Origin: Gammaproteobacteria bacterium
GTDB lineage: Bacteria; Pseudomonadota; Gammaproteobacteria; Steroidobacterales; Steroidobacteraceae
Reading direction: 5' to 3'
Length of the DNA stretch: 64,000 nucleotides
Assembly (NCBI GenBank): GCA_027452045.1
Contig: DAIDHH010000031.1
Location: 1 to 64,000, forward strand
A program made the translations under genes and the position numbers. The notes below the pieces were generated by a model. It did not search any database and had not been told where the DNA came from. It worked only from the letters and a program-made list of their open reading frames with translations. Shown in pieces: positions 1 to 64,000 of this stretch; position 1 is the stretch's first letter, and every line of letters begins with the position of its first letter.

Positions 1-1
1 G

Positions 2-52
2 GACCCGGCGGATCTGCTGCGCCACATCGATGAGATCGGCGGCCGGCCCTGA
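2..52 (+). CDS. C-terminal end of an unidentified protein (cut by window edge)
   Basis: An open frame enters from the left edge and ends at a TGA at 50-52, giving a tail that reads DPADLLRHIDEIGGRP. Too little remains to name a family. The frame is plausible because it has no stop and the gene-dense neighbourhood leaves little non-coding space, but this is not proof of a gene. Confidence 0.35.
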   Translation, partial: DPADLLRHIDEIGGRP

Positions 53-142
53 GCCGCAGGGCAGCGCGCTGCGGGCCCTCCGCGACATTCGCGGCGCGCT
101 GGCCAGGCAGCGCCCCGTCCTCCTGTCGCGTCGCGCCCTGAC

Positions 143-610
143 CTACGCCCGCTCGATCCGGGCGGCGTAACACCCCGGCTTGGCATAGTGCGCATGGATG
201 TACGCGGTGCGCGGATGACCGAGCAGCCGCTCGATGAGACTCTCCGCCGCCGTTCCCGGCGTGAGGTCGGCCTCACGGAGCATGTCGTGGCGATCGAAGG
301 CCCTCAGGGAGAGCACCCTCGGACCAAACACCCCGGGCAGCTCGTTGACCCGATCGTACCGGCTTTGGCTGCCCTCGAGAACGTACACCGCGTAGCAGGA
401 TCGGTACGGACCCTGCACGGGCAGGTGGGCGAAGTTGACGAGCAATACGCTCTCCCCGGGCTCGGCATCGCGCAGCCCGATCCGATCGGGATATCCGGGC
501 TTCTCATCGACCAGCACGCGCGCCGCGCCATGCCACGCGAGCTCGACATCCGAAAGCCCATAAAACGGCTCGAAGAGCTCTGGGGACAGCCCCGTGATGC
601 GGTAATCCAT
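143..610 (-). CDS. DUF1203 family protein
   Basis: A 155-residue cytosolic-looking protein without signal peptide or membrane segment. The central run around DEKPGYPDRIGLRDAEPGE, followed by VLLVNFAHLP and a later RAYDR-like segment, matches the DUF1203 family as I know it; the family has no established function. The ATG at 610 is preceded by a strong ribosome-binding site (AGAGGAGGGTGCC then ATG), which supports the start. It stands alone, with a 147-bp gap to the multicopper oxidase transcribed in the same direction, and shows no link to the polysaccharide genes further right. Confidence 0.75.
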   Translation of the reverse strand: MDYRITGLSPELFEPFYGLSDVELAWHGAARVLVDEKPGYPDRIGLRDAEPGESVLLVNFAHLPVQGPYRSCYAVYVLEGSQSRYDRVNELPGVFGPRVLSLRAFDRHDMLREADLTPGTAAESLIERLLGHPRTAYIHAHYAKPGCYAARIERA

Positions 611-757
611 GGCACCCTCCTCTTTTGAAACGGGAGGGGCAGCGTACGGTGAACGCCGTGGCGCGACTCGCCGGATCGAGACCTGAACTCGATGTGCGCG
701 CCGGTCCTCAACTCAACCCGTCCCAGCGCCGCGGCGGGCGGCGCCCGGGCAATGCCG

Positions 758-2233
758 CTAGAGATAATCGACCTCCGTCACCATGCCATCCATCATGTGC
801 ACGGCGTTGTGGCAGTGCAGCAGCCAGCGCCCCGGGGGCGAGTCGGCGAGAAAGCGCCACGTGGCCGAGCCCCCCGCGGGCACGAGTGCCGTGTCCTTGG
901 GCAGGGGATAGCGCAGGCGCTGACCGTTGATTCCAACCAGCTCGAACACGTGACCGTGCAGGTGCATGGGATGCGTCATGCCTGTCGAGTTCCTGAAATG
1001 GATGAGCACCCGATCACCACGGCGAACACTGATCTTCGGCGTGTGGGGCCAGACCTTCCCATCGATGCTCCAGTGCGGATCACCTCTCGCGCCGCCCCCG
1101 AGCTCCAACGCCGCACGCACATCGGCCGGACCGAACGGCTCGGGCCCATGGGGCTCGGGCGTACCCTCCCCGGCACGCGCATAGGTCAACATCACCGCAC
1201 CCTCGAGCGAGGCGGCGGGTGACTCGGGCTCGAGGCGCGCCGCATCGGCGGTCCGGATGAGCACCGACTGACGCTCGTCGCGCGTATCGGCCATGAGACT
1301 CTCGAGCAGCCATGCCCCGGGCCGAGTCACCTCGAACCAGGCGTCATAGCGCTCGGCCACCCCGATCCTGAGCGCATCCACCGTGAGCGCGCGTGCGAGC
1401 GGATTACCGTCACTGTGGGTCACGCGCAGTCTGTGGCCCGCGAGGCGCAGATAGTGCGTGAGCGTCGGACTGGCATTGAGGATGCGCAGCCGTACGGTCT
1501 GCCCGACTTTGACGATGATCGGCCGCGTGTGCGGATACGCGGCGCCGCTCACGCAGTGGGCCAGATACCTGACCTCATCGCCCATCGCCATGGTGTGCCT
1601 CGCCGCGCGAGCACCCATACCGGCCATGCCGGCCATGCCAGGCATCGCCCCCACCCCCGGCGGCACGTTCATCGACGCCGTGCTCTTGCCGGCAGCCGCG
1701 GCCCGGAAACTGCGCATGTCGGGCACATCGTGCAGCACGAGAACGACTTCAACGTCCGCGCGCTCCTCGCTCGGGTCTTCGACCACGAATGCTCCGAACA
1801 ATCCGAGCGCGGTCTGCGGCTCGACGTGCGAGTGATACCAGCGAAGGCCCGGCGGACCGGGCCTGAAGGTGTACGTGAACTCGCCCCCATCGGGGATCGG
1901 CGGCTGCGTGACGCCCGGCACCCCGTCCATGTCGTTCGGCAGGATCATGCCGTGCCAATGGATCGTGCTGGGGCTGCCCGTGCGGTTGAGATAGCGGGCC
2001 CTGAGGGTCTGTCCGTGACGCACGCGCAGCAAAGGCCCCGGGAGCTGCCCGTTGTAGGCAAGTCCGAGGAAATCCGCGCCCGTCCTGGCCGGATAGCGAA
2101 ACGGGCGTCCCTCCAGGGTGACTTCGATGACATCCCGCCCGGCCGCCCGCGCCGGCATCGGCGGCAGCAGGCCGAAACTCATCGCCGCGGCGCCGAGCGA
2201 GACGGAATGGTGCAGAAAATCGCGGCGTCGCAT
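758..2233 (-). CDS. Tat-exported multicopper oxidase
   Basis: A 491-residue periplasmic oxidase that should oxidise substrates at a type 1 copper and reduce oxygen to water at a trinuclear copper centre. The N-terminus carries a twin-arginine signal (RRRDF followed by a hydrophobic stretch ending near residue 30). All four copper-binding motifs are visible: HWHG near residue 95, WYHSH near 137, HPMHLHGH near 422 and HCHNAVHMM near 475. A Met/Gly/Ala-rich insert (GMAGMAGMG) between domains two and three resembles the Met-rich loops of CopA- and CueO-type enzymes. The substrate cannot be read from sequence: copper detoxification or phenolic oxidation are both possible. GGAG lies about nine bases before the ATG. 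No copper-resistance partner gene is adjacent. Confidence 0.88.
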   Translation of the reverse strand: MRRRDFLHHSVSLGAAAMSFGLLPPMPARAAGRDVIEVTLEGRPFRYPARTGADFLGLAYNGQLPGPLLRVRHGQTLRARYLNRTGSPSTIHWHGMILPNDMDGVPGVTQPPIPDGGEFTYTFRPGPPGLRWYHSHVEPQTALGLFGAFVVEDPSEERADVEVVLVLHDVPDMRSFRAAAAGKSTASMNVPPGVGAMPGMAGMAGMGARAARHTMAMGDEVRYLAHCVSGAAYPHTRPIIVKVGQTVRLRILNASPTLTHYLRLAGHRLRVTHSDGNPLARALTVDALRIGVAERYDAWFEVTRPGAWLLESLMADTRDERQSVLIRTADAARLEPESPAASLEGAVMLTYARAGEGTPEPHGPEPFGPADVRAALELGGGARGDPHWSIDGKVWPHTPKISVRRGDRVLIHFRNSTGMTHPMHLHGHVFELVGINGQRLRYPLPKDTALVPAGGSATWRFLADSPPGRWLLHCHNAVHMMDGMVTEVDYL

Positions 2234-2330
2234 CAGAGGCTCTCCGGTCCCGTGGGTCGAAAGAGCCTAGTCTAGCCCGAGCGGTCCCACCCTCAGGCAC
2301 TCGACGCGCGGGTCGCACTGCGCGGCGCGG

Positions 2331-3833
2331 TTACTCGATGATCTGCGCCCCGCTCAGGCGAGCGTTCTTCAGCTCGCCATGCCAGAGTTCCTGGATCGAC
2401 TCGAGCGAGCGTCCCTTGGTCTCGGGCACGAAGCGCACCACGAACAGCGCCGCGAGAATCGCCCCCGCCCCGTACAGCCAGTACGCGAAACCGTGGTTGA
2501 AGTAGCGATTGAGGTAGGCGCTGCCGTCCAGCATCGGGAAGGTCAGCGACACGATGAAATTCATGATCCACTGCGCCGCGACCGCGATCGACATCGCCTT
2601 GCCCCGGATGGAATTCGGGAAGATCTCGGCCAGCATCACCCACACGACCGGCCCCCAGGAAAACGAGAAGCCGATGATGTAGACCACCACCGCCGCAATG
2701 GCGAGGTAGGACGCGCCGCTCGCCGCAGCGCCTTGCTCGACCGTCGCGCTGACCAGGTGCCGATCGAAGAGGCTCCCGAGCACGATCATCGCCACTGCCA
2801 TGATCAGTGCGCCGGCGACGAGCAGCGGCTTGCGGCCGAGCCGGTCCACGGTGAAGGTCGCCCCCAGCGTAAATGCCGTCATCGTCACACCGACGAAAGT
2901 GGCCGATTCCCAGTACGCCTGGTTGGTCGATGCGCCCATGTTCTCGAACATGTGCGGCGCGTAGTAGAGCACCGCGTTGATGCCGACGACCTGCTGAAAC
3001 ACCGAGAGCAGCACGCCCACGACGAGCACGAGCGCACCGAAGGACAGGAGCGGTCGCGTGTGCTCGATGAGCGTGCCCTTGATCTCCTGCAGCGTCTTCG
3101 CGGCATCGGCGCCGACCAGCCGCTTGAGGAGCGCGAGCGCCTCCGCATCGCGGTCCTTCAGCACCAGAAAGCGCGGCGTCTCGGGCACGATCAGCATGCA
3201 CACGATGAGCAGCGCCGCCGGGATCGCGGCCGAGGCGAGCATGTGACGCCAGGCGGTACTCATCAGGTAGGCGCGGCTGTGGCCCGCCTGGATCAGCCAG
3301 TTGACGAAATAGACGAGGTTGATGCCCACCACGATCGCGATCTGCTGGAACGTCACCAACATTCCGCGTGTGGAGGGCGGCGCCACCTCCGCGATGTACA
3401 TCGGCGCGAGCATCGAGGCCATGCCGATCGCGGTTCCGCCCAATACCCGATAGAAGAGGAAGGCGGGAAGCGCGTGGTAGCCCACCGCGCCAAAGAGGCT
3501 CCAGAAGAACTCCGGATATCCCGCCCCGAGCGAGGAGACGAAAAAGAGGACGCCGGCGATCAGCAGCCCCGCCTTGCGCCCGATCCGCGTGGACAGCGGG
3601 CCGGCGATCGCCGCCCCGATCACGCAGCCGAGCAATGCGATGGCGATCGCGAGCCCGGAGAGAAAATTCGCGCCGCTTTCGGTCAGATGACGCGGCGTGA
3701 CGAAATTGTGCGTGATGGCGCTGGTGACGCCGGAGATCACCGCCGTGTCATATCCGAACAGCAATCCACCCAGGGTCGCGGCGATCGTCAGTGCGATCAC
3801 GAGCCCATGACTGCTCTTGCTCATCGTGTTCAA
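2331..3833 (-). CDS. MFS sugar porter, XylE/GalP type (sugar:proton symporter)
   Basis: A 500-residue inner-membrane transporter with twelve predicted helices. Sugar-porter signatures are present: GYDTAVISG in helix 1, GRK after helix 2, PETPRFL before the central loop, QQVVGINAVLYYAP in helix 7, GRKPLL after helix 8, and VPETKGRSLE at the C-terminus. The QQ...GIN...YY run is the sugar-binding helix of the family. Xylose, glucose or arabinose are likely substrates given the neighbours. I prefer the TTG at 3833, because a run of six G lies six bases upstream; ATG at 3824 is the alternative but sits 15 bases from that site. An operator-like palindrome lies 17 bases upstream, so it is probably controlled by the LacI-type gene next to it. 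Confidence 0.9.
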   Translation of the reverse strand: MNTMSKSSHGLVIALTIAATLGGLLFGYDTAVISGVTSAITHNFVTPRHLTESGANFLSGLAIAIALLGCVIGAAIAGPLSTRIGRKAGLLIAGVLFFVSSLGAGYPEFFWSLFGAVGYHALPAFLFYRVLGGTAIGMASMLAPMYIAEVAPPSTRGMLVTFQQIAIVVGINLVYFVNWLIQAGHSRAYLMSTAWRHMLASAAIPAALLIVCMLIVPETPRFLVLKDRDAEALALLKRLVGADAAKTLQEIKGTLIEHTRPLLSFGALVLVVGVLLSVFQQVVGINAVLYYAPHMFENMGASTNQAYWESATFVGVTMTAFTLGATFTVDRLGRKPLLVAGALIMAVAMIVLGSLFDRHLVSATVEQGAAASGASYLAIAAVVVYIIGFSFSWGPVVWVMLAEIFPNSIRGKAMSIAVAAQWIMNFIVSLTFPMLDGSAYLNRYFNHGFAYWLYGAGAILAALFVVRFVPETKGRSLESIQELWHGELKNARLSGAQIIE

Positions 3834-3849
3834 GTCTTGCCCCCCGTCT

Positions 3850-3863
3850 TGGTATCGCTACCA
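3850..3863. promoter_or_regulatory. LacI-type operator, site 1 (sugar porter)
   Basis: TGGTATCGCTACCA, with perfect five-base arms around a four-base core. It lies 17 bases upstream of the porter start codon and matches eight other copies in the window. Known LacI-family operators have this central-CG palindrome form; assignment to the 3911-4978 regulator is inference. Confidence 0.75.
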
Positions 3864-3888
3864 TCCTCCCGGGGGTGGGGTTTGTCAA
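3860..3888 (-). promoter_or_regulatory. Putative sigma-70 promoter of the sugar porter
   Basis: On the minus strand a perfect TTGACA (3888-3883) is followed after 17 bases by a weak GATGGT at 3865-3860, which overlaps operator site 1. The -35 is convincing and the -10 is not, so the exact start point is uncertain. Confidence 0.4.
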
Positions 3889-3910
3889 GCTTGGGCGGCG
3901 GTGACGCGGA

Positions 3911-4978
3911 TCAGTCGGCGGCGCCCTTCGGCCGGGCCGCCGACTCACGCGCGATCAGCTCGTGGGCGACCAGCCGGTGCGGCGCCTCGCCGGCGGCGCC
4001 ACGCTTGCCGCCCCGCACCGCCGTGACCAACATGTCCACGGCCTCTCCGGCCATCTGCGCGATGGGCTGATGGATGGTGCTGAGCCCGGGCCAGATGGTC
4101 GAGGCGATCAGACTGTCATCGAACCCGACCACCGTCAGGTCGTGCGGCACCTCGAGGACGCGCCGATGCGCCTCGGCCATGACGGCCGCGGCCATGTCAT
4201 CGTTGCTCGCGAAGATCGCAGTCGGCGCCGGCTCCGTGGCGAGGAGCTTGCGCGCGGCGTCCAATCCCGAGCGGAAGGTGAAGAACCCCTGCTCGACGCG
4301 CGGCGCAGGCAGGCGGCCGTGCTCCTCCACCGCCGAAACGAATCCGCGCCAGCGTTCCTCGCTCGCGGTCTGATTGGGATGGCCCTTGATGAAGCCGAGG
4401 CGCTCGTGACCGAGCGCGAGCAGATACCGGGTCATCTCTCGCGCCGCCGCGAAGTCATCGATCCGCACGCACATGAGGTCCGCGGGCGGGCGGCCGGCGG
4501 CCACGGCCACGATCTGCATGCGCGCCGCCTGCAGCTCGGCGCGGATGACGGCCGACTCGCACAGCGGCGGCGGCAGCACCACGCCCACCACTCCGCCGGC
4601 AACCAGCCTGCGCACCGCGCGGCGGGAAGCCGCCGGGGTGAGCTCGCACTTCTCCAGCACGAGCTGCACTCCGTGGCGCGTGGCGGCATCGAGCGCCCCG
4701 ACGAGGAACTCGCTCAGGTAGGAGGCGCTCGGGTTGCCGTAGAGCAGACCCATGCGCTCCCCCCGGGCGCTCGCCAGGTTGCGCGCGGCGATGTTCGGCG
4801 AGTAGCCGAGCTGGCGGACCGCCTGCAGCACCGTCTGGCGCGTGGCATCGCTCACATACTGGCTGCCATTGACGACCCGCGACACGGTCATGGGCGACAC
4901 ACCGGCATAGCGGGCGACGTCCTTGATGGTGATGCTTCCGCGGGCCCCGCTTCTGGATTTGCGCGCCGGCTTGTTCAT
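3911..4978 (-). CDS. LacI-family transcriptional regulator (candidate master regulator of the hemicellulose genes)
   Basis: A 355-residue DNA-binding repressor. The helix-turn-helix spans about residues 17-38 (TIKDVARYAGVSPMTVSRVV), followed by the hinge region (YSPNIAARNLASARG) and a periplasmic-binding-protein-like effector domain. The effector domain includes the IFASNDDMAAAVM and VVGFDD runs typical of the GalR/LacI group. I start at ATG 4978 because residues upstream of it in the open frame do not look like a LacI N-terminus and would run into the operator at 5105. It is divergent from the GH3 glucosidase and shares that operator, which suggests autoregulation. It is the only LacI-type gene in the window, and similar palindromes precede the other sugar operons. 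The effector is unknown; xylose, a xylo-oligosaccharide or an aldobiouronate is plausible. Confidence 0.88.
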   Translation of the reverse strand: MNKPARKSRSGARGSITIKDVARYAGVSPMTVSRVVNGSQYVSDATRQTVLQAVRQLGYSPNIAARNLASARGERMGLLYGNPSASYLSEFLVGALDAATRHGVQLVLEKCELTPAASRRAVRRLVAGGVVGVVLPPPLCESAVIRAELQAARMQIVAVAAGRPPADLMCVRIDDFAAAREMTRYLLALGHERLGFIKGHPNQTASEERWRGFVSAVEEHGRLPAPRVEQGFFTFRSGLDAARKLLATEPAPTAIFASNDDMAAAVMAEAHRRVLEVPHDLTVVGFDDSLIASTIWPGLSTIHQPIAQMAGEAVDMLVTAVRGGKRGAAGEAPHRLVAHELIARESAARPKGAAD

Positions 4979-5104
4979 CTGCTTTTTGTGCTTCTCCACG
5001 TTGTGCACCGACAACGCACGATGTTGGACATTATCACATGCCCCGCGCCCGGCGGCACGGCGTTCGCCAACTCGCCGCTGGCTTTTGCTCCCGGGAACGT
5101 CGTA

Positions 5105-5118
5105 TGATACCGCTATCA
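5105..5118. promoter_or_regulatory. LacI-type operator, site 2 (regulator / GH3 glucosidase)
   Basis: TGATACCGCTATCA, extending to a 16-base palindrome with flanking A and T. It lies in the divergent gap between the regulator (start 4978) and the GH3 gene (start 5144). A -10-like TATGAT (5103-5108) reading toward the GH3 gene overlaps it, so binding would block RNA polymerase there. Confidence 0.75.
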
Positions 5119-5143
5119 TTCCACCGGACTTGCTGCGTCCATC

Positions 5144-7690
5144 ATGAATAGATCAGATCGAGCCCTCCACGCTGACGGGGTCATACGGCGGGCTGCATGG
5201 GCGGGCCTCGCGGCGTTGTGGGCGCTCGGGCCTCGGGCGCTTGCGGGGCACGCGAAGGCGGTGGTGCATCCGGAGCTCTGGCCGAGCGTGCCGGCGGCGC
5301 TCGCGCCCGATCCTGCCCTCGAGCGGCGTCTCGATCGGCTGATGAGCTGCCTCACGCTGCGCCAGAAGGTCGGCCAGCTCATCCAGGCGGACATCAGCGC
5401 CATCCGTCCCTCGGACCTGCGCCGCTACCCGCTCGGCACGATCCTGAACGGCGGCAACTCCAAGCCCGGTGACAAACTGCTGGCCGCGCCCGCCGCCTGG
5501 TTGTCACTCGCCGAGCGCTTCTATCAGGCCTCGCTCCATCCGGATGATGCGCGCTGTGCGGTGCCCGAGATGTGGGGCATGGATGCGGTGCACGGGGCGA
5601 ACGATATTTACGGGGCGACGATCTATCCGCAGAACATCGCCCTCGGGGCGGCGAACGATCCGGGGCTGCTGCGGGCGATCGGGCGCGCCACCGCCGAGGA
5701 GGTGCGTGCGGTGGGGCTCGACTGGACCTTCGGGCCGACGATTGCGGTGGTCTCGGACGATCGCTGGGGCCGCACCTACGAGAGCTACTCGCAGGACCCG
5801 AGGCGGGTGGCCCGCGATGGCCGCTCGCTCGTGCTCGGGCTGCAGGGGGCGCCGGGCACGGCGGGCTTTCTGGATGCCGATCATGTGATTGCCACCCCGA
5901 AGCACTACTTGGGCGATGGGGGGACGCGCGGCGTTGACCAGGGAAACAACCCCGAGAGCGAGACGGTGCTGCGCGAGCGCGATGCGGCCGGCTACCCCGC
6001 GGTGCTCGGGGCTGGGGCGCAGGTGATCATGGCGAGCTTCTCGAGCTGGCAGGGCGAGAAGATGCTCGCCAACCAGGGGCTGCTGACCCAGGTGCTGAAG
6101 AAGCGCTGGCACTTCGATGGGTTCGTGATCGGGGACTGGAACGCCCAGGGGGAGGTGCCGGGGTGCAGCGATGTGAGCTGCCCGCGGGCGCTGAACGCGG
6201 GGCTCGATGTGTTCATGGCCCCCGATGGCTGGAAGCGGCTGTTCGAGAACACCCTCGAGCAGGTGCGCTCGGGGCAGATCCCCAGGAGCCGCCTGGAGGA
6301 TGCGGTGCGGCGGGTGCTGCGGGTGAAGCTGCGTGATCACCTCTTTACCGAGGGCCCTCCGGCCTCGCGTCCCCTCGCCGGGCACTTTGCGCTCCTCGGG
6401 GATGCGGCGCACCGCGCGCTTGCGCGGCGCGCGGTGCGCGAGTCGCTGGTGCTGCTGAAGAACGCGCATCACCTGCTGCCGTTGTCCCCGCACGAGCGGG
6501 TGCTGGTGGCGGGGGTCGGGGCGAACAACATCCCGATGCAGTGCGGGGGCTGGACGCTCTCCTGGCAGGGCACCGGCACCACCAATGCCGACTTCCCGCA
6601 CGGGCAGTCGATCTGGCAGGGGATCGAAGCGGCGGTGAGGGCCGCCGGGGGCACCGCAGAGCTGAGCGTCACGGGCGCCTACACCCACAAGCCCGATGTG
6701 GCGATCGTGGTCTATGGCGAGCACCCGTACGCGGAGTTCGAGGGCGATGTGCCGAACCTCGAGTTCAGCCCCGCGAACGATGCGCCGCTGAAGCTCCTGC
6801 GGCGCCTGCGCGCCGCGCACATCCCGGTGGTCTCGGTGTTTCTCTCCGGCCGCCCGCTGTGGGTCAACCCGGAGTTGAATGCCTCCACCGCCTTCGTGGC
6901 CGCCTGGCTCCCGGGCTCCGAGGGCGAGGGGGTGGCGGATGTGCTGTTTCGCGCCCCGAACGGGGCCATCCGCTATGACTTCCACGGCACGCTGCCCTTT
7001 GCCTGGCCGCGCACGCCCCTGCAGTTCGGCCTCGACTCCCCGGGCACGCCGCTGTTCCCCGTCGGCTACGGGCTCACCGATGCCCGCAACGGCGCTCTGG
7101 CGCGCTTGAGCGAGCGCACCGGGCTCCCCCCGATGCCCAGCGTCGATCCGAACCTGTACTTCACCGCCGGCAAGCCCGGCCCGGGCTGGCATTGGGCGGT
7201 GGCCGAGGATGCCGCCGCACAGCCCCTGGCACGCGGCATCGGCCACACCCCGCTCGGGCGCCTCACCCTTCGCCCCGTCGACAAGGCGCGCCAGGAGGAC
7301 GCCCGCGAGCTCTCCTGGTCGGGCGCGGGCGCGGCCACCGCCGAGCTCACCGGCCCCACGCCCATCGACCTCACGCGTCAGGCCAATGGCCAGATGGCTC
7401 TCGCCTTCGACTATCGCGTCGATGAGGCTCCCACCGCCGCCGTCACCCTCGCCATGGGCTGCGGAGCCGGCTGCACCGGCGCGCTGCCGATCACCCGGGT
7501 GCTGCGCCATGCGCCCCGCGGCCAGTGGCGCCATCTCGCGATCCCGCTGCAGTGCTTCGCGAAGGCCGGCGCGCAACTGAAGCACATCATCACACCGTTC
7601 GCCCTCTCGGGCACGGGACGGCTCGCGGTGAGCCTCGCCAACATCCGGCTGGACTCCCAGACCGCCCGGGCGCCTTCCTGTCCCGACTAG
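5144..7690 (+). CDS. GH3 exo-beta-glucosidase with ExoP-type C-terminal domain
   Basis: An 848-residue exported enzyme that should release glucose from beta-linked gluco- or xyloglucan oligosaccharides. A signal peptide covers about residues 1-37. The GH3 N-terminal barrel has the KHYLGDGGT run and the nucleophile aspartate in GFVIGDWNAQGE (near residue 335). The GH3 C-terminal domain follows (SLVLLKN near 435, VAGVGANN, YGEHPYAEF). Roughly residues 665-845 form an extra beta-rich domain like the C-terminal domain of ExoP-type 1,4-beta-glucan glucohydrolases. The start lacks a clear ribosome-binding site. Glycine GGG codons dominate the first two thirds while the last third is C-rich. It shares operator site 2 with the divergent regulator. 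Confidence 0.9.
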   Translation: MNRSDRALHADGVIRRAAWAGLAALWALGPRALAGHAKAVVHPELWPSVPAALAPDPALERRLDRLMSCLTLRQKVGQLIQADISAIRPSDLRRYPLGTILNGGNSKPGDKLLAAPAAWLSLAERFYQASLHPDDARCAVPEMWGMDAVHGANDIYGATIYPQNIALGAANDPGLLRAIGRATAEEVRAVGLDWTFGPTIAVVSDDRWGRTYESYSQDPRRVARDGRSLVLGLQGAPGTAGFLDADHVIATPKHYLGDGGTRGVDQGNNPESETVLRERDAAGYPAVLGAGAQVIMASFSSWQGEKMLANQGLLTQVLKKRWHFDGFVIGDWNAQGEVPGCSDVSCPRALNAGLDVFMAPDGWKRLFENTLEQVRSGQIPRSRLEDAVRRVLRVKLRDHLFTEGPPASRPLAGHFALLGDAAHRALARRAVRESLVLLKNAHHLLPLSPHERVLVAGVGANNIPMQCGGWTLSWQGTGTTNADFPHGQSIWQGIEAAVRAAGGTAELSVTGAYTHKPDVAIVVYGEHPYAEFEGDVPNLEFSPANDAPLKLLRRLRAAHIPVVSVFLSGRPLWVNPELNASTAFVAAWLPGSEGEGVADVLFRAPNGAIRYDFHGTLPFAWPRTPLQFGLDSPGTPLFPVGYGLTDARNGALARLSERTGLPPMPSVDPNLYFTAGKPGPGWHWAVAEDAAAQPLARGIGHTPLGRLTLRPVDKARQEDARELSWSGAGAATAELTGPTPIDLTRQANGQMALAFDYRVDEAPTAAVTLAMGCGAGCTGALPITRVLRHAPRGQWRHLAIPLQCFAKAGAQLKHIITPFALSGTGRLAVSLANIRLDSQTARAPSCPD

Positions 7691-7766
7691 CGGACGGCGC
7701 CGGCGCGGGGGCGGGCAGACCTCAAGGGGCGAGGTTTCCCCGCCCCGCGCTACACTGCGCACCGTG

Positions 7767-8636
7767 ATGAAACAGCCCTCTCTCACCCGCACCCTGCCCT
7801 CGGGCCGCAAGGTGCAGCTCCAGGGCCTGCCGCGGCGGCGCTGGCGGGATCTGTATCACGTGTTCATGACCACGAGCTGGCCGAGACTCTTTGCCCGCTT
7901 CGCCGCCTTCTTCGTGCTGAGCAATCTGCTGTTCGCCCTGGCCTACTCGCTGCAGCCGAACGGCATCACCCATCTCGATCCACCGGGGTTCTGGGGCCGG
8001 TTCTTCTTCAGCGTCGAGACCCTCGCCACCGTCGGCTATGGCGACATGCACCCGCGGACGGTGTACACGCACATCGTTGCCTCACTGGAGATCTTCACCG
8101 GCATGATGAGCCTCGGTGTGATCGCGGGCATGATGTTCGCGCGCTTCTCCAGGCCCACCGCCCGGTTCCTGTTCGCCCGGCACGCGGTCATCCGGCCCCT
8201 CGATGGCAAGCTCACGTTGGTTTTGCGCGCCGCCAACGAGCGGCAGAACGTGGTCATGGAAGCCCGCGCGCAGCTGCGTCTGATCCGCGATGAGCGAACC
8301 GTCGAAGGCCACCACCTGCGCCGGATCCACGATCTGCGCCTGCGCCGCAGCGAGCAACCCATTTTTCTGTTCGGCTGGACGCTGATGCACACCATCGATG
8401 AGACGAGTCCCCTCGCCGGTGTCTCGGCCGAATCGCTCGAGGCCTCGGACGCCTTGCTGCTGCTCACCTTGAGCGGCGTCGACGAAGCCACCAAGCAGAC
8501 GCTGATCGCGCAACAGGAGTACCCGATGTCGATGCTGCGCTGGCAGCATAAGTTCGCCGACATCCTGACGCCGGGCGAGGACGGCATCGACCGGTTCGAT
8601 TACACGAAGTTTCACGACGTCGAGCCGCTCGGCTGA
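7767..8636 (+). CDS. KirBac-type inward-rectifier potassium channel
   Basis: A 289-residue inner-membrane channel. A slide-helix region (residues 22-40) precedes outer helix 1 (about 43-62), a pore helix with the selectivity filter TVGYGD at residues 88-93, and inner helix 2 (about 103-128). A cytoplasmic immunoglobulin-like domain follows (RPLDGKLTLVLRAANERQNV, then a beta-rich segment with TLMHTIDETSPLAG). This order is diagnostic of the bacterial Kir family. A GTG at 7764 is an in-frame alternative start. No ribosome-binding site is visible and a TACACT box lies about ten bases upstream, so the transcript may be almost leaderless. Its end overlaps the convergent kinase gene by 25 bases. 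It has no evident link to sugar use. Confidence 0.88.
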   Translation: MKQPSLTRTLPSGRKVQLQGLPRRRWRDLYHVFMTTSWPRLFARFAAFFVLSNLLFALAYSLQPNGITHLDPPGFWGRFFFSVETLATVGYGDMHPRTVYTHIVASLEIFTGMMSLGVIAGMMFARFSRPTARFLFARHAVIRPLDGKLTLVLRAANERQNVVMEARAQLRLIRDERTVEGHHLRRIHDLRLRRSEQPIFLFGWTLMHTIDETSPLAGVSAESLEASDALLLLTLSGVDEATKQTLIAQQEYPMSMLRWQHKFADILTPGEDGIDRFDYTKFHDVEPLG

Positions 8637-9589
8637 GCGGGCAGTGGCGGAAACGCCAGCCCTTCGCGTGGAGCGGAGCCGCGCTGTCCGACGATGACCG
8701 CGGCAACCTGGTTCGCGTAGGCGGCAGCCTCGGCGCGTGCGCACCCTCCGATCCGCGCGGCCAGATAGCCCGCGAGATGTGAATCTCCGGCACCGGCCGT
8801 ATCGAGCGCGCGCACCGGCAGCGTGGGAACGTGCTGCCAGCGATTCGCCGCGCCCACCCAACATCCCGCCGCACCCCCCCGGATCACACACTCGCCCCGG
8901 TGAGCACCGAGGCGGCGCGCGATCGCCGCCTCGTCCGCGCAGCCCCAGAGGGCCTTCTCGTCCTCGGTCCCCGTTGCGATCACCTCAGCGAGCGCCTCGA
9001 GCGTGCCGATGCGCTCCCGGGCAAGGCTCTCGCTCTGCCAGAGACGCGCGCGGTAGTTGACGTCGAATACGATGCGGCATCGGAGGCGATGCCGCTCGAT
9101 CCATTGGCACAGATGCCGAAAGCTCGCCGCCGAGCACAGTGCGAGCGTGATCCCGGTCACCAGCAGAACATCCGGATCCCCCAGCAGCATCTCGAGCTGG
9201 CGCGGGTCGGGCGAGCGCAGGAACTCGCTCGCCGCCGATGCCGAGCGCCAGTACGAGAACCCGGGCCGGTGCCGCGGATCGAGCGGCAGTCCGTAAAGGC
9301 CCGGCTCGCCCGCGAGCGGCGGCTCGCCAAGGTTGATGCCCTCACGCCGCAGCCGCTCCCTCAGCCACTCGGAGTAGCCACTGTCCCCGAGGGCGCTCAC
9401 GAGCGAGAGCTGCGGACCGCCCGCCCCGAGTATCCGGGCGAGACACACCAGGCAGTTCGCGACGTCGCCGCCGAATGCCAGACGGATCTCGTCTTCGGCC
9501 GGCTGCAGCTCGAGCAGCGGCTCCCCGAGCGCGGCGATCCGGCCAACCCTCATCCAGCGTGCTGTCTCGCTATCGGCATCGGCGTGCAT
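8612..9589 (-). CDS. kdgK: PfkB-family sugar kinase, probable 2-keto-3-deoxygluconate kinase
   Basis: A 325-residue cytosolic ATP-dependent kinase. The N-terminus has ALGEPLLEL and the FGGDVANCLVCLARI run, both close to KdgK (GE-LLEL, GGD-N-A--LARL). RPGFSYWRSASAAS matches the KDG-binding segment of KdgK enzymes. The C-terminal ribokinase signature DTAGAGDSHLAGYL contains the catalytic aspartate. KdgK makes 2-keto-3-deoxy-6-phosphogluconate, the step after mannonate dehydratase, and a ManD gene lies at 12480-13772, which supports the call. The start at 9589 has AGAGGA eight bases upstream; ATG 9598 and 9553 are alternatives. Other PfkB sugar kinases remain possible. It is divergent from the GH67 gene and may share its operator region. 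Confidence 0.8.
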   Translation of the reverse strand: MHADADSETARWMRVGRIAALGEPLLELQPAEDEIRLAFGGDVANCLVCLARILGAGGPQLSLVSALGDSGYSEWLRERLRREGINLGEPPLAGEPGLYGLPLDPRHRPGFSYWRSASAASEFLRSPDPRQLEMLLGDPDVLLVTGITLALCSAASFRHLCQWIERHRLRCRIVFDVNYRARLWQSESLARERIGTLEALAEVIATGTEDEKALWGCADEAAIARRLGAHRGECVIRGGAAGCWVGAANRWQHVPTLPVRALDTAGAGDSHLAGYLAARIGGCARAEAAAYANQVAAVIVGQRGSAPREGLAFPPLPAQPSGSTS

Positions 9590-9706
9590 GGCGGGCATCC
9601 TCTGGCATTGCGGCCCTGCGGTTCAACTCGTTCACACTCGCGCCTCGCAACGGCGCCGCAGGGTCCGCATCGGCCCGCTGCGCGCCGCTCATTGTGATCA
9701 CTCTCG

Positions 9707-9720
9707 TGGTAACGCTATCA
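9707..9720. promoter_or_regulatory. LacI-type operator, site 3 (GH67)
   Basis: TGGTAACGCTATCA, 33 bases upstream of the GH67 start. A promoter-like TTGTGA (9692-9697), an 18-base spacer and TATCAT (9716-9721) read rightward; the -10 overlaps the operator's right arm. Confidence 0.72.
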
Positions 9721-9753
9721 TGCCGCAGCCACGCAGCAGCGCAAGGGGGCGTC

Positions 9754-12048
9754 ATGCCGAGCCATCTGCCACCACCAACCGGCGCCGGCCGCCGCGAATT
9801 CCGGGCGACGCTGCTCCTTGCCCTGGCGTTTGCCTGCGTGAACGCACCGGGTGCCCGCGCCGGCGACGGCCATCGCCTGTGGCTGCGTTATGTGCCGGTA
9901 CATGGTGTATGGCGGGCGCGCTACCGGCGCGCCGCGACGGAGCTGATCTCGCAGAACGGCGCTCCCGGGACGCGCGCGGCGCACCGACTGCGGTCCCGCG
10001 CCCCATCGGCGACCCTGCGCGCCGCGCAGTCGGAGCTGCTGCGGGGCCTTACCGGCCTCCTCGGCCGCCCACCGCGGCTCAGCCCTCGAGTCACCACGAA
10101 CGGGGCGATTCTCATCGGCACGCCCCGCTCCTCCGCCCTGATCCGCTCGCTCCCGCTCGATCTTGCGCCCACGGGAACGCAGGGCTACCTCATTCGCACA
10201 CTTCAGGTGCACGGCCACCGCACGATCGTCATCGCCGCCCGGCGCGACATCGGCGTGCTCTATGGGGCGTTCGCCTTCTTGCGCCTCATCCAGACCCGAA
10301 GACCCATAGAACACCTGGACATGGTCTCGCGCCCGAAGATCCGCCACCGGGTACTTGATTTCTGGGACAACCTCGATGGCACGGTGGAGCGCGGCTATGC
10401 GGGAGACTCGCTCTGGAAGTGGGGTGAGCTGCCGGAGTACCTCTCGCCGCGCTACACCGACTTTGCCCGCGCCTGCGCCTCGATCGGCATCAACGGCGTC
10501 GTCCTCGACAACGTCAACGCCAGTCCGGTCATTCTCGAGCCGCTATACCTCGAGAAGGTTGCCGCGCTCGCGCAAGTCCTGCGCCCCTACGGCATCCGCG
10601 TCTACCTGTCGGTCCCCTTCAGCGAGCCCATCGCCCTCGGCAAGCTCAAGAGCGCCGATCCGCTCGATCCGGCCGTGCAGGGCTGGTGGGCGCGCAAGGT
10701 GAGCGAGATCTACCGCGACATTCCGGACTTCGGCGGCTTTCTGATGAAGGCCAACTCGGAAGGCCAGCCGGGACCGTCCGATTACGGCCGCACGCAGGCC
10801 GAAGGGGCCAACCTCCTCGCCCGCGCCCTCGCCCCTCACCACGGCATCGTCATGTGGCGCACCTTCCTCTACTCGACGAGCCCGGGAGCCGAAGACCGCA
10901 TCAGGCAGGCCTACGATGTGTTCAAGCCCCTCGACGGCAAGTTCCAGGACAACGTGATCCTGCAGGTGAAGAACGGTCCGCTCGACTTCCAGCCCCGGGA
11001 GCCCTTCCACCCGCTCTTTGGCGCCATGCCGAGAACGAACCTCATGCTCGAGCTCGAGATCACCAAGGAGTATCTCGGGCACCAGACGAGCTTCACCTAC
11101 CTCGGGCCGCTCTACCAGGAGGTGCTGCGCTCGGACACCTGGGCGGCGGGCCCGGGCTCGACGGTGGCCCGGATCATCGACGGCTCGCTCTATGGGGAGC
11201 GCGAGACCGCCATCGCCGGCGTCGCCAACATCGGCTCGGATCGCAACTGGTGCGGCTCGATCTTCAACCAGGCGAACTGGTATGTGTTCGGCCGCATGGC
11301 GTGGGATCCCACGGCCTCCGCCAGAGCCATCGCGCAGGAATGGGTGCGCATGACCTTCACCAACCAGGCGGCGTTCGTGCGGCCCGTGGTGAGGATGATG
11401 ATGCGCTCGCGCGAGGCGGCGGTCGATTACATGGACCCGCTCGGGCTCGCGAGCCAGATGGCCGCGGGCACGCACTTCGGCCCCGGTCCCTGGGTGCACC
11501 CGGGCAAGGGATTTCCGTCCGAGTGGTCGAGCACCTACTACAGCCGCGCCGATGCGCAGGGGATCGGATTCGATCGCACGGCGACCGGGAGCGACGCCGT
11601 TGCCCAGTACTCCCCGCACGTCGCGGCGGAATTTGCCAGCCTCGCCCACTGCCCGACGGACTTGCTCCTCTGGTTCCACCACCTGCCCTGGAACTACCGC
11701 ATGCGCTCGGGCCGGACACTCTGGGACTCCCTGGTGAGCCACTATGACCGCGGCGTCACGGCGGTGAAGCGCATGCGCACGACCTGGAGCCGCCTCGCGC
11801 GGTACGTCGATCCTCAACGCTATCGGCTCACGGCGGACTTTCTCACCATACAGGTGAGAGATGCCGAGTGGTGGCGCGATGCGAGCATCGCCTACTTCCG
11901 CTCGATCTCGCACCGGCCCCTGCCACCGGGAGCGGCCCCGCCACCGGAGCCGCTGAAGACCTACGAGGCGTTCTGCATCCCGTACGTGGAGGGCACTCCG
12001 GGCACAGGTCCCGCCTGCCCGCCCGCCGATATCCCGGTCCCTCGGTGA
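9754..12048 (+). CDS. GH67 alpha-glucuronidase
   Basis: A 764-residue exported enzyme that removes (4-O-methyl)glucuronic acid from the non-reducing end of glucuronoxylo-oligosaccharides. The ATG at 9754 follows AAGGGGGCGTC and opens a signal peptide ending near AGARAG (residues 25-32); the longer open frame upstream is ignored because it runs through the operator. The N-terminal GH67 alpha/beta domain, the barrel and the helical C-terminal domain are all present. The three catalytic carboxylates of the family can be placed: glutamate in MKANSEGQPGP, aspartate in VKNGPLDFQPREP, and glutamate in LELEITKEYLGH. Length is usual for GH67. It fits the ExuT, ManD and KdgK genes around it. No xylanase is in the window. 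Confidence 0.93.
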   Translation: MPSHLPPPTGAGRREFRATLLLALAFACVNAPGARAGDGHRLWLRYVPVHGVWRARYRRAATELISQNGAPGTRAAHRLRSRAPSATLRAAQSELLRGLTGLLGRPPRLSPRVTTNGAILIGTPRSSALIRSLPLDLAPTGTQGYLIRTLQVHGHRTIVIAARRDIGVLYGAFAFLRLIQTRRPIEHLDMVSRPKIRHRVLDFWDNLDGTVERGYAGDSLWKWGELPEYLSPRYTDFARACASIGINGVVLDNVNASPVILEPLYLEKVAALAQVLRPYGIRVYLSVPFSEPIALGKLKSADPLDPAVQGWWARKVSEIYRDIPDFGGFLMKANSEGQPGPSDYGRTQAEGANLLARALAPHHGIVMWRTFLYSTSPGAEDRIRQAYDVFKPLDGKFQDNVILQVKNGPLDFQPREPFHPLFGAMPRTNLMLELEITKEYLGHQTSFTYLGPLYQEVLRSDTWAAGPGSTVARIIDGSLYGERETAIAGVANIGSDRNWCGSIFNQANWYVFGRMAWDPTASARAIAQEWVRMTFTNQAAFVRPVVRMMMRSREAAVDYMDPLGLASQMAAGTHFGPGPWVHPGKGFPSEWSSTYYSRADAQGIGFDRTATGSDAVAQYSPHVAAEFASLAHCPTDLLLWFHHLPWNYRMRSGRTLWDSLVSHYDRGVTAVKRMRTTWSRLARYVDPQRYRLTADFLTIQVRDAEWWRDASIAYFRSISHRPLPPGAAPPPEPLKTYEAFCIPYVEGTPGTGPACPPADIPVPR

Positions 12049-12084
12049 CCTCGAACGGCGCTCAAGGGGTGAGAAGCCGTTCAG

Positions 12085-12399
12085 TTACTTGTCGCCCACG
12101 AAATCCGCCACCGCGCCAGCGGGGCCTGAGGGCTCCACCGTCTCACTCGAGGCGAGCAAAGTGCTCCCGTTGAGCGAGACGATCGCCCCATTGCCGCTTG
12201 CGGCTGCGCCGCAACTGACGGTGTCGGCCATCGGGGTCAGCACGTGGCTGAACGTTCCGAACACGAATCCCGGGCCGGCCGAAAGAGGCAGGATGGCGTT
12301 GCCGTCATTCGCCAGCGCGAACCCGCATGCATACTGGGTATCGATCGCGGTGGCGCCGAGCAGTAGACCGTACGCGCGCCTGCGGCTTCTAGTTCTCAT
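12085..12399 (-). CDS. Small hypothetical protein
   Basis: A 104-residue frame that I do not recognise. ATG at 12399 is preceded by AGGGGG with a four-base spacer, as strong a ribosome-binding site as any in this region, and the gene lies 80 bases after the mannonate dehydratase on the same strand, so it could be the last gene of that operon. The sequence starts with four basic residues (MRTRSRRR), then small and hydrophobic residues rich in Gly, Ala, Ser and Thr, with two cysteines about 37 residues apart. Export is possible but there is no clear cleavage site. Coding status is uncertain. Confidence 0.4.
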   Translation of the reverse strand: MRTRSRRRAYGLLLGATAIDTQYACGFALANDGNAILPLSAGPGFVFGTFSHVLTPMADTVSCGAAASGNGAIVSLNGSTLLASSETVEPSGPAGAVADFVGDK

Positions 12400-12479
12400 T
12401 GTTCCCCCTGTTGTTCTCGGCCAGGCTGCGATCGGCACTGGCCGCATCTTTTACGAATCAGCTCATACGATGCCGCCGC

Positions 12480-13772
12480 TCACCAATCCGACATCGTGCC
12501 GTCCTCGAGGCGGGCGATCGGCAGTTGCCTTGGTGTATAGGGGAAGCGCGCGGCGAGCTTCTCGTCGATGCCGACGCCATGACCCGGACTCTCACCGCAG
12601 TGCAGCCGCCCGTCGCGGAAGGTGTAATCGTTGGGGAAGACTTCGAGCGTCTGCGCAGTGTGGTGCATGTATTCCTGGATGCCGAAGTTCGGCACCCACG
12701 TGTCGAAGTGCAGCGCCGCCCCCAGGGTCACGGGCGAAAGGTCGGTGGCGCCATGGAAGCCCGTTCGCACCTGATGCAGCGCGGCGAGATCGGCGATGCG
12801 GCGCACGTGCGTGATGCCGCCCGCGTGCACGAGGGTCGTGCGGATGAAGTCTATGAGCTGGCCCTCGATGAGGCGCCTGCAGTCGTAGATCGAGTTGAAC
12901 ACCTCGCCCACCGCGAGCGCGGTCACCGAGTGTCGCCGGATGAGCTCGAAGCCTTCGGGATTGTCCGCCGGCGTCGCATCTTCCAGCCAGAAGAGCCGGT
13001 GAGGCTCGAGATCGCGGGCGAGTCGCGCCGCCTCGATCGGCCTCAGGCGATGATGGGCATCGTGCAGGAGCTCGAGCTGCGTGCCGTGATCGGCGCGCAG
13101 CCGCTCGAAGAGCTTGGGAACGATCTCGAGGTAGGCCGGCGTCGACCAAACCGTCTCGGCCGGCAGTTCGCTTTCGGCCGGCTCGTACGCGTTCTTCTCG
13201 CGGGTGACGCCGTACGGCTTCTTCAGCCCCGGCACCCCGCATTGCGCCCGCACCGCCCGATATCCCATCGACACGAACCGCGCCACCTCGGCGCTCGTCT
13301 CCTCGACATCCCGCCCACTCGCATGGCCGTATACCAGCACGCCCTCGCGCGAGCGGCCGCCGAGCAGCCGATAGAGCGGCAGCCCCGCCATCTTGCCGAG
13401 GATGTCCCACAGCGCCACATCGACCGCGGCGATCGCGGTCATGGTGACCGGACCCCGCCGCCAGTACGCGCCCCGATAGAGGAACTGCCAGGTGTCCTCG
13501 ATACGCCCCGCGTCGCGCCCGATCAGGTTCGGGATCACATGGTGCTCGAGGTAGGCGGCCACGGCGAGCTCGCGACCATTGAGCGTCGCGTCCCCGAGAC
13601 CAAACACTCCGGAGCGCGTCTCGATCTTGAGTGTCACGAAGTTGCGCCCGGGACAGGTGACGATGACGCGCGCGGCGACGATCTCCCTATCCCGCGCAGC
13701 GCCGCTGAGATCCGCGCTCCCGAGCGGTGGCCCGCCGGGAGACTCCTGTGGGCCGCTCGAAACGTTGCTCAT
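12480..13772 (-). CDS. manD: D-mannonate dehydratase, enolase superfamily (ManD/RspA type)
   Basis: A 430-residue cytosolic enzyme converting D-mannonate to 2-keto-3-deoxygluconate in hexuronate breakdown. ManD hallmarks are present: [17 protein letters not shown] at the N-terminal capping domain, [21 protein letters not shown], and [19 protein letters not shown]. The barrel has [20 protein letters not shown] and [10 protein letters not shown], which supply the metal ligands of the mandelate-racemase subgroup. [12 protein letters not shown] and the C-terminal RLEDGT follow. ATG 13772 has GGAG seven bases upstream; ATG 13793 is also possible. It lies 40 bases after the ExuT-type transporter in the same operon. 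Some RspA homologues have low activity on several acid sugars, so strict substrate identity is inferred. Confidence 0.87.
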
Positions 13773-13812
13773 ACACCCACTCCGCTCATACATCCACTCC
13801 CCGAAGGTTGTC

Positions 13813-15084
13813 TCACCCGACACCCGAGCCCCGAACCGCCGTCCACCGCGGCGCCAGCACGTGCATCAGGGCGAGCGCCAGAAGATACATGCCTCCGGCG
13901 ATCCCAAACAGCACGGTATAGCTGCCGGTCGCCTGCAGAACGAACCCCACCGCCGTCGCCACCAGGGCCCCGGACACCGCTCCGGCGAATCCGCCGAATC
14001 CGACCACCGAGGCCACCGCCGCGCTCGGATAGAGGTCCGAGGCGGCGGTGAAGAGGTTGGCCGACCAGCCCTGATGAGCCGCCGCCGCAAGACCGATCAG
14101 CGCCACCGCGCCCCAAAGATGCGCCATCCAGGGCGCAAAGACGATTGGCACCACGGCGAGGGCGCAGACGAGCATGGCGCCCTTGCGCGCCGCGTTGAGG
14201 CTCCAGCCGAGCCTCATGAGCCGCCCGGCGAGCCAGCCGCCGGCGATGCTGCCGGCGTCGGCCATCACGTACACCGCCACGAGCGGCGCGCCGAGTTCGG
14301 TGAGGTCGAGCCCATAGCGGTGACTGAAGAACTTCGGCAGCCAGAAGAGAAGGAACCACCACACCGGGTCGGTGAGAAACTTGCCGGTCACGAATGCCCA
14401 GGCCTGGCGGTGATGCAGCAGGTGCCTCCAGGGAAGGCTGCCGGCCGAGCCCGTGTCCCCGTCACTGCGAATGTATTGGAGCTCGAGCTGCGACAGGCGC
14501 GGGTGGCGCTGCGGCGCGCGGTACACGGTGAGCCACGTCGCAAGCCATAACAGGCTGAGCACGCTCGTCACGAGAAAGCCCGAGCGCAGCCCCCACAGCT
14601 CGGCCACCCACGGTACGGCAAGCGGCGCGAGCACCGCACCCACGTTGGATCCGGCGTTGAACAGACCCGTGGCAAAGGCCCGCTCGCGGCGCGGAAACCA
14701 CTCAGAGACGGTCTTTACGGCCGCGGGCAAATTGCCCGACTCGCCAAGCCCCAGCATGAAACGCGCGGCGGCGAACGCGAGCACCGTGCGTGCGAGCGCA
14801 TGGCTTGCCGCCGCGAGCGCCCACACGGAAATCGCAAGCGCATAGCCCACGCGCGTGCCGAGCCTGTCGATGAGCGGACCGGAAAACATGAGTCCGATGG
14901 CATAGGCGAGCTGGAAGGCCGCGACGATGTAGCCGTAGTCGAGCTGCGTCCAGCCGAGCGCGTGGCCCAATGTGGGCGCGAGGACCCCGAGCACCTGGCG
15001 GTCGAAGTAGTTGAGCGTCGTCGCCCAGAAGAGCAGCGCGCAGACGCCCCAGCGGACCCGCCCTGCCCGCTCGGTGCTCGACAC
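13813..15084 (-). CDS. MFS hexuronate transporter (ExuT-like, anion:cation symporter family)
   Basis: A 423-residue inner-membrane carrier with about twelve helices. The N-terminal [29 protein letters not shown] is typical of the ExuT/GudP branch, as are the [11 protein letters not shown] and [17 protein letters not shown] segments. GTG at 15084 is the start read here. Given the upstream deacetylase and downstream mannonate dehydratase, glucuronate or an aldobiouronate released from glucuronoxylan is the likely cargo; this substrate is inferred. It lies 27 bases after the SGNH-CE7 gene and 40 bases before manD, so it is cotranscribed. Confidence 0.87.
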
Positions 15085-15111
15085 TGCGCTGAGATCACTC
15101 GAGACGATCGC

Positions 15112-17619
15112 TCACTCCCGCTTCGACTGCGGCCGGGTGAGCGCCTCGTTCGGCACGAACCGTCCCCCGTGCGCGAGCGTGGCGAGGACCGCCTCGGAAC
15201 GCTCGAGCCAGGCGTCCTGCTTGTCCGGGGTGATGTTGTTGTGATCGGAGTCGATCAAGGGCACCGCCTCCTTCGGCCCCGGTATCTCGTTGAGTGCCGT
15301 CCAGATGCCCGCCGGCGGCGCCGTCGTATCGATGAATCCCATCGCGGCGAGGACCGCGGCGGTGATGTGCGGCGCAAAGTTCACGGGGTCGAAATAGCGC
15401 GCGGTCGCGAGCAGCTTCGCATCGGTCGTGTCGTAGTACGGGTACCCGGGATTGCGGCCGTGCGCCAGGCCATTCATGTCGGTGCCGGCGGGCTCATCGA
15501 CCAGCACGGCGGTCACCTTTCCGGGGTTGAGTCCCGCGGTGACGAGGCTCTGCTGACCGCCCATGCTGGTGCCGAGGAACACCACCGTCTTGCCGTCCCA
15601 AGCGGGGCTGCGGCGGATGTACTGCAGCGCCCGGGTGTCACGCAGGTACATGTCGAGGAAGTATGAGGTCCGGCGGCTGTGATCGCCGATCGCCTGATAG
15701 TCCTGCGGCACGCCGCTGCCCTCACTCGGGGCGATGTCGTGCGAGTCGACATCGAGGGTGAGCCAGCCCTGCGCGGCGCGATTGGTGGCCCAGGAGGTAT
15801 CGAGCGGATACACCCCCGCCCATTGATAGAGAATGAGCGCCGGGAACCTGCGGCCTTTGGCGGGCATCGCGAGGTAACCGCGTACGTGAGAGCCGACGCT
15901 GTCGAGTCTCACCCTGTAGAGCTTCACGCCCGGTTGCGCGGTTGGCATCGGCGTCAACACCGGGTCCATCGGCACCTTGCCGAGCCTCGCGAGCTGGCGT
16001 TTCCAGAAGGACCAGAAATCCGCAGGCGCAGGCTCCGCAGGCCTGAGCAATGTCGGCGCCACGGCGGCACCGAACGTTGCGACGCGCTGCGCATGGTAGT
16101 CAACCGCGACGTAGACCATCGCAGGCTCATCTAGCCGCGTCGTGATCCTCACCGGTCCCGAGGACAGCGTGAATCGGCCGGTCTTGCGGACATCGAGATC
16201 GTTGGTCTTGATCGTGTAGCGGAACGAACCCGCGGGCGGGCTCTGCCCCGGCGCGAGGCTCACCGTCCAGCCGACCTTCTGACCCAGAGCGTAAATGCCG
16301 TCGGCATGAAACGGAACGCCGGTGAGCTTCGGGGCGGCGGCCCGCGCGGCCGCTGCGCTCGGGGCGAAGAATGCGAGGGGAACGGCATCGGCCATCGCGC
16401 GATAGCCGGCCGGGTTCGGATGCAGGTGGTCGCCGGAATCGTACGCGGGGCGCAGGCGATGCGGGTCCGCCGGATCGCGCACGGCCGCATCGAAATCGGC
16501 CACCGCGTCGAAATGCCCCGGCGTGCGTATCCAGGCGTTGATCTTCTCGCGGTCGGCTTCCGTTGCGGCGGATGGGTGATAGTAGGTCGAGCCGGTGAAC
16601 GGGGTGATCGTCCCGCCCATCACGCGTATACCCTCGGCGTGCGCCCGGAGAATGATCTGTCGGTAGGCGCCGATGATGTGGCGCACGAGTGCCGCGTGCT
16701 GCGCGGGCGGGATCCTTCCGTGCATGGTCGCGGTGCCGAGATCGTTGACCCCTTCGAGCACGATGAGATAACGCACGCCGCTCTGCGCGAGCACATCGCC
16801 ATCGAAGCGCGCCAGCGCATCGGGACCGAGCCCGTAGCGCAGCAGCCGGTTGCCGCCGGTGCCCACATTGACCACGCCGAGGTCGCGGGTCGCCGGCGAG
16901 GACTGCAGGCGTCTCGCGAGGTCATCGGGCCAGCGGGTATCGCTGTTGTCGGGCGTGGCGTGTCCGTCGGTGATCGAATCCCCTAGCGCGACGATGGCCG
17001 CGCCCTGGCGGCGCTCGAGCACATCGACCCCGGAGAGAAAGAACCAGTGCGCAAATCGCCTGGCCCCGGGCAGGCGGGCGGCCGCGACATGATCACCGGG
17101 GGCGAGGAAGGAGGTCTCACGGGCACCGGGATGGCTGGTCTCACCCTCGGGCGGCGCCTGCAGATGCATCGTGATCGCCAGATTCGACAGCGGCGGCGCA
17201 TCGAAAGCGACGGGGTCCGAGTAATAGACCGCCCCCGCCGGAATGATGACGCCCCGACGGCCATTGAACGTGAGCACCGTGTTGGTCGCGGGGTCGATGG
17301 TGCCGCTCGCGAGCGAGACCGGGCGGGCGATCTCGACCGAGGTGATGTAGAGGGCGCGGGTGCCGAAGGCATTCGACAGGCGCACCCGCAGCCGCCTTGC
17401 GCCCAGGGACAGATGCACGATCTGACGGAGCGTCGCGTTGGCGAACTTCGCGGCCGGCAGCGCGTTCGCCGGCTCCGGAATCTGCTGAGAGGAGGCCCAC
17501 GTGCCCACCCAATGCGCCACGGGCGATCCCCGCGCGCGCACCCCGGACCCGGCCATGCCCGCCGCGCAGGCGAGTAACGCCCACGCCAACACCGTGCGGA
17601 TCGGCGGCCGGGCGCTCAT
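15112..17619 (-). CDS. Two-domain secreted esterase: SGNH/GDSL hydrolase fused to CE7 acetyl xylan esterase
   Basis: An 835-residue exported protein with a signal peptide (about residues 1-30). Residues 35-200 form a beta-rich leader domain. Residues about 205-420 are an SGNH hydrolase: block I GDSITDG with Ser216, GVND near 294-297, and DHLHPN with Asp398 and His401. Residues about 430-520 look like a beta linker. Residues about 525-820 are a CE7 (AXE1) acetyl esterase with GTSMGGQQS (Ser686), GFIDTTAPP (Asp765) and SDHNN (His794), a complete triad. Both halves therefore appear active and could remove acetyl groups from xylan or its oligosaccharides. It overlaps the upstream unknown gene by four bases (ATGA), indicating translational coupling. 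Confidence 0.85.
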   Translation of the reverse strand: MSARPPIRTVLAWALLACAAGMAGSGVRARGSPVAHWVGTWASSQQIPEPANALPAAKFANATLRQIVHLSLGARRLRVRLSNAFGTRALYITSVEIARPVSLASGTIDPATNTVLTFNGRRGVIIPAGAVYYSDPVAFDAPPLSNLAITMHLQAPPEGETSHPGARETSFLAPGDHVAAARLPGARRFAHWFFLSGVDVLERRQGAAIVALGDSITDGHATPDNSDTRWPDDLARRLQSSPATRDLGVVNVGTGGNRLLRYGLGPDALARFDGDVLAQSGVRYLIVLEGVNDLGTATMHGRIPPAQHAALVRHIIGAYRQIILRAHAEGIRVMGGTITPFTGSTYYHPSAATEADREKINAWIRTPGHFDAVADFDAAVRDPADPHRLRPAYDSGDHLHPNPAGYRAMADAVPLAFFAPSAAAARAAAPKLTGVPFHADGIYALGQKVGWTVSLAPGQSPPAGSFRYTIKTNDLDVRKTGRFTLSSGPVRITTRLDEPAMVYVAVDYHAQRVATFGAAVAPTLLRPAEPAPADFWSFWKRQLARLGKVPMDPVLTPMPTAQPGVKLYRVRLDSVGSHVRGYLAMPAKGRRFPALILYQWAGVYPLDTSWATNRAAQGWLTLDVDSHDIAPSEGSGVPQDYQAIGDHSRRTSYFLDMYLRDTRALQYIRRSPAWDGKTVVFLGTSMGGQQSLVTAGLNPGKVTAVLVDEPAGTDMNGLAHGRNPGYPYYDTTDAKLLATARYFDPVNFAPHITAAVLAAMGFIDTTAPPAGIWTALNEIPGPKEAVPLIDSDHNNITPDKQDAWLERSEAVLATLAHGGRFVPNEALTRPQSKRE

Positions 17620-19520
17620 GGCCGCTCCCGCAAGGCCACGAGACTATGCGGCTCCACCCGCAGCTCGTAGCCGTACTGCCGCGGCGCGGCTCTTGCGCCC
17701 CCGCCGGGGGGCGACCCGACCGAGGCCAGCGGCTCACCCTCGAGGACCGTGCCGCTCGAGAGGTCCTCGAGATGGGCCGACCCGTCGATGAGGCGGACCG
17801 CGACGGGCTGGTCGAGGTAGGACTCCACCACCCGAGCGCCATTGGCGTAGTCGAAGAGGCTCACCTGCGCGGGCCCCTCGAGCCTCGGCAGGCCCGGCGT
17901 GAGCAAGCGGCGCAGCGCATCGAGCACCGGCGGCGGGAGTGAGGCGAGATCGTTCTGCTCCTCCGGCACATCGAGCACGTACAGCTCGCCTTTCCCGTAA
18001 TGATCCATCAGGAGCAGCGGCACGCCGCCCGCATCGTCCAGACCTCTCAGCACGGCCCAATCCTCGTTCGTGTAGAAATGGATCAAGGGAAAGAGGATCG
18101 GCCGGCTCTTGCCGAGCACCGTGCCGGCGCCAAAGCCGAATCCCTCCACGTAACGGGTGGGAGCCACGATGCGGTGCGTGAGGCGCATATCGGTGACTCG
18201 ATCGAAGCCGCGGTGTTGCAGCACACGCAACAGGCCCGAGGTGATGATCACGCGATCGCCGGCGCGCAGATGCGACTCGATTTCCGTCACGATCCGCGGA
18301 TCGTGCGCCGCCGCTTGCGTGAGGAGCACCGAGTGGGCGTTCGGCCACCGCGGATACATCTCGACCGGAATGCCGATCATGCCGAGCATCTCGGGCAGGA
18401 AGTCCTCGCCGCTCGAATCGAGCGGCCGATACACCGCAAGCCCGCGAGGCTCCCCGAGGCCTCCTGCGATCCGATCGACCTGACGGAGCGAGTACGCTAC
18501 CGCATCGGCGAGGCGGGGATGGCGGGCCGCGGGAGCCCCGGGCGTTGCGCAGCACTCCAGCACCATGCGCCGGTAGTTGAATGTGGTGGGCAGGTGCTGC
18601 CAGGGGGCGCGGTTCTTCGGATCGGCGATCCTCAAGAGGTCGGTGTACTCGAACAGGTTGATCGCGGGCGCCTTGGCGAGAATCGTGTCCCAGAGCTGCT
18701 CGGCGTAGCGGTCGAGATCGTGCATGGCGATCGGGTCCACCCAGCCGCCGCCGTTGCGCCCGGGCGCGATGTTCTCGAAATACCTGAAGATCTCGTAACT
18801 CTCGTACGGCAGCAGTTCCTGATCGGTGGTGGGCGCATAGCGCGTCTCATCGCCCGTCCAGATCTCGGGAAAGATCTTCGGCTCATGCACGAGATCGAAC
18901 CCCATGCCCTGGAACGAGGGGTAGAAGTTCGGGAACTTGATGATGATGCGAACCTTGGGGTTGGCGGCCCTGGCGGGGCCGAGGATCAGATCCCGCGAGA
19001 CCTCGTCCATCGTTCGCATGCGATACTCGGCCCAGCTGCGCCCGCCCTTGGCCGCGATGTCCGCATCGCTCTTGGTATTGAAGAAATAAAGATCATCGAG
19101 CACGAACTCATTGAAGTGACGCGCCGTGAGCGCCGACATGCGCCGCGCGAGCGCGCGGTCGGCCGGCAACGCGTAATCGAGGGTGTTGAACTGCCCGCCG
19201 CGGCCCGGACCGAGCATGGCCATGCCCCCGGCCACCGCGACGCCGCGCGACTCGAAGAAATGCTTGACGCGATCGAGCTGCGCGCCATCGGCGCTCACTC
19301 CGGCGCGGTAGCTCTCGATGAACACCTGGTCGACGTGCAGTGCCGAGCCGATCTCCTTCCAGCTCGAGCGCATCCAGGCCGGATCGCGCGCCATGCGCTT
19401 CACCACCCGCACGGGTATGTAGACCGTGACCTTGAAGTTCTGGTAGGACCGCGGCGCGGTCCAGCCCGTGGCGCTCACCAGCAACAGAGCGAGCGCTCCC
19501 AGCCAATGTCCAGCTTTCAA
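17616..19520 (-). CDS. Secreted protein of unknown family, glycosidase-like (paralogue 1)
   Basis: A 634-residue exported protein that I cannot assign to a named family. TTG 19520 is chosen because GGGGG lies just upstream and it opens a clean signal peptide (residues 1-22); the ATG at 19631 would place the operator inside the coding region. Residues about 25-330 look like an alpha/beta barrel: KVTVYIPVRVV, QVFIESYRAGV, EFVLDDLYFFNT (Asp142, Asp143), RIIIKFPNFY and EIWTGDETR (Glu225). Residues about 365-520 resemble the glutamine-amidotransferase-like domain that follows the barrel in GH42 beta-galactosidases (MLGMIGIPVEMYPRWP, VIITSGLL, GELYVLDVPEE). A beta-rich C-terminus ends it. It is first in a glucuronoxylan operon and has a paralogue at 45130-47061. 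Confidence 0.75.
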   Translation of the reverse strand: MKAGHWLGALALLLVSATGWTAPRSYQNFKVTVYIPVRVVKRMARDPAWMRSSWKEIGSALHVDQVFIESYRAGVSADGAQLDRVKHFFESRGVAVAGGMAMLGPGRGGQFNTLDYALPADRALARRMSALTARHFNEFVLDDLYFFNTKSDADIAAKGGRSWAEYRMRTMDEVSRDLILGPARAANPKVRIIIKFPNFYPSFQGMGFDLVHEPKIFPEIWTGDETRYAPTTDQELLPYESYEIFRYFENIAPGRNGGGWVDPIAMHDLDRYAEQLWDTILAKAPAINLFEYTDLLRIADPKNRAPWQHLPTTFNYRRMVLECCATPGAPAARHPRLADAVAYSLRQVDRIAGGLGEPRGLAVYRPLDSSGEDFLPEMLGMIGIPVEMYPRWPNAHSVLLTQAAAHDPRIVTEIESHLRAGDRVIITSGLLRVLQHRGFDRVTDMRLTHRIVAPTRYVEGFGFGAGTVLGKSRPILFPLIHFYTNEDWAVLRGLDDAGGVPLLLMDHYGKGELYVLDVPEEQNDLASLPPPVLDALRRLLTPGLPRLEGPAQVSLFDYANGARVVESYLDQPVAVRLIDGSAHLEDLSSGTVLEGEPLASVGSPPGGGARAAPRQYGYELRVEPHSLVALRERP

Positions 19521-19586
19521 CCTGGCCCCCTTCTGCACGATCGGCCGCGATGGCGCCTGGAGCCGGAGCGCAGCCCGTGATTTTTC

Positions 19587-19615
19587 ATGATAGCGCTCAC
19601 ATTCCGGCTTGGCAA
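19587..19615 (-). promoter_or_regulatory. Putative promoter of the glucuronoxylan operon
   Basis: On the minus strand TTGCCA (19615-19610), a 17-base spacer and TATCAT (19592-19587) make a good sigma-70 match. The -10 and spacer overlap operator site 4. The start point would be near 19580, leaving a 5' leader of about 60 bases before the TTG start. Confidence 0.55.
19588..19601. promoter_or_regulatory. LacI-type operator, site 4 (glucuronoxylan operon)
   Basis: TGATAGCGCTCACA, with one arm slightly degenerate. It overlaps the promoter of the leftward operon that starts at 19520. Confidence 0.62.
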
Positions 19616-19675
19616 TTTCGAATCGAGCCAAGCGCTACGCAGCGATGGCCCTATACCGGCCGACTGATTTGGTTA

Positions 19676-19689
19676 TGATATCGGTATCA
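19676..19689. promoter_or_regulatory. LacI-type operator, site 5 (GH3 xylosidase)
   Basis: TGATATCGGTATCA, with perfect five-base arms. TATGAT at 19674-19679, a -10-like element reading rightward, overlaps it. Sites 4 and 5 lie 75 bases apart between two divergent genes, so one repressor could act on both promoters. Confidence 0.72.
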
Positions 19690-19717
19690 CATGACATCGA
19701 CGGCAAGGGGGGAGATC

Positions 19718-22084
19718 GTGTCGCTTTTCCGCATATCACGCATGGGCGCGCCCTGCGCGCTCGCCTTGGCCGCGCTCCTCGCTCCGGGGCTCGCCCCTCG
19801 CGCCGCGAGCGCCACCACACAGCCGCTCTACAAGAACCCGAACGCCCCGATCGACGCCCGTGTCGATGACCTGCTCGCAAGGATGACCCTCGAGGAGAAG
19901 ATCGCCCAGATCAGCGGCATCTGGCAGCGCAAGCCCGGGATCGAGGATGCGCGCGGGAACTTCGACCCCGCCAAGGCGGCGCGACTCTTTCCCGAAGGCA
20001 TCGGGCAGGTGGCCCGTCCGGAGGACATCAACGGCCAGCCCGGCGGGTTCCGCAGCCTTCGCCGCACCGTCGAACTGGTCAATGCCATTCAGCGCTACGA
20101 CATCAAAGACACCCGTCTCGGGATTCCCGCGCTGTTTCACAGCGAGGGGCTGCATGGCTACATGGCCGTGGGTGCCACCAGCTTTCCGCAGGCGATCGCA
20201 CTGGCAAGCTCATGGGATCCATCGCTGGTCAGTCGCGTATTTGCCGTCGTTGCCCGCGAGGCGCGGGCTCGGGGAGTGCAATTGCTGCTCACGCCAGTCA
20301 TCAACCTCGGGCGCGACCCTCGATGGGGGCGCATCGAGGAGACCTTCGGGGAGGACCCCTATCTGGTCAGCCGGATGGGGGTCGCCGAGGTGCGAGGCCT
20401 GCAGGGAAACACGCTTCCCCTCGGTCCCGGGCGGGTGTTCGCGACTCTCAAGCACTTCGCCGGATACGGTGTCCCGGAGGCGGGCACGAACGTCGGGCCT
20501 GCCGAGATCACGCGCCGTACCTTGCGCCAGATGTACTTCGAGCCCTACCAGGCGGCCATCGACCATGCGCACGCCCAGATCGTCATGGCCTCCTACAACG
20601 AGATCGGCGGGATCCCCTCGCATGCCAATCGCTGGCTGCTCACCGACGTGCTGCGCAAGGAGTGGGGCTTCAAGGGGCTGGTGGTGAGCGACTACGACGG
20701 CATCGAGCAACTGATGACGCTGCACCACGTCGTCGCCAACCTGACCGATGCCGCGGTTCGCTCGCTCCACGCCGGGGTCGATGTCGACTACCCCGACGGC
20801 GAGGCGTTCTCCCACCTTCCCCAGGCGCTCGCCGCCGGCAAGGTGACGATGCCGCAGATCGACTCGGCGGTGCGGGGCGTACTGCGCCTGAAGTTCGAGG
20901 CGGGCCTGTTCGATCATCCGTATGTGAGCGCCCGCTACGCCGAGAAGATCACCGCTGACGCACAGGCGCGCGCACTCGCGCTCGAGGCGGCGCAGAACGC
21001 CATCGTGCTGCTGAAGAACGACGGCACCCTGCCCCTGGACGTGCAGCGCATCAAGACCCTGGCGGTCATCGGCCCCAATGCGAGGCCGGTGCGGCTCGGA
21101 GGGTACTCCGGCATCCCGACTGATCCGGTCGGCATCCTCGAGGGCATCCGCCGTTATGTCGGCAAGCGCGTGCGCGTCGTCTATGCCAAGGGCGTGCACC
21201 TGGTTGCCCCTGGCGACAACTACTATACCGACCACGTTTCGCTCGCCCCGGCGGCGGAAAATCGCGCCCTCATCCAACAGGCGACACGCGTGGCCCGGCA
21301 CGCGGATGCGATCGTGCTCGTTCTCGGCACGCGTGGCGCACTGTGCCGCGAGGGATGGGCGCAGACGCATCTCGGCGACCGCGACAGCCTGAGGCTCGTC
21401 GCGCAGCAGAATGAGCTCGCGCGCGCGATCTTCGCCCTCGGCAAGCCCGTGGTCACCGTGCTGATCAACGGGTGTCCGGTCACCGTCAATCGCATCCTCG
21501 GCCGGACCAACGCCCTGATCGAGGGCTGGTACCTCGGTCAGGAAGGCGGCACGGCGATGGCGGACGTTCTATTCGGCAAGACCGATCCGGGCGGCAAGCT
21601 CCCGCTCACCATCCCGCGCTCGGTGGGCCAGGTGCCCTACAACTACGACGAGAAGCCAAGCTCGCATCGCGGCTACCTGTTTGCCCGCAACAGCCCGCTG
21701 TTCCCCTTCGGCTACGGGCTCTCCTACACCACCTTCGATATCGGCCGGCCGGTGCTCTCGGCGAGCCGTATCCCGGCTCACGGCACGCAGACCGTGACGG
21801 TGAACGTGCGCAATACGGGCAAGGTCGCCGGGAGCGAGGTCGTGCAGCTCTACCTGCACGAGCGGGTCACTTCGGTGACCGAGGCGGTGAAGGCGCTGAA
21901 GGGCTTCAAGCGAGTGTGGCTGGCCCCCGGGGCCTCGACGCGGGTGACCTTCAAGCTCGGCTGGAAGGACTTCGCGATCTGGAACGAGGACATGCGCCAC
22001 GTGGTCGAGCCGGGCACCTTCCGCGTGATGGTCGGACCGGACTCGGTGAGCCTGAAGTCCGCGACCTTCCAGGTCACATCCTGA
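19718..22084 (+). CDS. GH3 beta-xylosidase (xylan 1,4-beta-xylosidase type)
   Basis: A 788-residue exported exo-enzyme that should release xylose from xylo-oligosaccharides. GTG 19718 follows a run of six G (GGGGGGAGATC) and opens a signal peptide; the upstream ATG at 19691 abuts the operator and is less likely. Features of the bacterial GH3 xylosidase branch are present: MTLEEKIAQ, LFHSEGLHGYMA, NLGRDPRWGRIEETFGEDPYL, KHFAGYG, and nucleophile aspartate in GLVVSDYDGIEQL. NAIVLLKNDGTLPL opens the second GH3 domain, and a C-terminal fibronectin-III-like domain starts near residue 650. Alpha-L-arabinofuranosidase side activity is known in this branch. It is divergent from the glucuronoxylan operon. 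Confidence 0.9.
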   Translation: MSLFRISRMGAPCALALAALLAPGLAPRAASATTQPLYKNPNAPIDARVDDLLARMTLEEKIAQISGIWQRKPGIEDARGNFDPAKAARLFPEGIGQVARPEDINGQPGGFRSLRRTVELVNAIQRYDIKDTRLGIPALFHSEGLHGYMAVGATSFPQAIALASSWDPSLVSRVFAVVAREARARGVQLLLTPVINLGRDPRWGRIEETFGEDPYLVSRMGVAEVRGLQGNTLPLGPGRVFATLKHFAGYGVPEAGTNVGPAEITRRTLRQMYFEPYQAAIDHAHAQIVMASYNEIGGIPSHANRWLLTDVLRKEWGFKGLVVSDYDGIEQLMTLHHVVANLTDAAVRSLHAGVDVDYPDGEAFSHLPQALAAGKVTMPQIDSAVRGVLRLKFEAGLFDHPYVSARYAEKITADAQARALALEAAQNAIVLLKNDGTLPLDVQRIKTLAVIGPNARPVRLGGYSGIPTDPVGILEGIRRYVGKRVRVVYAKGVHLVAPGDNYYTDHVSLAPAAENRALIQQATRVARHADAIVLVLGTRGALCREGWAQTHLGDRDSLRLVAQQNELARAIFALGKPVVTVLINGCPVTVNRILGRTNALIEGWYLGQEGGTAMADVLFGKTDPGGKLPLTIPRSVGQVPYNYDEKPSSHRGYLFARNSPLFPFGYGLSYTTFDIGRPVLSASRIPAHGTQTVTVNVRNTGKVAGSEVVQLYLHERVTSVTEAVKALKGFKRVWLAPGASTRVTFKLGWKDFAIWNEDMRHVVEPGTFRVMVGPDSVSLKSATFQVTS

Positions 22085-22108
22085 ATCGGGATACGCCGTC
22101 GGCGGGCG

Positions 22109-22993
22109 TCATGGCCGGGCGTTGTGGGCCGCGGATCCGGTCCCGACGCCCGCCGCGGGCGCGAGCCATAGCTTTCCGTGAGCCAGGTCCACGGTGATCA
22201 CCCAGCGGCGCAGCACCGGCTCGCCGATGTCACCGTCGATGACGAGGTCCGTCAGGCGAGCCGGCGCCTGCAGCCGAAGGCCCCTTGCGATCGGGGCGGT
22301 CATCGGTTGCGGCCGGCTGTCGCGCGGATCCAGGCCGAGCGCGTGCGCCAGGGGCCTGTTGACGATCACCTCGCCGTCGCTTCCCGAATCGATTTCCATC
22401 CACAGGCGCCCCTTCGGCGTGTCGATGCCAAGCAGAGGCACCACGGAGGCGCCATTTATCTCGCGCTCGAACCGCACGGGCGCCGCGACCGCGTGCTCGC
22501 GGCGCAGGCGCGCCGCAAGGCTTGAGCGGGTCTCGATGATGAGTCGCCGCTTCGCCAGGTCGAGCGTCACGGCGCGGTGGGCGAACGCATCGAGCGCGAT
22601 CGAGCCGGCGAGTGGTGGCGCATTCTTCGGCAGCGCCGTCCCGAAGTCCCACACCCCGGCCTCGGACAGGTGCACGCGCCGGCCTTCGACACTGAGCGTC
22701 ACCCGGTCGCAGCGGCGCATGTCCACCCGATCGCCCCGCATACGAAAGCCCGTGAGCCGTCCCCAGGGATGACAGCCGATCGCGGCAGCGGTCGCGGGGG
22801 TCACCACGGTGAGGCCACCGCCGGTGTCGAGCAGCATGGTGTGTTCGCCTCCGGCGAACCGGACCTCGAGCGAAGGCAGAACACCGAGATACAGCTCGAG
22901 CGGAATGACTGTCGGGCGCGTCCGGGCCGCGGCCGGGTCGGTGACGAGCACACTCGTGAGCGCGGCAAACATGACCTGCTGCAATCGACGCAT
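22109..22993 (-). CDS. Retropepsin-like aspartic protease family protein, exported
   Basis: A 294-residue protein with a signal peptide (about residues 1-23). Two aspartyl-protease-type halves are visible: MLLDTGGGLTVV near residue 54 and MEIDSGSDGEVIVN near residue 196. Each carries the D-T/S-G core of pepsin-fold proteins. ATG 22993 has GGGAG eight bases upstream; ATG 23008 is a close alternative. The physiological substrate of such bacterial proteins is not established. It converges with the GH3 xylosidase (24-base gap) and is followed upstream by a second gene of the same family, but the two share little beyond the motifs. Confidence 0.72.
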   Translation of the reverse strand: MRRLQQVMFAALTSVLVTDPAAARTRPTVIPLELYLGVLPSLEVRFAGGEHTMLLDTGGGLTVVTPATAAAIGCHPWGRLTGFRMRGDRVDMRRCDRVTLSVEGRRVHLSEAGVWDFGTALPKNAPPLAGSIALDAFAHRAVTLDLAKRRLIIETRSSLAARLRREHAVAAPVRFEREINGASVVPLLGIDTPKGRLWMEIDSGSDGEVIVNRPLAHALGLDPRDSRPQPMTAPIARGLRLQAPARLTDLVIDGDIGEPVLRRWVITVDLAHGKLWLAPAAGVGTGSAAHNARP

Positions 22994-23360
22994 ACGTGAA
23001 GCTCCCATCCCCGCCACCACGCCCAGCGGTACGCCGGCATCCATCCTCGCACGAACACCACGCAATGGCGATCCGGGGCCCGACAGGGGTGGACGGATCA
23101 GTGCGGTTCGCAGTCGCGACGCGCGCCCGACCTGACAGACTGCAACTCCCTCGATAGGCTGCCATCGATGATTGCAGTGCGTAGCGCATCATACAGCCGG
23201 CGCAGCAGCGTCGCCCCCTGGGCCGCGGCCCCAGCTCCGGCGCAACATCGGTTTGCGTTCGGGTGGCGGCGCAAACCTGGCGCCCGAGGGCTGTGCCGGC
23301 CTTTCCGCCGGCCGAGCGGGGCTCGCCGTCCGCCGAGAGATGATCGGGCCCCTCACACGC
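22994..23360. other. Gap between two retropepsin-like genes
   Basis: I see no convincing gene here. Short frames on both strands lack ribosome-binding sites and recognisable content. The stretch must carry the promoter of the 22109-22993 gene, but I could not place a good -35/-10 pair. Confidence 0.5.
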
Positions 23361-24401
23361 TCAGCCGAGCCCCGAGTCGGCCTGCGCGAGCTCCATCGGA
23401 GCGGTTGCCGCGCTCGGAATCTGGAAAAGCACGTCCTTGCGGGCGTAGTCGATCGCTACGCTCGAGAACGCGCGCAGGCAATTCATGCCGATGAGGATCG
23501 CCGGCTTGTGTTTGAGCCCCCACAATGCGAACACCCGCAGGTCGGCGATGACCACGGGGGTCACGGTGAGGGACAGTCCGGGCAGCCGGATGGTGTCGAT
23601 CTCGGTCACCGAGCCGACGATCGTCCCGCCGGTGACCCCCGAAAGCTGCACGGTGGCGAAGGACATTGGAGGCGACTTGCGGTGCTGCAACTGCGCAAAG
23701 AGCGGCGGATTGCACACCGAGACCTGAGCACCGCTGTCGATGAAGGCGGTCGCCCTGACTCCGTCGACGTAGCAGTCGGTCGACCGCAAGCGACCCGACT
23801 CGCCTTGCGCGGGAACGCGGATCTGGTTGTCGTGGCCCCACAGCGCCGAGAAGAACCCTTGTGGCTTCTCGATCCTCAACGCATGCCGCCTGAAATCAAA
23901 GACCACGCGGTGTCCGTTGAGAACGTCGAGTCCGAGATAGCCGTCCGCCTCGAGCATCGCGCCGGGCAGGATCGGCACTCGCAGATCCGTGCAGGTGAGG
24001 CGCCCCGTTTCGAGCTGCGCGACCTCTACCTCCAGCGTCTTCTGCGCCAGAATGATGCCCTGCAGCAACACCGGAGGGCAGTGCGGGAGATCCAGACGCG
24101 AAGCGAGTTCTGCCGCAAGGACCGAGCGCTCGGCGCCGGTATCGACCAGAAAGTGGTAAGGCCCGTGACCGTTCACGTAGACCGGTGTCGTCAATCGCGC
24201 CGCCCGCTCCTTCCCCGAGGGTCCCGCGCGGCCTGCCGCCGCAGAAGCGTCGTGTGCGTCAGGGCGCGCCGATGAGGGAGGCGCGAGGGTGGCCGTCAGC
24301 GCCCGCGACAGGCTGGGCACGAGGAGCACGGGCAGCAGGCCGTTCGCGATGAAGCGTCGTCGCGACCAGGCTGCCCCCGGTATCTGAATGTCGACCCCCA
24401 T
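23361..24401 (-). CDS. Retropepsin-like aspartic protease family protein with Tat-like signal
   Basis: A 346-residue protein. ATG 24401 is preceded by GGAGGTGCC, a strong ribosome-binding site. The N-terminus has SRRRFIANGLLPVLLV, a twin-arginine-like signal. Two half-sites follow: FLVDTGAERSVL near residue 98 and AFIDSGAQVSV near residue 232, giving one aspartate in each half as in single-chain pepsin-fold proteins. GYLGLDVL after the first half corresponds to the conserved segment that follows the first active-site loop. The function is not known; retropepsin-like proteins in bacteria are mostly uncharacterised. It lies on the strand opposite the TPR/OGT-like gene. Confidence 0.72.
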   Translation of the reverse strand: MGVDIQIPGAAWSRRRFIANGLLPVLLVPSLSRALTATLAPPSSARPDAHDASAAAGRAGPSGKERAARLTTPVYVNGHGPYHFLVDTGAERSVLAAELASRLDLPHCPPVLLQGIILAQKTLEVEVAQLETGRLTCTDLRVPILPGAMLEADGYLGLDVLNGHRVVFDFRRHALRIEKPQGFFSALWGHDNQIRVPAQGESGRLRSTDCYVDGVRATAFIDSGAQVSVCNPPLFAQLQHRKSPPMSFATVQLSGVTGGTIVGSVTEIDTIRLPGLSLTVTPVVIADLRVFALWGLKHKPAILIGMNCLRAFSSVAIDYARKDVLFQIPSAATAPMELAQADSGLG

Positions 24402-24594
24402 GGCACCTCCGGCGCGCATCGAGCGCATCCGGACGAAGACAGCTTACGCCTCCCGCGCATGGACGAGCTGACCCATTATCGAGGGGCCCGCGGATCGATG
24501 AGCGATGGGAGCGCCCGGCGCTCCCGGGCGCGGCACCGGGGCCGTGGACGTAAGCGCCACAGCGGATCGAGCGGTGATATCCTGCTACGGAACC

Positions 24595-26826
24595 ATGTCG
24601 GCACACATCGAGCGGCTGTTTGCGATTGCGATGACGCATCACAGGGCGGGCAGGCTCGATGAGGCCGAACGCGCCTATCGGCAGATCCTCGACCTCGAGC
24701 CGCGTCACGCCGATGCCCTGCACCTGCTCGGGGTCCTCGCTCACCAGAGCGGCCGCCACGCACTCGCTTGCGATCTCATTCGCGAGGCCATCGCTCGCAA
24801 CTCGAGCACGCCCTCCTTTCACAACAATCTCGGCAACGCCCTGAAAGCCCGGGGCGCACTCGCGGAGGCGGCCGACGCGTATCGCCAGGCGCTCGCGATC
24901 AAACCCGACTATCCCGAGGCGCACTACAATCTCGGCGTCACGCTTCACGCCAAAGGCGATGTGGAGGAAGCGGTCGAGTCCTTTCGGCGCGCGCTGTCAT
25001 TGCGGGCCAACCATCCGCAGTCGCACTACGCCCTGGCCAATGCGCTCGCCTCGCGAGGTGCACTCGAAGAGGCGATCGCCTGCTACCAGCGCGCACTCGG
25101 GCTGCGGCCGGGATACGTCGACGCGTGGACCAACCTCGGCAACGCCCTGCAGGCCGCGGGCCGCCTCGAGGAGGCCGTGGACGCCTACGGCCATGCGCTC
25201 ACGGTCAAGCCCGGCCTCGCCGAGGCACACCACAATCTCGGCATCGCCATGCTGCGCCTTGGCCGCCCCGCCGAGGCGCTCGCCTCATGCCGCCAAGCCG
25301 TGCAATCGAGGCCCGACTATGCCCAGGCACACTGCAGTCTCGGCCACGCACTGCGCGAAAACGGCGACTCTGAGGCGGCCCTCGCCTCATACCGGCGCGC
25401 TCTCGAACTCGACTCGGATTGCGCCGAGGCGAGACTCGGACTCACGGTCGCCGCCATCCCCATCATCTGCGACACCGTCGGGCAGAGCGAGAGCGCGGCC
25501 GGGGAGTTCATGCGCTCGCTCGATGAGTTGGCGGCCTGGAGTCAGTCCCATCCCGGAAGGTTGGGCCCGCTGATCGGGGTGGTGCAACCGTTTCATCTGC
25601 CGTATGGGCACCGGGACGTCACCACGGCGCTCAGCCGTTACGGAACCCTCGCCTGCCGCGAGATCGCGGGCTGCTGCCCGCAGATCGATCTGCTGCGCGC
25701 CGCAGCGCCGGATCGCAAGCGCATTCGCATGGTGGTGGTGAGCGGCCACGTGCGCGAGCACCCGGTCTGGCGGGTGATCTCGCGAGGCCTCCTGGCGAAC
25801 ATCGACCGCGGACGCCTCGAAACGATCGTTTATCACACGGGCGCCCTCGCGGACGAGCAGACCGCATGGGCGGCAAGGCACGCCGATCGCTTCGTGCAGG
25901 GACCGAAGCCGCTCGCGAGCTGGCTGCAGGAGCTCGCGCGGGACCGTCCCGATGTGATCTTCTATCCGGAAGTCGGCATGGACCCGCTCACCTGTGCGCT
26001 GGCGGCCCTGCGTCTGGCCCCGGTGCAGGTTGCCGCCTGGGGTCACCCGGTCACGACCGGGATGCCGAGCATCGATCTGTTCGTCTCCGGCGAGCTGCTG
26101 GAGCCTCCCGGGGCCGAGCAACACTACTGCGAGACGCTCGTGCGTCTTCCCGGGACAGGCGTATTCACGGAGGCGAGCGACACGCCGGCTCGCCACTGGG
26201 ACGGTCCCGGGCGCCGTGCTGGCGTCGTGCGCTTCGCGCTCTGCCAACAGCCGATCAAGCTCGATCCTGCCGACGATGCGCTACTGGCGCGGATCGCCAG
26301 GACCGCCTCGCCGTGCGAGCTGTGGCTCGCGGCGCCGAAGAACCTGCCCTGGGCGATGTCCCGGGTGCGTGAGCGGCTCTCGGGTGCCCTGCGGCGCGAG
26401 GGGCTCGACCCCGGGCAGTGTCTGAAAGTGACGGACTGGCTGCCTCGCGAGCGGTTCCTGAGCTTTCTCGAGGCAATGGACGTCTCACTCGACTCCCCGG
26501 CGTTCTCCGGCTACACGACAGCCTGGGAAGCGGTTCATCGGGGGCTGCCCGTCCTCACTCTCGCCGGTCCCTTCCTGCGCCAGCGCCTCGCGGCGGGCCT
26601 GCTCGCGCAGATCGGCCTGACCGAGGGGATCGCGCACTCCCCCGCGCAATACCTCGGGACCGCCGTGCGTTGGGCGCAGGAAGCCCGCAGCGCACGGTGG
26701 CCAGTACGCCGCGAGGCGCTGCGGCGCGCCGCGCCGCTTGCAGATGGCAATCGCCTCGCCGTCAGGGCATTCGAGGATGCGCTCGCCGAGGCCGTGAGCG
26801 CCGCCGCGAGGAAGGATCGAGCCTAA
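24595..26826 (+). CDS. TPR protein with SPINDLY/O-GlcNAc-transferase-like glycosyltransferase domain
   Basis: A 743-residue cytosolic protein. Residues about 1-285 hold roughly eight tetratricopeptide repeats, each with the A-A-Y-A-L-P pattern (for example residues with YRQALAIKPDYPEAHYNLG). A GT41-like domain follows, with RIRMVVVSGHVREHPVW, WGHPVTTGMPSIDLFVSGEL and FLEAMDVSLDSPAFSGYTTAWEAVHRGLPVLTL split across it. The GHPVTTG segment aligns with the histidine-containing loop of OGT/SPINDLY enzymes. It may transfer a sugar from a nucleotide sugar to a protein, but substrate and donor are unknown. ATG 24595 opens the first repeat; the ribosome-binding site is weak. Its stop overlaps the convergent cupin gene by four bases. 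Confidence 0.83.
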   Translation: MSAHIERLFAIAMTHHRAGRLDEAERAYRQILDLEPRHADALHLLGVLAHQSGRHALACDLIREAIARNSSTPSFHNNLGNALKARGALAEAADAYRQALAIKPDYPEAHYNLGVTLHAKGDVEEAVESFRRALSLRANHPQSHYALANALASRGALEEAIACYQRALGLRPGYVDAWTNLGNALQAAGRLEEAVDAYGHALTVKPGLAEAHHNLGIAMLRLGRPAEALASCRQAVQSRPDYAQAHCSLGHALRENGDSEAALASYRRALELDSDCAEARLGLTVAAIPIICDTVGQSESAAGEFMRSLDELAAWSQSHPGRLGPLIGVVQPFHLPYGHRDVTTALSRYGTLACREIAGCCPQIDLLRAAAPDRKRIRMVVVSGHVREHPVWRVISRGLLANIDRGRLETIVYHTGALADEQTAWAARHADRFVQGPKPLASWLQELARDRPDVIFYPEVGMDPLTCALAALRLAPVQVAAWGHPVTTGMPSIDLFVSGELLEPPGAEQHYCETLVRLPGTGVFTEASDTPARHWDGPGRRAGVVRFALCQQPIKLDPADDALLARIARTASPCELWLAAPKNLPWAMSRVRERLSGALRREGLDPGQCLKVTDWLPRERFLSFLEAMDVSLDSPAFSGYTTAWEAVHRGLPVLTLAGPFLRQRLAAGLLAQIGLTEGIAHSPAQYLGTAVRWAQEARSARWPVRREALRRAAPLADGNRLAVRAFEDALAEAVSAAARKDRA

Positions 26827-27881
26827 CCGGCGCGCAGCCGCTGGATGATGCGCGCGCGAATGCGGGCGTAGTTGTCGGGCTTCAAGGGTCCGAGCAGCCC
26901 GTGCAGCTGCGGCGGCAGGTGCCGCAGCGGATGCCCATCGGTGCGGAACACGAAATGATCGAAGAACGCCTTCCAGGCGCGCCGCTCGGCGGGGGGACGC
27001 TCGGCTATGGTGATCATGGCGAGCAGGAGGCTCGTGTAGGGGGCATCGGGCCCGGCGCTGAAGGCGTCCCACCAGAAGTTGACGAGCCCGTTGAAGGGCG
27101 CGGTGGACTCGACCTGGTGCCACCAGAGCTTCGGCAGATACAACGCGTCACCGGGCCCGAGCTCGGCGAGGAGCGCCTGGTCGCGAATCTGCGCGAACAG
27201 CGGAAATTGCCCCTCGCTCCCGGCTGGCGCCGCGGCGGCGAGGCTGACGGGTGGCCCCGACAGGGTGTTGTCGATCGGCCCCATGTAGAGGCGGCCGATC
27301 AGCTCGGGCGGATAGAGCGTGAAGCGCCGCCGGCCCGCGATCACGCAGGCAAGATTGTCGAAAGTATCGTAGTGGCTCGAGATATCGGCGGCGTGTCCCA
27401 GCCAGATGCGGCCCTTGACGTCGGCAGGCAGCCACGGCATCGGGTTCTCGCTCGCGAAGCCCGGCAGGCACTCGGCAAGTGGCACCGATCCGATGTATAC
27501 CGATCGGGCAAGCGGCTCCTCGGGCCTCTCCACGGCGAGCTCGAGCGCCTCGAGGATCTTCATGGTGCGCCGCTCGAAGTTGATCCCCTCGAGCTGCGGA
27601 CCATCGTAGTAATACTTGCCACGGATCGCGGGGTCCCCGAAAAAAACCTCGGCGCGCGCCCCGACATCGAACGCGGACAGGTAACCCTTCAGATCCCGCG
27701 CCGTGCCGCGGCCGGCGCGCACCGCCGGCCACTCCCCGACCAGGCCGCGCAGCACCACCGGAACGCATTGCTCGAGAATCTCCCGGAAATGCTCCGGCCC
27801 GCGAAGATCCCCGCCGGCGATCTCGGTCAGCCGGGGGGAGATCGGGTGGCTTGCGAGATCGCCGGTGGGAAAAGCGTTCAT
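26823..27881 (-). CDS. Cupin-like (JmjC/cupin_8) domain protein
   Basis: A 352-residue cytosolic-looking protein with a cupin_8/JmjC-type beta barrel. The iron-binding set is likely H-x-D in SSHYDTFDN (near residue 175) and the later histidine in LWWHQVES (near residue 258); GDALYLPKLWW is a typical segment. Such proteins are Fe(II)/2-oxoglutarate oxygenase-like, but a substrate is not known here. It overlaps SapC by four bases (ATGA) and is the last gene of the TonB receptor operon. A cupin of this type accompanies SapC and a halogenase in many TonB-linked sugar loci; its job there is unproven. Confidence 0.82.
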   Translation of the reverse strand: MNAFPTGDLASHPISPRLTEIAGGDLRGPEHFREILEQCVPVVLRGLVGEWPAVRAGRGTARDLKGYLSAFDVGARAEVFFGDPAIRGKYYYDGPQLEGINFERRTMKILEALELAVERPEEPLARSVYIGSVPLAECLPGFASENPMPWLPADVKGRIWLGHAADISSHYDTFDNLACVIAGRRRFTLYPPELIGRLYMGPIDNTLSGPPVSLAAAAPAGSEGQFPLFAQIRDQALLAELGPGDALYLPKLWWHQVESTAPFNGLVNFWWDAFSAGPDAPYTSLLLAMITIAERPPAERRAWKAFFDHFVFRTDGHPLRHLPPQLHGLLGPLKPDNYARIRARIIQRLRAG

Positions 27882-28612
27882 GCGGCCGGCATCCGCGCGC
27901 CGGCCTCCAGGGTCTCGGTCGCCTGCAGAAGGCGCATGTTCTTCATACGCGCCATCAGCGGAATCTGCTTGAGCGAGGCGATCATGAGGTCGATCAGGCG
28001 CAGGTACCCGCGGCGGAACAACTCCACGACCACCGCATCGGTGAGCCGGCTGAGGACCTCCTGGTTGATGGTGTACAGGCCGGAGCAGTTGCGCATCGTG
28101 CCGTCATCGAACTCCGCCTCGATGTCGAGCGGCTCGATGAGATCGAGCTCGAGCAGGCGTTCGATGAAGATCCGGGTTGTCTCGAGTCCGGGCTTCAGGT
28201 CCTGGAACGCCCAGATGATGCTCTGCAGATAGCGGGTCGGCTGACCGGCTTCATTGAACAGCGGCTTGCCACCCTCGGCGCCGACGCGCGGGTCATCGAG
28301 GTCGATGGCAAGCTCGCTCCCGTGCGTATAGAAGGGTGCGCGCTGCAGTGCGAGCGGCCGATAGAACTCGCGTTCGGTCCACTCCCCGAGGAACAGGTTC
28401 TCCCCCTCGTCGAAGCCGAGCATCGCCCCGCAATAGAAGCGGCCGGTGGCGGCATCCTTGGACAAGAGGATGGGATAGCGCACGAGCAGCTGCGGGAACT
28501 CGGTGACGATCACCTGCACGAAGCGTTGGCTGTCGCCATAGGCGGCCGAGGCCCGTCCGTCGACGAGGAGCGAGCGATGAATGTCTTTGTTCAGGGGAAC
28601 GATCTGCGTCAT
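27878..28612 (-). CDS. SapC family protein
   Basis: A 244-residue protein of the SapC family (named after an S-layer-associated protein of Campylobacter). The N-terminal IVPLNKDIHRSLLVDG, the central YPILLSKDAATGRFYCGAMLGFDEGENLF and the later ALNGLYTIN-like segment (CSGLYTINQEVLSRL) are family hallmarks. There is no signal peptide. ATG 28612 is chosen because the preceding 92 residues of open frame lie over the halogenase gene. It sits between the halogenase and the cupin gene with a four-base overlap to the latter. Function is not established; co-occurrence with TonB receptors suggests a role in oligosaccharide uptake or surface modification. Confidence 0.85.
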   Translation of the reverse strand: MTQIVPLNKDIHRSLLVDGRASAAYGDSQRFVQVIVTEFPQLLVRYPILLSKDAATGRFYCGAMLGFDEGENLFLGEWTEREFYRPLALQRAPFYTHGSELAIDLDDPRVGAEGGKPLFNEAGQPTRYLQSIIWAFQDLKPGLETTRIFIERLLELDLIEPLDIEAEFDDGTMRNCSGLYTINQEVLSRLTDAVVVELFRRGYLRLIDLMIASLKQIPLMARMKNMRLLQATETLEAGARMPAA

Positions 28613-28629
28613 GTCGTGCTCGATGAGGG

Positions 28630-30177
28630 TCAGACAGGCTGCAAGCCGTGCTCGCGGATGCTTTGCAACAGCTCGCGATTCTTCGGCAGCCGGGCGAGCA
28701 TCTGTTGCGTGACCTGATCCTTCTCCCGCAGCAGCCGCGATGCGAGGGGCGCGCTCTGGGCGGTGTCCTCGAGGCTGACCTCGGTGCGAAACCCCATGCC
28801 ATAGAGCACGTACTGGTAACTCGCCGCCGGAAAGACCTCCTCCAGGCGATCGAACTCGTCGAAGAACCACGGTGACTGGTATTGCCACAGGGTCAGAAGC
28901 TCCTGCAGCCGCTGTGGAACGGTCGCCGGATCGACGTTATCGCGCCAGAACGCCGTGTCGGTGCGCCGCGTGAGCACGTAGTGGAGCTTCAGGAAATCGA
29001 CGATCCGTCCCCAGCGGTAGTGGGTCACCTCGTTGAAGCGCCGGGCGATCAGATCCATCACCTCGCGACACGCGGGCATCTGCTCCGCCAGCAGCTTAGC
29101 TGAGAGCTCCACCAGGACGATCGCCGAGGACTCGAGCGGCTCGAGAAAGCCGGCGGCGAGTCCGACGGCGACGCAGTTGCCCTTCCAGAAGGTCTGGCGA
29201 TGGCCCGAACGGATCGGGATCTTGCGCACAGGCAGTTCCTTGTGCCGCTCGCCGACGTAACGCGCGAGCGTCTCGCGGGCCGCCTCCTCGCTCGAGTGGC
29301 GACTCGAGTACACGTAACCGATGCCGCGCCGCGAAGGCAGCGCGATATCCCAGATCCACCCCGCCTCCTGAGCGGTCGAGAGGGTCTGAGAGGCCATCGG
29401 GGCATCGGATGTGTCATAGGGAACCTGCGTCGCGAGGGCCGTGTCGCAAAATAGAATGTCGCTCAGGTCCTTGAAGCCCACCCCGAGGGTCTCACCGAGC
29501 AGCAGCGCCGAGAAGCCGCTGCAATCGATGAAGAGGTCTCCCGAGAGTTCCCCGGCCTGGGCGGTGCGCAGGCTGGTGATGTCGCCGTTCTCGCCTTGAT
29601 TCACCGCGATCACATCCGCCAGGACGTGGCGGACCCCGAGCCTTGCCGCGCAGTGCCGGGCGAGGAACGGGGCGAATTTACCCGCATCGAGGTGATAGGC
29701 ATAGTTCGCGAGCCCGCGGTACTCGGCGTTGACGATGGTCTTGGGCGCCAGGCCCTCATCGCACAGCTGGCCCTGCGGGGTGACGAAGTCGCAGAAGCTC
29801 CTCCCGCCGCGCTCCTTGAGCCAATGCGGCACGAGATTGAGCACCGAGAAGCCCTGGGGGGCCATCAGCGGGTGGTAGTAGGCGTCATCGGGCTCACCGG
29901 TCGTCCACCCGGCGAACCGGCCTCCCTGCTTGAACGCGGCGTCACACTGCCGGAACAGCTCCGTCTCCGACACCCCCATCTTTTCCAAAGACGAGCGCAT
30001 CGTCGGCCACGTCCCCTCCCCGACGCCGATGATCCGGATGTCCGGAGACTCGACCAGCGTCACGGAGAAGCCGCCCGCCTTCATCCGAGCTTGATGGCGG
30101 GCGGCGATGATCCCCGCGGTGAGCCATCCGGCGGTTCCTCCGCCGACGATGACCACCGCCTTTACGGGCTGATTCAC
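28630..30177 (-). CDS. Flavin-dependent tryptophan-halogenase family protein (1)
   Basis: A 515-residue flavoprotein. The FAD-binding motif IVGGGTAGWLTA is at residues about 8-20, the family lysine sits in AAFKQGGRF near residue 89, and the WxWxI region reads GWIWDIALP near residue 275. GLAAGFLEPLESSAI near residue 340 is conserved in the family. Classical members chlorinate tryptophan or phenols, but this subgroup is found with TonB receptors and has no established substrate. It begins with GTG one base after the TonB receptor stop and lacks its own ribosome-binding site, so translation is probably coupled. Operon order: TonB receptor, halogenase, SapC, cupin. Confidence 0.88.
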   Translation of the reverse strand: MNQPVKAVVIVGGGTAGWLTAGIIAARHQARMKAGGFSVTLVESPDIRIIGVGEGTWPTMRSSLEKMGVSETELFRQCDAAFKQGGRFAGWTTGEPDDAYYHPLMAPQGFSVLNLVPHWLKERGGRSFCDFVTPQGQLCDEGLAPKTIVNAEYRGLANYAYHLDAGKFAPFLARHCAARLGVRHVLADVIAVNQGENGDITSLRTAQAGELSGDLFIDCSGFSALLLGETLGVGFKDLSDILFCDTALATQVPYDTSDAPMASQTLSTAQEAGWIWDIALPSRRGIGYVYSSRHSSEEAARETLARYVGERHKELPVRKIPIRSGHRQTFWKGNCVAVGLAAGFLEPLESSAIVLVELSAKLLAEQMPACREVMDLIARRFNEVTHYRWGRIVDFLKLHYVLTRRTDTAFWRDNVDPATVPQRLQELLTLWQYQSPWFFDEFDRLEEVFPAASYQYVLYGMGFRTEVSLEDTAQSAPLASRLLREKDQVTQQMLARLPKNRELLQSIREHGLQPV

Positions 30178-30178
30178 G

Positions 30179-33100
30179 TCACATCTGTGCGCGCAGACCC
30201 ACGGTGAATGTGCGACCGTAATCTATCACGTCGAGGATCTGATTGTCGAAGCGTCCATGGGTAACGTACTGTCCATCGTTCAGGTTCAGTGCCTCGAAGA
30301 ACACGCTCAGGTGCTTGTTGATGTTGTAACTGGTGCTGAAGTCCACTTCCGTCACGGCATCGAGGTACGTCGGCTCCGTCCCGGTGGCCGAATTGTTCTG
30401 CTGCTGGCCGAACTGCATGAACTGCGAAGCCTGCCAGTTCACCGCCACACGCGCCTGGAAGCCGTGCCGCTGGTAGAAGCCGATGAAGTTCACCGAATCC
30501 CCGACTCCCGGCAGCGCGAACTGGTTCGTGTAGACGTACGGGTTGAATGTCTTGTTCGTATGGATGACGTTGCCGTTCACCATGTAACCGAAGCCGAGCG
30601 GCAGCATCTGCTGCCAGGTTACCTCCACCCCGTCCACGTTGGCCGAAGGCCCGTTCACATACGCGGTTTCGGTGAAGTTGGCGAGATTCCCAGTCGTAGG
30701 ATCGATTACTCCGTTGACGTGGAAGTTATTGAAGGTCTCGAGCTCCGGGAACTGGCTGACGTGCTTGAAGTACCCGTCGACCGCCAGGTAATCGTTCGCC
30801 GCGTAGTACCACTCCGCGCCCAGGTGGAAGTTGTTCGACAGGTACGGCAGCAGATCCGGGTTCTGCGCCGTCGCGGTGAGCGCGCCCACGCGTCCGTTCT
30901 CGGTGGTCGTCGGGCTGATGTCGCCCAGGGGCGGCTGGGTGAGGGTGCGCGAGGCGTCGAATCGCAGCTTCAGGTTATGCATGACCATGAGGTTCAGGTC
31001 GAGGCTCGGCAGGAAGTAATTGTAGGCGTTGCTGTTGGAGATCGGCTGCATCGGACCGTAGTTGAACACGAACGCGGTATGGTCCGAGGACTCGACCGTG
31101 AGCGACTGCAGCTGCTCCCCGAGTCCGACCGATTCGAGCGTGGTGCGCTGGTCCCTCAGGGCGATGCGCGCGTTCAACGGCATGTCGCCGAGATCGAACC
31201 GGTGCTCGAGGCTAAGGAAGGGCGACCATGTCCTTTGCTGCGTGTAGGCGTATGAGCCCGGGTTGAACGCGAGCGGTACCGCGCCTCCGGTGTACGGGGG
31301 ATACGCGGAATTGATCGTGTTCGGATTGGCCCCGGATGGCCCGAGGCCGATCAGGTAGTTGAGCACCGCATACGGGTTGTACTCGAGGATCGCGGGCAGA
31401 TTCCCGTTGCCCGACCATCCGGGAATGAAGCTGGACGTGCTGATGCCGCCTGCGAACAGCGACGGCGGCAGCGCCTGACCGTGCCCGGTGCCGTTTCCGG
31501 AGAGCGGACCGTACCCGGCCCAGAGCTGCCAGGCGTTGTTCTGGAAGGTATCGGACTCGGTGGCGTTGCGCGAGTCCTGGACGAACTGCGCGCCGAAGTT
31601 GACCCGGGTGCTGCCCCTGTGCCAGGTCGCATCGAGCTTCACCTGGTCGATGATGTCGCTCGTGGTCGGCTGCTGGATGGGCAGCACGTGCGAGCCGAGG
31701 ATGTACGGATTCAGGCCGAGGATGTTCGACTTGTTGTCGTTCGGACCGAAATTCGAGGGGTACGGCAGGGTGTTGCCGCCCGGGACCACGATGCCGCCGA
31801 TGTAGGCATTCGTGCTGCCGCCCGTCGAGGGTCCGTAGCCCACGTCCATGTCGATGTTGCTCAGCTGCCCGCCCGGATTGAGATCCGAGGTGGATTGGTC
31901 GGCATCGAGCTCGGTCGTCCAGGCATCGCCCACGTCCCAGAGCACATTCAGCCCGAGCTCGTTGTTCTTGATGTAGCTGCCGTTGTAATCGGCGTCGAAA
32001 TCGGTGGGCGCTGGACCGTAGTCGAAGTTGGTCACGGTGCCGTTCGGGTCGGTCTGCACGTTGTACAGCTGGGTGCCGTTGAACCACGTGCTGTACTCGG
32101 ACCGGTAGGAGAGCAGCCGATCATCGGAGTAATCATCGTTCAGGGTGACCATCACCGCATCCGTCGGATGCCATTGGATGACGGCCCGGCCGGTCTTGCG
32201 GCGATCGTCCGTGCGGTCGTTGTAGAGCGCGTAGTCCTGGATGAACCAGCTCGGCTTGGTGTTTGGCGGCGTGACGGTGGAGTCTCCACTGGCGTCGACG
32301 TTGGCGCCGAGGGGCAGCGGTTGCCCGGAGGCATTGACGCAGGTCGGGCCGCCGGCCATCTGGCAGGAGTTGAGAGTCGTCCCTTCCCAGCCGGCGAGAC
32401 TCAGGTGGTGTTCGTCGGTCTTCTGGTCGCTGTACTCCCCATCGAGAAGGATGCCGAACTTGCGGTGGTCGAAGGTATCGCTCCACAGGGCGCCGAACGC
32501 GGGGGTCGGCTGACCGTCATTCGGGGAGTCGCTCTCGGAGACCATGCCCTTCAGGTGCATGCCCGGGTTCTCGAACGGGGTCGGCAGCTTGATGTTGACC
32601 GTGCCGCCGATGTTGCCGGAAGACAGGCTGAAGTCCGGGGTCTTGTGCACGTCGATCTCGCCGACGAAGTCCGCCGCCAGCGAGGCGTAGTCGAACTGCC
32701 GGTCATTGGTCGCGGCGGAGGCCATCGGCCGTCCATCGACCAGGGTTTCGACGAAATCCCCGCCGAAGCCATCAATGGTCACCTGGGAGGCCTGGCCCGT
32801 GGAGATCGGCGCGCCGCCGGTGCCCGAGACCGCCGAGCGGTTCACGGTGATGCCCGGAACACGCTGCAGGGCGGCTCCAAGGCTCGCGTCCGGGAAGTGG
32901 CCGATGCTCTCGGCCGAGATCGCATCGACGACACCGATCGCGTTCTTCTTGATCTGCAGCGATCGCATGAGCGATCCGCGGATACCGGTGACCACGATCT
33001 CCTGAAGCGCCGAGGCGCTCGAGCTGGCGGCGCCCGGTGCGGGACCTGCGGCCTGAGCGATCAGCCCGGCGCCGCCGGCGGGGAGCCCGGCGCTCGAGGC

Positions 33101-33355
33101 CATCTGCATCGCGCGATGCCCGCGCTGCCGGGCCTGAGTGCCCTTCTGGGCGGCATTGGCGGGACTCGCGGCGTTCGCGCCGGCGCTCACCGGAGCGTCC
33201 TTGGCCTGGATGAGTGCGCTCACCGCCATGGCGATGGAGCCGACCGCAAGCCCGGAGAGACCCAACTTGGAACGCGTTAACTGCTCTCTCTCATTGGATC
33301 GCGCGCATTTCTTGGACGCGTTTTTGGACGCATGACGCAATGTCTTCCGGCTCAT
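30179..33355 (-). CDS. TonB-dependent outer-membrane receptor (1), Xanthomonas/Caulobacter type
   Basis: A 1058-residue receptor that should import oligosaccharides across the outer membrane. A long basic N-terminus precedes the signal hydrophobic segment (residues about 30-48). A TonB box (QEIVVTG) is near residue 118, followed by the plug domain with AISAESIGHFPDASLGAALQ and RVPGI. A large barrel domain ends in the aromatic-rich C-terminus (FTVGLRAQM). ATG 33355 has GAGGGGG upstream. The cargo cannot be read from sequence; the neighbours suggest xylan- or arabinoxylan-derived oligosaccharides. A promoter and an operator lie about 140-190 bases upstream. Confidence 0.92.
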   Translation of the reverse strand: MSRKTLRHASKNASKKCARSNEREQLTRSKLGLSGLAVGSIAMAVSALIQAKDAPVSAGANAASPANAAQKGTQARQRGHRAMQMASSAGLPAGGAGLIAQAAGPAPGAASSSASALQEIVVTGIRGSLMRSLQIKKNAIGVVDAISAESIGHFPDASLGAALQRVPGITVNRSAVSGTGGAPISTGQASQVTIDGFGGDFVETLVDGRPMASAATNDRQFDYASLAADFVGEIDVHKTPDFSLSSGNIGGTVNIKLPTPFENPGMHLKGMVSESDSPNDGQPTPAFGALWSDTFDHRKFGILLDGEYSDQKTDEHHLSLAGWEGTTLNSCQMAGGPTCVNASGQPLPLGANVDASGDSTVTPPNTKPSWFIQDYALYNDRTDDRRKTGRAVIQWHPTDAVMVTLNDDYSDDRLLSYRSEYSTWFNGTQLYNVQTDPNGTVTNFDYGPAPTDFDADYNGSYIKNNELGLNVLWDVGDAWTTELDADQSTSDLNPGGQLSNIDMDVGYGPSTGGSTNAYIGGIVVPGGNTLPYPSNFGPNDNKSNILGLNPYILGSHVLPIQQPTTSDIIDQVKLDATWHRGSTRVNFGAQFVQDSRNATESDTFQNNAWQLWAGYGPLSGNGTGHGQALPPSLFAGGISTSSFIPGWSGNGNLPAILEYNPYAVLNYLIGLGPSGANPNTINSAYPPYTGGAVPLAFNPGSYAYTQQRTWSPFLSLEHRFDLGDMPLNARIALRDQRTTLESVGLGEQLQSLTVESSDHTAFVFNYGPMQPISNSNAYNYFLPSLDLNLMVMHNLKLRFDASRTLTQPPLGDISPTTTENGRVGALTATAQNPDLLPYLSNNFHLGAEWYYAANDYLAVDGYFKHVSQFPELETFNNFHVNGVIDPTTGNLANFTETAYVNGPSANVDGVEVTWQQMLPLGFGYMVNGNVIHTNKTFNPYVYTNQFALPGVGDSVNFIGFYQRHGFQARVAVNWQASQFMQFGQQQNNSATGTEPTYLDAVTEVDFSTSYNINKHLSVFFEALNLNDGQYVTHGRFDNQILDVIDYGRTFTVGLRAQM

Positions 33356-33494
33356 TGAGACCCCCTCACGTAAAAACCAGGATGTTGCAATAGAACAACA
33401 GACGCGCCCCAAGGCGTGGCGCGGATTCAATAATGGCTCAGGATCGTCCGGTACCCCTTCTTGTTTGTGCCCGCCGATCGCTCCAGATTGTCTC

Positions 33495-33508
33495 TGGTAG
33501 CGCTACCT
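33495..33508. promoter_or_regulatory. LacI-type operator, site 6 (TonB receptor 1)
   Basis: TGGTAGCGCTACCT, one base short of a perfect 14-base palindrome. It lies just downstream of the expected transcription start of the TonB receptor operon, a usual repressor position. Confidence 0.72.
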
Positions 33509-33520
33509 TATGTGCTGCCG

Positions 33521-33550
33521 AGTATGCTCTCGGAGGAACTCCAGTGTCAA
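33521..33550 (-). promoter_or_regulatory. Putative sigma-70 promoter of TonB receptor operon 1
   Basis: On the minus strand a perfect TTGACA (33550-33545), an 18-base spacer and CATACT (33526-33521). The start would fall near 33514, directly before operator site 6, leaving a leader of about 160 bases. Confidence 0.5.
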
Positions 33551-34060
33551 CTGGGGACACAAACCTTGCCTCGACGCCCCTGCGTGAAACCGGCCGAAGG
33601 CTTGCTCTAAGCGTCAGGACGACCTTCCCTTTCCCCCGGGAGCGAGCCCACCGGCCTTGCCGTCCTTGAGCACGATCGCAGCCAATTGGCGACACTGTAC
33701 AACGACCATGTTAGCGCCATCACGGTCGCCAGGGGGGGACCGGGACCAGCAGTCACGCCACCCTTCGCCCCTGCCCATCACGCCGCGTCGAGGCCGGCCC
33801 TCGGTTGTCTCGTTGGCCTCGTGCCACAGATTGGGTCGCCGATCACGGTGTCATGACAACGCTGACATTCCCGCAGGTATATCACTCGCCTGAGCTCGGT
33901 TGACCGCGCACCGGCATCGCCTTGATCTTGGGTCGCTCGCCACACCGAGCGCAGTCCTCCGCGTGCACGGCATCGGTCGAGGCGGCACGCGTCGCGGAGC
34001 AAATCCATCTCATCGCGGCATTTCGCTCCGGGATCCTGCTGAGCGAACCAACACTTGTAC

Positions 34061-34066
34061 TATAAT
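34061..34066 (+). promoter_or_regulatory. -10 element of GH127
   Basis: A perfect TATAAT inside an A/T-rich patch that stands out in GC-rich DNA, placed 36 bases before the GH127 start codon. No good -35 is seen at 16-18 bases. The surrounding bases form a small palindrome (GTAC-TATAA-TAC), possibly a regulator site. It does not match the LacI-type operator. Confidence 0.45.
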
Positions 34067-34102
34067 ACGATTATTCCATGCCTGAGGCGGAGGTGACCCC
34101 GT

Positions 34103-36088
34103 ATGAGCGGACACGATCCCGATCGACGCCAGTTCGTGCTGTCGGCAGCCGCGAGCGCCGCCGCGCTTGCCGCCCCTGGAGCGACCGCGCTCGTGCCAGA
34201 CCGCGACCGGCTATCCCGGGAGTCCGCCCCGCAGGCGTGCAGCCCGTTCGATGCCGCAGATGTGACGCTGCTCCCGGGCCCGTTCCGCGACAACATGGTG
34301 CGGGACCTCGATTATCTGCTCGCCTTCGATTGCGACCGACTGCTCGCGCCGTTCGAGAAGCTCGCCGGGCTGCCCACTCGGGCGCCTAACCTGGGCGGCT
34401 GGGAGAGCGGCGGCCTCGCCAGCCACTATTGCGGGCACTTCCTGTCCGCCGCGTCGATGATGCATGCGCAGACTCGCGATGCGCGCCTTGCCGCCAAGAT
34501 CGACTACCTGCTGCCGCGCCTGGCGCAGTGCCAGGAGGCGAACGGGCGCGCCGATGCGCGCTTTCGCGGCTACTGCACCGGCATTCCCGCCAGCAAGCCC
34601 GCCTTCAGGCGGGCACTCGATGGGCACATCGATGTCGGCGATCCTCACGCGTTGTATTCGTTCAACCTCAATGGCATGTGGTCGCCGTGGTACACGGTGC
34701 ACAAGATCATGGCCGGACTGCGCGATGTCCACCGGCACCTCGGACGCGAGCAGGCGAAGCAGATTCTCATCGGCATGAGCGACTGGGCCGCCCAGTTCCC
34801 ACAGCGGCTCGATGCGGCCAGCATGCAAACCATGCTGATCAGCGAACAGGGTGGAATGAATGAGGTGCTGGCGGATGTGGCGGCGATCACCGGCGAGCAG
34901 CGCTATCTCACCCTCGCCGCGCAATTCAACCAGAACGCCCAGCTCGAGCCGCTGATGCGCCGGCAGGACATCCTGACGGGCGTGCATTCCAACCAGTACA
35001 TCCCGCGGGTCATCGGACTGGCGAGGCAGTATGAGCTCTCCGGTAGGCCCGATTACCGCACCGCGGCGGAGTTCTTCTGGCGCAACGTCGCCCGGCACCG
35101 CAGCTATGTATCCGGCGGCAACGGCGATCACGAGCACTTCTTCCCCCGCGGGGACACCTGGCAGCACCTGTCGGTCGGCTCCGCCGAGAGCTGCTGCACC
35201 TACAACATCCTCAAGCTGACCGATCACTATTTCAGCTGGAACGCCACCATGGAGGCGGCAGACTTCTACGAGCGGGGCCTCATCAACCACATCCTCGGCT
35301 CGCAGGATCCCGCAACCGGCATGATGACCTACTACCTGTCCATGCGGCCCGGACACTTCAAGACCTATTGCACCCCATGGGATTCGTGCTGGTGCTGCGC
35401 GGGCACGGGAATGGAGAACCACGCGAGGTACATCCGGGGAATCTACTATCATCACGGCGATACGCTGTGGATCAATCAGTTTCTCGCCTCCGAATTGCGC
35501 TGGAAGGCCGCCGGGCTCACACTCCGTCAGCGCACCCTGTTTCCCAACGGCAATGACGTGCGGATCGAGATCGGCGCACAGCAGCCGGTGCGCGCGACCA
35601 TCCGTCTGCGTCACCCCCACTGGTCGACGCCCGGGATGACGGTAAGGCTCAACGGGCGCGCGGTTCGCGCGGGCCGGCCCGGAGCCTACGTGGACCTGAC
35701 CCGGCGCTGGCGCGACGGCGATATCATCGAGATAGGTTTGCGCACGCCGCTTCGGATCGAGCGTCTGGCGCATCATCCTTCCAAGTTCGCGATCCTCGCA
35801 GGCCCCACGGTACTTGCGGCAACGCTGGTCGATGCCCTGATGAAGGCTCCAATCCCTTACGCGGGCACTGACCAGTACGAATGGCAGAGCCTGCCGGATC
35901 CGGTCGTCGTACCGCTACTCGACACAGGGGGCGAGCCGGTGCAGCGATGGGTGAAGCCGGACCCGACTGAACCGCTGCTCTGGCGGACACAGGGCGTGGG
36001 TCGTCCCGAGGATGTGACGCTCGCACCGTTGCACCGCATCGCGCACGAGCGCTATACCGTCTACTTCGATGATCTCCACCTGGGCTGA
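34103..36088 (+). CDS. GH127 beta-L-arabinofuranosidase family protein
   Basis: A 661-residue exported enzyme. The N-terminus DRRQFVLSAAASAAALAAPGA is a twin-arginine signal. An alpha/alpha barrel follows with GLASHYCGHFLSAASMMHAQT and YTVHKIMAGLRD. The GH127 zinc-site residues are visible: glutamate and cysteine in GSAESCCTYNILKLT (near residue 367) and the double cysteine in CWCCAGTGMENHARY (near residue 430). Family members release beta-L-arabinofuranose by a cysteine nucleophile, and related members act on other arabinosides. The start follows a perfect GGAGGTGA. It is a single gene with its own -10 and no clear LacI-type operator. It could act on arabinosylated hemicelluloses or on glycoprotein arabinan. 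Confidence 0.88.
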   Translation: MSGHDPDRRQFVLSAAASAAALAAPGATALVPDRDRLSRESAPQACSPFDAADVTLLPGPFRDNMVRDLDYLLAFDCDRLLAPFEKLAGLPTRAPNLGGWESGGLASHYCGHFLSAASMMHAQTRDARLAAKIDYLLPRLAQCQEANGRADARFRGYCTGIPASKPAFRRALDGHIDVGDPHALYSFNLNGMWSPWYTVHKIMAGLRDVHRHLGREQAKQILIGMSDWAAQFPQRLDAASMQTMLISEQGGMNEVLADVAAITGEQRYLTLAAQFNQNAQLEPLMRRQDILTGVHSNQYIPRVIGLARQYELSGRPDYRTAAEFFWRNVARHRSYVSGGNGDHEHFFPRGDTWQHLSVGSAESCCTYNILKLTDHYFSWNATMEAADFYERGLINHILGSQDPATGMMTYYLSMRPGHFKTYCTPWDSCWCCAGTGMENHARYIRGIYYHHGDTLWINQFLASELRWKAAGLTLRQRTLFPNGNDVRIEIGAQQPVRATIRLRHPHWSTPGMTVRLNGRAVRAGRPGAYVDLTRRWRDGDIIEIGLRTPLRIERLAHHPSKFAILAGPTVLAATLVDALMKAPIPYAGTDQYEWQSLPDPVVVPLLDTGGEPVQRWVKPDPTEPLLWRTQGVGRPEDVTLAPLHRIAHERYTVYFDDLHLG

Positions 36089-36189
36089 GTCACGAATTCG
36101 CCGGCGCTCCGTGCGCTCGCCCCGCCAGGTCAGCCGGTGACAGTCCGAGGTGCGTGTGGCCCAAGAAGCCGCGGCATGATCGCGGTATA

Positions 36190-38430
36190 TCAGTGCACCG
36201 CAGGCTCGCCGTAGAGGATGCCTCGGCCGTCGGTCCCGACGTACACGCGTCCGAATACTCGTGGATCACCGGCGATGCAGCGGAACCGCTGGCCATAGAC
36301 GTGCCTCGCATCATTGATGCGCCGCCAGGTGCGGCCGCGGTCCTCCGATCGCCAGACCGCGTACATGCGCGCCACTCGCCCGAGCGCATAGAGCGTCGGA
36401 TAGCGGTGAGCGGGTGCGGCCATTCCGAAGCCGAGCGCGCTCACCCGCACTCTGCTGCTCACACGCGCGAATGTTCGCCCACCGTTTGCGGAGTGAAACA
36501 GTCCCTGATGGGACACCAGCCACAGGTCCCCTCGCCTGCCCGGCGTTGCGATGAGCGGCCACTGGCGCTCGGGTGAGTGCGGCTGATCCGCCTCGAGGTC
36601 CGCCGGCAGACCGCGGGTCGCACGGGTATGAAACGTGGCGCCGCCGTCGCTGCTGACGAACAGCTGCGCGCGTTCGAAATCCAGCGCGTAAAAAGTCTGC
36701 GCGAGCACGCGGTCTGCGAGGGGATGCGCGCCGGCCGGCAATCCGATTGCCGGCCGCCACGTTCGCCCCCGATCGCGCGTCACCTCCGGCAGTCGCGACA
36801 TCGCGATGAACGAACGGCCGTCGGCCGAGACGACGATCGCGGAGGCCGGTGCGGGAGGCCGCAGGGGCCGCCACGAACGGCCATAGTCGAGCGAGTACGC
36901 GAGCGTCGGCGCGCCCGGCGCGGAGCGCGGAGCGCGCGTGCCGCCGCGTACCACGATGTTCGGCGACAGCGCCGCGTCATCTATGGTGTCCGTATTGGCA
37001 AACACCGGATGGGTAAACTGCTCCGTCGGGGATCGCCTCAGGCGCTCGTGGACGAAGCCGCTCAGGTCCCCGAAGCCGCTGAGCAGGTGCGGGCCCTTCG
37101 GAGGACTCACGAGTGTCAGCACCGCCGTCTGCTCGACTCCCCGGACCCACGGCTTCCAGAGCAGCGCCCGTCCGGGAGCGCGGCTCAGCAGATCGTGCGT
37201 GGCGTACACGGTCGCCCCGGTGCTGTAGGCGGCGTGCTCGGGGTCAAAGGGATCGATGGCGACACCGGTGATCCACCAGCCGAAATCCGCCTGGGCGTGG
37301 CCCCACAAGAGAAACGGGGTCGCGGAGACGTCCCGGCGGCTGCGCGCGCGCAGGTTGCGCCAGGTTCGCCCGCCATCGGTCGAGCGCCACAGGACATCCC
37401 CCGGATGCCAGCGGTCGACAGACGCCACGAGAAGCGTTCCGGGGCGGCCCGCATCGACCGCAAGTCCCATGTAACCTCCCGACACGCGCAAGCCGTCCGC
37501 CCCGGGTGTGATATTGGTCCACCGTCCAGTCTGTGTGTCAAAGCGGTATACGGCGCCCTCGGTGATGCCGTTGGGTCCGGTCCCGTTGCTGTAGGTCACG
37601 TAGAGGGTGCCATGGGCATCGAGCCCGGCCTGCACCGGCAGCAGGTCGGGCGCCGGCTGTCCGGGAACGGCGTTCCAGGTTCTGCCGGCATCCTCGCTGT
37701 AGAAGAGGTGCTGCGCGCCAGGCAGAGTCAACCCGACGTAGATGCGCCGTGACGGGCCTGAAGGGCGGCCCCCCTGCGGGTCGATGACCACGAAGCTGAT
37801 ACCGGTCTGCATCCGGGGCGAGTCGCGCCAGCCGGTGCCACGCCAGGCAAAGGAGTCCATCCGGCTCCAGGTCCGCCCCCCATCGAGACTGCGCTGCAGC
37901 CCATCGTATCGCGTGCCGAAATACAGAATGGAGCGGTCATTGGGATCGATCGCAAGCCGCTCGCCGACACCGCGCCCAGGCATGTTGCCGCCCATGCGAA
38001 AGGGTGTCGGGAATATTTGCCAGGTGTTGCCGCGGTCGTGGGAGCGAAAGATGGCCGCGGGCTGGTTCGGATACATGCCAGCGGCGAGATAGACGACTTC
38101 TGGATCCACCGGGTCCGCAGCGATACTCTCGATCCCGAAGTAGCTCGACTGGGCGATGCCATCCTCGAGGGGTATCCATTCGTGCCGCGAGGCGCTCCAC
38201 CGGTAAGCCCCGCCCATGTCGGTGCGCAAATAGGCCAGTCCGCGCTCGGCCGGGCTGAAGACGATAGCGGGTGCGAAACCGCCGCCACCCACGGCCACAT
38301 TGCGCCAGACATAGCGCACCGCGTGCCGCGTCGGCGCCGAAGCCGACGCTGGAGCCGCGATGCCCAGCCCGAGGATGGCGGCCGCAAGCGTGAACGCCGA
38401 GACGCCGTGACTCCACCGCCGCACGCTCAC
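36190..38430 (-). CDS. GH74 xyloglucanase
   Basis: A 746-residue secreted enzyme with two seven-bladed beta-propellers, as in xyloglucan-specific endoglucanases and reducing-end cellobiohydrolases. The signal peptide spans about residues 1-30. The GH74 opening run (VGGGGFAPAIVF then YLRTDMGGAYRW) contains one catalytic aspartate, and the second is in GFGDLSGFVHERL near residue 455. BNR-like SxDxGxTW repeats occur throughout (for example SHDRGNTWQIF, STDGGRTWRNL). GTG 38430 is the likely start with GAGGG just before it. It is the last gene of the eight-gene xyloglucan operon, and it would generate the oligosaccharides that the other enzymes trim. Confidence 0.87.
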   Translation of the reverse strand: MSVRRWSHGVSAFTLAAAILGLGIAAPASASAPTRHAVRYVWRNVAVGGGGFAPAIVFSPAERGLAYLRTDMGGAYRWSASRHEWIPLEDGIAQSSYFGIESIAADPVDPEVVYLAAGMYPNQPAAIFRSHDRGNTWQIFPTPFRMGGNMPGRGVGERLAIDPNDRSILYFGTRYDGLQRSLDGGRTWSRMDSFAWRGTGWRDSPRMQTGISFVVIDPQGGRPSGPSRRIYVGLTLPGAQHLFYSEDAGRTWNAVPGQPAPDLLPVQAGLDAHGTLYVTYSNGTGPNGITEGAVYRFDTQTGRWTNITPGADGLRVSGGYMGLAVDAGRPGTLLVASVDRWHPGDVLWRSTDGGRTWRNLRARSRRDVSATPFLLWGHAQADFGWWITGVAIDPFDPEHAAYSTGATVYATHDLLSRAPGRALLWKPWVRGVEQTAVLTLVSPPKGPHLLSGFGDLSGFVHERLRRSPTEQFTHPVFANTDTIDDAALSPNIVVRGGTRAPRSAPGAPTLAYSLDYGRSWRPLRPPAPASAIVVSADGRSFIAMSRLPEVTRDRGRTWRPAIGLPAGAHPLADRVLAQTFYALDFERAQLFVSSDGGATFHTRATRGLPADLEADQPHSPERQWPLIATPGRRGDLWLVSHQGLFHSANGGRTFARVSSRVRVSALGFGMAAPAHRYPTLYALGRVARMYAVWRSEDRGRTWRRINDARHVYGQRFRCIAGDPRVFGRVYVGTDGRGILYGEPAVH

Positions 38431-38446
38431 CTCGCCCTCGCGGCCA

Positions 38447-39322
38447 TCACGTTGCGCTATCCAAGGGTACCGCGGTCAATCGCACGCGGGCGGCCAGAGT
38501 CTCACCGGGCGCGAGTGTCCTGCGCCCGGTAACGTCCGGGGACTCGGGACGATTCACGGCATCGGGCATGTGACTCACGGGCTCGATGCAGAAGAAGCTC
38601 TCTGCGGGCGGGGCATACAGGTGCAGCCAGCGCAGCGGCTGCGAGGCGCTGAGCCGCAGGCACAGCATTTCCTCCGGCCACTCGATTTCCGCCGTGCCGG
38701 TCCAGCCCGAGTAGCAGTGATCGATCAGCGCATTCGGCAGCCGGCCTCCTCGGCCCCAATCCCCGAAGTGAGCGCCTTCGGCCCGTCCCGTGGGCAGACA
38801 TTGCGCGTCCGTCAGCCAAACGTCCTCCACATGTGCGCGCAGCCGAAGTCGGGGGGAGCGGCGAAAATAGGGATGCCAGCCGAGGCCGATGGGCATCGGC
38901 CGCTCGCCGCGGTTCTCGACCGACAGAGCGACCTCGAGCCCCTGCTCATCCAAGGAGAATTCCTGGCGCGCCGCATAGTCCCAGGGCCACTCGCCGGCGC
39001 GGTGCTCGAAGCTCAATGCGATGCGGTCGGATTGCCTCGCCTGCACCCGCCAGGGCTGCCGCCAGCCCTGTCCGTGCAGCGGATGAGGCTGCCCGGGCGC
39101 GTTCTCCTTGAGCCTCACCGTCGCTCCATCCAATTCGAACCTGCCGTGCGCGATGCGGTTGGCGAAGGGTATGAGAGGGAATGCGGCCGACTCGAGCGGA
39201 TCGGTCGCCTGCGGCGATGTCGGACGCAATATGTCGACGCCGCGAAACCGAAGCGCACCGAGCGCGCCGCCCAACTCCGGCAGCGCATCGAGGGAGTAGT
39301 CCCCGCGCGAGATGGATATCAC
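38447..39322 (-). CDS. Aldose 1-epimerase
   Basis: A 291-residue enzyme of the galactose mutarotase superfamily, interconverting alpha and beta anomers of free sugars. PFANRIAHGRFELDG, PHPLHGQGWRQPW (with the catalytic histidine) and GLGWHPYFRR (second histidine) are visible, with ESFFCIEPVSHMPDAVN near the C-terminus holding the catalytic glutamate. GTG 39322 overlaps the GH31 stop in a GTGA arrangement and has GAGGAAG upstream. The longer open frame starting at 39433 lies over the GH31 gene and is rejected. No signal peptide is present, so it is cytosolic. It probably handles sugars released by the operon's hydrolases. Confidence 0.83.
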   Translation of the reverse strand: MISISRGDYSLDALPELGGALGALRFRGVDILRPTSPQATDPLESAAFPLIPFANRIAHGRFELDGATVRLKENAPGQPHPLHGQGWRQPWRVQARQSDRIALSFEHRAGEWPWDYAARQEFSLDEQGLEVALSVENRGERPMPIGLGWHPYFRRSPRLRLRAHVEDVWLTDAQCLPTGRAEGAHFGDWGRGGRLPNALIDHCYSGWTGTAEIEWPEEMLCLRLSASQPLRWLHLYAPPAESFFCIEPVSHMPDAVNRPESPDVTGRRTLAPGETLAARVRLTAVPLDSAT

Positions 39323-41766
39323 TGCTTCCTCGAAGATCGGATGGGGCCATCGATCACCTGCACCAAAGCGCTGTCCGGCACCGACCATGCCGCCGCGCCG
39401 GTATGCGAGAAGTGCCGTGTCCTGTCGTTCCAATGCAGCACCGTGACCTTGCCGCCCGTCTTCCCGTGACGGTACGTCGCGCCATCGTCGCGATACAGAT
39501 CAAAGGTGGCATCCGCTCCCGCATAGATGCGGATTCGTTTCAACCCCTGGTGCTGGTCCATGTCCTCCACCGGGGTGCCGAGAGGCAAGATGGAGCCCGC
39601 GCGGACGAACAACGGAATGACGCTGATGGGCGCGCGCGCGAGGATCCACTGCCCGCCGCGATACTTGCGGTTCGTCCAGTAATCGTACCAGTCGGCTCCC
39701 GCCGGCAGATACACCTTGCGCCGGGTCTGCCCCTGGCGCGTCACGGGGGCCACCAGAAAATCCGGCCCGAACATGTACTCGTTCGTGAGCGCATCCACCT
39801 TCGGATCGTTCGGAAAGTCCATGAACAGGGCCCGCATGTAGGGCGCGCCGGTCTCGTAGGTGTGATGGGCGAGGGAATAGATATAGGGAATGAGCGCATA
39901 CCGCAGGCGCAGATATTTCTCGAGGATGGGAGTCGCCTGCCTTCCGTAGGACCACACCGTGTTGAAACGGCGCATGCCATGCGTGCGCAGAATCGGCATG
40001 AACACGCCGTATACGAACCAGCGCACGTACAGCTCAGGATAATCGGCATCGCCCCCGACGTTGCTGCGCGCACCCGCCGCGCTGATCAGCGGCGCGTGTG
40101 CGGGATGATGCACGGCGGGCAGGCTCCAGAACCCGCCCACATCATCGGTCCAGTACGGCAGTCCCGAGGCCGTCACATCGAGCCCGGCCGGGACCTGGCG
40201 CCGCAGCGTGTCCCAGGTGGGCGAGATGTCCGAGGACCAGAAGATCGTCGCGTTGCGCTGCGCGCCGGTGAAGGCCGCGCGGGCGAGGATCATCGGCCGC
40301 TCCTTCAAGTCGCGGCGCATGCCGCGATACACGGCGGAGGTCTCGAAAAGGGGATAGACGTTGAAGTCTTGCGTCCCTGGGCCGATGTGATAGTAGCTGC
40401 CATTCGGTGGGATGTCCGGCTCCGTCTCGTCCGTCCAGATGGCATCGAAACCCTTGCTGATGAGATGCCGGTCGATCCTCCGCCAGAACCAGCGCGCCGC
40501 GGCAGGGTTGGTCATGTCGAGGTTCGAGCCCGTCTGGTTTCCCGGCAACTCGTTGGTCGTCGTCGGCTGGCCGTCGGCGAGGTGATACAGCCATCCCTTC
40601 TTCAGCAGCATGCTGTAATAGCGCGACCCGGGGGCGAAGCGCGGCCACACGCTGATCATGGTGTGAAATCCCATCCGATGCAGCGCCGCATTCATCTTGG
40701 CAGGGTCCGGCCAGTCCTTCGGCACGAAATCGAACTGCCCCATCTTCGGGTAGTAGAAGAAGTCGACGACCAGGTAATCGCACGGCAGGTGGCGCTTGCG
40801 ATAACCGCGCGCCACCGCCATGACCTGCGCCTGGGTGGCGTAGCGCTCCTTCGACTGGATGAACCCGTAGGCGCCCTTCGGCAGGAGCGGCGCGGGCCCG
40901 GTGAGCAGGCGATACCCCTGGTACAGGGCATCGGTGCTCTTGCCGGCGATCAGGAAGAACGAGACCCGCTGCCCGACCTGCGAGACCCATGTCGTGCGGT
41001 CGTTGAAATGCGGCTCGACGGTGGTCTTTGAGGGATTGTCCCAGAGCACCGCGTAGTGCCGGTTGGTGACCAGGAACGGCACGCAGAAGCGTTCCCCGCC
41101 TCCCGCCCAGTAATTGCTCCAGCACCGCACGGTCTGGTCACGATGATCGAGGCGGCCCTGCTGATTCTCACCGAGCCCGTAATAGTGCTCGCCGGGGGAG
41201 GCGCTGAAGGTCGCGCCCACCCGGTAGAAAGGTGGGTCCGCGGGACGTCGGTCCTGAAGAATCTCCGTATCCCCCGCACCGTAGCTCGGACGATCCATGG
41301 ACCACTGCTCGAGACTCACGAGCTTCTGGCCATCGGCCAGGCGGAACCGGAGCCGCACATTCGCGTAATGGACCGAACCGTCGGAGCCGAAGAACGCCCC
41401 GATCGACCGCTGTCCCGAGAGATTCGGGCTGTGATGCCTCGGCGCGCCGAGAATCGTGACGGCGAGTGCCGCGGAGCGATACGTCTCTCCATTGGCCGAG
41501 CGCTGCAGGCGCCAGCCCGCGCCATCCGGTCGAGCGATGACCCCGTAGCCCGGGGGAGCGAGCGCATAGGACTTCAGCCGGCTGATGCTCACGCGAATGA
41601 TGTTCGGCGCATATGGTTCGAGCATGAGCGTGGTGAGTCCCTTGGTCATCACCACCCGGCCGTTGTGCACCGCGAGAGTCTGCGGCCCGGGACCCCGCGA
41701 ACCTTGCCCCGCGTGCGCCACGCACGGCAGGAGACCGAGCGCGCCAATCAGGATGTGTTTCACCAT
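39319..41766 (-). CDS. GH31 family glycosidase (1), probable alpha-xylosidase
   Basis: An 815-residue exported enzyme with signal peptide (about residues 1-19). The N-terminal beta-sandwich is followed by the GH31 barrel: DYLVVDFFYYPKMGQFDF, nucleophile aspartate in FDAIWTDETEPD (near residue 435), and the later acid/base region near SSDISPTWDTLRR. C-terminal beta domains start with FGPDFLVAPV. The DxxEPD nucleophile motif with a preceding aromatic residue is seen in alpha-xylosidases. It would remove xylose branches from xyloglucan oligosaccharides. ATG 41766 is chosen as start, with GGAG upstream; the longer open frame lacks a GH31 N-terminus and runs into the GH29 gene. The other GH31 in this operon carries a PA14 domain and this one does not, suggesting different specificity. 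Confidence 0.85.
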   Translation of the reverse strand: MVKHILIGALGLLPCVAHAGQGSRGPGPQTLAVHNGRVVMTKGLTTLMLEPYAPNIIRVSISRLKSYALAPPGYGVIARPDGAGWRLQRSANGETYRSAALAVTILGAPRHHSPNLSGQRSIGAFFGSDGSVHYANVRLRFRLADGQKLVSLEQWSMDRPSYGAGDTEILQDRRPADPPFYRVGATFSASPGEHYYGLGENQQGRLDHRDQTVRCWSNYWAGGGERFCVPFLVTNRHYAVLWDNPSKTTVEPHFNDRTTWVSQVGQRVSFFLIAGKSTDALYQGYRLLTGPAPLLPKGAYGFIQSKERYATQAQVMAVARGYRKRHLPCDYLVVDFFYYPKMGQFDFVPKDWPDPAKMNAALHRMGFHTMISVWPRFAPGSRYYSMLLKKGWLYHLADGQPTTTNELPGNQTGSNLDMTNPAAARWFWRRIDRHLISKGFDAIWTDETEPDIPPNGSYYHIGPGTQDFNVYPLFETSAVYRGMRRDLKERPMILARAAFTGAQRNATIFWSSDISPTWDTLRRQVPAGLDVTASGLPYWTDDVGGFWSLPAVHHPAHAPLISAAGARSNVGGDADYPELYVRWFVYGVFMPILRTHGMRRFNTVWSYGRQATPILEKYLRLRYALIPYIYSLAHHTYETGAPYMRALFMDFPNDPKVDALTNEYMFGPDFLVAPVTRQGQTRRKVYLPAGADWYDYWTNRKYRGGQWILARAPISVIPLFVRAGSILPLGTPVEDMDQHQGLKRIRIYAGADATFDLYRDDGATYRHGKTGGKVTVLHWNDRTRHFSHTGAAAWSVPDSALVQVIDGPIRSSRKQ

Positions 41767-41818
41767 TGCACGAATTCTCCAAATCACAGGTGAGGACGCG
41801 GTGAACGGCCACCCTCGC

Positions 41819-43651
41819 TCACGAGGCGAGCTCGATGCGCAGCGCCGCCGCATAGTCCGCGGCCGGCGTGACCTGCGGCAGCTCGATGCGCAAGCCCTCG
41901 GGCCTCTGCCGCCAATGCGGCCGCGCCTCGCTCCCGAGCAGCTCGACCCGCCGCACTCGGCCGGGCACGGTCGAGGCGGCAGTGCCGAGGGAGCGGATGA
42001 GCATGACCTCGCTCGGCCAGCCGAGCGCGATCGCGTAGAGCACCGTCCCCGCCTTGTTGCGGGTGAAGCGGATGTCCTGGGCGGAGAGCTTTCCAACGCT
42101 CTTGCCTTGTAAAGAGCCCGCGCGGATGACGCTCGGGCCCTCGCCATACACCTTCCAGGGCCGTGTCGCGTAGATCGCCTCGCCGTTCACCGCGAGCCAG
42201 GTGCCGATCCTTTCCAGGATCAGCCGCTCCTTGCTGTCGATCGTGCCGTCGGGCTTGCCCGGGATGTTGAGAATGAACGTGCCGTTCTTGCTCACCGTGT
42301 CGATGAGCCAGTGAAGCGCCTCGCGCGGATGCATGTAGCCGCCGAACTCACCCGGCTGCTCGTAGAGCGTGCGCAGGTAGTGCCAGTTGCCGATGCAGGT
42401 TTCCGACTGCCAGGGATGAGGCTCGATGTCCCCGCTCAAGCCCCGCTCGATGTCGGCTACGACCGACTTCTGCAGCCGCTGCGGCACCTTCTTCACCGTG
42501 ATGACGCCGTCCACCTTGCCTGCGTGCCGGGCGAGACTGCGATTGTAGAAATACGCCCCGAGGCACATGCCTCCCCAGCCGAGAGGCAGCAACGGGTTAT
42601 CGAAATACAGCAGATCCGGATCGTGCTGATCGATGAGATCGCGCGTGCGGTCGTAGAAGTTCTTCACGTAGGAGCCATCGGGCAGCGCATCGAATGGATG
42701 CTTCGGTCCGTATAGCTGCTGCGGATCATAGCCTTCCCACCACTGACCCTTGCCCTCGGCAAGCGTCAGACGGCCGTCATAGGGCACACCGGCATAGGGG
42801 CCGGTCTTGTCGGCGCCATGCGCCGCCTGAAACCACCACCAGTTGCGGGCCTGGTGCACCGTGACACCGAATCGAAGTCCCTTGCCGCGCGCCGCCTTCG
42901 TCCAGGTGCCGATCACATCCCGGTGCGGGCCGATGTTCCGGGCGTTCCACGGATGATGCTTCGAATTCCAGGTGTCGAAGCCATCATGATGGTTGGCCAG
43001 CGCCAGGAAGAGCTTGGCCCCCGCGCGCACGTACAGGTCCATCAGCGCCTCGGGCTGCCAGTTGAGGAGCGTCCATTGCGGGCAGAGATCCTTGTAGCCG
43101 AAGCGTGAGGGATGGCCGTAGTGCGCGAGCTGATAGTCGTATTGCTCGATCTGACCGCTGTAGGCCGGCGCCCCCTGGACGTACATGTTGCGCCCATACC
43201 AGTCACCGTCCTCGGGAACACACTGCGGGCTCCAGTGGTTCCAGATGCCGAACTTCGCGTCCCGGTACCACTCCGGGCACTCGTACTGCAGCAGCGAATC
43301 CCAGCTCGGCTCGTAGGGTCCCGTGCCGGCCAGATGCGGCACGGGCGGCTCCATCGGCACCCCGTCCCAGGACCCGCCCGGCACCGGCAACGCCGGCGGA
43401 TAGCCCCATTCCGTCGGGCGCCAGGTGGCCTCGTTCAGCCGCTGCGGAACGATCGTCTTGCCGCGCAGTGCGTAAAAGACGCGCGCTCGCTCGGGCGTGG
43501 CGCAGAAGCGGGCGTAGGTCTGCTCAAGCCGATCGAAGGCCGGTGGCATGCCCGAAACCTCGGTCTCGGCGAATGCCTGGCGCGCCGCGCCCGGCAGCGC
43601 GGCGGCCGCCGCCGTGCCCGCCATCAACTTGAACAGGCTTCTTCGTCTCAT
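41819..43651 (-). CDS. GH29 alpha-L-fucosidase family protein, Tat-exported
   Basis: A 610-residue periplasmic enzyme with a twin-arginine signal (RRRSLFKLMAG, residues about 2-12). GH29 landmarks are visible: KFGIWNHWSPQCVP, GAKLFLALANHHDGFDTWNS, and the nucleophile region PDLLYFDNPLLP near residue 345. A C-terminal beta-rich domain with GTFILNIPGKPDG completes it. It probably removes L-fucose from galactosylated xyloglucan side chains. It is longer than many GH29 proteins because of an N-terminal extension (residues about 30-105). It lies 27 bases after the GH27 gene and 52 bases before GH31 in the same operon. Confidence 0.86.
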   Translation of the reverse strand: MRRRSLFKLMAGTAAAAALPGAARQAFAETEVSGMPPAFDRLEQTYARFCATPERARVFYALRGKTIVPQRLNEATWRPTEWGYPPALPVPGGSWDGVPMEPPVPHLAGTGPYEPSWDSLLQYECPEWYRDAKFGIWNHWSPQCVPEDGDWYGRNMYVQGAPAYSGQIEQYDYQLAHYGHPSRFGYKDLCPQWTLLNWQPEALMDLYVRAGAKLFLALANHHDGFDTWNSKHHPWNARNIGPHRDVIGTWTKAARGKGLRFGVTVHQARNWWWFQAAHGADKTGPYAGVPYDGRLTLAEGKGQWWEGYDPQQLYGPKHPFDALPDGSYVKNFYDRTRDLIDQHDPDLLYFDNPLLPLGWGGMCLGAYFYNRSLARHAGKVDGVITVKKVPQRLQKSVVADIERGLSGDIEPHPWQSETCIGNWHYLRTLYEQPGEFGGYMHPREALHWLIDTVSKNGTFILNIPGKPDGTIDSKERLILERIGTWLAVNGEAIYATRPWKVYGEGPSVIRAGSLQGKSVGKLSAQDIRFTRNKAGTVLYAIALGWPSEVMLIRSLGTAASTVPGRVRRVELLGSEARPHWRQRPEGLRIELPQVTPAADYAAALRIELAS

Positions 43652-43678
43652 CGATGCGGCGCTCCCGGGAAATCCGTG

Positions 43679-45103
43679 CTAAGGGTGTTTGAATCCGGAC
43701 ACTCCGTTTGGGCCGATGTCCACGCGATAGAGCGCCGAGCCATGCGCATCCAGCCGGATATGCAAGGTCGTTGGCGCACCGAGACGCCGGTGTGTCCACA
43801 GATCCCGCACCGAGTAGCGCGAACCGGGCAACGAGACATCTTTCCAGCTCACCGCCAGCGTCCGCGGATGCGGCGCGAGGTTGAACGCCGCGAGATACCA
43901 CCCGCCGCCCCGTGCCGGACGCGAAGTCCAGACGATGAAGCCATTGCGGGAGTAAACCTGCCGGGCGTCCTCGGCATGCTGATCGACGGCGATGACCTCA
44001 GGATTATCGAGCAGCGATAGAGTCCAAGCGTTCATGCGGGTGAGATTGCCGCCAAGCATCAGCGGAGAGCGGGCAATGCACCAAAGGGTCATGTAGGTGC
44101 GCTGCTCGGCGTGCGTCAAGCGGCTCCAGCGCGGCGATCCCCACCCAGGGGCGGGCGCGAGATCCCCGATCGCCAGCATGTCGGCATCCGGCCAGTGCCC
44201 TGGACGCGCCAGGGGCGCCCAGCGGGCCAGACGGGCAAACTGGTCGCCGACGCCTTGCGGATAGGGCTTGGTGCTGTGCCAGAGATCCCACACGTCGTTG
44301 GAGATCCGCCACAAGTTCGCGTTACGACGCAGTTGGCTGAGCTTGGCGAGCGGAGCGGGCCCCGGCGAGAGACTGAGCACCATCGGCCGCCCGCTGGCGC
44401 GCAACGCATTGGAAAGCATGCGGATTTCCGCGCCCGCGTAGGGATGGCTCGCGATGCAATCCGCCTTGATGTAATCCAGATGCCAGGCAGCGTAGAGGCG
44501 CGCGATGGAGTCGTAATACGCCTGACCCGCGGGACTTGCGCGCACCCCATCGTTGTCGGGATTCCAGGGACAGGGGGCATTGCGAGCCGCGGCCTCGGCG
44601 GCGCGGAAGGCGGAGCCGGCGATTGGCGAGTTCTCCCGCACCGCCTGCCGCGGGATGCCGCGCAGGATGTGGATCCCGAACTTCAACCCCAGTGAATGTA
44701 CGTAATGCGCAAGGGGCGCGAACCCCGCGCCATGAGCGGCAGAGGGAAATCGGTTGGGCGCGGGCACATAGCGACCGAACCGATCCAGGGTGAGGACATC
44801 CCCGGGCGAGCCCCCCGAGGGCGTGGGATTGCGCACGAACCATCCCTCGTCGATCACCGCATAACGCCATCCGTAGCGGCGCAGGTGCTGGCTCATCCAC
44901 AGCACATTGGCGCGGAACTGCTTCTCGGTGATCGTGGTGCCGTAGGCGTCGTAGCTGTTCCACCCCATGGGAGGGGTGGCTGCGAGCACGGCCGTGGATG
45001 AAGCAGCCCTCCCCATGACCGGTATTGCCGCCAGCACCCCGGCAGCCGTTGCCGCGACCCATCGCAGATGCCTCGAGCGAAGCGATACGCATTGCATCTT
45101 CAT
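43679..45103 (-). CDS. GH27 family glycosidase (alpha-galactosidase or beta-L-arabinopyranosidase)
   Basis: A 474-residue exported enzyme with signal peptide (about residues 1-27). GH27 barrel features: TPPMGWNSYDAYGTTITE near residue 43, YAVIDEGWFV, KFGIHILRGIPRQAV, nucleophile aspartate in DYIKADCIASHP (near residue 220), and LSLSPGPAPL. The C-terminal beta domain begins around SRNGFIVWTSRP. GH27 includes alpha-galactosidases and beta-L-arabinopyranosidases, and the bond cleaved here cannot be decided by eye. Xyloglucan side chains normally carry beta-linked galactose, so its presence in a xyloglucan operon may point to a different substrate. ATG 45103 has GGGAG upstream. Confidence 0.84.
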   Translation of the reverse strand: MKMQCVSLRSRHLRWVAATAAGVLAAIPVMGRAASSTAVLAATPPMGWNSYDAYGTTITEKQFRANVLWMSQHLRRYGWRYAVIDEGWFVRNPTPSGGSPGDVLTLDRFGRYVPAPNRFPSAAHGAGFAPLAHYVHSLGLKFGIHILRGIPRQAVRENSPIAGSAFRAAEAAARNAPCPWNPDNDGVRASPAGQAYYDSIARLYAAWHLDYIKADCIASHPYAGAEIRMLSNALRASGRPMVLSLSPGPAPLAKLSQLRRNANLWRISNDVWDLWHSTKPYPQGVGDQFARLARWAPLARPGHWPDADMLAIGDLAPAPGWGSPRWSRLTHAEQRTYMTLWCIARSPLMLGGNLTRMNAWTLSLLDNPEVIAVDQHAEDARQVYSRNGFIVWTSRPARGGGWYLAAFNLAPHPRTLAVSWKDVSLPGSRYSVRDLWTHRRLGAPTTLHIRLDAHGSALYRVDIGPNGVSGFKHP

Positions 45104-45129
45104 TTCAGAGTTCTCCCGCCTAGTGCGCT

Positions 45130-47061
45130 TCAATGCACCGCGAACACGCGATAGGAGTGCGGCGCGAGCCGCACCACGAAGCTCGTTTCCCCGAGATCAC
45201 CTGGCGTGGGACTCGGCGTGATCTCAGGCGCTTGCGAAACGGTCTCTCCGGAGACCAGGTCATCGAGTCCGCGGCCCCTGCCGGGCACGAAGATCCGCAC
45301 CGTCGTGGGACTTGCCCGGTAGGACTCGATGATGAAGGTGTGATTGTCATACGCGAACAGGCTCACGTGCGCCGGGGCGTTGATGCGCACCGGGAAATGG
45401 TCCAGCACGAATCCCCTGATGGCGTTCAGCACCGGCTCGGGAAGCTCGTAGAGATCGCCCATGTTGGAGGGAACATTGAGCACGAACAGCTCGCCCCGCG
45501 CAAAGCCGGTCATGAGCAGGATCGGCACCCCATGGTCTGCGGCCTCGCCGCGGATCACCGGCCAGGTGTCGTTGGTGTAGAAGCGGATCCCGGGAAAGAT
45601 CACCCGCGGCGCCCTCTCGCCTGGCACGTTCAGCCTCTCGCCCGTGCCCGCGCCGAAACTGCCGAAGTAGCGCCGCACCGCCATCGGCCGGCCCGTGTAG
45701 GTGATTTCCGCGATGTTGCGAAAGCCCTTGTGCGCGCGCTCGAGTGTGTGCAGCAGGCCCGAGGTGATGATGACCTCACCACCCGCATCGAGCCGCGATT
45801 CGATTTCCTGCACCAGGTGTAGGTCGTATGAAGCCTCCGCCGTGAGCAGGACGACCGGCGCGTTGGCCGGGAAATGCGGCGAGAGCTCGATCGGGATGCC
45901 GATGTTCCCGAGATAGTTCTGCAGGAAGTCCTCGCCGCTCGACTGGAAGGGTTTGTAGCTGGCGATCCCGATGGGCTGGCCCAGCTTGCCGAGGAAGCGA
46001 TCGACCTGACCCAGGGAATAGCCCGCGACGCTCGCCCAGCCCGGCACCGCCTCGGGTGTGTCCGCCGGAGCCTTGAAGGCATGCAGCATCGCATTCCAGT
46101 CGAAGCTCGTCCGATCGCTCGCCCAGGCGGAGCGGTCTCCGGCCACGGCGGGCTCGGGCGCTGCCATGGCTCCCCAGCTGAACAACGTGATCTCCGGCGC
46201 CTTGGCGAACAACGTGTCCCACAGCTCCTCGGCGTAGCGGTCGGCATAGCGGATGCTGAAGGTGTCCACCCAGCCGCCGAGGTCCGCGCCCGGACGGATG
46301 TTGCTGTAGTAGCGGTAGATGAGATAGCTCTCGTACTGTTGCAGGTTCTGGTCGGTATCTGTCGGATCACGGGTCTCGGTGCCCGTGTAGATGTAGTCGA
46401 ACGCCTTGGCTTCCCGGTCGAGGTCGTAGCCGAGGCCCTGGAAATGCTCGTACCAGTTGGGGTACTTGATGATCATCTTCACCCGCGGGTTGACCTTGCG
46501 CGCGGTTGCGAGCACCAGGTGCTCGGCCACCCAGCGCATCTTGCGCAACCGGTATTGCGTCCAGCTGAGCGCCCCCTTGGCACGGATGTCGGCCGGAGTG
46601 CGGGTGTTGTAGAAGAAAAAATCATCCAGGATGATCGTATTGAAGTGCCGCGCCGCCATCCTGACGGCCCGTTCACATTCGGCCACGTTCTGCGGGTTCT
46701 CGTAATCGAAGGTGCCGAACTGTCCCGCGCGGCCGCCTTTGGCGAGCGTGATTCCCCCATCGACGGTGATGCCGCGGTGCCGGAAGAAGCGCTTGATGCG
46801 CTCGAGCGAGCCCGGGTCGGCGAATACGCCGCCTCGATAGACCTCGAGGTACACCTTGTCGAAGTGGACCTGGCTCCACACCCGCTCGAACTGACGCCGC
46901 AGCGTCGCCGGGTCGGCGAGCTGGCGGGTCGCGTACACCGGGATGTAGATCGCCACGCTGAAGTTGCGATACGGCCGCTGCGCGGGCGCCGTGGCGGAAC
47001 TCGCCACGGACGCCCCGAAGCCCAGGATCAGGCAAGTGAAGGCGAGGAGCCTGCGCATCAC
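45130..47061 (-). CDS. Secreted protein of unknown family, glycosidase-like (paralogue 2)
   Basis: A 643-residue paralogue of the 17616-19520 protein; I know no named family for it. A signal peptide covers residues about 1-22. The same blocks recur: FSVAIYIPVYA, DKVYLEVYRGGVF, FNTIILDDFFFYNT (Asp146, Asp147), VKMIIKYPNWYEHFQG and YIYTGTETRDP (Glu229). The amidotransferase-like domain (YLGNIGIPIELSPHFP, EVIITSGLLHTL, GELFVLNVPSNMGDL) and a beta-rich end with SLFAYDNHTFIIESY follow. The shared acidic residues are candidate catalytic groups. It starts with GTG overlapping the GH31 stop (GTGATG) and sits inside the xyloglucan operon, so a role in trimming xyloglucan oligosaccharides is inferred. 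Confidence 0.77.
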   Translation of the reverse strand: MMRRLLAFTCLILGFGASVASSATAPAQRPYRNFSVAIYIPVYATRQLADPATLRRQFERVWSQVHFDKVYLEVYRGGVFADPGSLERIKRFFRHRGITVDGGITLAKGGRAGQFGTFDYENPQNVAECERAVRMAARHFNTIILDDFFFYNTRTPADIRAKGALSWTQYRLRKMRWVAEHLVLATARKVNPRVKMIIKYPNWYEHFQGLGYDLDREAKAFDYIYTGTETRDPTDTDQNLQQYESYLIYRYYSNIRPGADLGGWVDTFSIRYADRYAEELWDTLFAKAPEITLFSWGAMAAPEPAVAGDRSAWASDRTSFDWNAMLHAFKAPADTPEAVPGWASVAGYSLGQVDRFLGKLGQPIGIASYKPFQSSGEDFLQNYLGNIGIPIELSPHFPANAPVVLLTAEASYDLHLVQEIESRLDAGGEVIITSGLLHTLERAHKGFRNIAEITYTGRPMAVRRYFGSFGAGTGERLNVPGERAPRVIFPGIRFYTNDTWPVIRGEAADHGVPILLMTGFARGELFVLNVPSNMGDLYELPEPVLNAIRGFVLDHFPVRINAPAHVSLFAYDNHTFIIESYRASPTTVRIFVPGRGRGLDDLVSGETVSQAPEITPSPTPGDLGETSFVVRLAPHSYRVFAVH

Positions 47062-49964
47062 GGCCGCTTCGTTCCGCGGCTGCAGGACTTGCAGCTCACG
47101 TGAACCGCGGCACCGGAGTACTCGACCCGCGTATCGGCCGGCGCCTTGAAATCATCTCCCGCGGGGGCCCCCGGACGGATCCAGCGGATGTTGAACACGC
47201 GCCTCGCCGCCATGCCCGGGAACGAACCCGAGCGCCGGCCGATGGTCAGTGTGCCGCTCGCGCGATCGTACGAGAGCCGGATGAGCGAGTACTCACCGTG
47301 CCGGTAGCCCTGGCTCGTGCCCTGATCTTCGTAGAGCGTGAACGCGCCGCTGCGTCCCGTGTAGACGAGGAGCGTCACCGGCGCATCCGGCTTCTCTCCG
47401 GTGTACTCAATCGACGGCCCCACCGGCACGATGGAGCCTGCCCGCACGAACAGCGGCATGCGCGCAAGCGGCGCCGAGACGGTCACGGTCCGGCCACCCG
47501 GGTACTCCTTGTTGGTGAAGAAGTCGTACCAGGTGGCTCCGGAGGGCAGATAGACACGCCAGCTGCGGGCCCGGTATCGATACACCGGGCTCACGAGGAA
47601 GGCCGGCCCGAACATGTACTCGGTGGCGAGGCCGCGCACGCGCGGATCGCCGGGGAAGTCCATCTCGAGCGCGCGCATGATGGTGCCGTTGTGCAGCCAG
47701 GTGTCCCCGGCCAGCGTGTAGATGTACGGCATCAGCCGGTAGCGCAGCTTGTCGTAGGCGACCAGCGTGTCGTAGATCTTCGATCCCGGCGGCGAGACAT
47801 GGTAGATCTCGCGATCGGGCGCCTGGCCGTGGGAGCGGAAGATCGGGCAGAAGGCGCCGAACTCGAACCAGCGGGCATAGCGCTCACGCCACTGCGCAAG
47901 CTCGGCCGCGGTCGGATGCAGGTAGCGCGCCTGCGGCTGATAGCCGCCGATGTCCATGGTCCAGTTGGGCAGTCCCGAGAGCGAGAAGCCGACGCCCGCG
48001 GCGATCTGATTCTTCATGTCCGACCAGCGCGGCGCGATGTCGCCGCTCCAGACGGCCGCGCCGCAGCGCTGCAGGCCGGCGTACCCCGAGCGGGACAGGA
48101 TGAACGGCCGCCGATCGGGCCTGAAGCGCAGGTTCCCGTGATAGACACCGCAGACGTGCTCGAGCGCGTAGGCGTTGAAGAGCGCTGCGCCCGGGCCGAG
48201 CGGCGTCGGAGTCATGAACGCCTCGCGCTCGGCAATCGAAGTATTGGACACCATGTCCGGCTCGTCGGCATCCAGCCACCAGGCGTCGACCCCGAGGACC
48301 CCGAGACTCTGCTCGATCTGCTTCCAATAGAGGTGGCGTGCCCCGGCGGAGAACGGATCATAGAAGCCGAAGGTGTAGCCGGGTCCGACCCAATCCTTGA
48401 TGCCGAGCTTCACCGGAAGAGTGAACATGTCCCCGCGCGCGGCCAGCTGCTTGTAGTGCTCGGTGCTCGGATAGAATTTCGGCCACACCGAGATCATGAA
48501 GTGCGCGTGCAGCGCATGGATCTGCGCGATCATGGCGCGTGGATCGGGATAGCGCGAGGGATCGAAGCGGTGCGAGCCCCAGGCATCGTCCTTCCAATAC
48601 CGCCAGTCCTGCACGATGTTGTCGAGCGGAATGCCGAGCTTGCGGTACCTTTGCACGACGCCAAGCAGTTGCGCCTGCGTGTGGTAGTGATCCCGGCTCT
48701 GCCAGAAGCCGTATGCCCAGCGGGGCAGCAGCACGGCCCGGCCAGTGAGCCTGCGATAGCCGGCAACCACCTGATCGAGGCTCGCGCCGGCGACGAAGTA
48801 ATAGTCGACGGCATGCCCGACCTGGGAGTAGAGCGACAGGCGCTCGCGCACCGCCGCCGGACGCGGCGGCCGGTGCAGCAGCGCGATATAGCCGCCCTCG
48901 CGCTTCCACACGAGGCGGATGGGTAGCGGCTTACCCGGCTCCATGTGCACGCTGAAGTCGCGGAACCAGGGGTTCCAGTTCTGTCGCCAGGCGTGGATCA
49001 CCTCCTTGCCGCCGATCCAGAGCCTCTGATAGTCGCTGCCGTAAAGCGTGAAGGTCTGCAATCCCGCGCGCTTCGCCTCGATCTTGCCGCTCCACACCAC
49101 CTTCACGTGCGCCAGCTTGGCGAGCGCCTTGGGGAAGGCCGGCGGGTAATGGCCGTGCCAGGTGAGGTACTGGTAATCGATATCGCGTTCCGTACGCGTC
49201 AGAACCAGCTTGCCGTTGACGTAGTAGCTCGCCGTCAATCCGCCGCGCCGACCCACGGCGTCGTACAGAGTCAGACTCTTGGAGAGCTGCTGCCACGGCC
49301 TGGGATTGCCGAAGCGCGTGATGGAATTGTTGTCCCACAGGATGCCGTAGTCGCGGCTCGAGACCACGAACGGCACCACGACATTCATGTTGTGCTGCGC
49401 CAGCGTGAGGCTCCTGCCCTTGTAGTCGATGATCCCTGTCTGATGCTGACCAAGGCCGTACAGCGCCTCACCGGGGGTCGACTGGAACTGCTGGCGGATG
49501 GCGTAAAAGTGCTGCCCATCGATCGTCACCGGCCGGAAAGAGCGGCCGCCGGGCAATTCACGGGTGATCACCCTTCCCTGTGCATTCTCGAAGACGACCT
49601 GGCCGTCGGCGTAAGACACCGCCGCAATGAGCTTCCCGGTCGAGAGCGACACGCCGCTCGTCGTGGATCGAACCGTGAACGGCGCGTGTTCGCTCGCGCC
49701 GTGCGCCACCATGAGACTGGCCGGCAGCGTCAGGCTTTTGCCCGGGTATGCCGTGACCCGGATGATCTCGGGCGTCACGACCGCAAGGCGCACCCGCTTG
49801 GCCGCACCGCCGGCTGGTGTGACGAGGATGCCGTCCGGAATTTTCAGGTAGGAGCCGCGAGAGGCCGAGGCGGCCGAGCGGGAACACGACGCGAGCGTCA
49901 GGGCGCCAAGGGCGACGCAGAGGATCGCGAACGGCCTCGTGGCCTCGATGGGATTCGATCGCAT
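47058..49964 (-). CDS. GH31 alpha-xylosidase lipoprotein with inserted PA14 domain
   Basis: A 968-residue enzyme. A lipobox (LTLASC, Cys27) marks it as a lipoprotein, probably anchored in the outer membrane. The N-terminal sandwich (residues about 40-215) has an inserted PA14-like domain at about 230-365 (VVWSGKIEAKRAGLQTF, YGSDYQRLWIGGKEV), followed by the GH31 barrel with nucleophile aspartate in AWWLDADEPDMVSN. The same architecture occurs in the xyloglucan-specific alpha-xylosidase Xyl31A of Cellvibrio japonicus, where PA14 helps bind long oligosaccharides. GGAGTTGGC precedes ATG 49964. It is 17 bases after GH35. A GH35 beta-galactosidase neighbour is also found in that Cellvibrio locus. 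Confidence 0.9.
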   Translation of the reverse strand: MRSNPIEATRPFAILCVALGALTLASCSRSAASASRGSYLKIPDGILVTPAGGAAKRVRLAVVTPEIIRVTAYPGKSLTLPASLMVAHGASEHAPFTVRSTTSGVSLSTGKLIAAVSYADGQVVFENAQGRVITRELPGGRSFRPVTIDGQHFYAIRQQFQSTPGEALYGLGQHQTGIIDYKGRSLTLAQHNMNVVVPFVVSSRDYGILWDNNSITRFGNPRPWQQLSKSLTLYDAVGRRGGLTASYYVNGKLVLTRTERDIDYQYLTWHGHYPPAFPKALAKLAHVKVVWSGKIEAKRAGLQTFTLYGSDYQRLWIGGKEVIHAWRQNWNPWFRDFSVHMEPGKPLPIRLVWKREGGYIALLHRPPRPAAVRERLSLYSQVGHAVDYYFVAGASLDQVVAGYRRLTGRAVLLPRWAYGFWQSRDHYHTQAQLLGVVQRYRKLGIPLDNIVQDWRYWKDDAWGSHRFDPSRYPDPRAMIAQIHALHAHFMISVWPKFYPSTEHYKQLAARGDMFTLPVKLGIKDWVGPGYTFGFYDPFSAGARHLYWKQIEQSLGVLGVDAWWLDADEPDMVSNTSIAEREAFMTPTPLGPGAALFNAYALEHVCGVYHGNLRFRPDRRPFILSRSGYAGLQRCGAAVWSGDIAPRWSDMKNQIAAGVGFSLSGLPNWTMDIGGYQPQARYLHPTAAELAQWRERYARWFEFGAFCPIFRSHGQAPDREIYHVSPPGSKIYDTLVAYDKLRYRLMPYIYTLAGDTWLHNGTIMRALEMDFPGDPRVRGLATEYMFGPAFLVSPVYRYRARSWRVYLPSGATWYDFFTNKEYPGGRTVTVSAPLARMPLFVRAGSIVPVGPSIEYTGEKPDAPVTLLVYTGRSGAFTLYEDQGTSQGYRHGEYSLIRLSYDRASGTLTIGRRSGSFPGMAARRVFNIRWIRPGAPAGDDFKAPADTRVEYSGAAVHVSCKSCSRGTKRP

Positions 49965-49981
49965 GCCAACTCCGTATAAAG

Positions 49982-51604
49982 TCAGTAGGTCGCCAGGTGC
50001 ACGTGCAGCACCTGGGGAATCGAGGTGAAATTCAGGCCCCAGTCCGTCTGGTCTCCGTTCCACACCCTGAGGAAGTTCCAGACTCCCTGTTCGTAGACCC
50101 CCTGCGTCACGCGCGCGTACTGCACCTGACGCCCGCCGGGATGCGCAAGCTCGAACGACACCCGCGCATGGACCCCGGTAACCAGAAACGAGGCGGGACC
50201 CAGCCGGGCGATGAGCACCCCACCCTCGGCAACGGGATTGCCAGGCGGGGTTCCGTTGCCAAACAGCGGCAGACCGTAGGAAACGACCGCCTTCCAGCGT
50301 CCCAGGGGAATCGTCTGGGTGTGAACGCTCTCGGGCTCGGAAACCCCGTGCACCCGGCCCTCGAAGCTCAGGCGCGCGATGACCGGGGCCATCGGTCCGA
50401 TCAGCCGATACGCGAGCGCGAACGGTGCGAGGGTCTTCGCATCGACGGTTCGTGCCCCGAGGGGGTAATTGCTGTAGCCCGTGAAGTCGATCCCGAAAGG
50501 CGAGAAGCCTATGCCCTGATCGCCGAGGACTGCGAACAGGTAGCGGGCATAGGGCTCGGCACTTGCTGTCTCGGCGACGAACAGCGCGTTGTCCGGGCGG
50601 TGATAGAGATCCAGCACACGCGTGTAGCGCGCGTAATCCGGCATGTAGATGTCCGGACCGATCAGGTCGATGGAGGGGGCGGCGGCCTTCCAGACTCCGA
50701 GCGCATCATCGGTCGGTCCCCCGCTCTCGTACGTGATGGGGGGGCCGGGATGGATCGGATCACGCAGCGCCACATTCACGTACAGGGGCAACGGATAGAC
50801 GGCCTTGCCCGCCGCCGCAACCTGCTGCACGAAGCGAGCGATGCTCCAGGCATGGAAGAACTCTCCCGCGTGCGGGCCGAAGACCTGCCGCCAGGTGCCA
50901 TGCCGAGTGTGCAGCGCGCGGATGAGGCGCTGCGGAACGGGTCCGTGGAACAAGCGGTTCGCGCGCGGCGAGTAGTCCCGTACGCTGCCGTAAGTGCCGG
51001 TCTCGTTCTCCACCTGCACCATGATCACGGTGTGCTCGGGGTCCACCGCTTTCAGGTGACGCATCAGCGCCACGAAGGCGGTGCGATCGGCATCGAGAGT
51101 CGATCGGGCGAGCGGTGAGAGCGATGGCATCCGCTTGCCCTGCCGATCGACTACCCGAGGGAATCGGGCGTTGTCGAGCTTGACCCACGACGGCGTGTAT
51201 CCGGGGCTGCTGTTCTTCCACGTGCCGAACCACAGGAGGATGGCGTGAACATGATGCTGGCGCGCCTGCGCGAGGAACACGTCGAGGAAGGAGAAGTCGA
51301 AATGCCCCTCGGTGGGCTCGATCTGCTCCCAGGCGATCGGCATGGCCACCGTATTGGCATGCATCATGCGGATGGCGGGCCAGACCTCCGGGAGCATGGC
51401 CGGGTAGTTGCTGGAATTGTTGACCTGCGCGCCGAGGATCAGGTACGGCTTGCCATCGACCTCGAGCTCGTAGCGACCGTGGGAACGGAGGATCCGCGGC
51501 ATGGGCACGGCGGCGGCCGCTACCGGCCCGCAATGGGCGAGCAAGGTGATAAGGACGGCAGTCAGAGCGGGGGCGAGCGAGCGCGGCAGGCAGATTCGAT
51601 TCAA
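49982..51604 (-). CDS. GH35 beta-galactosidase (Bgl35-like)
   Basis: A 540-residue exported enzyme. TTG 51604 follows GAGGGGGGAATC and opens a signal peptide (MNRICLPRSL region, residues 1-32, with the TTG read as Met). The ATG at 51637 would overlap the operator and is less likely. The GH35 barrel shows YLILGAQVNNSSNYP, MPIAWEQIEPTEGHFDFSFLD, acid/base glutamate in VQVENETGTYG (near residue 202), and nucleophile glutamate in LFVAETASAEP (near residue 350). The C-terminal part matches the DUF5597-type beta domain. It should remove beta-1,2-galactose from xyloglucan side chains. It opens an eight-gene operon and follows operator site 7. Confidence 0.88.
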   Translation of the reverse strand: MNRICLPRSLAPALTAVLITLLAHCGPVAAAAVPMPRILRSHGRYELEVDGKPYLILGAQVNNSSNYPAMLPEVWPAIRMMHANTVAMPIAWEQIEPTEGHFDFSFLDVFLAQARQHHVHAILLWFGTWKNSSPGYTPSWVKLDNARFPRVVDRQGKRMPSLSPLARSTLDADRTAFVALMRHLKAVDPEHTVIMVQVENETGTYGSVRDYSPRANRLFHGPVPQRLIRALHTRHGTWRQVFGPHAGEFFHAWSIARFVQQVAAAGKAVYPLPLYVNVALRDPIHPGPPITYESGGPTDDALGVWKAAAPSIDLIGPDIYMPDYARYTRVLDLYHRPDNALFVAETASAEPYARYLFAVLGDQGIGFSPFGIDFTGYSNYPLGARTVDAKTLAPFALAYRLIGPMAPVIARLSFEGRVHGVSEPESVHTQTIPLGRWKAVVSYGLPLFGNGTPPGNPVAEGGVLIARLGPASFLVTGVHARVSFELAHPGGRQVQYARVTQGVYEQGVWNFLRVWNGDQTDWGLNFTSIPQVLHVHLATY

Positions 51605-51636
51605 GATTCCCCCCTCACAATCAGTTGTCAGCCACA

Positions 51637-51650
51637 TGGTACCGCTACCA
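51637..51650. promoter_or_regulatory. LacI-type operator, site 7 (xyloglucan operon)
   Basis: TGGTACCGCTACCA, perfect arms, 33 bases before the TTG start of GH35. A TACCAT (51641-51636, minus strand) overlaps it and could be a -10; the -35 is not clear. The site separates the halogenase pair from the hydrolase genes. Confidence 0.72.
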
Positions 51651-51690
51651 CGTCATCCGCGCCACCCCTGACGTCGGAGCATGGTGATGC

Positions 51691-53211
51691 TCAGGCAAGC
51701 TTGGTGACCTCCCCGATGTGGGTCGCGTACGCCGGAAGCATCTCGACGGCGCTACGAATGGCGCCGCGCATGGCTTCATGGCGAGCGATCAGTTCGGTCG
51801 AAGCGAATATGTCGACTACCGGCTCGTGGCGCTCGGGCCAGATGCCAAGGCCGGTGTAGAGTGCGAGCCAGCTTGACGGCTGAAAAGTCTCTTCCTCCAG
51901 CAGTGCTATCCGGCTGGTCCTCGTAAACAGTTCCCGCTTGTACGCCAATGTCTCAGGGACAGTCATCGCGCGGCAATGGCGCCAGAACGGTGTATCGTCC
52001 CTGTTCGAGGCGGCGTAATGCAGGATGAGGAAATCGCGCGCGCGCTCATACTCGAGCGCGGTCAAGCGATTGTATTCGCCACTGACGGCCGGATCGAAGT
52101 TACGGTCGGGGAACAGGGAGAAAAGGCGCGCGAGGCCGGTCTGGACGAAGTGAATGCTGGTGGATTCCAGCGGTTCGAGAAAGCCCGCGGCGAGCCCGAG
52201 CGCCAGACAGTTGCCGACCCATGCGCTGCGCCTGCGTCCGGCTCTGAATCGCAGGAGCCGCGGCTCGGAAAGCATCGCGCCCTCCAGAGTCTCGGTGAGC
52301 TTCTCGATCGCGGCCCCATCCTCGAGATACGCGCTGCAATATACATAGCCATTGCCGATGCGATGCTGCAATGGGATGCGCCACTGCCAGCCCGCTTCCC
52401 GCGCCGTCGAGCGGGTCAAGGGCGCCGGATCACCGGCGCTCCTGCACTGCGCGGCCACGGCGCGGTCACAGGGAAGCCAGTGCGCCCAGTCCTCGTAGCC
52501 AGTCTTGAGCGTCTTTTCAATGAGAAACGCTTGAAAGCCGGAGCAGTCGATGAAGAAGTCCCCGCTGACAGCGCGACCATCCCGTAGCCGCAGCGCCTCG
52601 ATCAGCCCCTGTTCGTCGACCTCCGCGTCGATGACCATACCCTCGATGCGACGCACGCCATGCTTCTCGGCATAGGCTTGCAGAAAGCGCGCATAGAGAG
52701 ACGCATCCAGGTGGTAAGCGTAAGACAAGTGCCGCTCAGCGACCGAACTCACCGATGGTCTGCTGGCGAACCGCCCCAGCCTCGCCGCCATTGCCGTCAC
52801 CGACCACTCCTCGAGCGAGGAGGGTCGCCCCTCCTGCCGGCGCTTGAGCCAATAGGCCTGAAACAGCTCGTGATTCGCGTCTATCCCGTAGGGGCCGAAC
52901 GGGTGAAGAAAGCCTTCCCGGATCCTGCTCCAGTCGCGGAACTCTATTCCCAATTTGATGGTCGCGTGCGTGGCGTTCACGAACTCGCGTTCATCTACAC
53001 CGAGCAGGCCATGAAACGCAGGGAGGCTCGGGATCGTCGCCTCCCCGACCCCCACGGTACCGATGGCTTCCGATTCCACGAGGGTGATCTCGATGGGTAA
53101 ACCGTTGAGCACTCTCGTCAACGCCGCAGCCGCCATCCATCCCGCCGTGCCACCGCCCATAACAACCAGGCTTCGCAAGCCGCGCACCGAGGGTTGACCA
53201 ATCCTGCTCAA
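51691..53211 (-). CDS. Flavin-dependent tryptophan-halogenase family protein (2)
   Basis: A 506-residue flavoprotein. The FAD motif VVMGGGTAGWMAAA lies near residue 17, the family lysine sits in ATIKLGIEF, and the WxWxIP region reads GWQWRIPLQ. GLAAGFLEPLESTSIHF is conserved. I read TTG 53211, which overlaps the previous stop in a TTGA arrangement and suggests coupling; ATG 53247 is an alternative with no better ribosome-binding site. It lies directly after a paralogue of the same family in the TonB receptor 2 operon. Substrate is unknown. Confidence 0.84.
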   Translation of the reverse strand: MSRIGQPSVRGLRSLVVMGGGTAGWMAAAALTRVLNGLPIEITLVESEAIGTVGVGEATIPSLPAFHGLLGVDEREFVNATHATIKLGIEFRDWSRIREGFLHPFGPYGIDANHELFQAYWLKRRQEGRPSSLEEWSVTAMAARLGRFASRPSVSSVAERHLSYAYHLDASLYARFLQAYAEKHGVRRIEGMVIDAEVDEQGLIEALRLRDGRAVSGDFFIDCSGFQAFLIEKTLKTGYEDWAHWLPCDRAVAAQCRSAGDPAPLTRSTAREAGWQWRIPLQHRIGNGYVYCSAYLEDGAAIEKLTETLEGAMLSEPRLLRFRAGRRRSAWVGNCLALGLAAGFLEPLESTSIHFVQTGLARLFSLFPDRNFDPAVSGEYNRLTALEYERARDFLILHYAASNRDDTPFWRHCRAMTVPETLAYKRELFTRTSRIALLEEETFQPSSWLALYTGLGIWPERHEPVVDIFASTELIARHEAMRGAIRSAVEMLPAYATHIGEVTKLA

Positions 53212-54710
53212 TCGACCGCCCGACAATACTTTTCGATGAAGGCCCATTGCCGCGGCAGGGACTGTGCCGCGCCGGCCACGAGTCGCGCACGGCGCTGCAA
53301 TTCTCGGCCCAACCGTATCTCTTCGAGACAGTCCGCCATCGGGTCGTGACGGCGGGGAAGCACCCCCAGACCGAGATAGATCGAGACCCAGCTCGCCTCG
53401 GCAAAAGATCCCCGGTCATGAAGGGCGACCACTCCGGCTGCCTTGAACAGCTCGATCTGATGGCGCAGTCCCTCGGGGATTGGCATGTTCCGGCAATAAT
53501 CCCAGAACGCCCCCTCGTGTGCGCTCGCGTGGTAATGCAGGATGATGAAGTCGCGGATCGACTCGTAGCTGCGGATCATCAGACGGTTGTACTCTTCGGC
53601 AAGCTTCGGCTCGAATCCCTGGTCGGGGAAGAGCTCGATCAGCCTGCCGATCCCTGACTCGATGAGGTGGATGCTGGTGGACTCGAGCGGTTCGAGGAAG
53701 CCGCCGGCAAGACCTAACGCCACGCAATTGCGCTTCCATGCCTCACGCCTGCGTCCCGCGGTGAACTTGATCAGCTTAGGCCCCCCCAATGCTTCCCCGT
53801 CGAGGTTGGCGAGCAATGTCGTGGCGGCCTCGTCCTCGCCGATGTAGCTGCTGCAAAAGACATGACCATTGCCGGTACGATGTTGCAGGGGAATCCACCA
53901 TTGCCAACCCGCGCGATGTGCGGTCGAGCGGGTGAATGGAGCCGGCTCGCTGGCACGGGCACACGGTACCGCGAGAGCACGATCACAGGGGAGCCACTTA
54001 GACCAATCCTCGAACCCCGTCCGAAGGGCTTGCTCGATGAGCAGCGCCGAGAAGCCACTGCAATCGATGAAAAGATCCCCGCCCACCGCGCGCCCGTCCT
54101 CGAGGAGCACGTCTTGGATGAATCCGTCACTCGGCCTCAGGCGCACCTCGACGATTCGCCCCTCGATGCGCTTTACGCCGCGTCGTTCGGCAAATCCACG
54201 CAGGTACTGAGCGTAGGAGGCGGCATCGAACTGAAAGGCGTACGAATACGAGCCCAGAACGGACGCCCGATTGGGCACCGGCGGCGCGAATCGTCCGAGC
54301 TTCGCGGCCACCGTGGCGATGGAGAAGGTCTCATAGGACTGCTCATCCCCAGGCACGCGCATCTTGAGCCAAAGGTGGTGGGCCGAGACCCCTTGCGCGT
54401 CCGGCCCGAAATCGCCGAACCCGTGGAAGAATGGCCGGGAGGGGTTCCATCCTCGAAATTCGATGCCCAGTTTGAAGGTGGCCTGGGTCTTCCTGATGAA
54501 CTCGATCTCATCCAGGCCGAGGGTTGCGTTGAAGGCCCTCAGGGTGGGCAAGGTCGCCTCTCCGACCCCGACCGTCCCGATCTGCGAAGACTCGACCAGA
54601 GCGATCTCATCCACCCGCCGGCCCACAGTCGCGGCAAGCGCCGCAGCCGCCATCCAGCCCGCGCTGCCGCCGCCCACGATCACGATTCTGCGAATGGCCG
54701 AACCAGGCAT
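53208..54710 (-). CDS. Flavin-dependent tryptophan-halogenase family protein (3)
   Basis: A 500-residue flavoprotein with FAD motif VIVGGGSAGWMAAAAL (residues about 10-24), the family lysine in ATFKLGIEFRGW (near residue 81), and GWQWWIPLQH near residue 264. GVGEATLPTL near residue 48 is a family segment. It follows TonB receptor 2 by 67 bases and is coupled to the next halogenase by a four-base overlap. Two tandem halogenases and no SapC or cupin here contrast with the other TonB operon. No signal peptide is seen, so a cytosolic role on a small molecule or nucleotide-linked sugar is possible. Substrate is not known. Confidence 0.86.
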   Translation of the reverse strand: MPGSAIRRIVIVGGGSAGWMAAAALAATVGRRVDEIALVESSQIGTVGVGEATLPTLRAFNATLGLDEIEFIRKTQATFKLGIEFRGWNPSRPFFHGFGDFGPDAQGVSAHHLWLKMRVPGDEQSYETFSIATVAAKLGRFAPPVPNRASVLGSYSYAFQFDAASYAQYLRGFAERRGVKRIEGRIVEVRLRPSDGFIQDVLLEDGRAVGGDLFIDCSGFSALLIEQALRTGFEDWSKWLPCDRALAVPCARASEPAPFTRSTAHRAGWQWWIPLQHRTGNGHVFCSSYIGEDEAATTLLANLDGEALGGPKLIKFTAGRRREAWKRNCVALGLAGGFLEPLESTSIHLIESGIGRLIELFPDQGFEPKLAEEYNRLMIRSYESIRDFIILHYHASAHEGAFWDYCRNMPIPEGLRHQIELFKAAGVVALHDRGSFAEASWVSIYLGLGVLPRRHDPMADCLEEIRLGRELQRRARLVAGAAQSLPRQWAFIEKYCRAVD

Positions 54711-54777
54711 ACCCCTTCTTCTGCCGGAATCCGCAAAGAGTCAGAGGGCGCCGGGACCGGCACCCTCTGCCGCCGTC

Positions 54778-57700
54778 TCAGAACGTTACCCGCACCTCCG
54801 CCGTGTACGTCCGTCCGCTGTCGTACCAGGCGTGCGTCATCATACCAATATGCTGCTGCGTCAGCTCCTTGTACGTCGAGTTCGTCACGTTCAGTGCCGT
54901 AAAGCCAAGCGTGACGTGAGGATCGATTTTGTAGAAGAGCGACGCATCAAGCTCACCGTAAGCCGCCCCATAGATGGGCAGACCCCAGGCGACGTTCTCC
55001 TGGCCGAGGTTGGGGCTGCTCGGGTCGGTATTGTAGCCATTGGTGCCGTTGGCCGAATTGACATTCACCCCCATCAGATACTTGCTGCGCCAGCTGTACG
55101 CAAGACGCGCCGACACCGGCCCCCGGTCGTACAGCAGCGCAGCGTTGAACAAGTATTTCGACAGGTTCACCAACGGCAGATTGCCGAATGACTGCCCATT
55201 GGTGTCGCATCCGTTCAGATTGAGGGAGAGATTTGCCGCGCCGCCATTGCTCGAATCGCAGTATGCCCCGGTGACCGGGCTGTTGAGCGTCTGCGAACTG
55301 TCGACGTAGGTGAAGTTCACCTGCGTGCCGAAGCCCTTGAGGAAGCCGGGCAGGAAGTCATAGTACTGCTGATAGGCGAGCTCCAGGCCCTTGATGTCGC
55401 CCGTCGCGCCGTTGACCGGCCCCGTCACGGTAAAAGAGTACGGATTTCCTGCCGTGTCCGTGGCCGTTGTGGTGAGGACCTGATTGATTACGACGTCCGT
55501 CAGATGCTTGTAGAACACGTCGGCGGTCAGCGACCCGGTCGGGGCGAAATACCATTCCAGAGTACCGTCCACCTGAGTCGCCTTGGTCGGCTTCAGATCC
55601 GGGTTACCGTTGGCGGAGCCAGTCAGACTCTCCACACCGTTGCTGATGCCGGCGCTCAGGGTGCTGAAAGCCTGCAGTTGAGCGAAGCTCGGCCTCGACA
55701 TGCCCTCGGACACCGCCAGGTGCGACTGCAGATCGTGCCGCCAGTGGAATACCATGTTGAGGCTCGGCAGAACGTCGGTGTAGTCGTTCTTGGCGGTCAG
55801 CGGCATGACGAACCCGGGGAACGCCACATACTCGCTCAGCGAGTGTCCGGTTGGCGCTATTAGGGGAATCTGGAACGCGCTCATCACGAGGTTGCCGTTT
55901 GCCGTACCGACGGTACGCACGACACGAACACCCACGTTGCCGTCGACAGGCAGATTACCCATGTGGGTGCCGAAGGGAACCATGAGGTACGCGGCGTAGG
56001 TGTGCTCCGCCTGAGTGTTTACCCCGCCGGTCGGGGCAGCCCCTGGCGCCGGGTAGAGTGACGCCTGAGTCCAGGAGTAGTTGCAGGAGGGGTTAAGCTC
56101 CTTGCAAAGCACAGTCTGATAGGACTGTAGCGTCGCAAAGGTGCTCGGCCATCCGTTCGTGATCGAAGTCGCCGGGAACACCACCGGGGAAGGCGCCGGA
56201 ACCCCGCCGTTATAGAAGTTCGGAAAGTCATAGGTCATGTAGGGCGACTGAAACTGGTTGAGGTAAGCCAGGGTCGGGATGTCCCAACCCAGCTGCCAGG
56301 TCTGGCTGACCGCCTGCCAGTTGTAGCCGCTGCCCGGCTCCGAGACGCGCGTCAGCAGGCTGCGGTCGACCACCCGTACGCCCGCGCGAATCGATTTGAA
56401 GAAGCCATGGCCCAGGCTGTAATCGGCATCCTCGCTCCAGGCCCATTCCGTGCCATGGGCCCGGCTGAGACCGTCCATGGTGAACGCCCAGTAGTAATTG
56501 GCGGGGTTCTGCATGTAGGCCTGGGGGACCGATACGGATGGGGGTCCACTGCTATTGATATTGATCGTCTGCCAGGGAATATTGACGCCGGTCGCGGCGG
56601 TGAAGTCGTCGCCGCGGGTATAGCTGCGCACGTATTGCCCATTGGTCGTCAGTGTCAGCTTGTCGGTGACATCCCAGAGCAGATTCCACCTGAAGTCGTT
56701 CGTGGCATCGTTCTTGTCCGCGGAGCGTGTATCGTCATTGTATGGCACGCCGTTGTCGGTTGGATCGCTGAACGTGCCGGAGGTAAACACCCCGGCGGAA
56801 TTGAACGCGAAACTGGTTCCCGCCGCCGGCTCTATGTTGTAGGGGTTGAACGACTGGAATATCGCGTTCTCGTCCCAGTGGAACTTGTAGAATGACCCGA
56901 AATACGTGAGTGAGGTCTCGAGATTGTCGGTGGGTCGCCACTGCAACGCCACGTATGCGCCCTTGCGCGTGCGCTTGTATCGCAATGTACGCCAGGACAC
57001 CCCTTCCGGAATCCACTCCGTCGTGCCGGCCGGAACCCAGGAACTGGCCGCACCCTGGGCCGCAGTGCGCGGAAAGAAGGGATACAGCTCGATGCCATCC
57101 GTACGGTCCCTTGCCTTGGAATAGGCGATGTCGACGAGCGCGCCGATGTCGCCGATTCCCGTATGCCAGCGGTCGCTCATCAGCAGCGAGGCCGACGGCT
57201 GCAGGGGGCCGCGGCTGAGATCGCCCCACCCCCCCTGCACCGTGCCAGTGATGCGCGAACCGCTGAAATCAAACGGTTTGGCGGTACGCAGATTCACCAC
57301 GCCGCCGATTCCCCCTTCGATCTGCGAGGCGTCGGGGTTCTTATACACATCGACACCGGCGAGGAGCTCTGGCGGCACGTCATCGAAATTGAGCGAGCGC
57401 GAGCCATTGGCGGTGAAGGCGTCACCGCCATTGACCTCCGAGCGCACGTAGGTCAATCCGCGGATCGAGACCCCTGCCCCCTCGACCTGGAAATGCTCCG
57501 GGTCCACATGGCCGGCAATGTCCCGATAGGTATGATCGATGGCGATGCCGGGAATTCGCTGCAGGACCTCGGTAACGGAACGATCGGGCAATTTGCCGAT
57601 ATCGGCGGCGACGACGGAGTCGACGACCTGGACGGACATCTGCTTGATGCGCTGCGCCGTCATGATCGCCTGACGTTCGCCTGATACGACGACCTCCTGA

Positions 57701-57909
57701 AGGATCTTCTGGGTCTTCTTCGATGAGCTTTTGGCCGCGCCCGTCGGAGCCGGGGCGGGAGAGGCGTCCTGCGCAGGCGCCCCCTGGGCGTGCGCCGGTG
57801 ACATCGCGAGCACCAATGTCAGCGCTGTCGAAACAGCCGGCAAGCGAAGCGGCAGAGCGAACTTGCCGGCGGCGTGGGCGCGGCGGTAATGATTTGCAAG
57901 ACTGACCAC
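54778..57909 (-). CDS. TonB-dependent outer-membrane receptor (2), Xanthomonas/Caulobacter type
   Basis: A 1043-residue receptor. GTG 57909 lies eight bases after a run of six G and opens a signal peptide (hydrophobic segment PAVSTALTLVLAMSPAHAQG, about residues 24-42). The open frame further upstream crosses the divergent promoter region. The TonB box reads LQEVVVSG near residue 72; the plug domain has VVAADIGKLPDRSVTEVLQ and RIPGI, then YVRSEVNGGDAF. The C-terminus ends with aromatic-rich strands (RTYTAEVRVTF). As the first gene before the halogenases and the xyloglucan hydrolases, it probably imports xyloglucan oligosaccharides; the cargo is inferred. A degenerate operator lies 100 bases upstream. 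Confidence 0.9.
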   Translation of the reverse strand: MVSLANHYRRAHAAGKFALPLRLPAVSTALTLVLAMSPAHAQGAPAQDASPAPAPTGAAKSSSKKTQKILQEVVVSGERQAIMTAQRIKQMSVQVVDSVVAADIGKLPDRSVTEVLQRIPGIAIDHTYRDIAGHVDPEHFQVEGAGVSIRGLTYVRSEVNGGDAFTANGSRSLNFDDVPPELLAGVDVYKNPDASQIEGGIGGVVNLRTAKPFDFSGSRITGTVQGGWGDLSRGPLQPSASLLMSDRWHTGIGDIGALVDIAYSKARDRTDGIELYPFFPRTAAQGAASSWVPAGTTEWIPEGVSWRTLRYKRTRKGAYVALQWRPTDNLETSLTYFGSFYKFHWDENAIFQSFNPYNIEPAAGTSFAFNSAGVFTSGTFSDPTDNGVPYNDDTRSADKNDATNDFRWNLLWDVTDKLTLTTNGQYVRSYTRGDDFTAATGVNIPWQTININSSGPPSVSVPQAYMQNPANYYWAFTMDGLSRAHGTEWAWSEDADYSLGHGFFKSIRAGVRVVDRSLLTRVSEPGSGYNWQAVSQTWQLGWDIPTLAYLNQFQSPYMTYDFPNFYNGGVPAPSPVVFPATSITNGWPSTFATLQSYQTVLCKELNPSCNYSWTQASLYPAPGAAPTGGVNTQAEHTYAAYLMVPFGTHMGNLPVDGNVGVRVVRTVGTANGNLVMSAFQIPLIAPTGHSLSEYVAFPGFVMPLTAKNDYTDVLPSLNMVFHWRHDLQSHLAVSEGMSRPSFAQLQAFSTLSAGISNGVESLTGSANGNPDLKPTKATQVDGTLEWYFAPTGSLTADVFYKHLTDVVINQVLTTTATDTAGNPYSFTVTGPVNGATGDIKGLELAYQQYYDFLPGFLKGFGTQVNFTYVDSSQTLNSPVTGAYCDSSNGGAANLSLNLNGCDTNGQSFGNLPLVNLSKYLFNAALLYDRGPVSARLAYSWRSKYLMGVNVNSANGTNGYNTDPSSPNLGQENVAWGLPIYGAAYGELDASLFYKIDPHVTLGFTALNVTNSTYKELTQQHIGMMTHAWYDSGRTYTAEVRVTF

Positions 57910-58006
57910 GTTCTGTACCCCCCTCGAGTGCAGATTGAATTCGGTAGATTCGGTTTCGGCCGTCGCTCGTCCTGGCGCCGGCTTCCATGCTAGGTTAACG
58001 CCGTCA

Positions 58007-58035
58007 TTGTTTGCGCTACCAATCCGAAGTATGAT
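58007..58035 (+). promoter_or_regulatory. Putative sigma-70 promoter of the LysR gene
   Basis: TTGTTT (58007-58012), a 17-base spacer and TATGAT (58030-58035) read toward the LysR gene, 60 bases from its start codon. The -35 overlaps the degenerate operator site 8. Confidence 0.45.
58008..58021. promoter_or_regulatory. Degenerate LacI-type operator, site 8 (TonB receptor 2 / LysR)
   Basis: TGTTTGCGCTACCA, with the right arm and core intact and two mismatches in the left arm. It lies between the divergent TonB receptor 2 and LysR genes. Confidence 0.5.
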
Positions 58036-58046
58036 ATCAACTATAC
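58029..58046. promoter_or_regulatory. Possible regulator-binding palindrome between TonB receptor 2 and LysR
   Basis: An 18-base A/T-rich element with GTAT and ATAC ends and a GATATC core, overlapping the LysR -10. LysR-type regulators commonly bind such sites in divergent promoters; the assignment is a guess. Confidence 0.25.
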
Positions 58047-58094
58047 GAATTATTGAATATCCACAACCCCAGGGGCGAGCCATTTAGGAGGGGT

Positions 58095-59087
58095 ATGGCG
58101 CTCAACGCAAGAATGCGCGCATTTCTCAAGCGGCGGCTCAATATCCGCCAGCTGGCGCTCATCGCCCAGATGGACGAGTCGCGCTCGGTGGTCCGCGCTG
58201 CCGAGATGACGGGTATGTCGCAACCTGCGGCCTCGACGCTCCTCAGGATATTCGAAGAATCTTTCGAGGTACCGTTGTTCGAGCGTCACGCGCGTGGCAT
58301 CACCCCCACCCCCTTCGGGGAGATCCTCGCGCGGCACGCCCGGGCGATCCTCGCGGAAATCGAGCAGATCCAGGACGAGATCGACACGCTGAAGACCGGT
58401 CTTTCCGGGCAGACCGCCCTTGGCGCCATCCTGACGCCGGGCATGCATCTGGTGCCCGAAGCCATCCGGATGCTCAAACAGCAGCACCCGGGGCTGCTGG
58501 TCAGCGTCGAACTCGACAGCAGCCGGCCACTCATCGAGAAGCTGCAGGCGGGTCGCCTCGACCTCGTGATCGCCCGCTTTCTCGATTTCTGCGACCCGGC
58601 GGCCCTGCAGTTCGAGCCGCTCGGCAAGGAGTCCCATGCCGTGATCGCCTCGGGCACCCACCCGCTGGCCTCCGTCTCCAAGCCGCAGCTGAAGGAGCTC
58701 CTGGGGCAACCCTGGGTGCTGCCTCCCTCGGGCAGCGTGCTGCGCGAGCAGCTGAGCGCGCTCTTTCAGCGCAGGGGCCTCGCCATCCCGCGCAACATCC
58801 TTCAGACCCAATCCCTCTCGGCCGCGCTCGGATTGTTGCGGCACTGCAATGCGGTCACACCGCTGCCGAAGGCCGCGGTGCAGCCGCTCATCGAATCCGG
58901 CTTTCTGCGCGTACTGATCGATGACGTCGGTATCGACATGGGACCGTTCGGCCTCGTGACCCGCCGCACCCACCGTCTCTCCCCGGGCGCACAGGTGCTG
59001 GCCGATGCGCTGCGGCTCACCGCCGGCGTCTTGCCGCCCCCCGTTCCGAGGCTCGCCGTCGGCTCCGATGCGGCTTTCGATACTTGA
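58095..59087 (+). CDS. LysR-family transcriptional regulator
   Basis: A 330-residue regulator. The N-terminal winged helix-turn-helix is at about residues 12-70 (LNIRQLALIAQMDES, then VRAAEMTGMSQPAASTLLR). The LysR substrate-binding domain follows, with LARHARAILAEIEQIQDEID as linker helix and VELDSSRPLIEKLQAGRLDLVIARF. ATG 58095 has AGGAGGGGT immediately before it, a strong site; the open frame upstream lacks one. It resembles the sugar-responsive LysR group near GbpR, which is inference. It is divergent from TonB receptor 2 and upstream of the xylose operon, so it may control either. Its effector is unknown. Confidence 0.85.
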   Translation: MALNARMRAFLKRRLNIRQLALIAQMDESRSVVRAAEMTGMSQPAASTLLRIFEESFEVPLFERHARGITPTPFGEILARHARAILAEIEQIQDEIDTLKTGLSGQTALGAILTPGMHLVPEAIRMLKQQHPGLLVSVELDSSRPLIEKLQAGRLDLVIARFLDFCDPAALQFEPLGKESHAVIASGTHPLASVSKPQLKELLGQPWVLPPSGSVLREQLSALFQRRGLAIPRNILQTQSLSAALGLLRHCNAVTPLPKAAVQPLIESGFLRVLIDDVGIDMGPFGLVTRRTHRLSPGAQVLADALRLTAGVLPPPVPRLAVGSDAAFDT

Positions 59088-59111
59088 TTGCGCAGGTGGC
59101 GTTTGCAGTCG

Positions 59112-59141
59112 TTGACACCCCGGAGATGATAACGCTACCAT
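59112..59141 (+). promoter_or_regulatory. Putative sigma-70 promoter of the xylose operon
   Basis: A perfect TTGACA (59112-59117), an 18-base spacer and TACCAT (59136-59141). The -10 overlaps operator site 9. The start would be near 59148, about 27 bases before the CTG start codon. Confidence 0.55.
59127..59140. promoter_or_regulatory. LacI-type operator, site 9 (xylB-xylA)
   Basis: TGATAACGCTACCA, placed between the -35 and the start point of the xylB promoter. It is the copy most directly tied to xylose metabolism, which favours a xylose-related effector for the regulator. Confidence 0.75.
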
Positions 59142-59174
59142 ATTGAGATTCACCAAACGTCCAGGAGCACGGCA

Positions 59175-60632
59175 CTGTATCTCGGCATCGATATCGGCAC
59201 CTCCGGCGTCAAGGCGGTGCTTCTCGAGGAGTCCGGCGGCATCACCGCCCAGGCCTCTTGCGCGCTCGAGGTGAGTCGTCCCTCGCCCGGCTTTTCGGAA
59301 CAGGACCCGCAAGCGTGGTGGCAGGCCACACAGCGCGCCGTGGCGGCGCTCCCTAAGGATGCCCGCGCCGCGGTGCGCGCCGTGGGACTCTCTGGACAGA
59401 TGCACGGCGCGACACTGCTCGATGCCGAGGACCGGCCGTTGCGGCCCGCCATCCTCTGGAATGACGGCCGATCGGCGCAGGAGTGCCTGGAGCTCGAGCG
59501 CCGCGAGCCGGCCTCGCGCGCCATCACGGGCAACATCATGATGCCCGGCTTCACCGCGCCGAAGCTGCTGTGGGTGGCCCGGCACGAGCCGGAGGTCTTC
59601 CGTCGCACCGCTCATGTGCTGCTGCCGAAGGACTACGTGCGCCTGCGGCTGACCGGTGAGAAGGTGAGCGACATGTCCGATGCCGCCGGCACGGGGTGGC
59701 TCGATGTCGGCCGGCGCGAATGGTCCGATGCCATGCTGGCGGCGACCGATCTCACTCGCGGCCACATGCCGCACCTGGTCGAGGGCTCGAGCGCCTCCGG
59801 GACGCTCACCGCCCGGGCGGCCGGGGAGCTCGGCCTGCCGCGCGCCATCGTGGCCGGTGGCGGCGGCGATAACGCTGCGAGCGCCGTAGGTCTTGGGGTC
59901 GTACGCCCGGGTCAGGCCTTCCTGTCGCTCGGCACTTCCGGCGTTCTGTTCGTGGTGACGGAGCGGTTCCGGCCGAACCCCGAGCGCGCCGCGCACGCCT
60001 TCTGCCACTGTCTGCCGGAACGCTGGCACCAGATGTCCGTCATGTTGAGTGCGGCGAGCACCCTCGACTGGGTTGCGCAACTGGTGGGCTCCACCAATCT
60101 CCCCGGGATCGTGGAGCGCGCCGAAGCACACGGCCTCAGCCGTCACTCGCCCCTCTTCCTGCCCTACCTCACCGGCGAGCGCACCCCGCACAACGATCCG
60201 CACGCCCGGGGCGTTTTCTTCGGACTGCGTCCGGACTCGGGCACGGACGAGCTGGTCGGCGCGGTGCTCGAGGGTGTGGCCCTGGCATTCGCGGACGGCC
60301 TCGAGGTGCTCACGGAAAAAGGCGATCCGGTGGGCGAGATCAGCGTCACCGGAGGCGGCGCACGTCTGCCGTACTGGGGCAAGCTCATCGCCGCGGCGCT
60401 GCGACGGCCGCTCACCTACCGCTCGGGCGGCGAGGTTGGCGCCGCCCTCGGTGCCGCCCGGCTCGCGCACCTGGCCGCCGGGGGATCGGAGCAAGACGTG
60501 TGCCCCGCCCCGCGCATCGAGCGCGTGATCGAACCCGACGCCGCGCTGTCCTCGCTCCTCGCGAGCCGGCGCCGCACTTTCCAACGCCTGTATCAGGATC
60601 TGAAGACCGCTTTCGTGGAGTTCTGCTCATGA
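59175..60632 (+). CDS. xylB: Xylulokinase
   Basis: A 485-residue cytosolic FGGY kinase phosphorylating D-xylulose to xylulose 5-phosphate. The N-terminal phosphate-binding run YLGIDIGTSGVKAVLL lies before the first ATG/GTG/TTG in frame (GTG 59217), so that start would destroy the fold. The CTG at 59175, with AGGAG seven bases upstream, restores the full family N-terminus and the usual length. Other signatures: GLSGQMHGATLLD, PAILWNDGRS, LLPKDYVRLRLTG, GGGGDNAASAVGLG with the catalytic aspartate, SLGTSG, and GGGARLPYWG. It overlaps xylA by four bases (ATGA). Confidence 0.9.
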   Translation: MYLGIDIGTSGVKAVLLEESGGITAQASCALEVSRPSPGFSEQDPQAWWQATQRAVAALPKDARAAVRAVGLSGQMHGATLLDAEDRPLRPAILWNDGRSAQECLELERREPASRAITGNIMMPGFTAPKLLWVARHEPEVFRRTAHVLLPKDYVRLRLTGEKVSDMSDAAGTGWLDVGRREWSDAMLAATDLTRGHMPHLVEGSSASGTLTARAAGELGLPRAIVAGGGGDNAASAVGLGVVRPGQAFLSLGTSGVLFVVTERFRPNPERAAHAFCHCLPERWHQMSVMLSAASTLDWVAQLVGSTNLPGIVERAEAHGLSRHSPLFLPYLTGERTPHNDPHARGVFFGLRPDSGTDELVGAVLEGVALAFADGLEVLTEKGDPVGEISVTGGGARLPYWGKLIAAALRRPLTYRSGGEVGAALGAARLAHLAAGGSEQDVCPAPRIERVIEPDAALSSLLASRRRTFQRLYQDLKTAFVEFCS

Positions 60633-61945
60633 GCCTTTTTTCCGACATCCAGCCGATCCGCTTCGAGGGGCCTGAGACCTCGAACGAGTACGCTTTCCGC
60701 GTCTACGACAAGGACCGCAAGGTGCTCGGCAAGCCCATGCGGGAGTGGCTGCGCTGCGCCGTGTGCTACTGGCACTCGTTCAACTGGCCGGGCCAGGACA
60801 TCTTCGGGGCCGGCACACTGCCGAGGCCGTGGCTCGGCGCCACGATCACCCAGGCCATGGCGGAAGAGAAGCTCGATGCCGCTTTCGACTTTCTCTCGCG
60901 GCTCGGCGTGCCCTACTTCACCTTCCACGACGTCGATGCCATGGCCAGCGCCGCGACGCTCAAGGAGCACGATCGCAATCTCAAGGCGATCGAGGAACGG
61001 ATGCACAAGAAGATGTCCGCCACGGGCATGAAGCTCCTGTGGGGCACGGCGAACCTGTTCAGCCACCCCCGCTATGCGGGAGGCGGCCCGACGAGCGCCG
61101 ATCCCGAGGTATTCGCCTGGGCGGCCGCGCAGGTGCGCTACTGTCTCGAGGCCACCCATCGTCTCGGCGGCGAGAACTACGTGCTCTGGGGCGGCCGCGA
61201 AGGCTATGACTCGCTGCTCAACACCGACTTGAAGCGCGAGCTCGATCACTACGGCCGATTCCTCTCGATGGTGGTCGAGCACAAGCATCGCATCGGCTTC
61301 CAGGGCACCATCCTCGTCGAGCCCAAGCCCTTCGAGCCGACCAAGCACCAGTACGACCGCGACGTCGCCTCGGTGTACGCCTTCCTGCAGCGCTATGGCC
61401 TCGAGAAAGAGGTGCGGGTCAACATCGAAGTCAATCATGCGACTCTCGCCGGTCTCGATTTCGAGCATGAAGTCGCCGCCGCGCACACCTACGGCATATT
61501 CGGCTCGATCGACATCAACCGCGGCGACCCGCGCAACGGCTGGGACACCGATCAGTTCCCGAACAACGCGCAGGAGCTGGTGCCGGCGTTTCTGCCGCTC
61601 ATCGAGGGTGGCGGCTTCAGCACCGGCGGATTCAATTTCGATGCGAAGCTGCGCCGCCAGTCGGTGGACCCGCACGATCTGTACGTGGCGCACATCGGCG
61701 GCATCGACACTCTGGCGCGTGCGCTGCTCGCCGCCGCCGACATCGTCACCGAGCGCAAGCTCGCGAAGATCAAGGAGGAGCGCTACCAGGGCTGGAATGG
61801 CGAGCTCGGCAAGCGCATCGAGAGCGGCGCGCTCGATCTTGCGGGGCTAGCCGATCTTGCCACGGCGAGCAACTTCCAGCCCTCGCCCCGCTCGGGCCGC
61901 CAGGAGCTCGCCGAGAGCGTGGTGGCGCGTCACTGCAAGTACTGA
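60629..61945 (+). CDS. xylA: Xylose isomerase
   Basis: A 438-residue cytosolic enzyme interconverting D-xylose and D-xylulose with two divalent metals. The catalytic base histidine is in YFTFHDVDAM near residue 100. Metal ligands occur in VEPKPFEPTKHQYD, NIEVNHATLAGLDFEHEV and GSIDINRGDPRNGWDTDQFP. WGGREGYDSLLNTD and GGFNFDAKLRRQS complete the class II pattern. ATG 60629 overlaps the xylB stop, so the two are translationally coupled; the longer open frame starting earlier lies over xylB. Length and motifs are those of a functional enzyme. Confidence 0.95.
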   Translation: MSLFSDIQPIRFEGPETSNEYAFRVYDKDRKVLGKPMREWLRCAVCYWHSFNWPGQDIFGAGTLPRPWLGATITQAMAEEKLDAAFDFLSRLGVPYFTFHDVDAMASAATLKEHDRNLKAIEERMHKKMSATGMKLLWGTANLFSHPRYAGGGPTSADPEVFAWAAAQVRYCLEATHRLGGENYVLWGGREGYDSLLNTDLKRELDHYGRFLSMVVEHKHRIGFQGTILVEPKPFEPTKHQYDRDVASVYAFLQRYGLEKEVRVNIEVNHATLAGLDFEHEVAAAHTYGIFGSIDINRGDPRNGWDTDQFPNNAQELVPAFLPLIEGGGFSTGGFNFDAKLRRQSVDPHDLYVAHIGGIDTLARALLAAADIVTERKLAKIKEERYQGWNGELGKRIESGALDLAGLADLATASNFQPSPRSGRQELAESVVARHCKY

Positions 61946-61955
61946 GTCGCTGCGC

Positions 61956-62043
61956 CCGATCGGGGACGCCGCGATCGGAACAAGGCAGCGAGCGCATTCC
62001 CCCGGGATGCCCTCACGGGCGTTCCGTGCGGCTTCCCGGGGGA
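61956..62043 (+). repeat. Two RNA hairpins between xylA and GH51
   Basis: Hairpin one: seven-base arms CCGATCG (61956-61962) and CGATCGG (61972-61978) with a nine-base loop. Hairpin two: ten-base arms TCCCCCGGGA (61998-62007) and TCCCGGGGGA (62034-62043), with a nested GCCC-TCAC-GGGC stem (62009-62020) inside. No T-run follows, so this is more likely an mRNA stability or processing element or an inefficient terminator than a full terminator. Confidence 0.5.
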
Positions 62044-62135
62044 TTCGCGCCTGACAATTGGGGGTGGGGGCGCGATCCGCTGCGCGAGCGCGTTCGCACG
62101 CCCCCCGGGGACAGAACGCGAGGAGCACTCCGTTG

Positions 62136-64000
62136 ATGCACCGCTCGAAATCACCGGTCGGATTGACGGTGGCGCTCCTTGCCGCCTCTGTCACAGCCCT
62201 CGCAACGCCCACCCGGGCGATCGCCGAGGCGGCGCTCACGATCCATTACGACGAGCCACTGCACGCGGTCAGCCCGACGCTCTACGGCCTGATGACCGAG
62301 GAGATCAATCACGCCTACGACGGTGGACTTTACGCGGAGTTGATCCGCGATCGGGCGTTCTTCCGCAGGGAGCATCACGAGTTCGTGAAGATCTGGTCCT
62401 TGGATCAGAATGCCGAGGACGGTATTTCCTTCTCGATCGACGATAAGACGGGACCGAGCCGCGCCCTGCCCTACAGCCTTCGACTCACCGCCGCCAAGGC
62501 GAGCGCGAACGACCCGGGCGGACTCGACAACCCCGGCTACTGGGGCGTGCCGGTGCGACCGCACACGACCTATCGCGCGTCCATCTATCTCAAGGCCGGC
62601 AAGGAGAACGCCGGGCCTGTCACCATGGCCATCGTGAACGCGGCGAGCGGCAAGGTGATGGCGAGCGCGCGGTTTCCGGCCGCGGGCGCGCATTGGAAGA
62701 AGTACACGGCGACGATGCGCACCGGCGAGGTGCGCGCCTCGCAGAACAACTTCGTGCGCATCACGGTGAGCCATCCCGGGACCGTGCTGCTCAACCTTCC
62801 CTCGCTCTTTCCGCCCACCTACCACGGACGGAAAAACGGCTTGCGCATCGACCTCATGGACAAGCTGAGCGCCCTGCATCCGACGTTTCTGCGCTTTCCG
62901 GGCGGCAACTTCCTCGAGGGCAACACGCTCGCCGACTGGTACGACTGGAAGCTCACGATCGGGCCGCTCGTGGACCGGCCGACCCATCCGAGTCCCTGGG
63001 GGTATGAATCCTCCGATGGTCTCGGGCTGCTCGAATTCCTCGAGTGGTGCAAGGACCTCGACATGCAGCCGGTGCTCGCCGTCTACGCCGGCTACGCGCT
63101 CGATCAGCAGCACATCAAGCCCGGTCCGCAGCTCGAGCCCTACGTGAAGGATGCGCTCGAGGAGATCCAGTACGTGACCGGCGGCGCCTCGACGAAATGG
63201 GGCGCGGTGCGGGCACGCGACGGACATCCCGCGCCTTTCCCCCTGAAGTACGTCGAAATCGGCAACGAGGACTTCTTCGATCACTCGGGCAGCTACAGCG
63301 GCTCGCACGGCCGGTTCGCCCAGTTCGCCCGGGCGATCCGCAAGGCCTACCCCGGCCTCGAGCTGATCGCCACCATGCCCGTCAAGGGCGACGTGCAGCC
63401 CGATGTCATCGACGACCACTTCTACGAGACGCCCGCGGCGCTCATGAAGGACTCCCACCACTTCGATACGATGAGCCGCAAGGGCCCCCGGATCTTCGTC
63501 GGGGAATGGGCAAGCATGGAAGGCACCCCGACGCCGGATTTCGGCGCGGCGCTGAGCGATGCGGCGTGGATGACCGGCCTCGAGCGCAACAGCGACCTGG
63601 TGGTCATGGCGAGCTACGCGCCGCTGCTCGTCAACGTCAACCCTCTCGCTGCTCAGTGGGGCACCAACCTCATCGGCTACGATGCCAAGCAGAGCTTCGG
63701 CTCCCCGAGCTACTACGCGCAGTCGATGTTCAGCGGTTATCTCGGCAACCAGGTGGTCGCCTCGAAGCTCACGGGCGCAGGCCCCCTGTGCTTCGAGTCC
63801 GTCACCCGTGATGCCGCAACCCACACGCTCTACGTGAAAATCGTAAACGGCACTCCGAAGCCGCTGCCGCTCGCGCTGCAACTCGAGGGTGTGACCTCCG
63901 TGGCGCGCCGTGGAGCCCTGGTGACCCTGTCAGCCGGGAGCACGCATGCCGCCAACACGCTGGCCGATCCGCGGCGCGTCGTGCCCCATACCGAGAAGGT
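62136..64000 (+). CDS. GH51 alpha-L-arabinofuranosidase (3' end beyond window)
   Basis: At least 621 residues, still open at the right edge. A signal peptide covers residues about 1-30 (hydrophobic LTVALLAASVTALAT). A beta-rich carbohydrate-binding-like segment precedes the barrel, which holds FLRFPGGNFLEG, acid/base glutamate in KYVEIGNEDFFD and nucleophile glutamate in IFVGEWASMEG. This is the GH51 pattern, releasing L-arabinose from arabinoxylan or other arabinosides. AGGAG lies before the start; TTG 62133 is a possible alternative to ATG 62136. It follows xylA by 190 bases, with hairpins in between, and may be cotranscribed with the xylose genes. The C-terminal beta domain cannot be judged. 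Confidence 0.88.
   Translation, partial: MHRSKSPVGLTVALLAASVTALATPTRAIAEAALTIHYDEPLHAVSPTLYGLMTEEINHAYDGGLYAELIRDRAFFRREHHEFVKIWSLDQNAEDGISFSIDDKTGPSRALPYSLRLTAAKASANDPGGLDNPGYWGVPVRPHTTYRASIYLKAGKENAGPVTMAIVNAASGKVMASARFPAAGAHWKKYTATMRTGEVRASQNNFVRITVSHPGTVLLNLPSLFPPTYHGRKNGLRIDLMDKLSALHPTFLRFPGGNFLEGNTLADWYDWKLTIGPLVDRPTHPSPWGYESSDGLGLLEFLEWCKDLDMQPVLAVYAGYALDQQHIKPGPQLEPYVKDALEEIQYVTGGASTKWGAVRARDGHPAPFPLKYVEIGNEDFFDHSGSYSGSHGRFAQFARAIRKAYPGLELIATMPVKGDVQPDVIDDHFYETPAALMKDSHHFDTMSRKGPRIFVGEWASMEGTPTPDFGAALSDAAWMTGLERNSDLVVMASYAPLLVNVNPLAAQWGTNLIGYDAKQSFGSPSYYAQSMFSGYLGNQVVASKLTGAGPLCFESVTRDAATHTLYVKIVNGTPKPLPLALQLEGVTSVARRGALVTLSAGSTHAANTLADPRRVVPHTEK

Follow-up and report, generated by a model that had tools for sequence, protein, structure and literature searches.

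What does the long open reading frame at 15112-17619 on the reverse strand of this 64,000-nucleotide window (the whole stretch of DNA analysed) encode, how did it arise, and on what substrate would its product act? A sequence-only reading had proposed that an SGNH esterase and a CE7 acetyl xylan esterase are joined here in one polypeptide, and the coordinates and strand it gave are exact. Our preferred answer, to which we assign a probability of about two in three, is that the gene is a genuine, recently derived fusion of two co-operonic acetylxylan esterases, with a complementary mechanism of action.

Two esterase domains in one reading frame

The gene comprises a single uninterrupted frame of 835 amino acids, with an ATG start and a TGA stop. 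Frame length alone is no proof of coding, because long antisense ORFs occur in the GC-rich DNA of the window; both halves of the product are homologous to solved structures, however (PbeAcXE, 7tog, E = 4.5e-102 for the SGNH half; B. subtilis 1l7a, E = 1.4e-20 for the CE7 half), and the 835-residue frame is therefore real coding sequence. Pfam profiles match both halves within this one frame, each well above its cut-off: Lipase_GDSL_2 covers residues 211-408 (95.8 bits, E = 5.6e-27), and AXE1 covers residues 526-801 (80.2 bits, against a gathering cut-off of 21).

From the N-terminus, and with all coordinates on the reverse strand, the predicted FjoAcXE-like SGNH acetylesterase and CE7/AXE1-like acetylesterase are laid out as follows: a hydrophobic export signal, assigned by inspection (residues about 1-30; 17530-17619); a CBM-like beta domain as in PbeAcXE, placed by alignment and a residue table (about 35-206; 17002-17517); the SGNH catalytic domain, placed by Pfam and structure-sequence alignment (about 207-418; 16366-17001); a 48-nt fusion junction, APSAAAARAAAPKLTG, delimited by alignment (419-434; 16318-16365); an N-terminal domain that accompanies the CE7 subfamily, likewise from alignment (435-510; 16090-16317); and the CE7/AXE1-like alpha/beta hydrolase, from Pfam and alignment (511-835; 15115-16089). 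Both catalytic triads named by the sequence-only reading are present, but all six of its residue numbers are one too high. The correct residues are S215 (codon 16975-16977), D397 (16429-16431) and H400 (16420-16422) in the SGNH half, and S685 within GTSMG (15565-15567), D764 (15328-15330) and H793 (15241-15243) in the CE7 half. Two esterase catalytic domains thus lie in one polypeptide that, from inspection of its signal, is exported, which is the arrangement that marks a multicatalytic carbohydrate esterase.

The N-terminus lacks a strict lipobox and has a possible weak one, LLAC, at residues 15-18; four of the standalone SGNH orthologues checked (G012, G029, G025 and G006) carry strict lipoboxes. 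An internal start yielding a separate CE7 enzyme is possible in principle, but its product would have no export signal. A single-sequence AlphaFold model of the fusion (pLDDT 34) is unusable for interdomain geometry.

Relationships of the two halves

Residues 35-418 align with residues 9-384 of 7tog, covering the CBM-like and SGNH domains of PbeAcXE at full length, and the second aligned structure, 7toj, also belongs to the FjoAcXE group and comes from the same homologue study. In addition to the triad, the oxyanion residues G255 and N292 are present. Among the positions whose roles in contacting MeGlcA are described in PMC9105624, N26 and R139 (the carboxylate clamp) are conserved as N52 and R167, R193 is replaced by H220 and the variable R25 by A51. 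The nucleophile motif is GDSI where GNSI is the proposed signature of the FjoAcXE group, and all same-genus SGNH orthologues likewise have GDSI or GDSL. As judged from these alignments, the SGNH half resembles an FjoAcXE-type enzyme but lacks one proposed membership feature, GNSI. Enzymes of the FjoAcXE/PbeAcXE group deacetylate 3-O-acetyl xylose that carries 2-O-MeGlcA, and with them the product of a GH115 alpha-glucuronidase increases about tenfold (PMC9105624). Because the SGNH half has this named closest group, the earlier suggestion of acetyl removal at distinct positions can be stated more precisely.

The CE7 half aligns to CE7 structures of B. subtilis and T. maritima, although the closest solved CE7, 1l7a, is only a distant one (76.8 bits). 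The GxSxG motif (GTSMG, S685), the Asp (D764) and the His (H793) are conserved. RGQ and HE, which are further CE7 signature motifs beside GxSxG (PMC9606172), are both absent: the site aligned with RGQ reads SHD, and H793 is followed by N (HN or HM in relatives). Both motifs are also missing from the same-genus copies, from Gemmatirosa and from G333, a genome of another genus of the same family, and from the whole CE7-like subfamily, to which the N-terminal domain at residues 435-510 is also common. On these motifs the half is best named CE7-like. That two unrelated esterase folds with intact triads share one exported polypeptide encoded within a glucuronoxylan operon, as the sequence-only reading had it, holds up, whereas its residue numbering does not and the CE7 assignment falls short of the RGQ and HE signatures. 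The N-terminal domain of the fusion is without an insertion of about 45 residues found in same-genus CE7s; a deletion in the fusion was rejected as the cause, as G333 and Gemmatirosa also lack this segment, which places an insertion in the same-genus relatives.

Probable origin of the fusion from neighbouring genes

We surveyed the arrangement of these genes in 58 same-genus genomes, 18 of which, counting that of the window, hold a CE7-like gene. It is encoded as a gene of its own in 15 of the 18; of the other three, G003 has a remnant, G008 a broken fragment and the window the fusion. In 11 of those 15 genomes CE7 has a gene for a CE15-like glucuronoyl esterase upstream of it, and this gene is preceded by an SGNH gene, intact or cut by a contig end, in eight of the 11 (the CE15-like gene between SGNH and CE7 is at L026 8396-9961, with equivalents in L025, L027, L030-L034, L127, L139 and L140). 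In G034 (L033 8040-8699) the middle of the SGNH gene is deleted, joining residues 8-90 to 388-419, and CE15 and CE7 are intact.

CE7 directly follows SGNH in four same-genus genomes; in each of them the two genes are in different frames and overlap by ATGA, the CE7 ATG sharing bases with the SGNH stop. Separate, translationally coupled genes are likely to be the ancestral state, to judge by these arrangements. From the last conserved SGNH residue to the first conserved CE7 residue the spacer measures 179-206 nt in the four genomes, versus 48 nt in frame at the window junction, from which the stop, the start and most of the CE7 signal-peptide region are missing; the junction itself is probably a remnant of the C-region of the CE7 signal peptide.

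These comparisons also bear on whether the two genes were joined by an assembly or sequencing error. The fusion comes from one metagenome-assembled genome (MAG), 75% complete and in 198 contigs, and its exact form was found nowhere else, as an artefact would predict. The sequence-only reading had itself named a sequencing frameshift joining two genes as what would overturn it, and this fails on inspection: passing from separate genes to the fusion takes a net loss of 131-158 nt together with a frame change, and no one-base error would produce it. A chimera of distant loci was also rejected. G003, the sister of the window in the SGNH tree, has the order X2-SGNH-(CE7 remnant)-MFS-ManD, which is that of the window operon. 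We therefore hold an artefact to be very improbable. In G003 the SGNH stop overlaps an ATG that opens a signal-peptide-like stretch, and CE7 is kept only from residue about 718; this in-frame C-terminal remnant (L022 8043-8387) is open into the frame of the downstream MFS transporter gene.

Short of a read-level check, the junction and gene-order comparisons indicate that the fusion is derived and real, and that, found in one genome, it descends from two adjacent but separate genes and is not an established architecture.

Selective constraint on both halves

A real fusion could still be a decaying or neutral intermediate, in which CE7 activity is being lost and the fused copy contributes nothing or is on its way out. 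The esterase pair is in flux across the genus, as the internally deleted SGNH gene of G034 illustrates, and G003 retains no more of CE7 than a C-terminal remnant while L021 has none beside SGNH, from which we conclude that CE7 was lost in the sister lineage; because of these two cases, CE7 activity may be dispensable there. The fused gene itself gives little sign of decay. It contains no stops, keeps both triads, and matches 153 of 160 family-invariant positions in the SGNH half and 104 of 111 in the CE7 half. Compared pairwise with same-genus copies, the SGNH half gives dN/dS values of 0.16-0.24 and the CE7 half values of 0.18-0.30, in which much or most of the divergence predates the fusion. 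The branch leading to the fusion is not long in either the SGNH or the CE7 tree (0.24 in the latter, against 0.34 for G034). Low dN/dS, retention of invariant positions and branches that are not elongated argue against decay of either half, an explanation we consider unlikely, and by these measures both halves are under purifying selection.

A glucuronoxylan locus and a proposed division of labour

The fused gene is the second of an operon, X2-fusion-MFS-ManD, whose genes overlap or are closely spaced. Upstream lies X2 (17616-19631, reverse strand; 671 aa), a gene of no known family whose stop codon overlaps the fusion's ATG; downstream follow an MFS transporter of galactonate/uronate type (13813-15084, reverse strand) and, overlapping it, the mannonate dehydratase ManD (12480-13823, reverse strand; 689.8 bits, cut-off 550). 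A GH67 alpha-glucuronidase is encoded at 9475-12048 on the forward strand (its true start may be further downstream), a PfkB kinase whose best match is KDG kinase at 8612-9598 on the reverse strand (172.5 bits, below the cut-off of 400), and a beta-xylosidase-like GH3, divergent from the operon, at 19691-22084 on the forward strand; the vicinity holds two GH3 genes in all and a XylE-like transporter. The glucuronoxylan context proposed earlier is thereby borne out, and gene content indicates that the neighbourhood is a glucuronoxylan utilisation locus. GH10 and CE15 searches of the window's own genome returned no match, which is weak evidence given the incompleteness of that genome.

X2 has a paralogue in the window at 45130-47061 on the reverse strand (46% identical), and neither protein has a Pfam match; the 17616-19631 copy also had no match in NCBIfam, among PDB sequences or in plasmids. 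The family is present in 17 of 60 relatives, all of the same genus, and both window copies lie within glycan loci. A low-confidence model has alternating beta/alpha units over residues 69-232, which would fit a portion of a barrel. The proteins are a candidate orphan glycoside-hydrolase family.

Further right, the window holds TonB receptors, tryptophan-halogenase-like genes, two GH31 genes, an alpha-L-fucosidase, an alpha-galactosidase and GH127, which suggests an adjoining locus for xyloglucan-like glycans. The two tryptophan-halogenase-family genes (28630-30177 and 53208-54710) each adjoin a large TonB-dependent receptor (30179-33430 and 54778-58083, respectively) within glycan loci, and two large ORFs without a Pfam match, at 58050-60584 (844 aa) and 62151-63881 (576 aa), adjoin the second receptor.

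The xyloglucan- and pectin-type enzymes of this region would be compatible with both halves being active on another acetylated glycan, such as xyloglucan, mannan or pectin, as would the divergence of the SGNH half from PbeAcXE at R193 and R25, and CE7 enzymes can be broad-spectrum, mannan included (PMC13276840). We nevertheless think such a substrate rather unlikely: GH67, ManD and GH3 are the immediate neighbours, same-genus orthologues often have the CE15 gene, a marker of glucuronoxylan and lignin esters, between them, and structures of CE20, the xyloglucan acetylesterase family, were not recognised among the 20 PDB matches of the SGNH half at E <= 0.001.

In the proposed sequence of events, the two genes were at first separate and translationally coupled, the CE7 ATG being overlapped by the SGNH stop. 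A deletion would have taken out this stop together with the start codon and most of the signal peptide of CE7 while restoring the frame, such that both enzymes would now be exported together on the SGNH signal. The SGNH half, with a positively charged pocket at the interface of the CBM-like and SGNH domains, would take the 3-O-acetyl off xylose carrying 2-O-MeGlcA, and the CE7-like half would take other 2-O- and 3-O-acetyls off the same xylo-oligosaccharide. The alpha-glucuronidase (GH67) and beta-xylosidase (GH3) encoded nearby would thereby receive a cleared substrate, with the uronate passing to ManD and the kinase. Going by the orthologue lipoboxes against the weak LLAC, fusion may also relocate CE7 to where its SGNH partner sits. 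We infer the substrates, the positional split, the benefit of tethering and the localisation from homology and context; complementary deacetylation of xylo-oligosaccharides, ahead of GH67 and GH3, is the best-supported function. Weighing against this explanation are its source in one MAG, the absence of RGQ and HE, the change of R193 to His and that of GNSI to GDSI.

Distribution and comparison with known systems

The sequence-only reading had recommended searching other genomes for the domain combination. No second such fusion was found in about 826 Pseudomonadota genomes, the large genome searches having covered Pseudomonadota and scored a few best candidates per genome, nor in plasmids, viral contigs or a genome-contig scan; viral contigs held no relatives. 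A different combination occurs in G333 (L035 1144-3498), where a CE7-like domain of the same subfamily precedes, within one frame, an SGNH domain of PAF-acetylhydrolase type that keeps the GDS, G, N and DxxH residues; its order and SGNH type indicate that this is an independent fusion in reverse order. A bolder reading, in which an FjoAcXE-type enzyme acting on the otherwise resistant acetyl next to MeGlcA and a divergent CE7 without RGQ or HE acting on the remainder form a single-chain complete glucuronoxylan deacetylase, and in which fusion was selected twice, independently, in one family, G333 included, can be put forward only tentatively.

The SGNH half resembles the FjoAcXE/PbeAcXE/CspAcXE group (PMC5863359, PMC9105624), to which neither paper gives a CE family, in its full-length CBM-like plus SGNH architecture, triad, xylan locus, DxLHP motif, GLGP loop and MeGlcA-binding N26 and R139, and differs in GDSI for GNSI, H220 for R193, A51 for R25 and its fusion to a second esterase. 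The other half shares the AXE1 profile, alpha/beta-hydrolase homology, GxSxG, Asp and His with CE7/AXE1 acetylxylan esterases-cephalosporin C deacetylases (1L7A, 1VLQ, 6AGQ), but has SHD and HN for RGQ and HE and an extra N-terminal domain; as a subfamily without these motifs, it tests the need for both.

BcCE7 and BcCE25 of Bacteroides cellulosilyticus (PMC13276840) likewise pair a CE7 carrying an unannotated N-terminal fold with an SGNH esterase. They act in complement in trans, and both are needed for complete deacetylation of beta-mannan; unlike the fusion, they are two separate proteins with beta-mannan as substrate, and CE25 is a different family of SGNH enzymes. In agreement with the sequence-only reading, no characterised single-chain CE7 plus SGNH enzyme appeared in the literature searched, and for PDB entries 9kr0 and 9kqz we found no literature. 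If active, the enzyme would be the first fusion in that literature to join a CE7-type enzyme to an SGNH acetylesterase tolerant of MeGlcA, and would offer a natural means of fully deacetylating hardwood glucuronoxylan with one enzyme before alpha-glucuronidase acts. The benefit of tethering accessory esterases has been called unclear (PMC8040265), and the genus offers a natural series in which it could be tested: separate genes, CE15 between them, fused, CE7 lost and SGNH broken.

Known multicatalytic carbohydrate esterases (CE6-CE1, CE1-CE1 and CE6-CE1-CE1; PMC7110780, PMC8040265, PMC12247016) are likewise secreted proteins encoded in xylan loci, each with at least two esterase domains, but belong to other families, combine acetyl with feruloyl esterase activity where the fusion has two acetylesterases, and recur in many genomes. 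By its domain content, the fused gene is best seen as a variant within this known class, encoding a putative bifunctional acetylxylan esterase.
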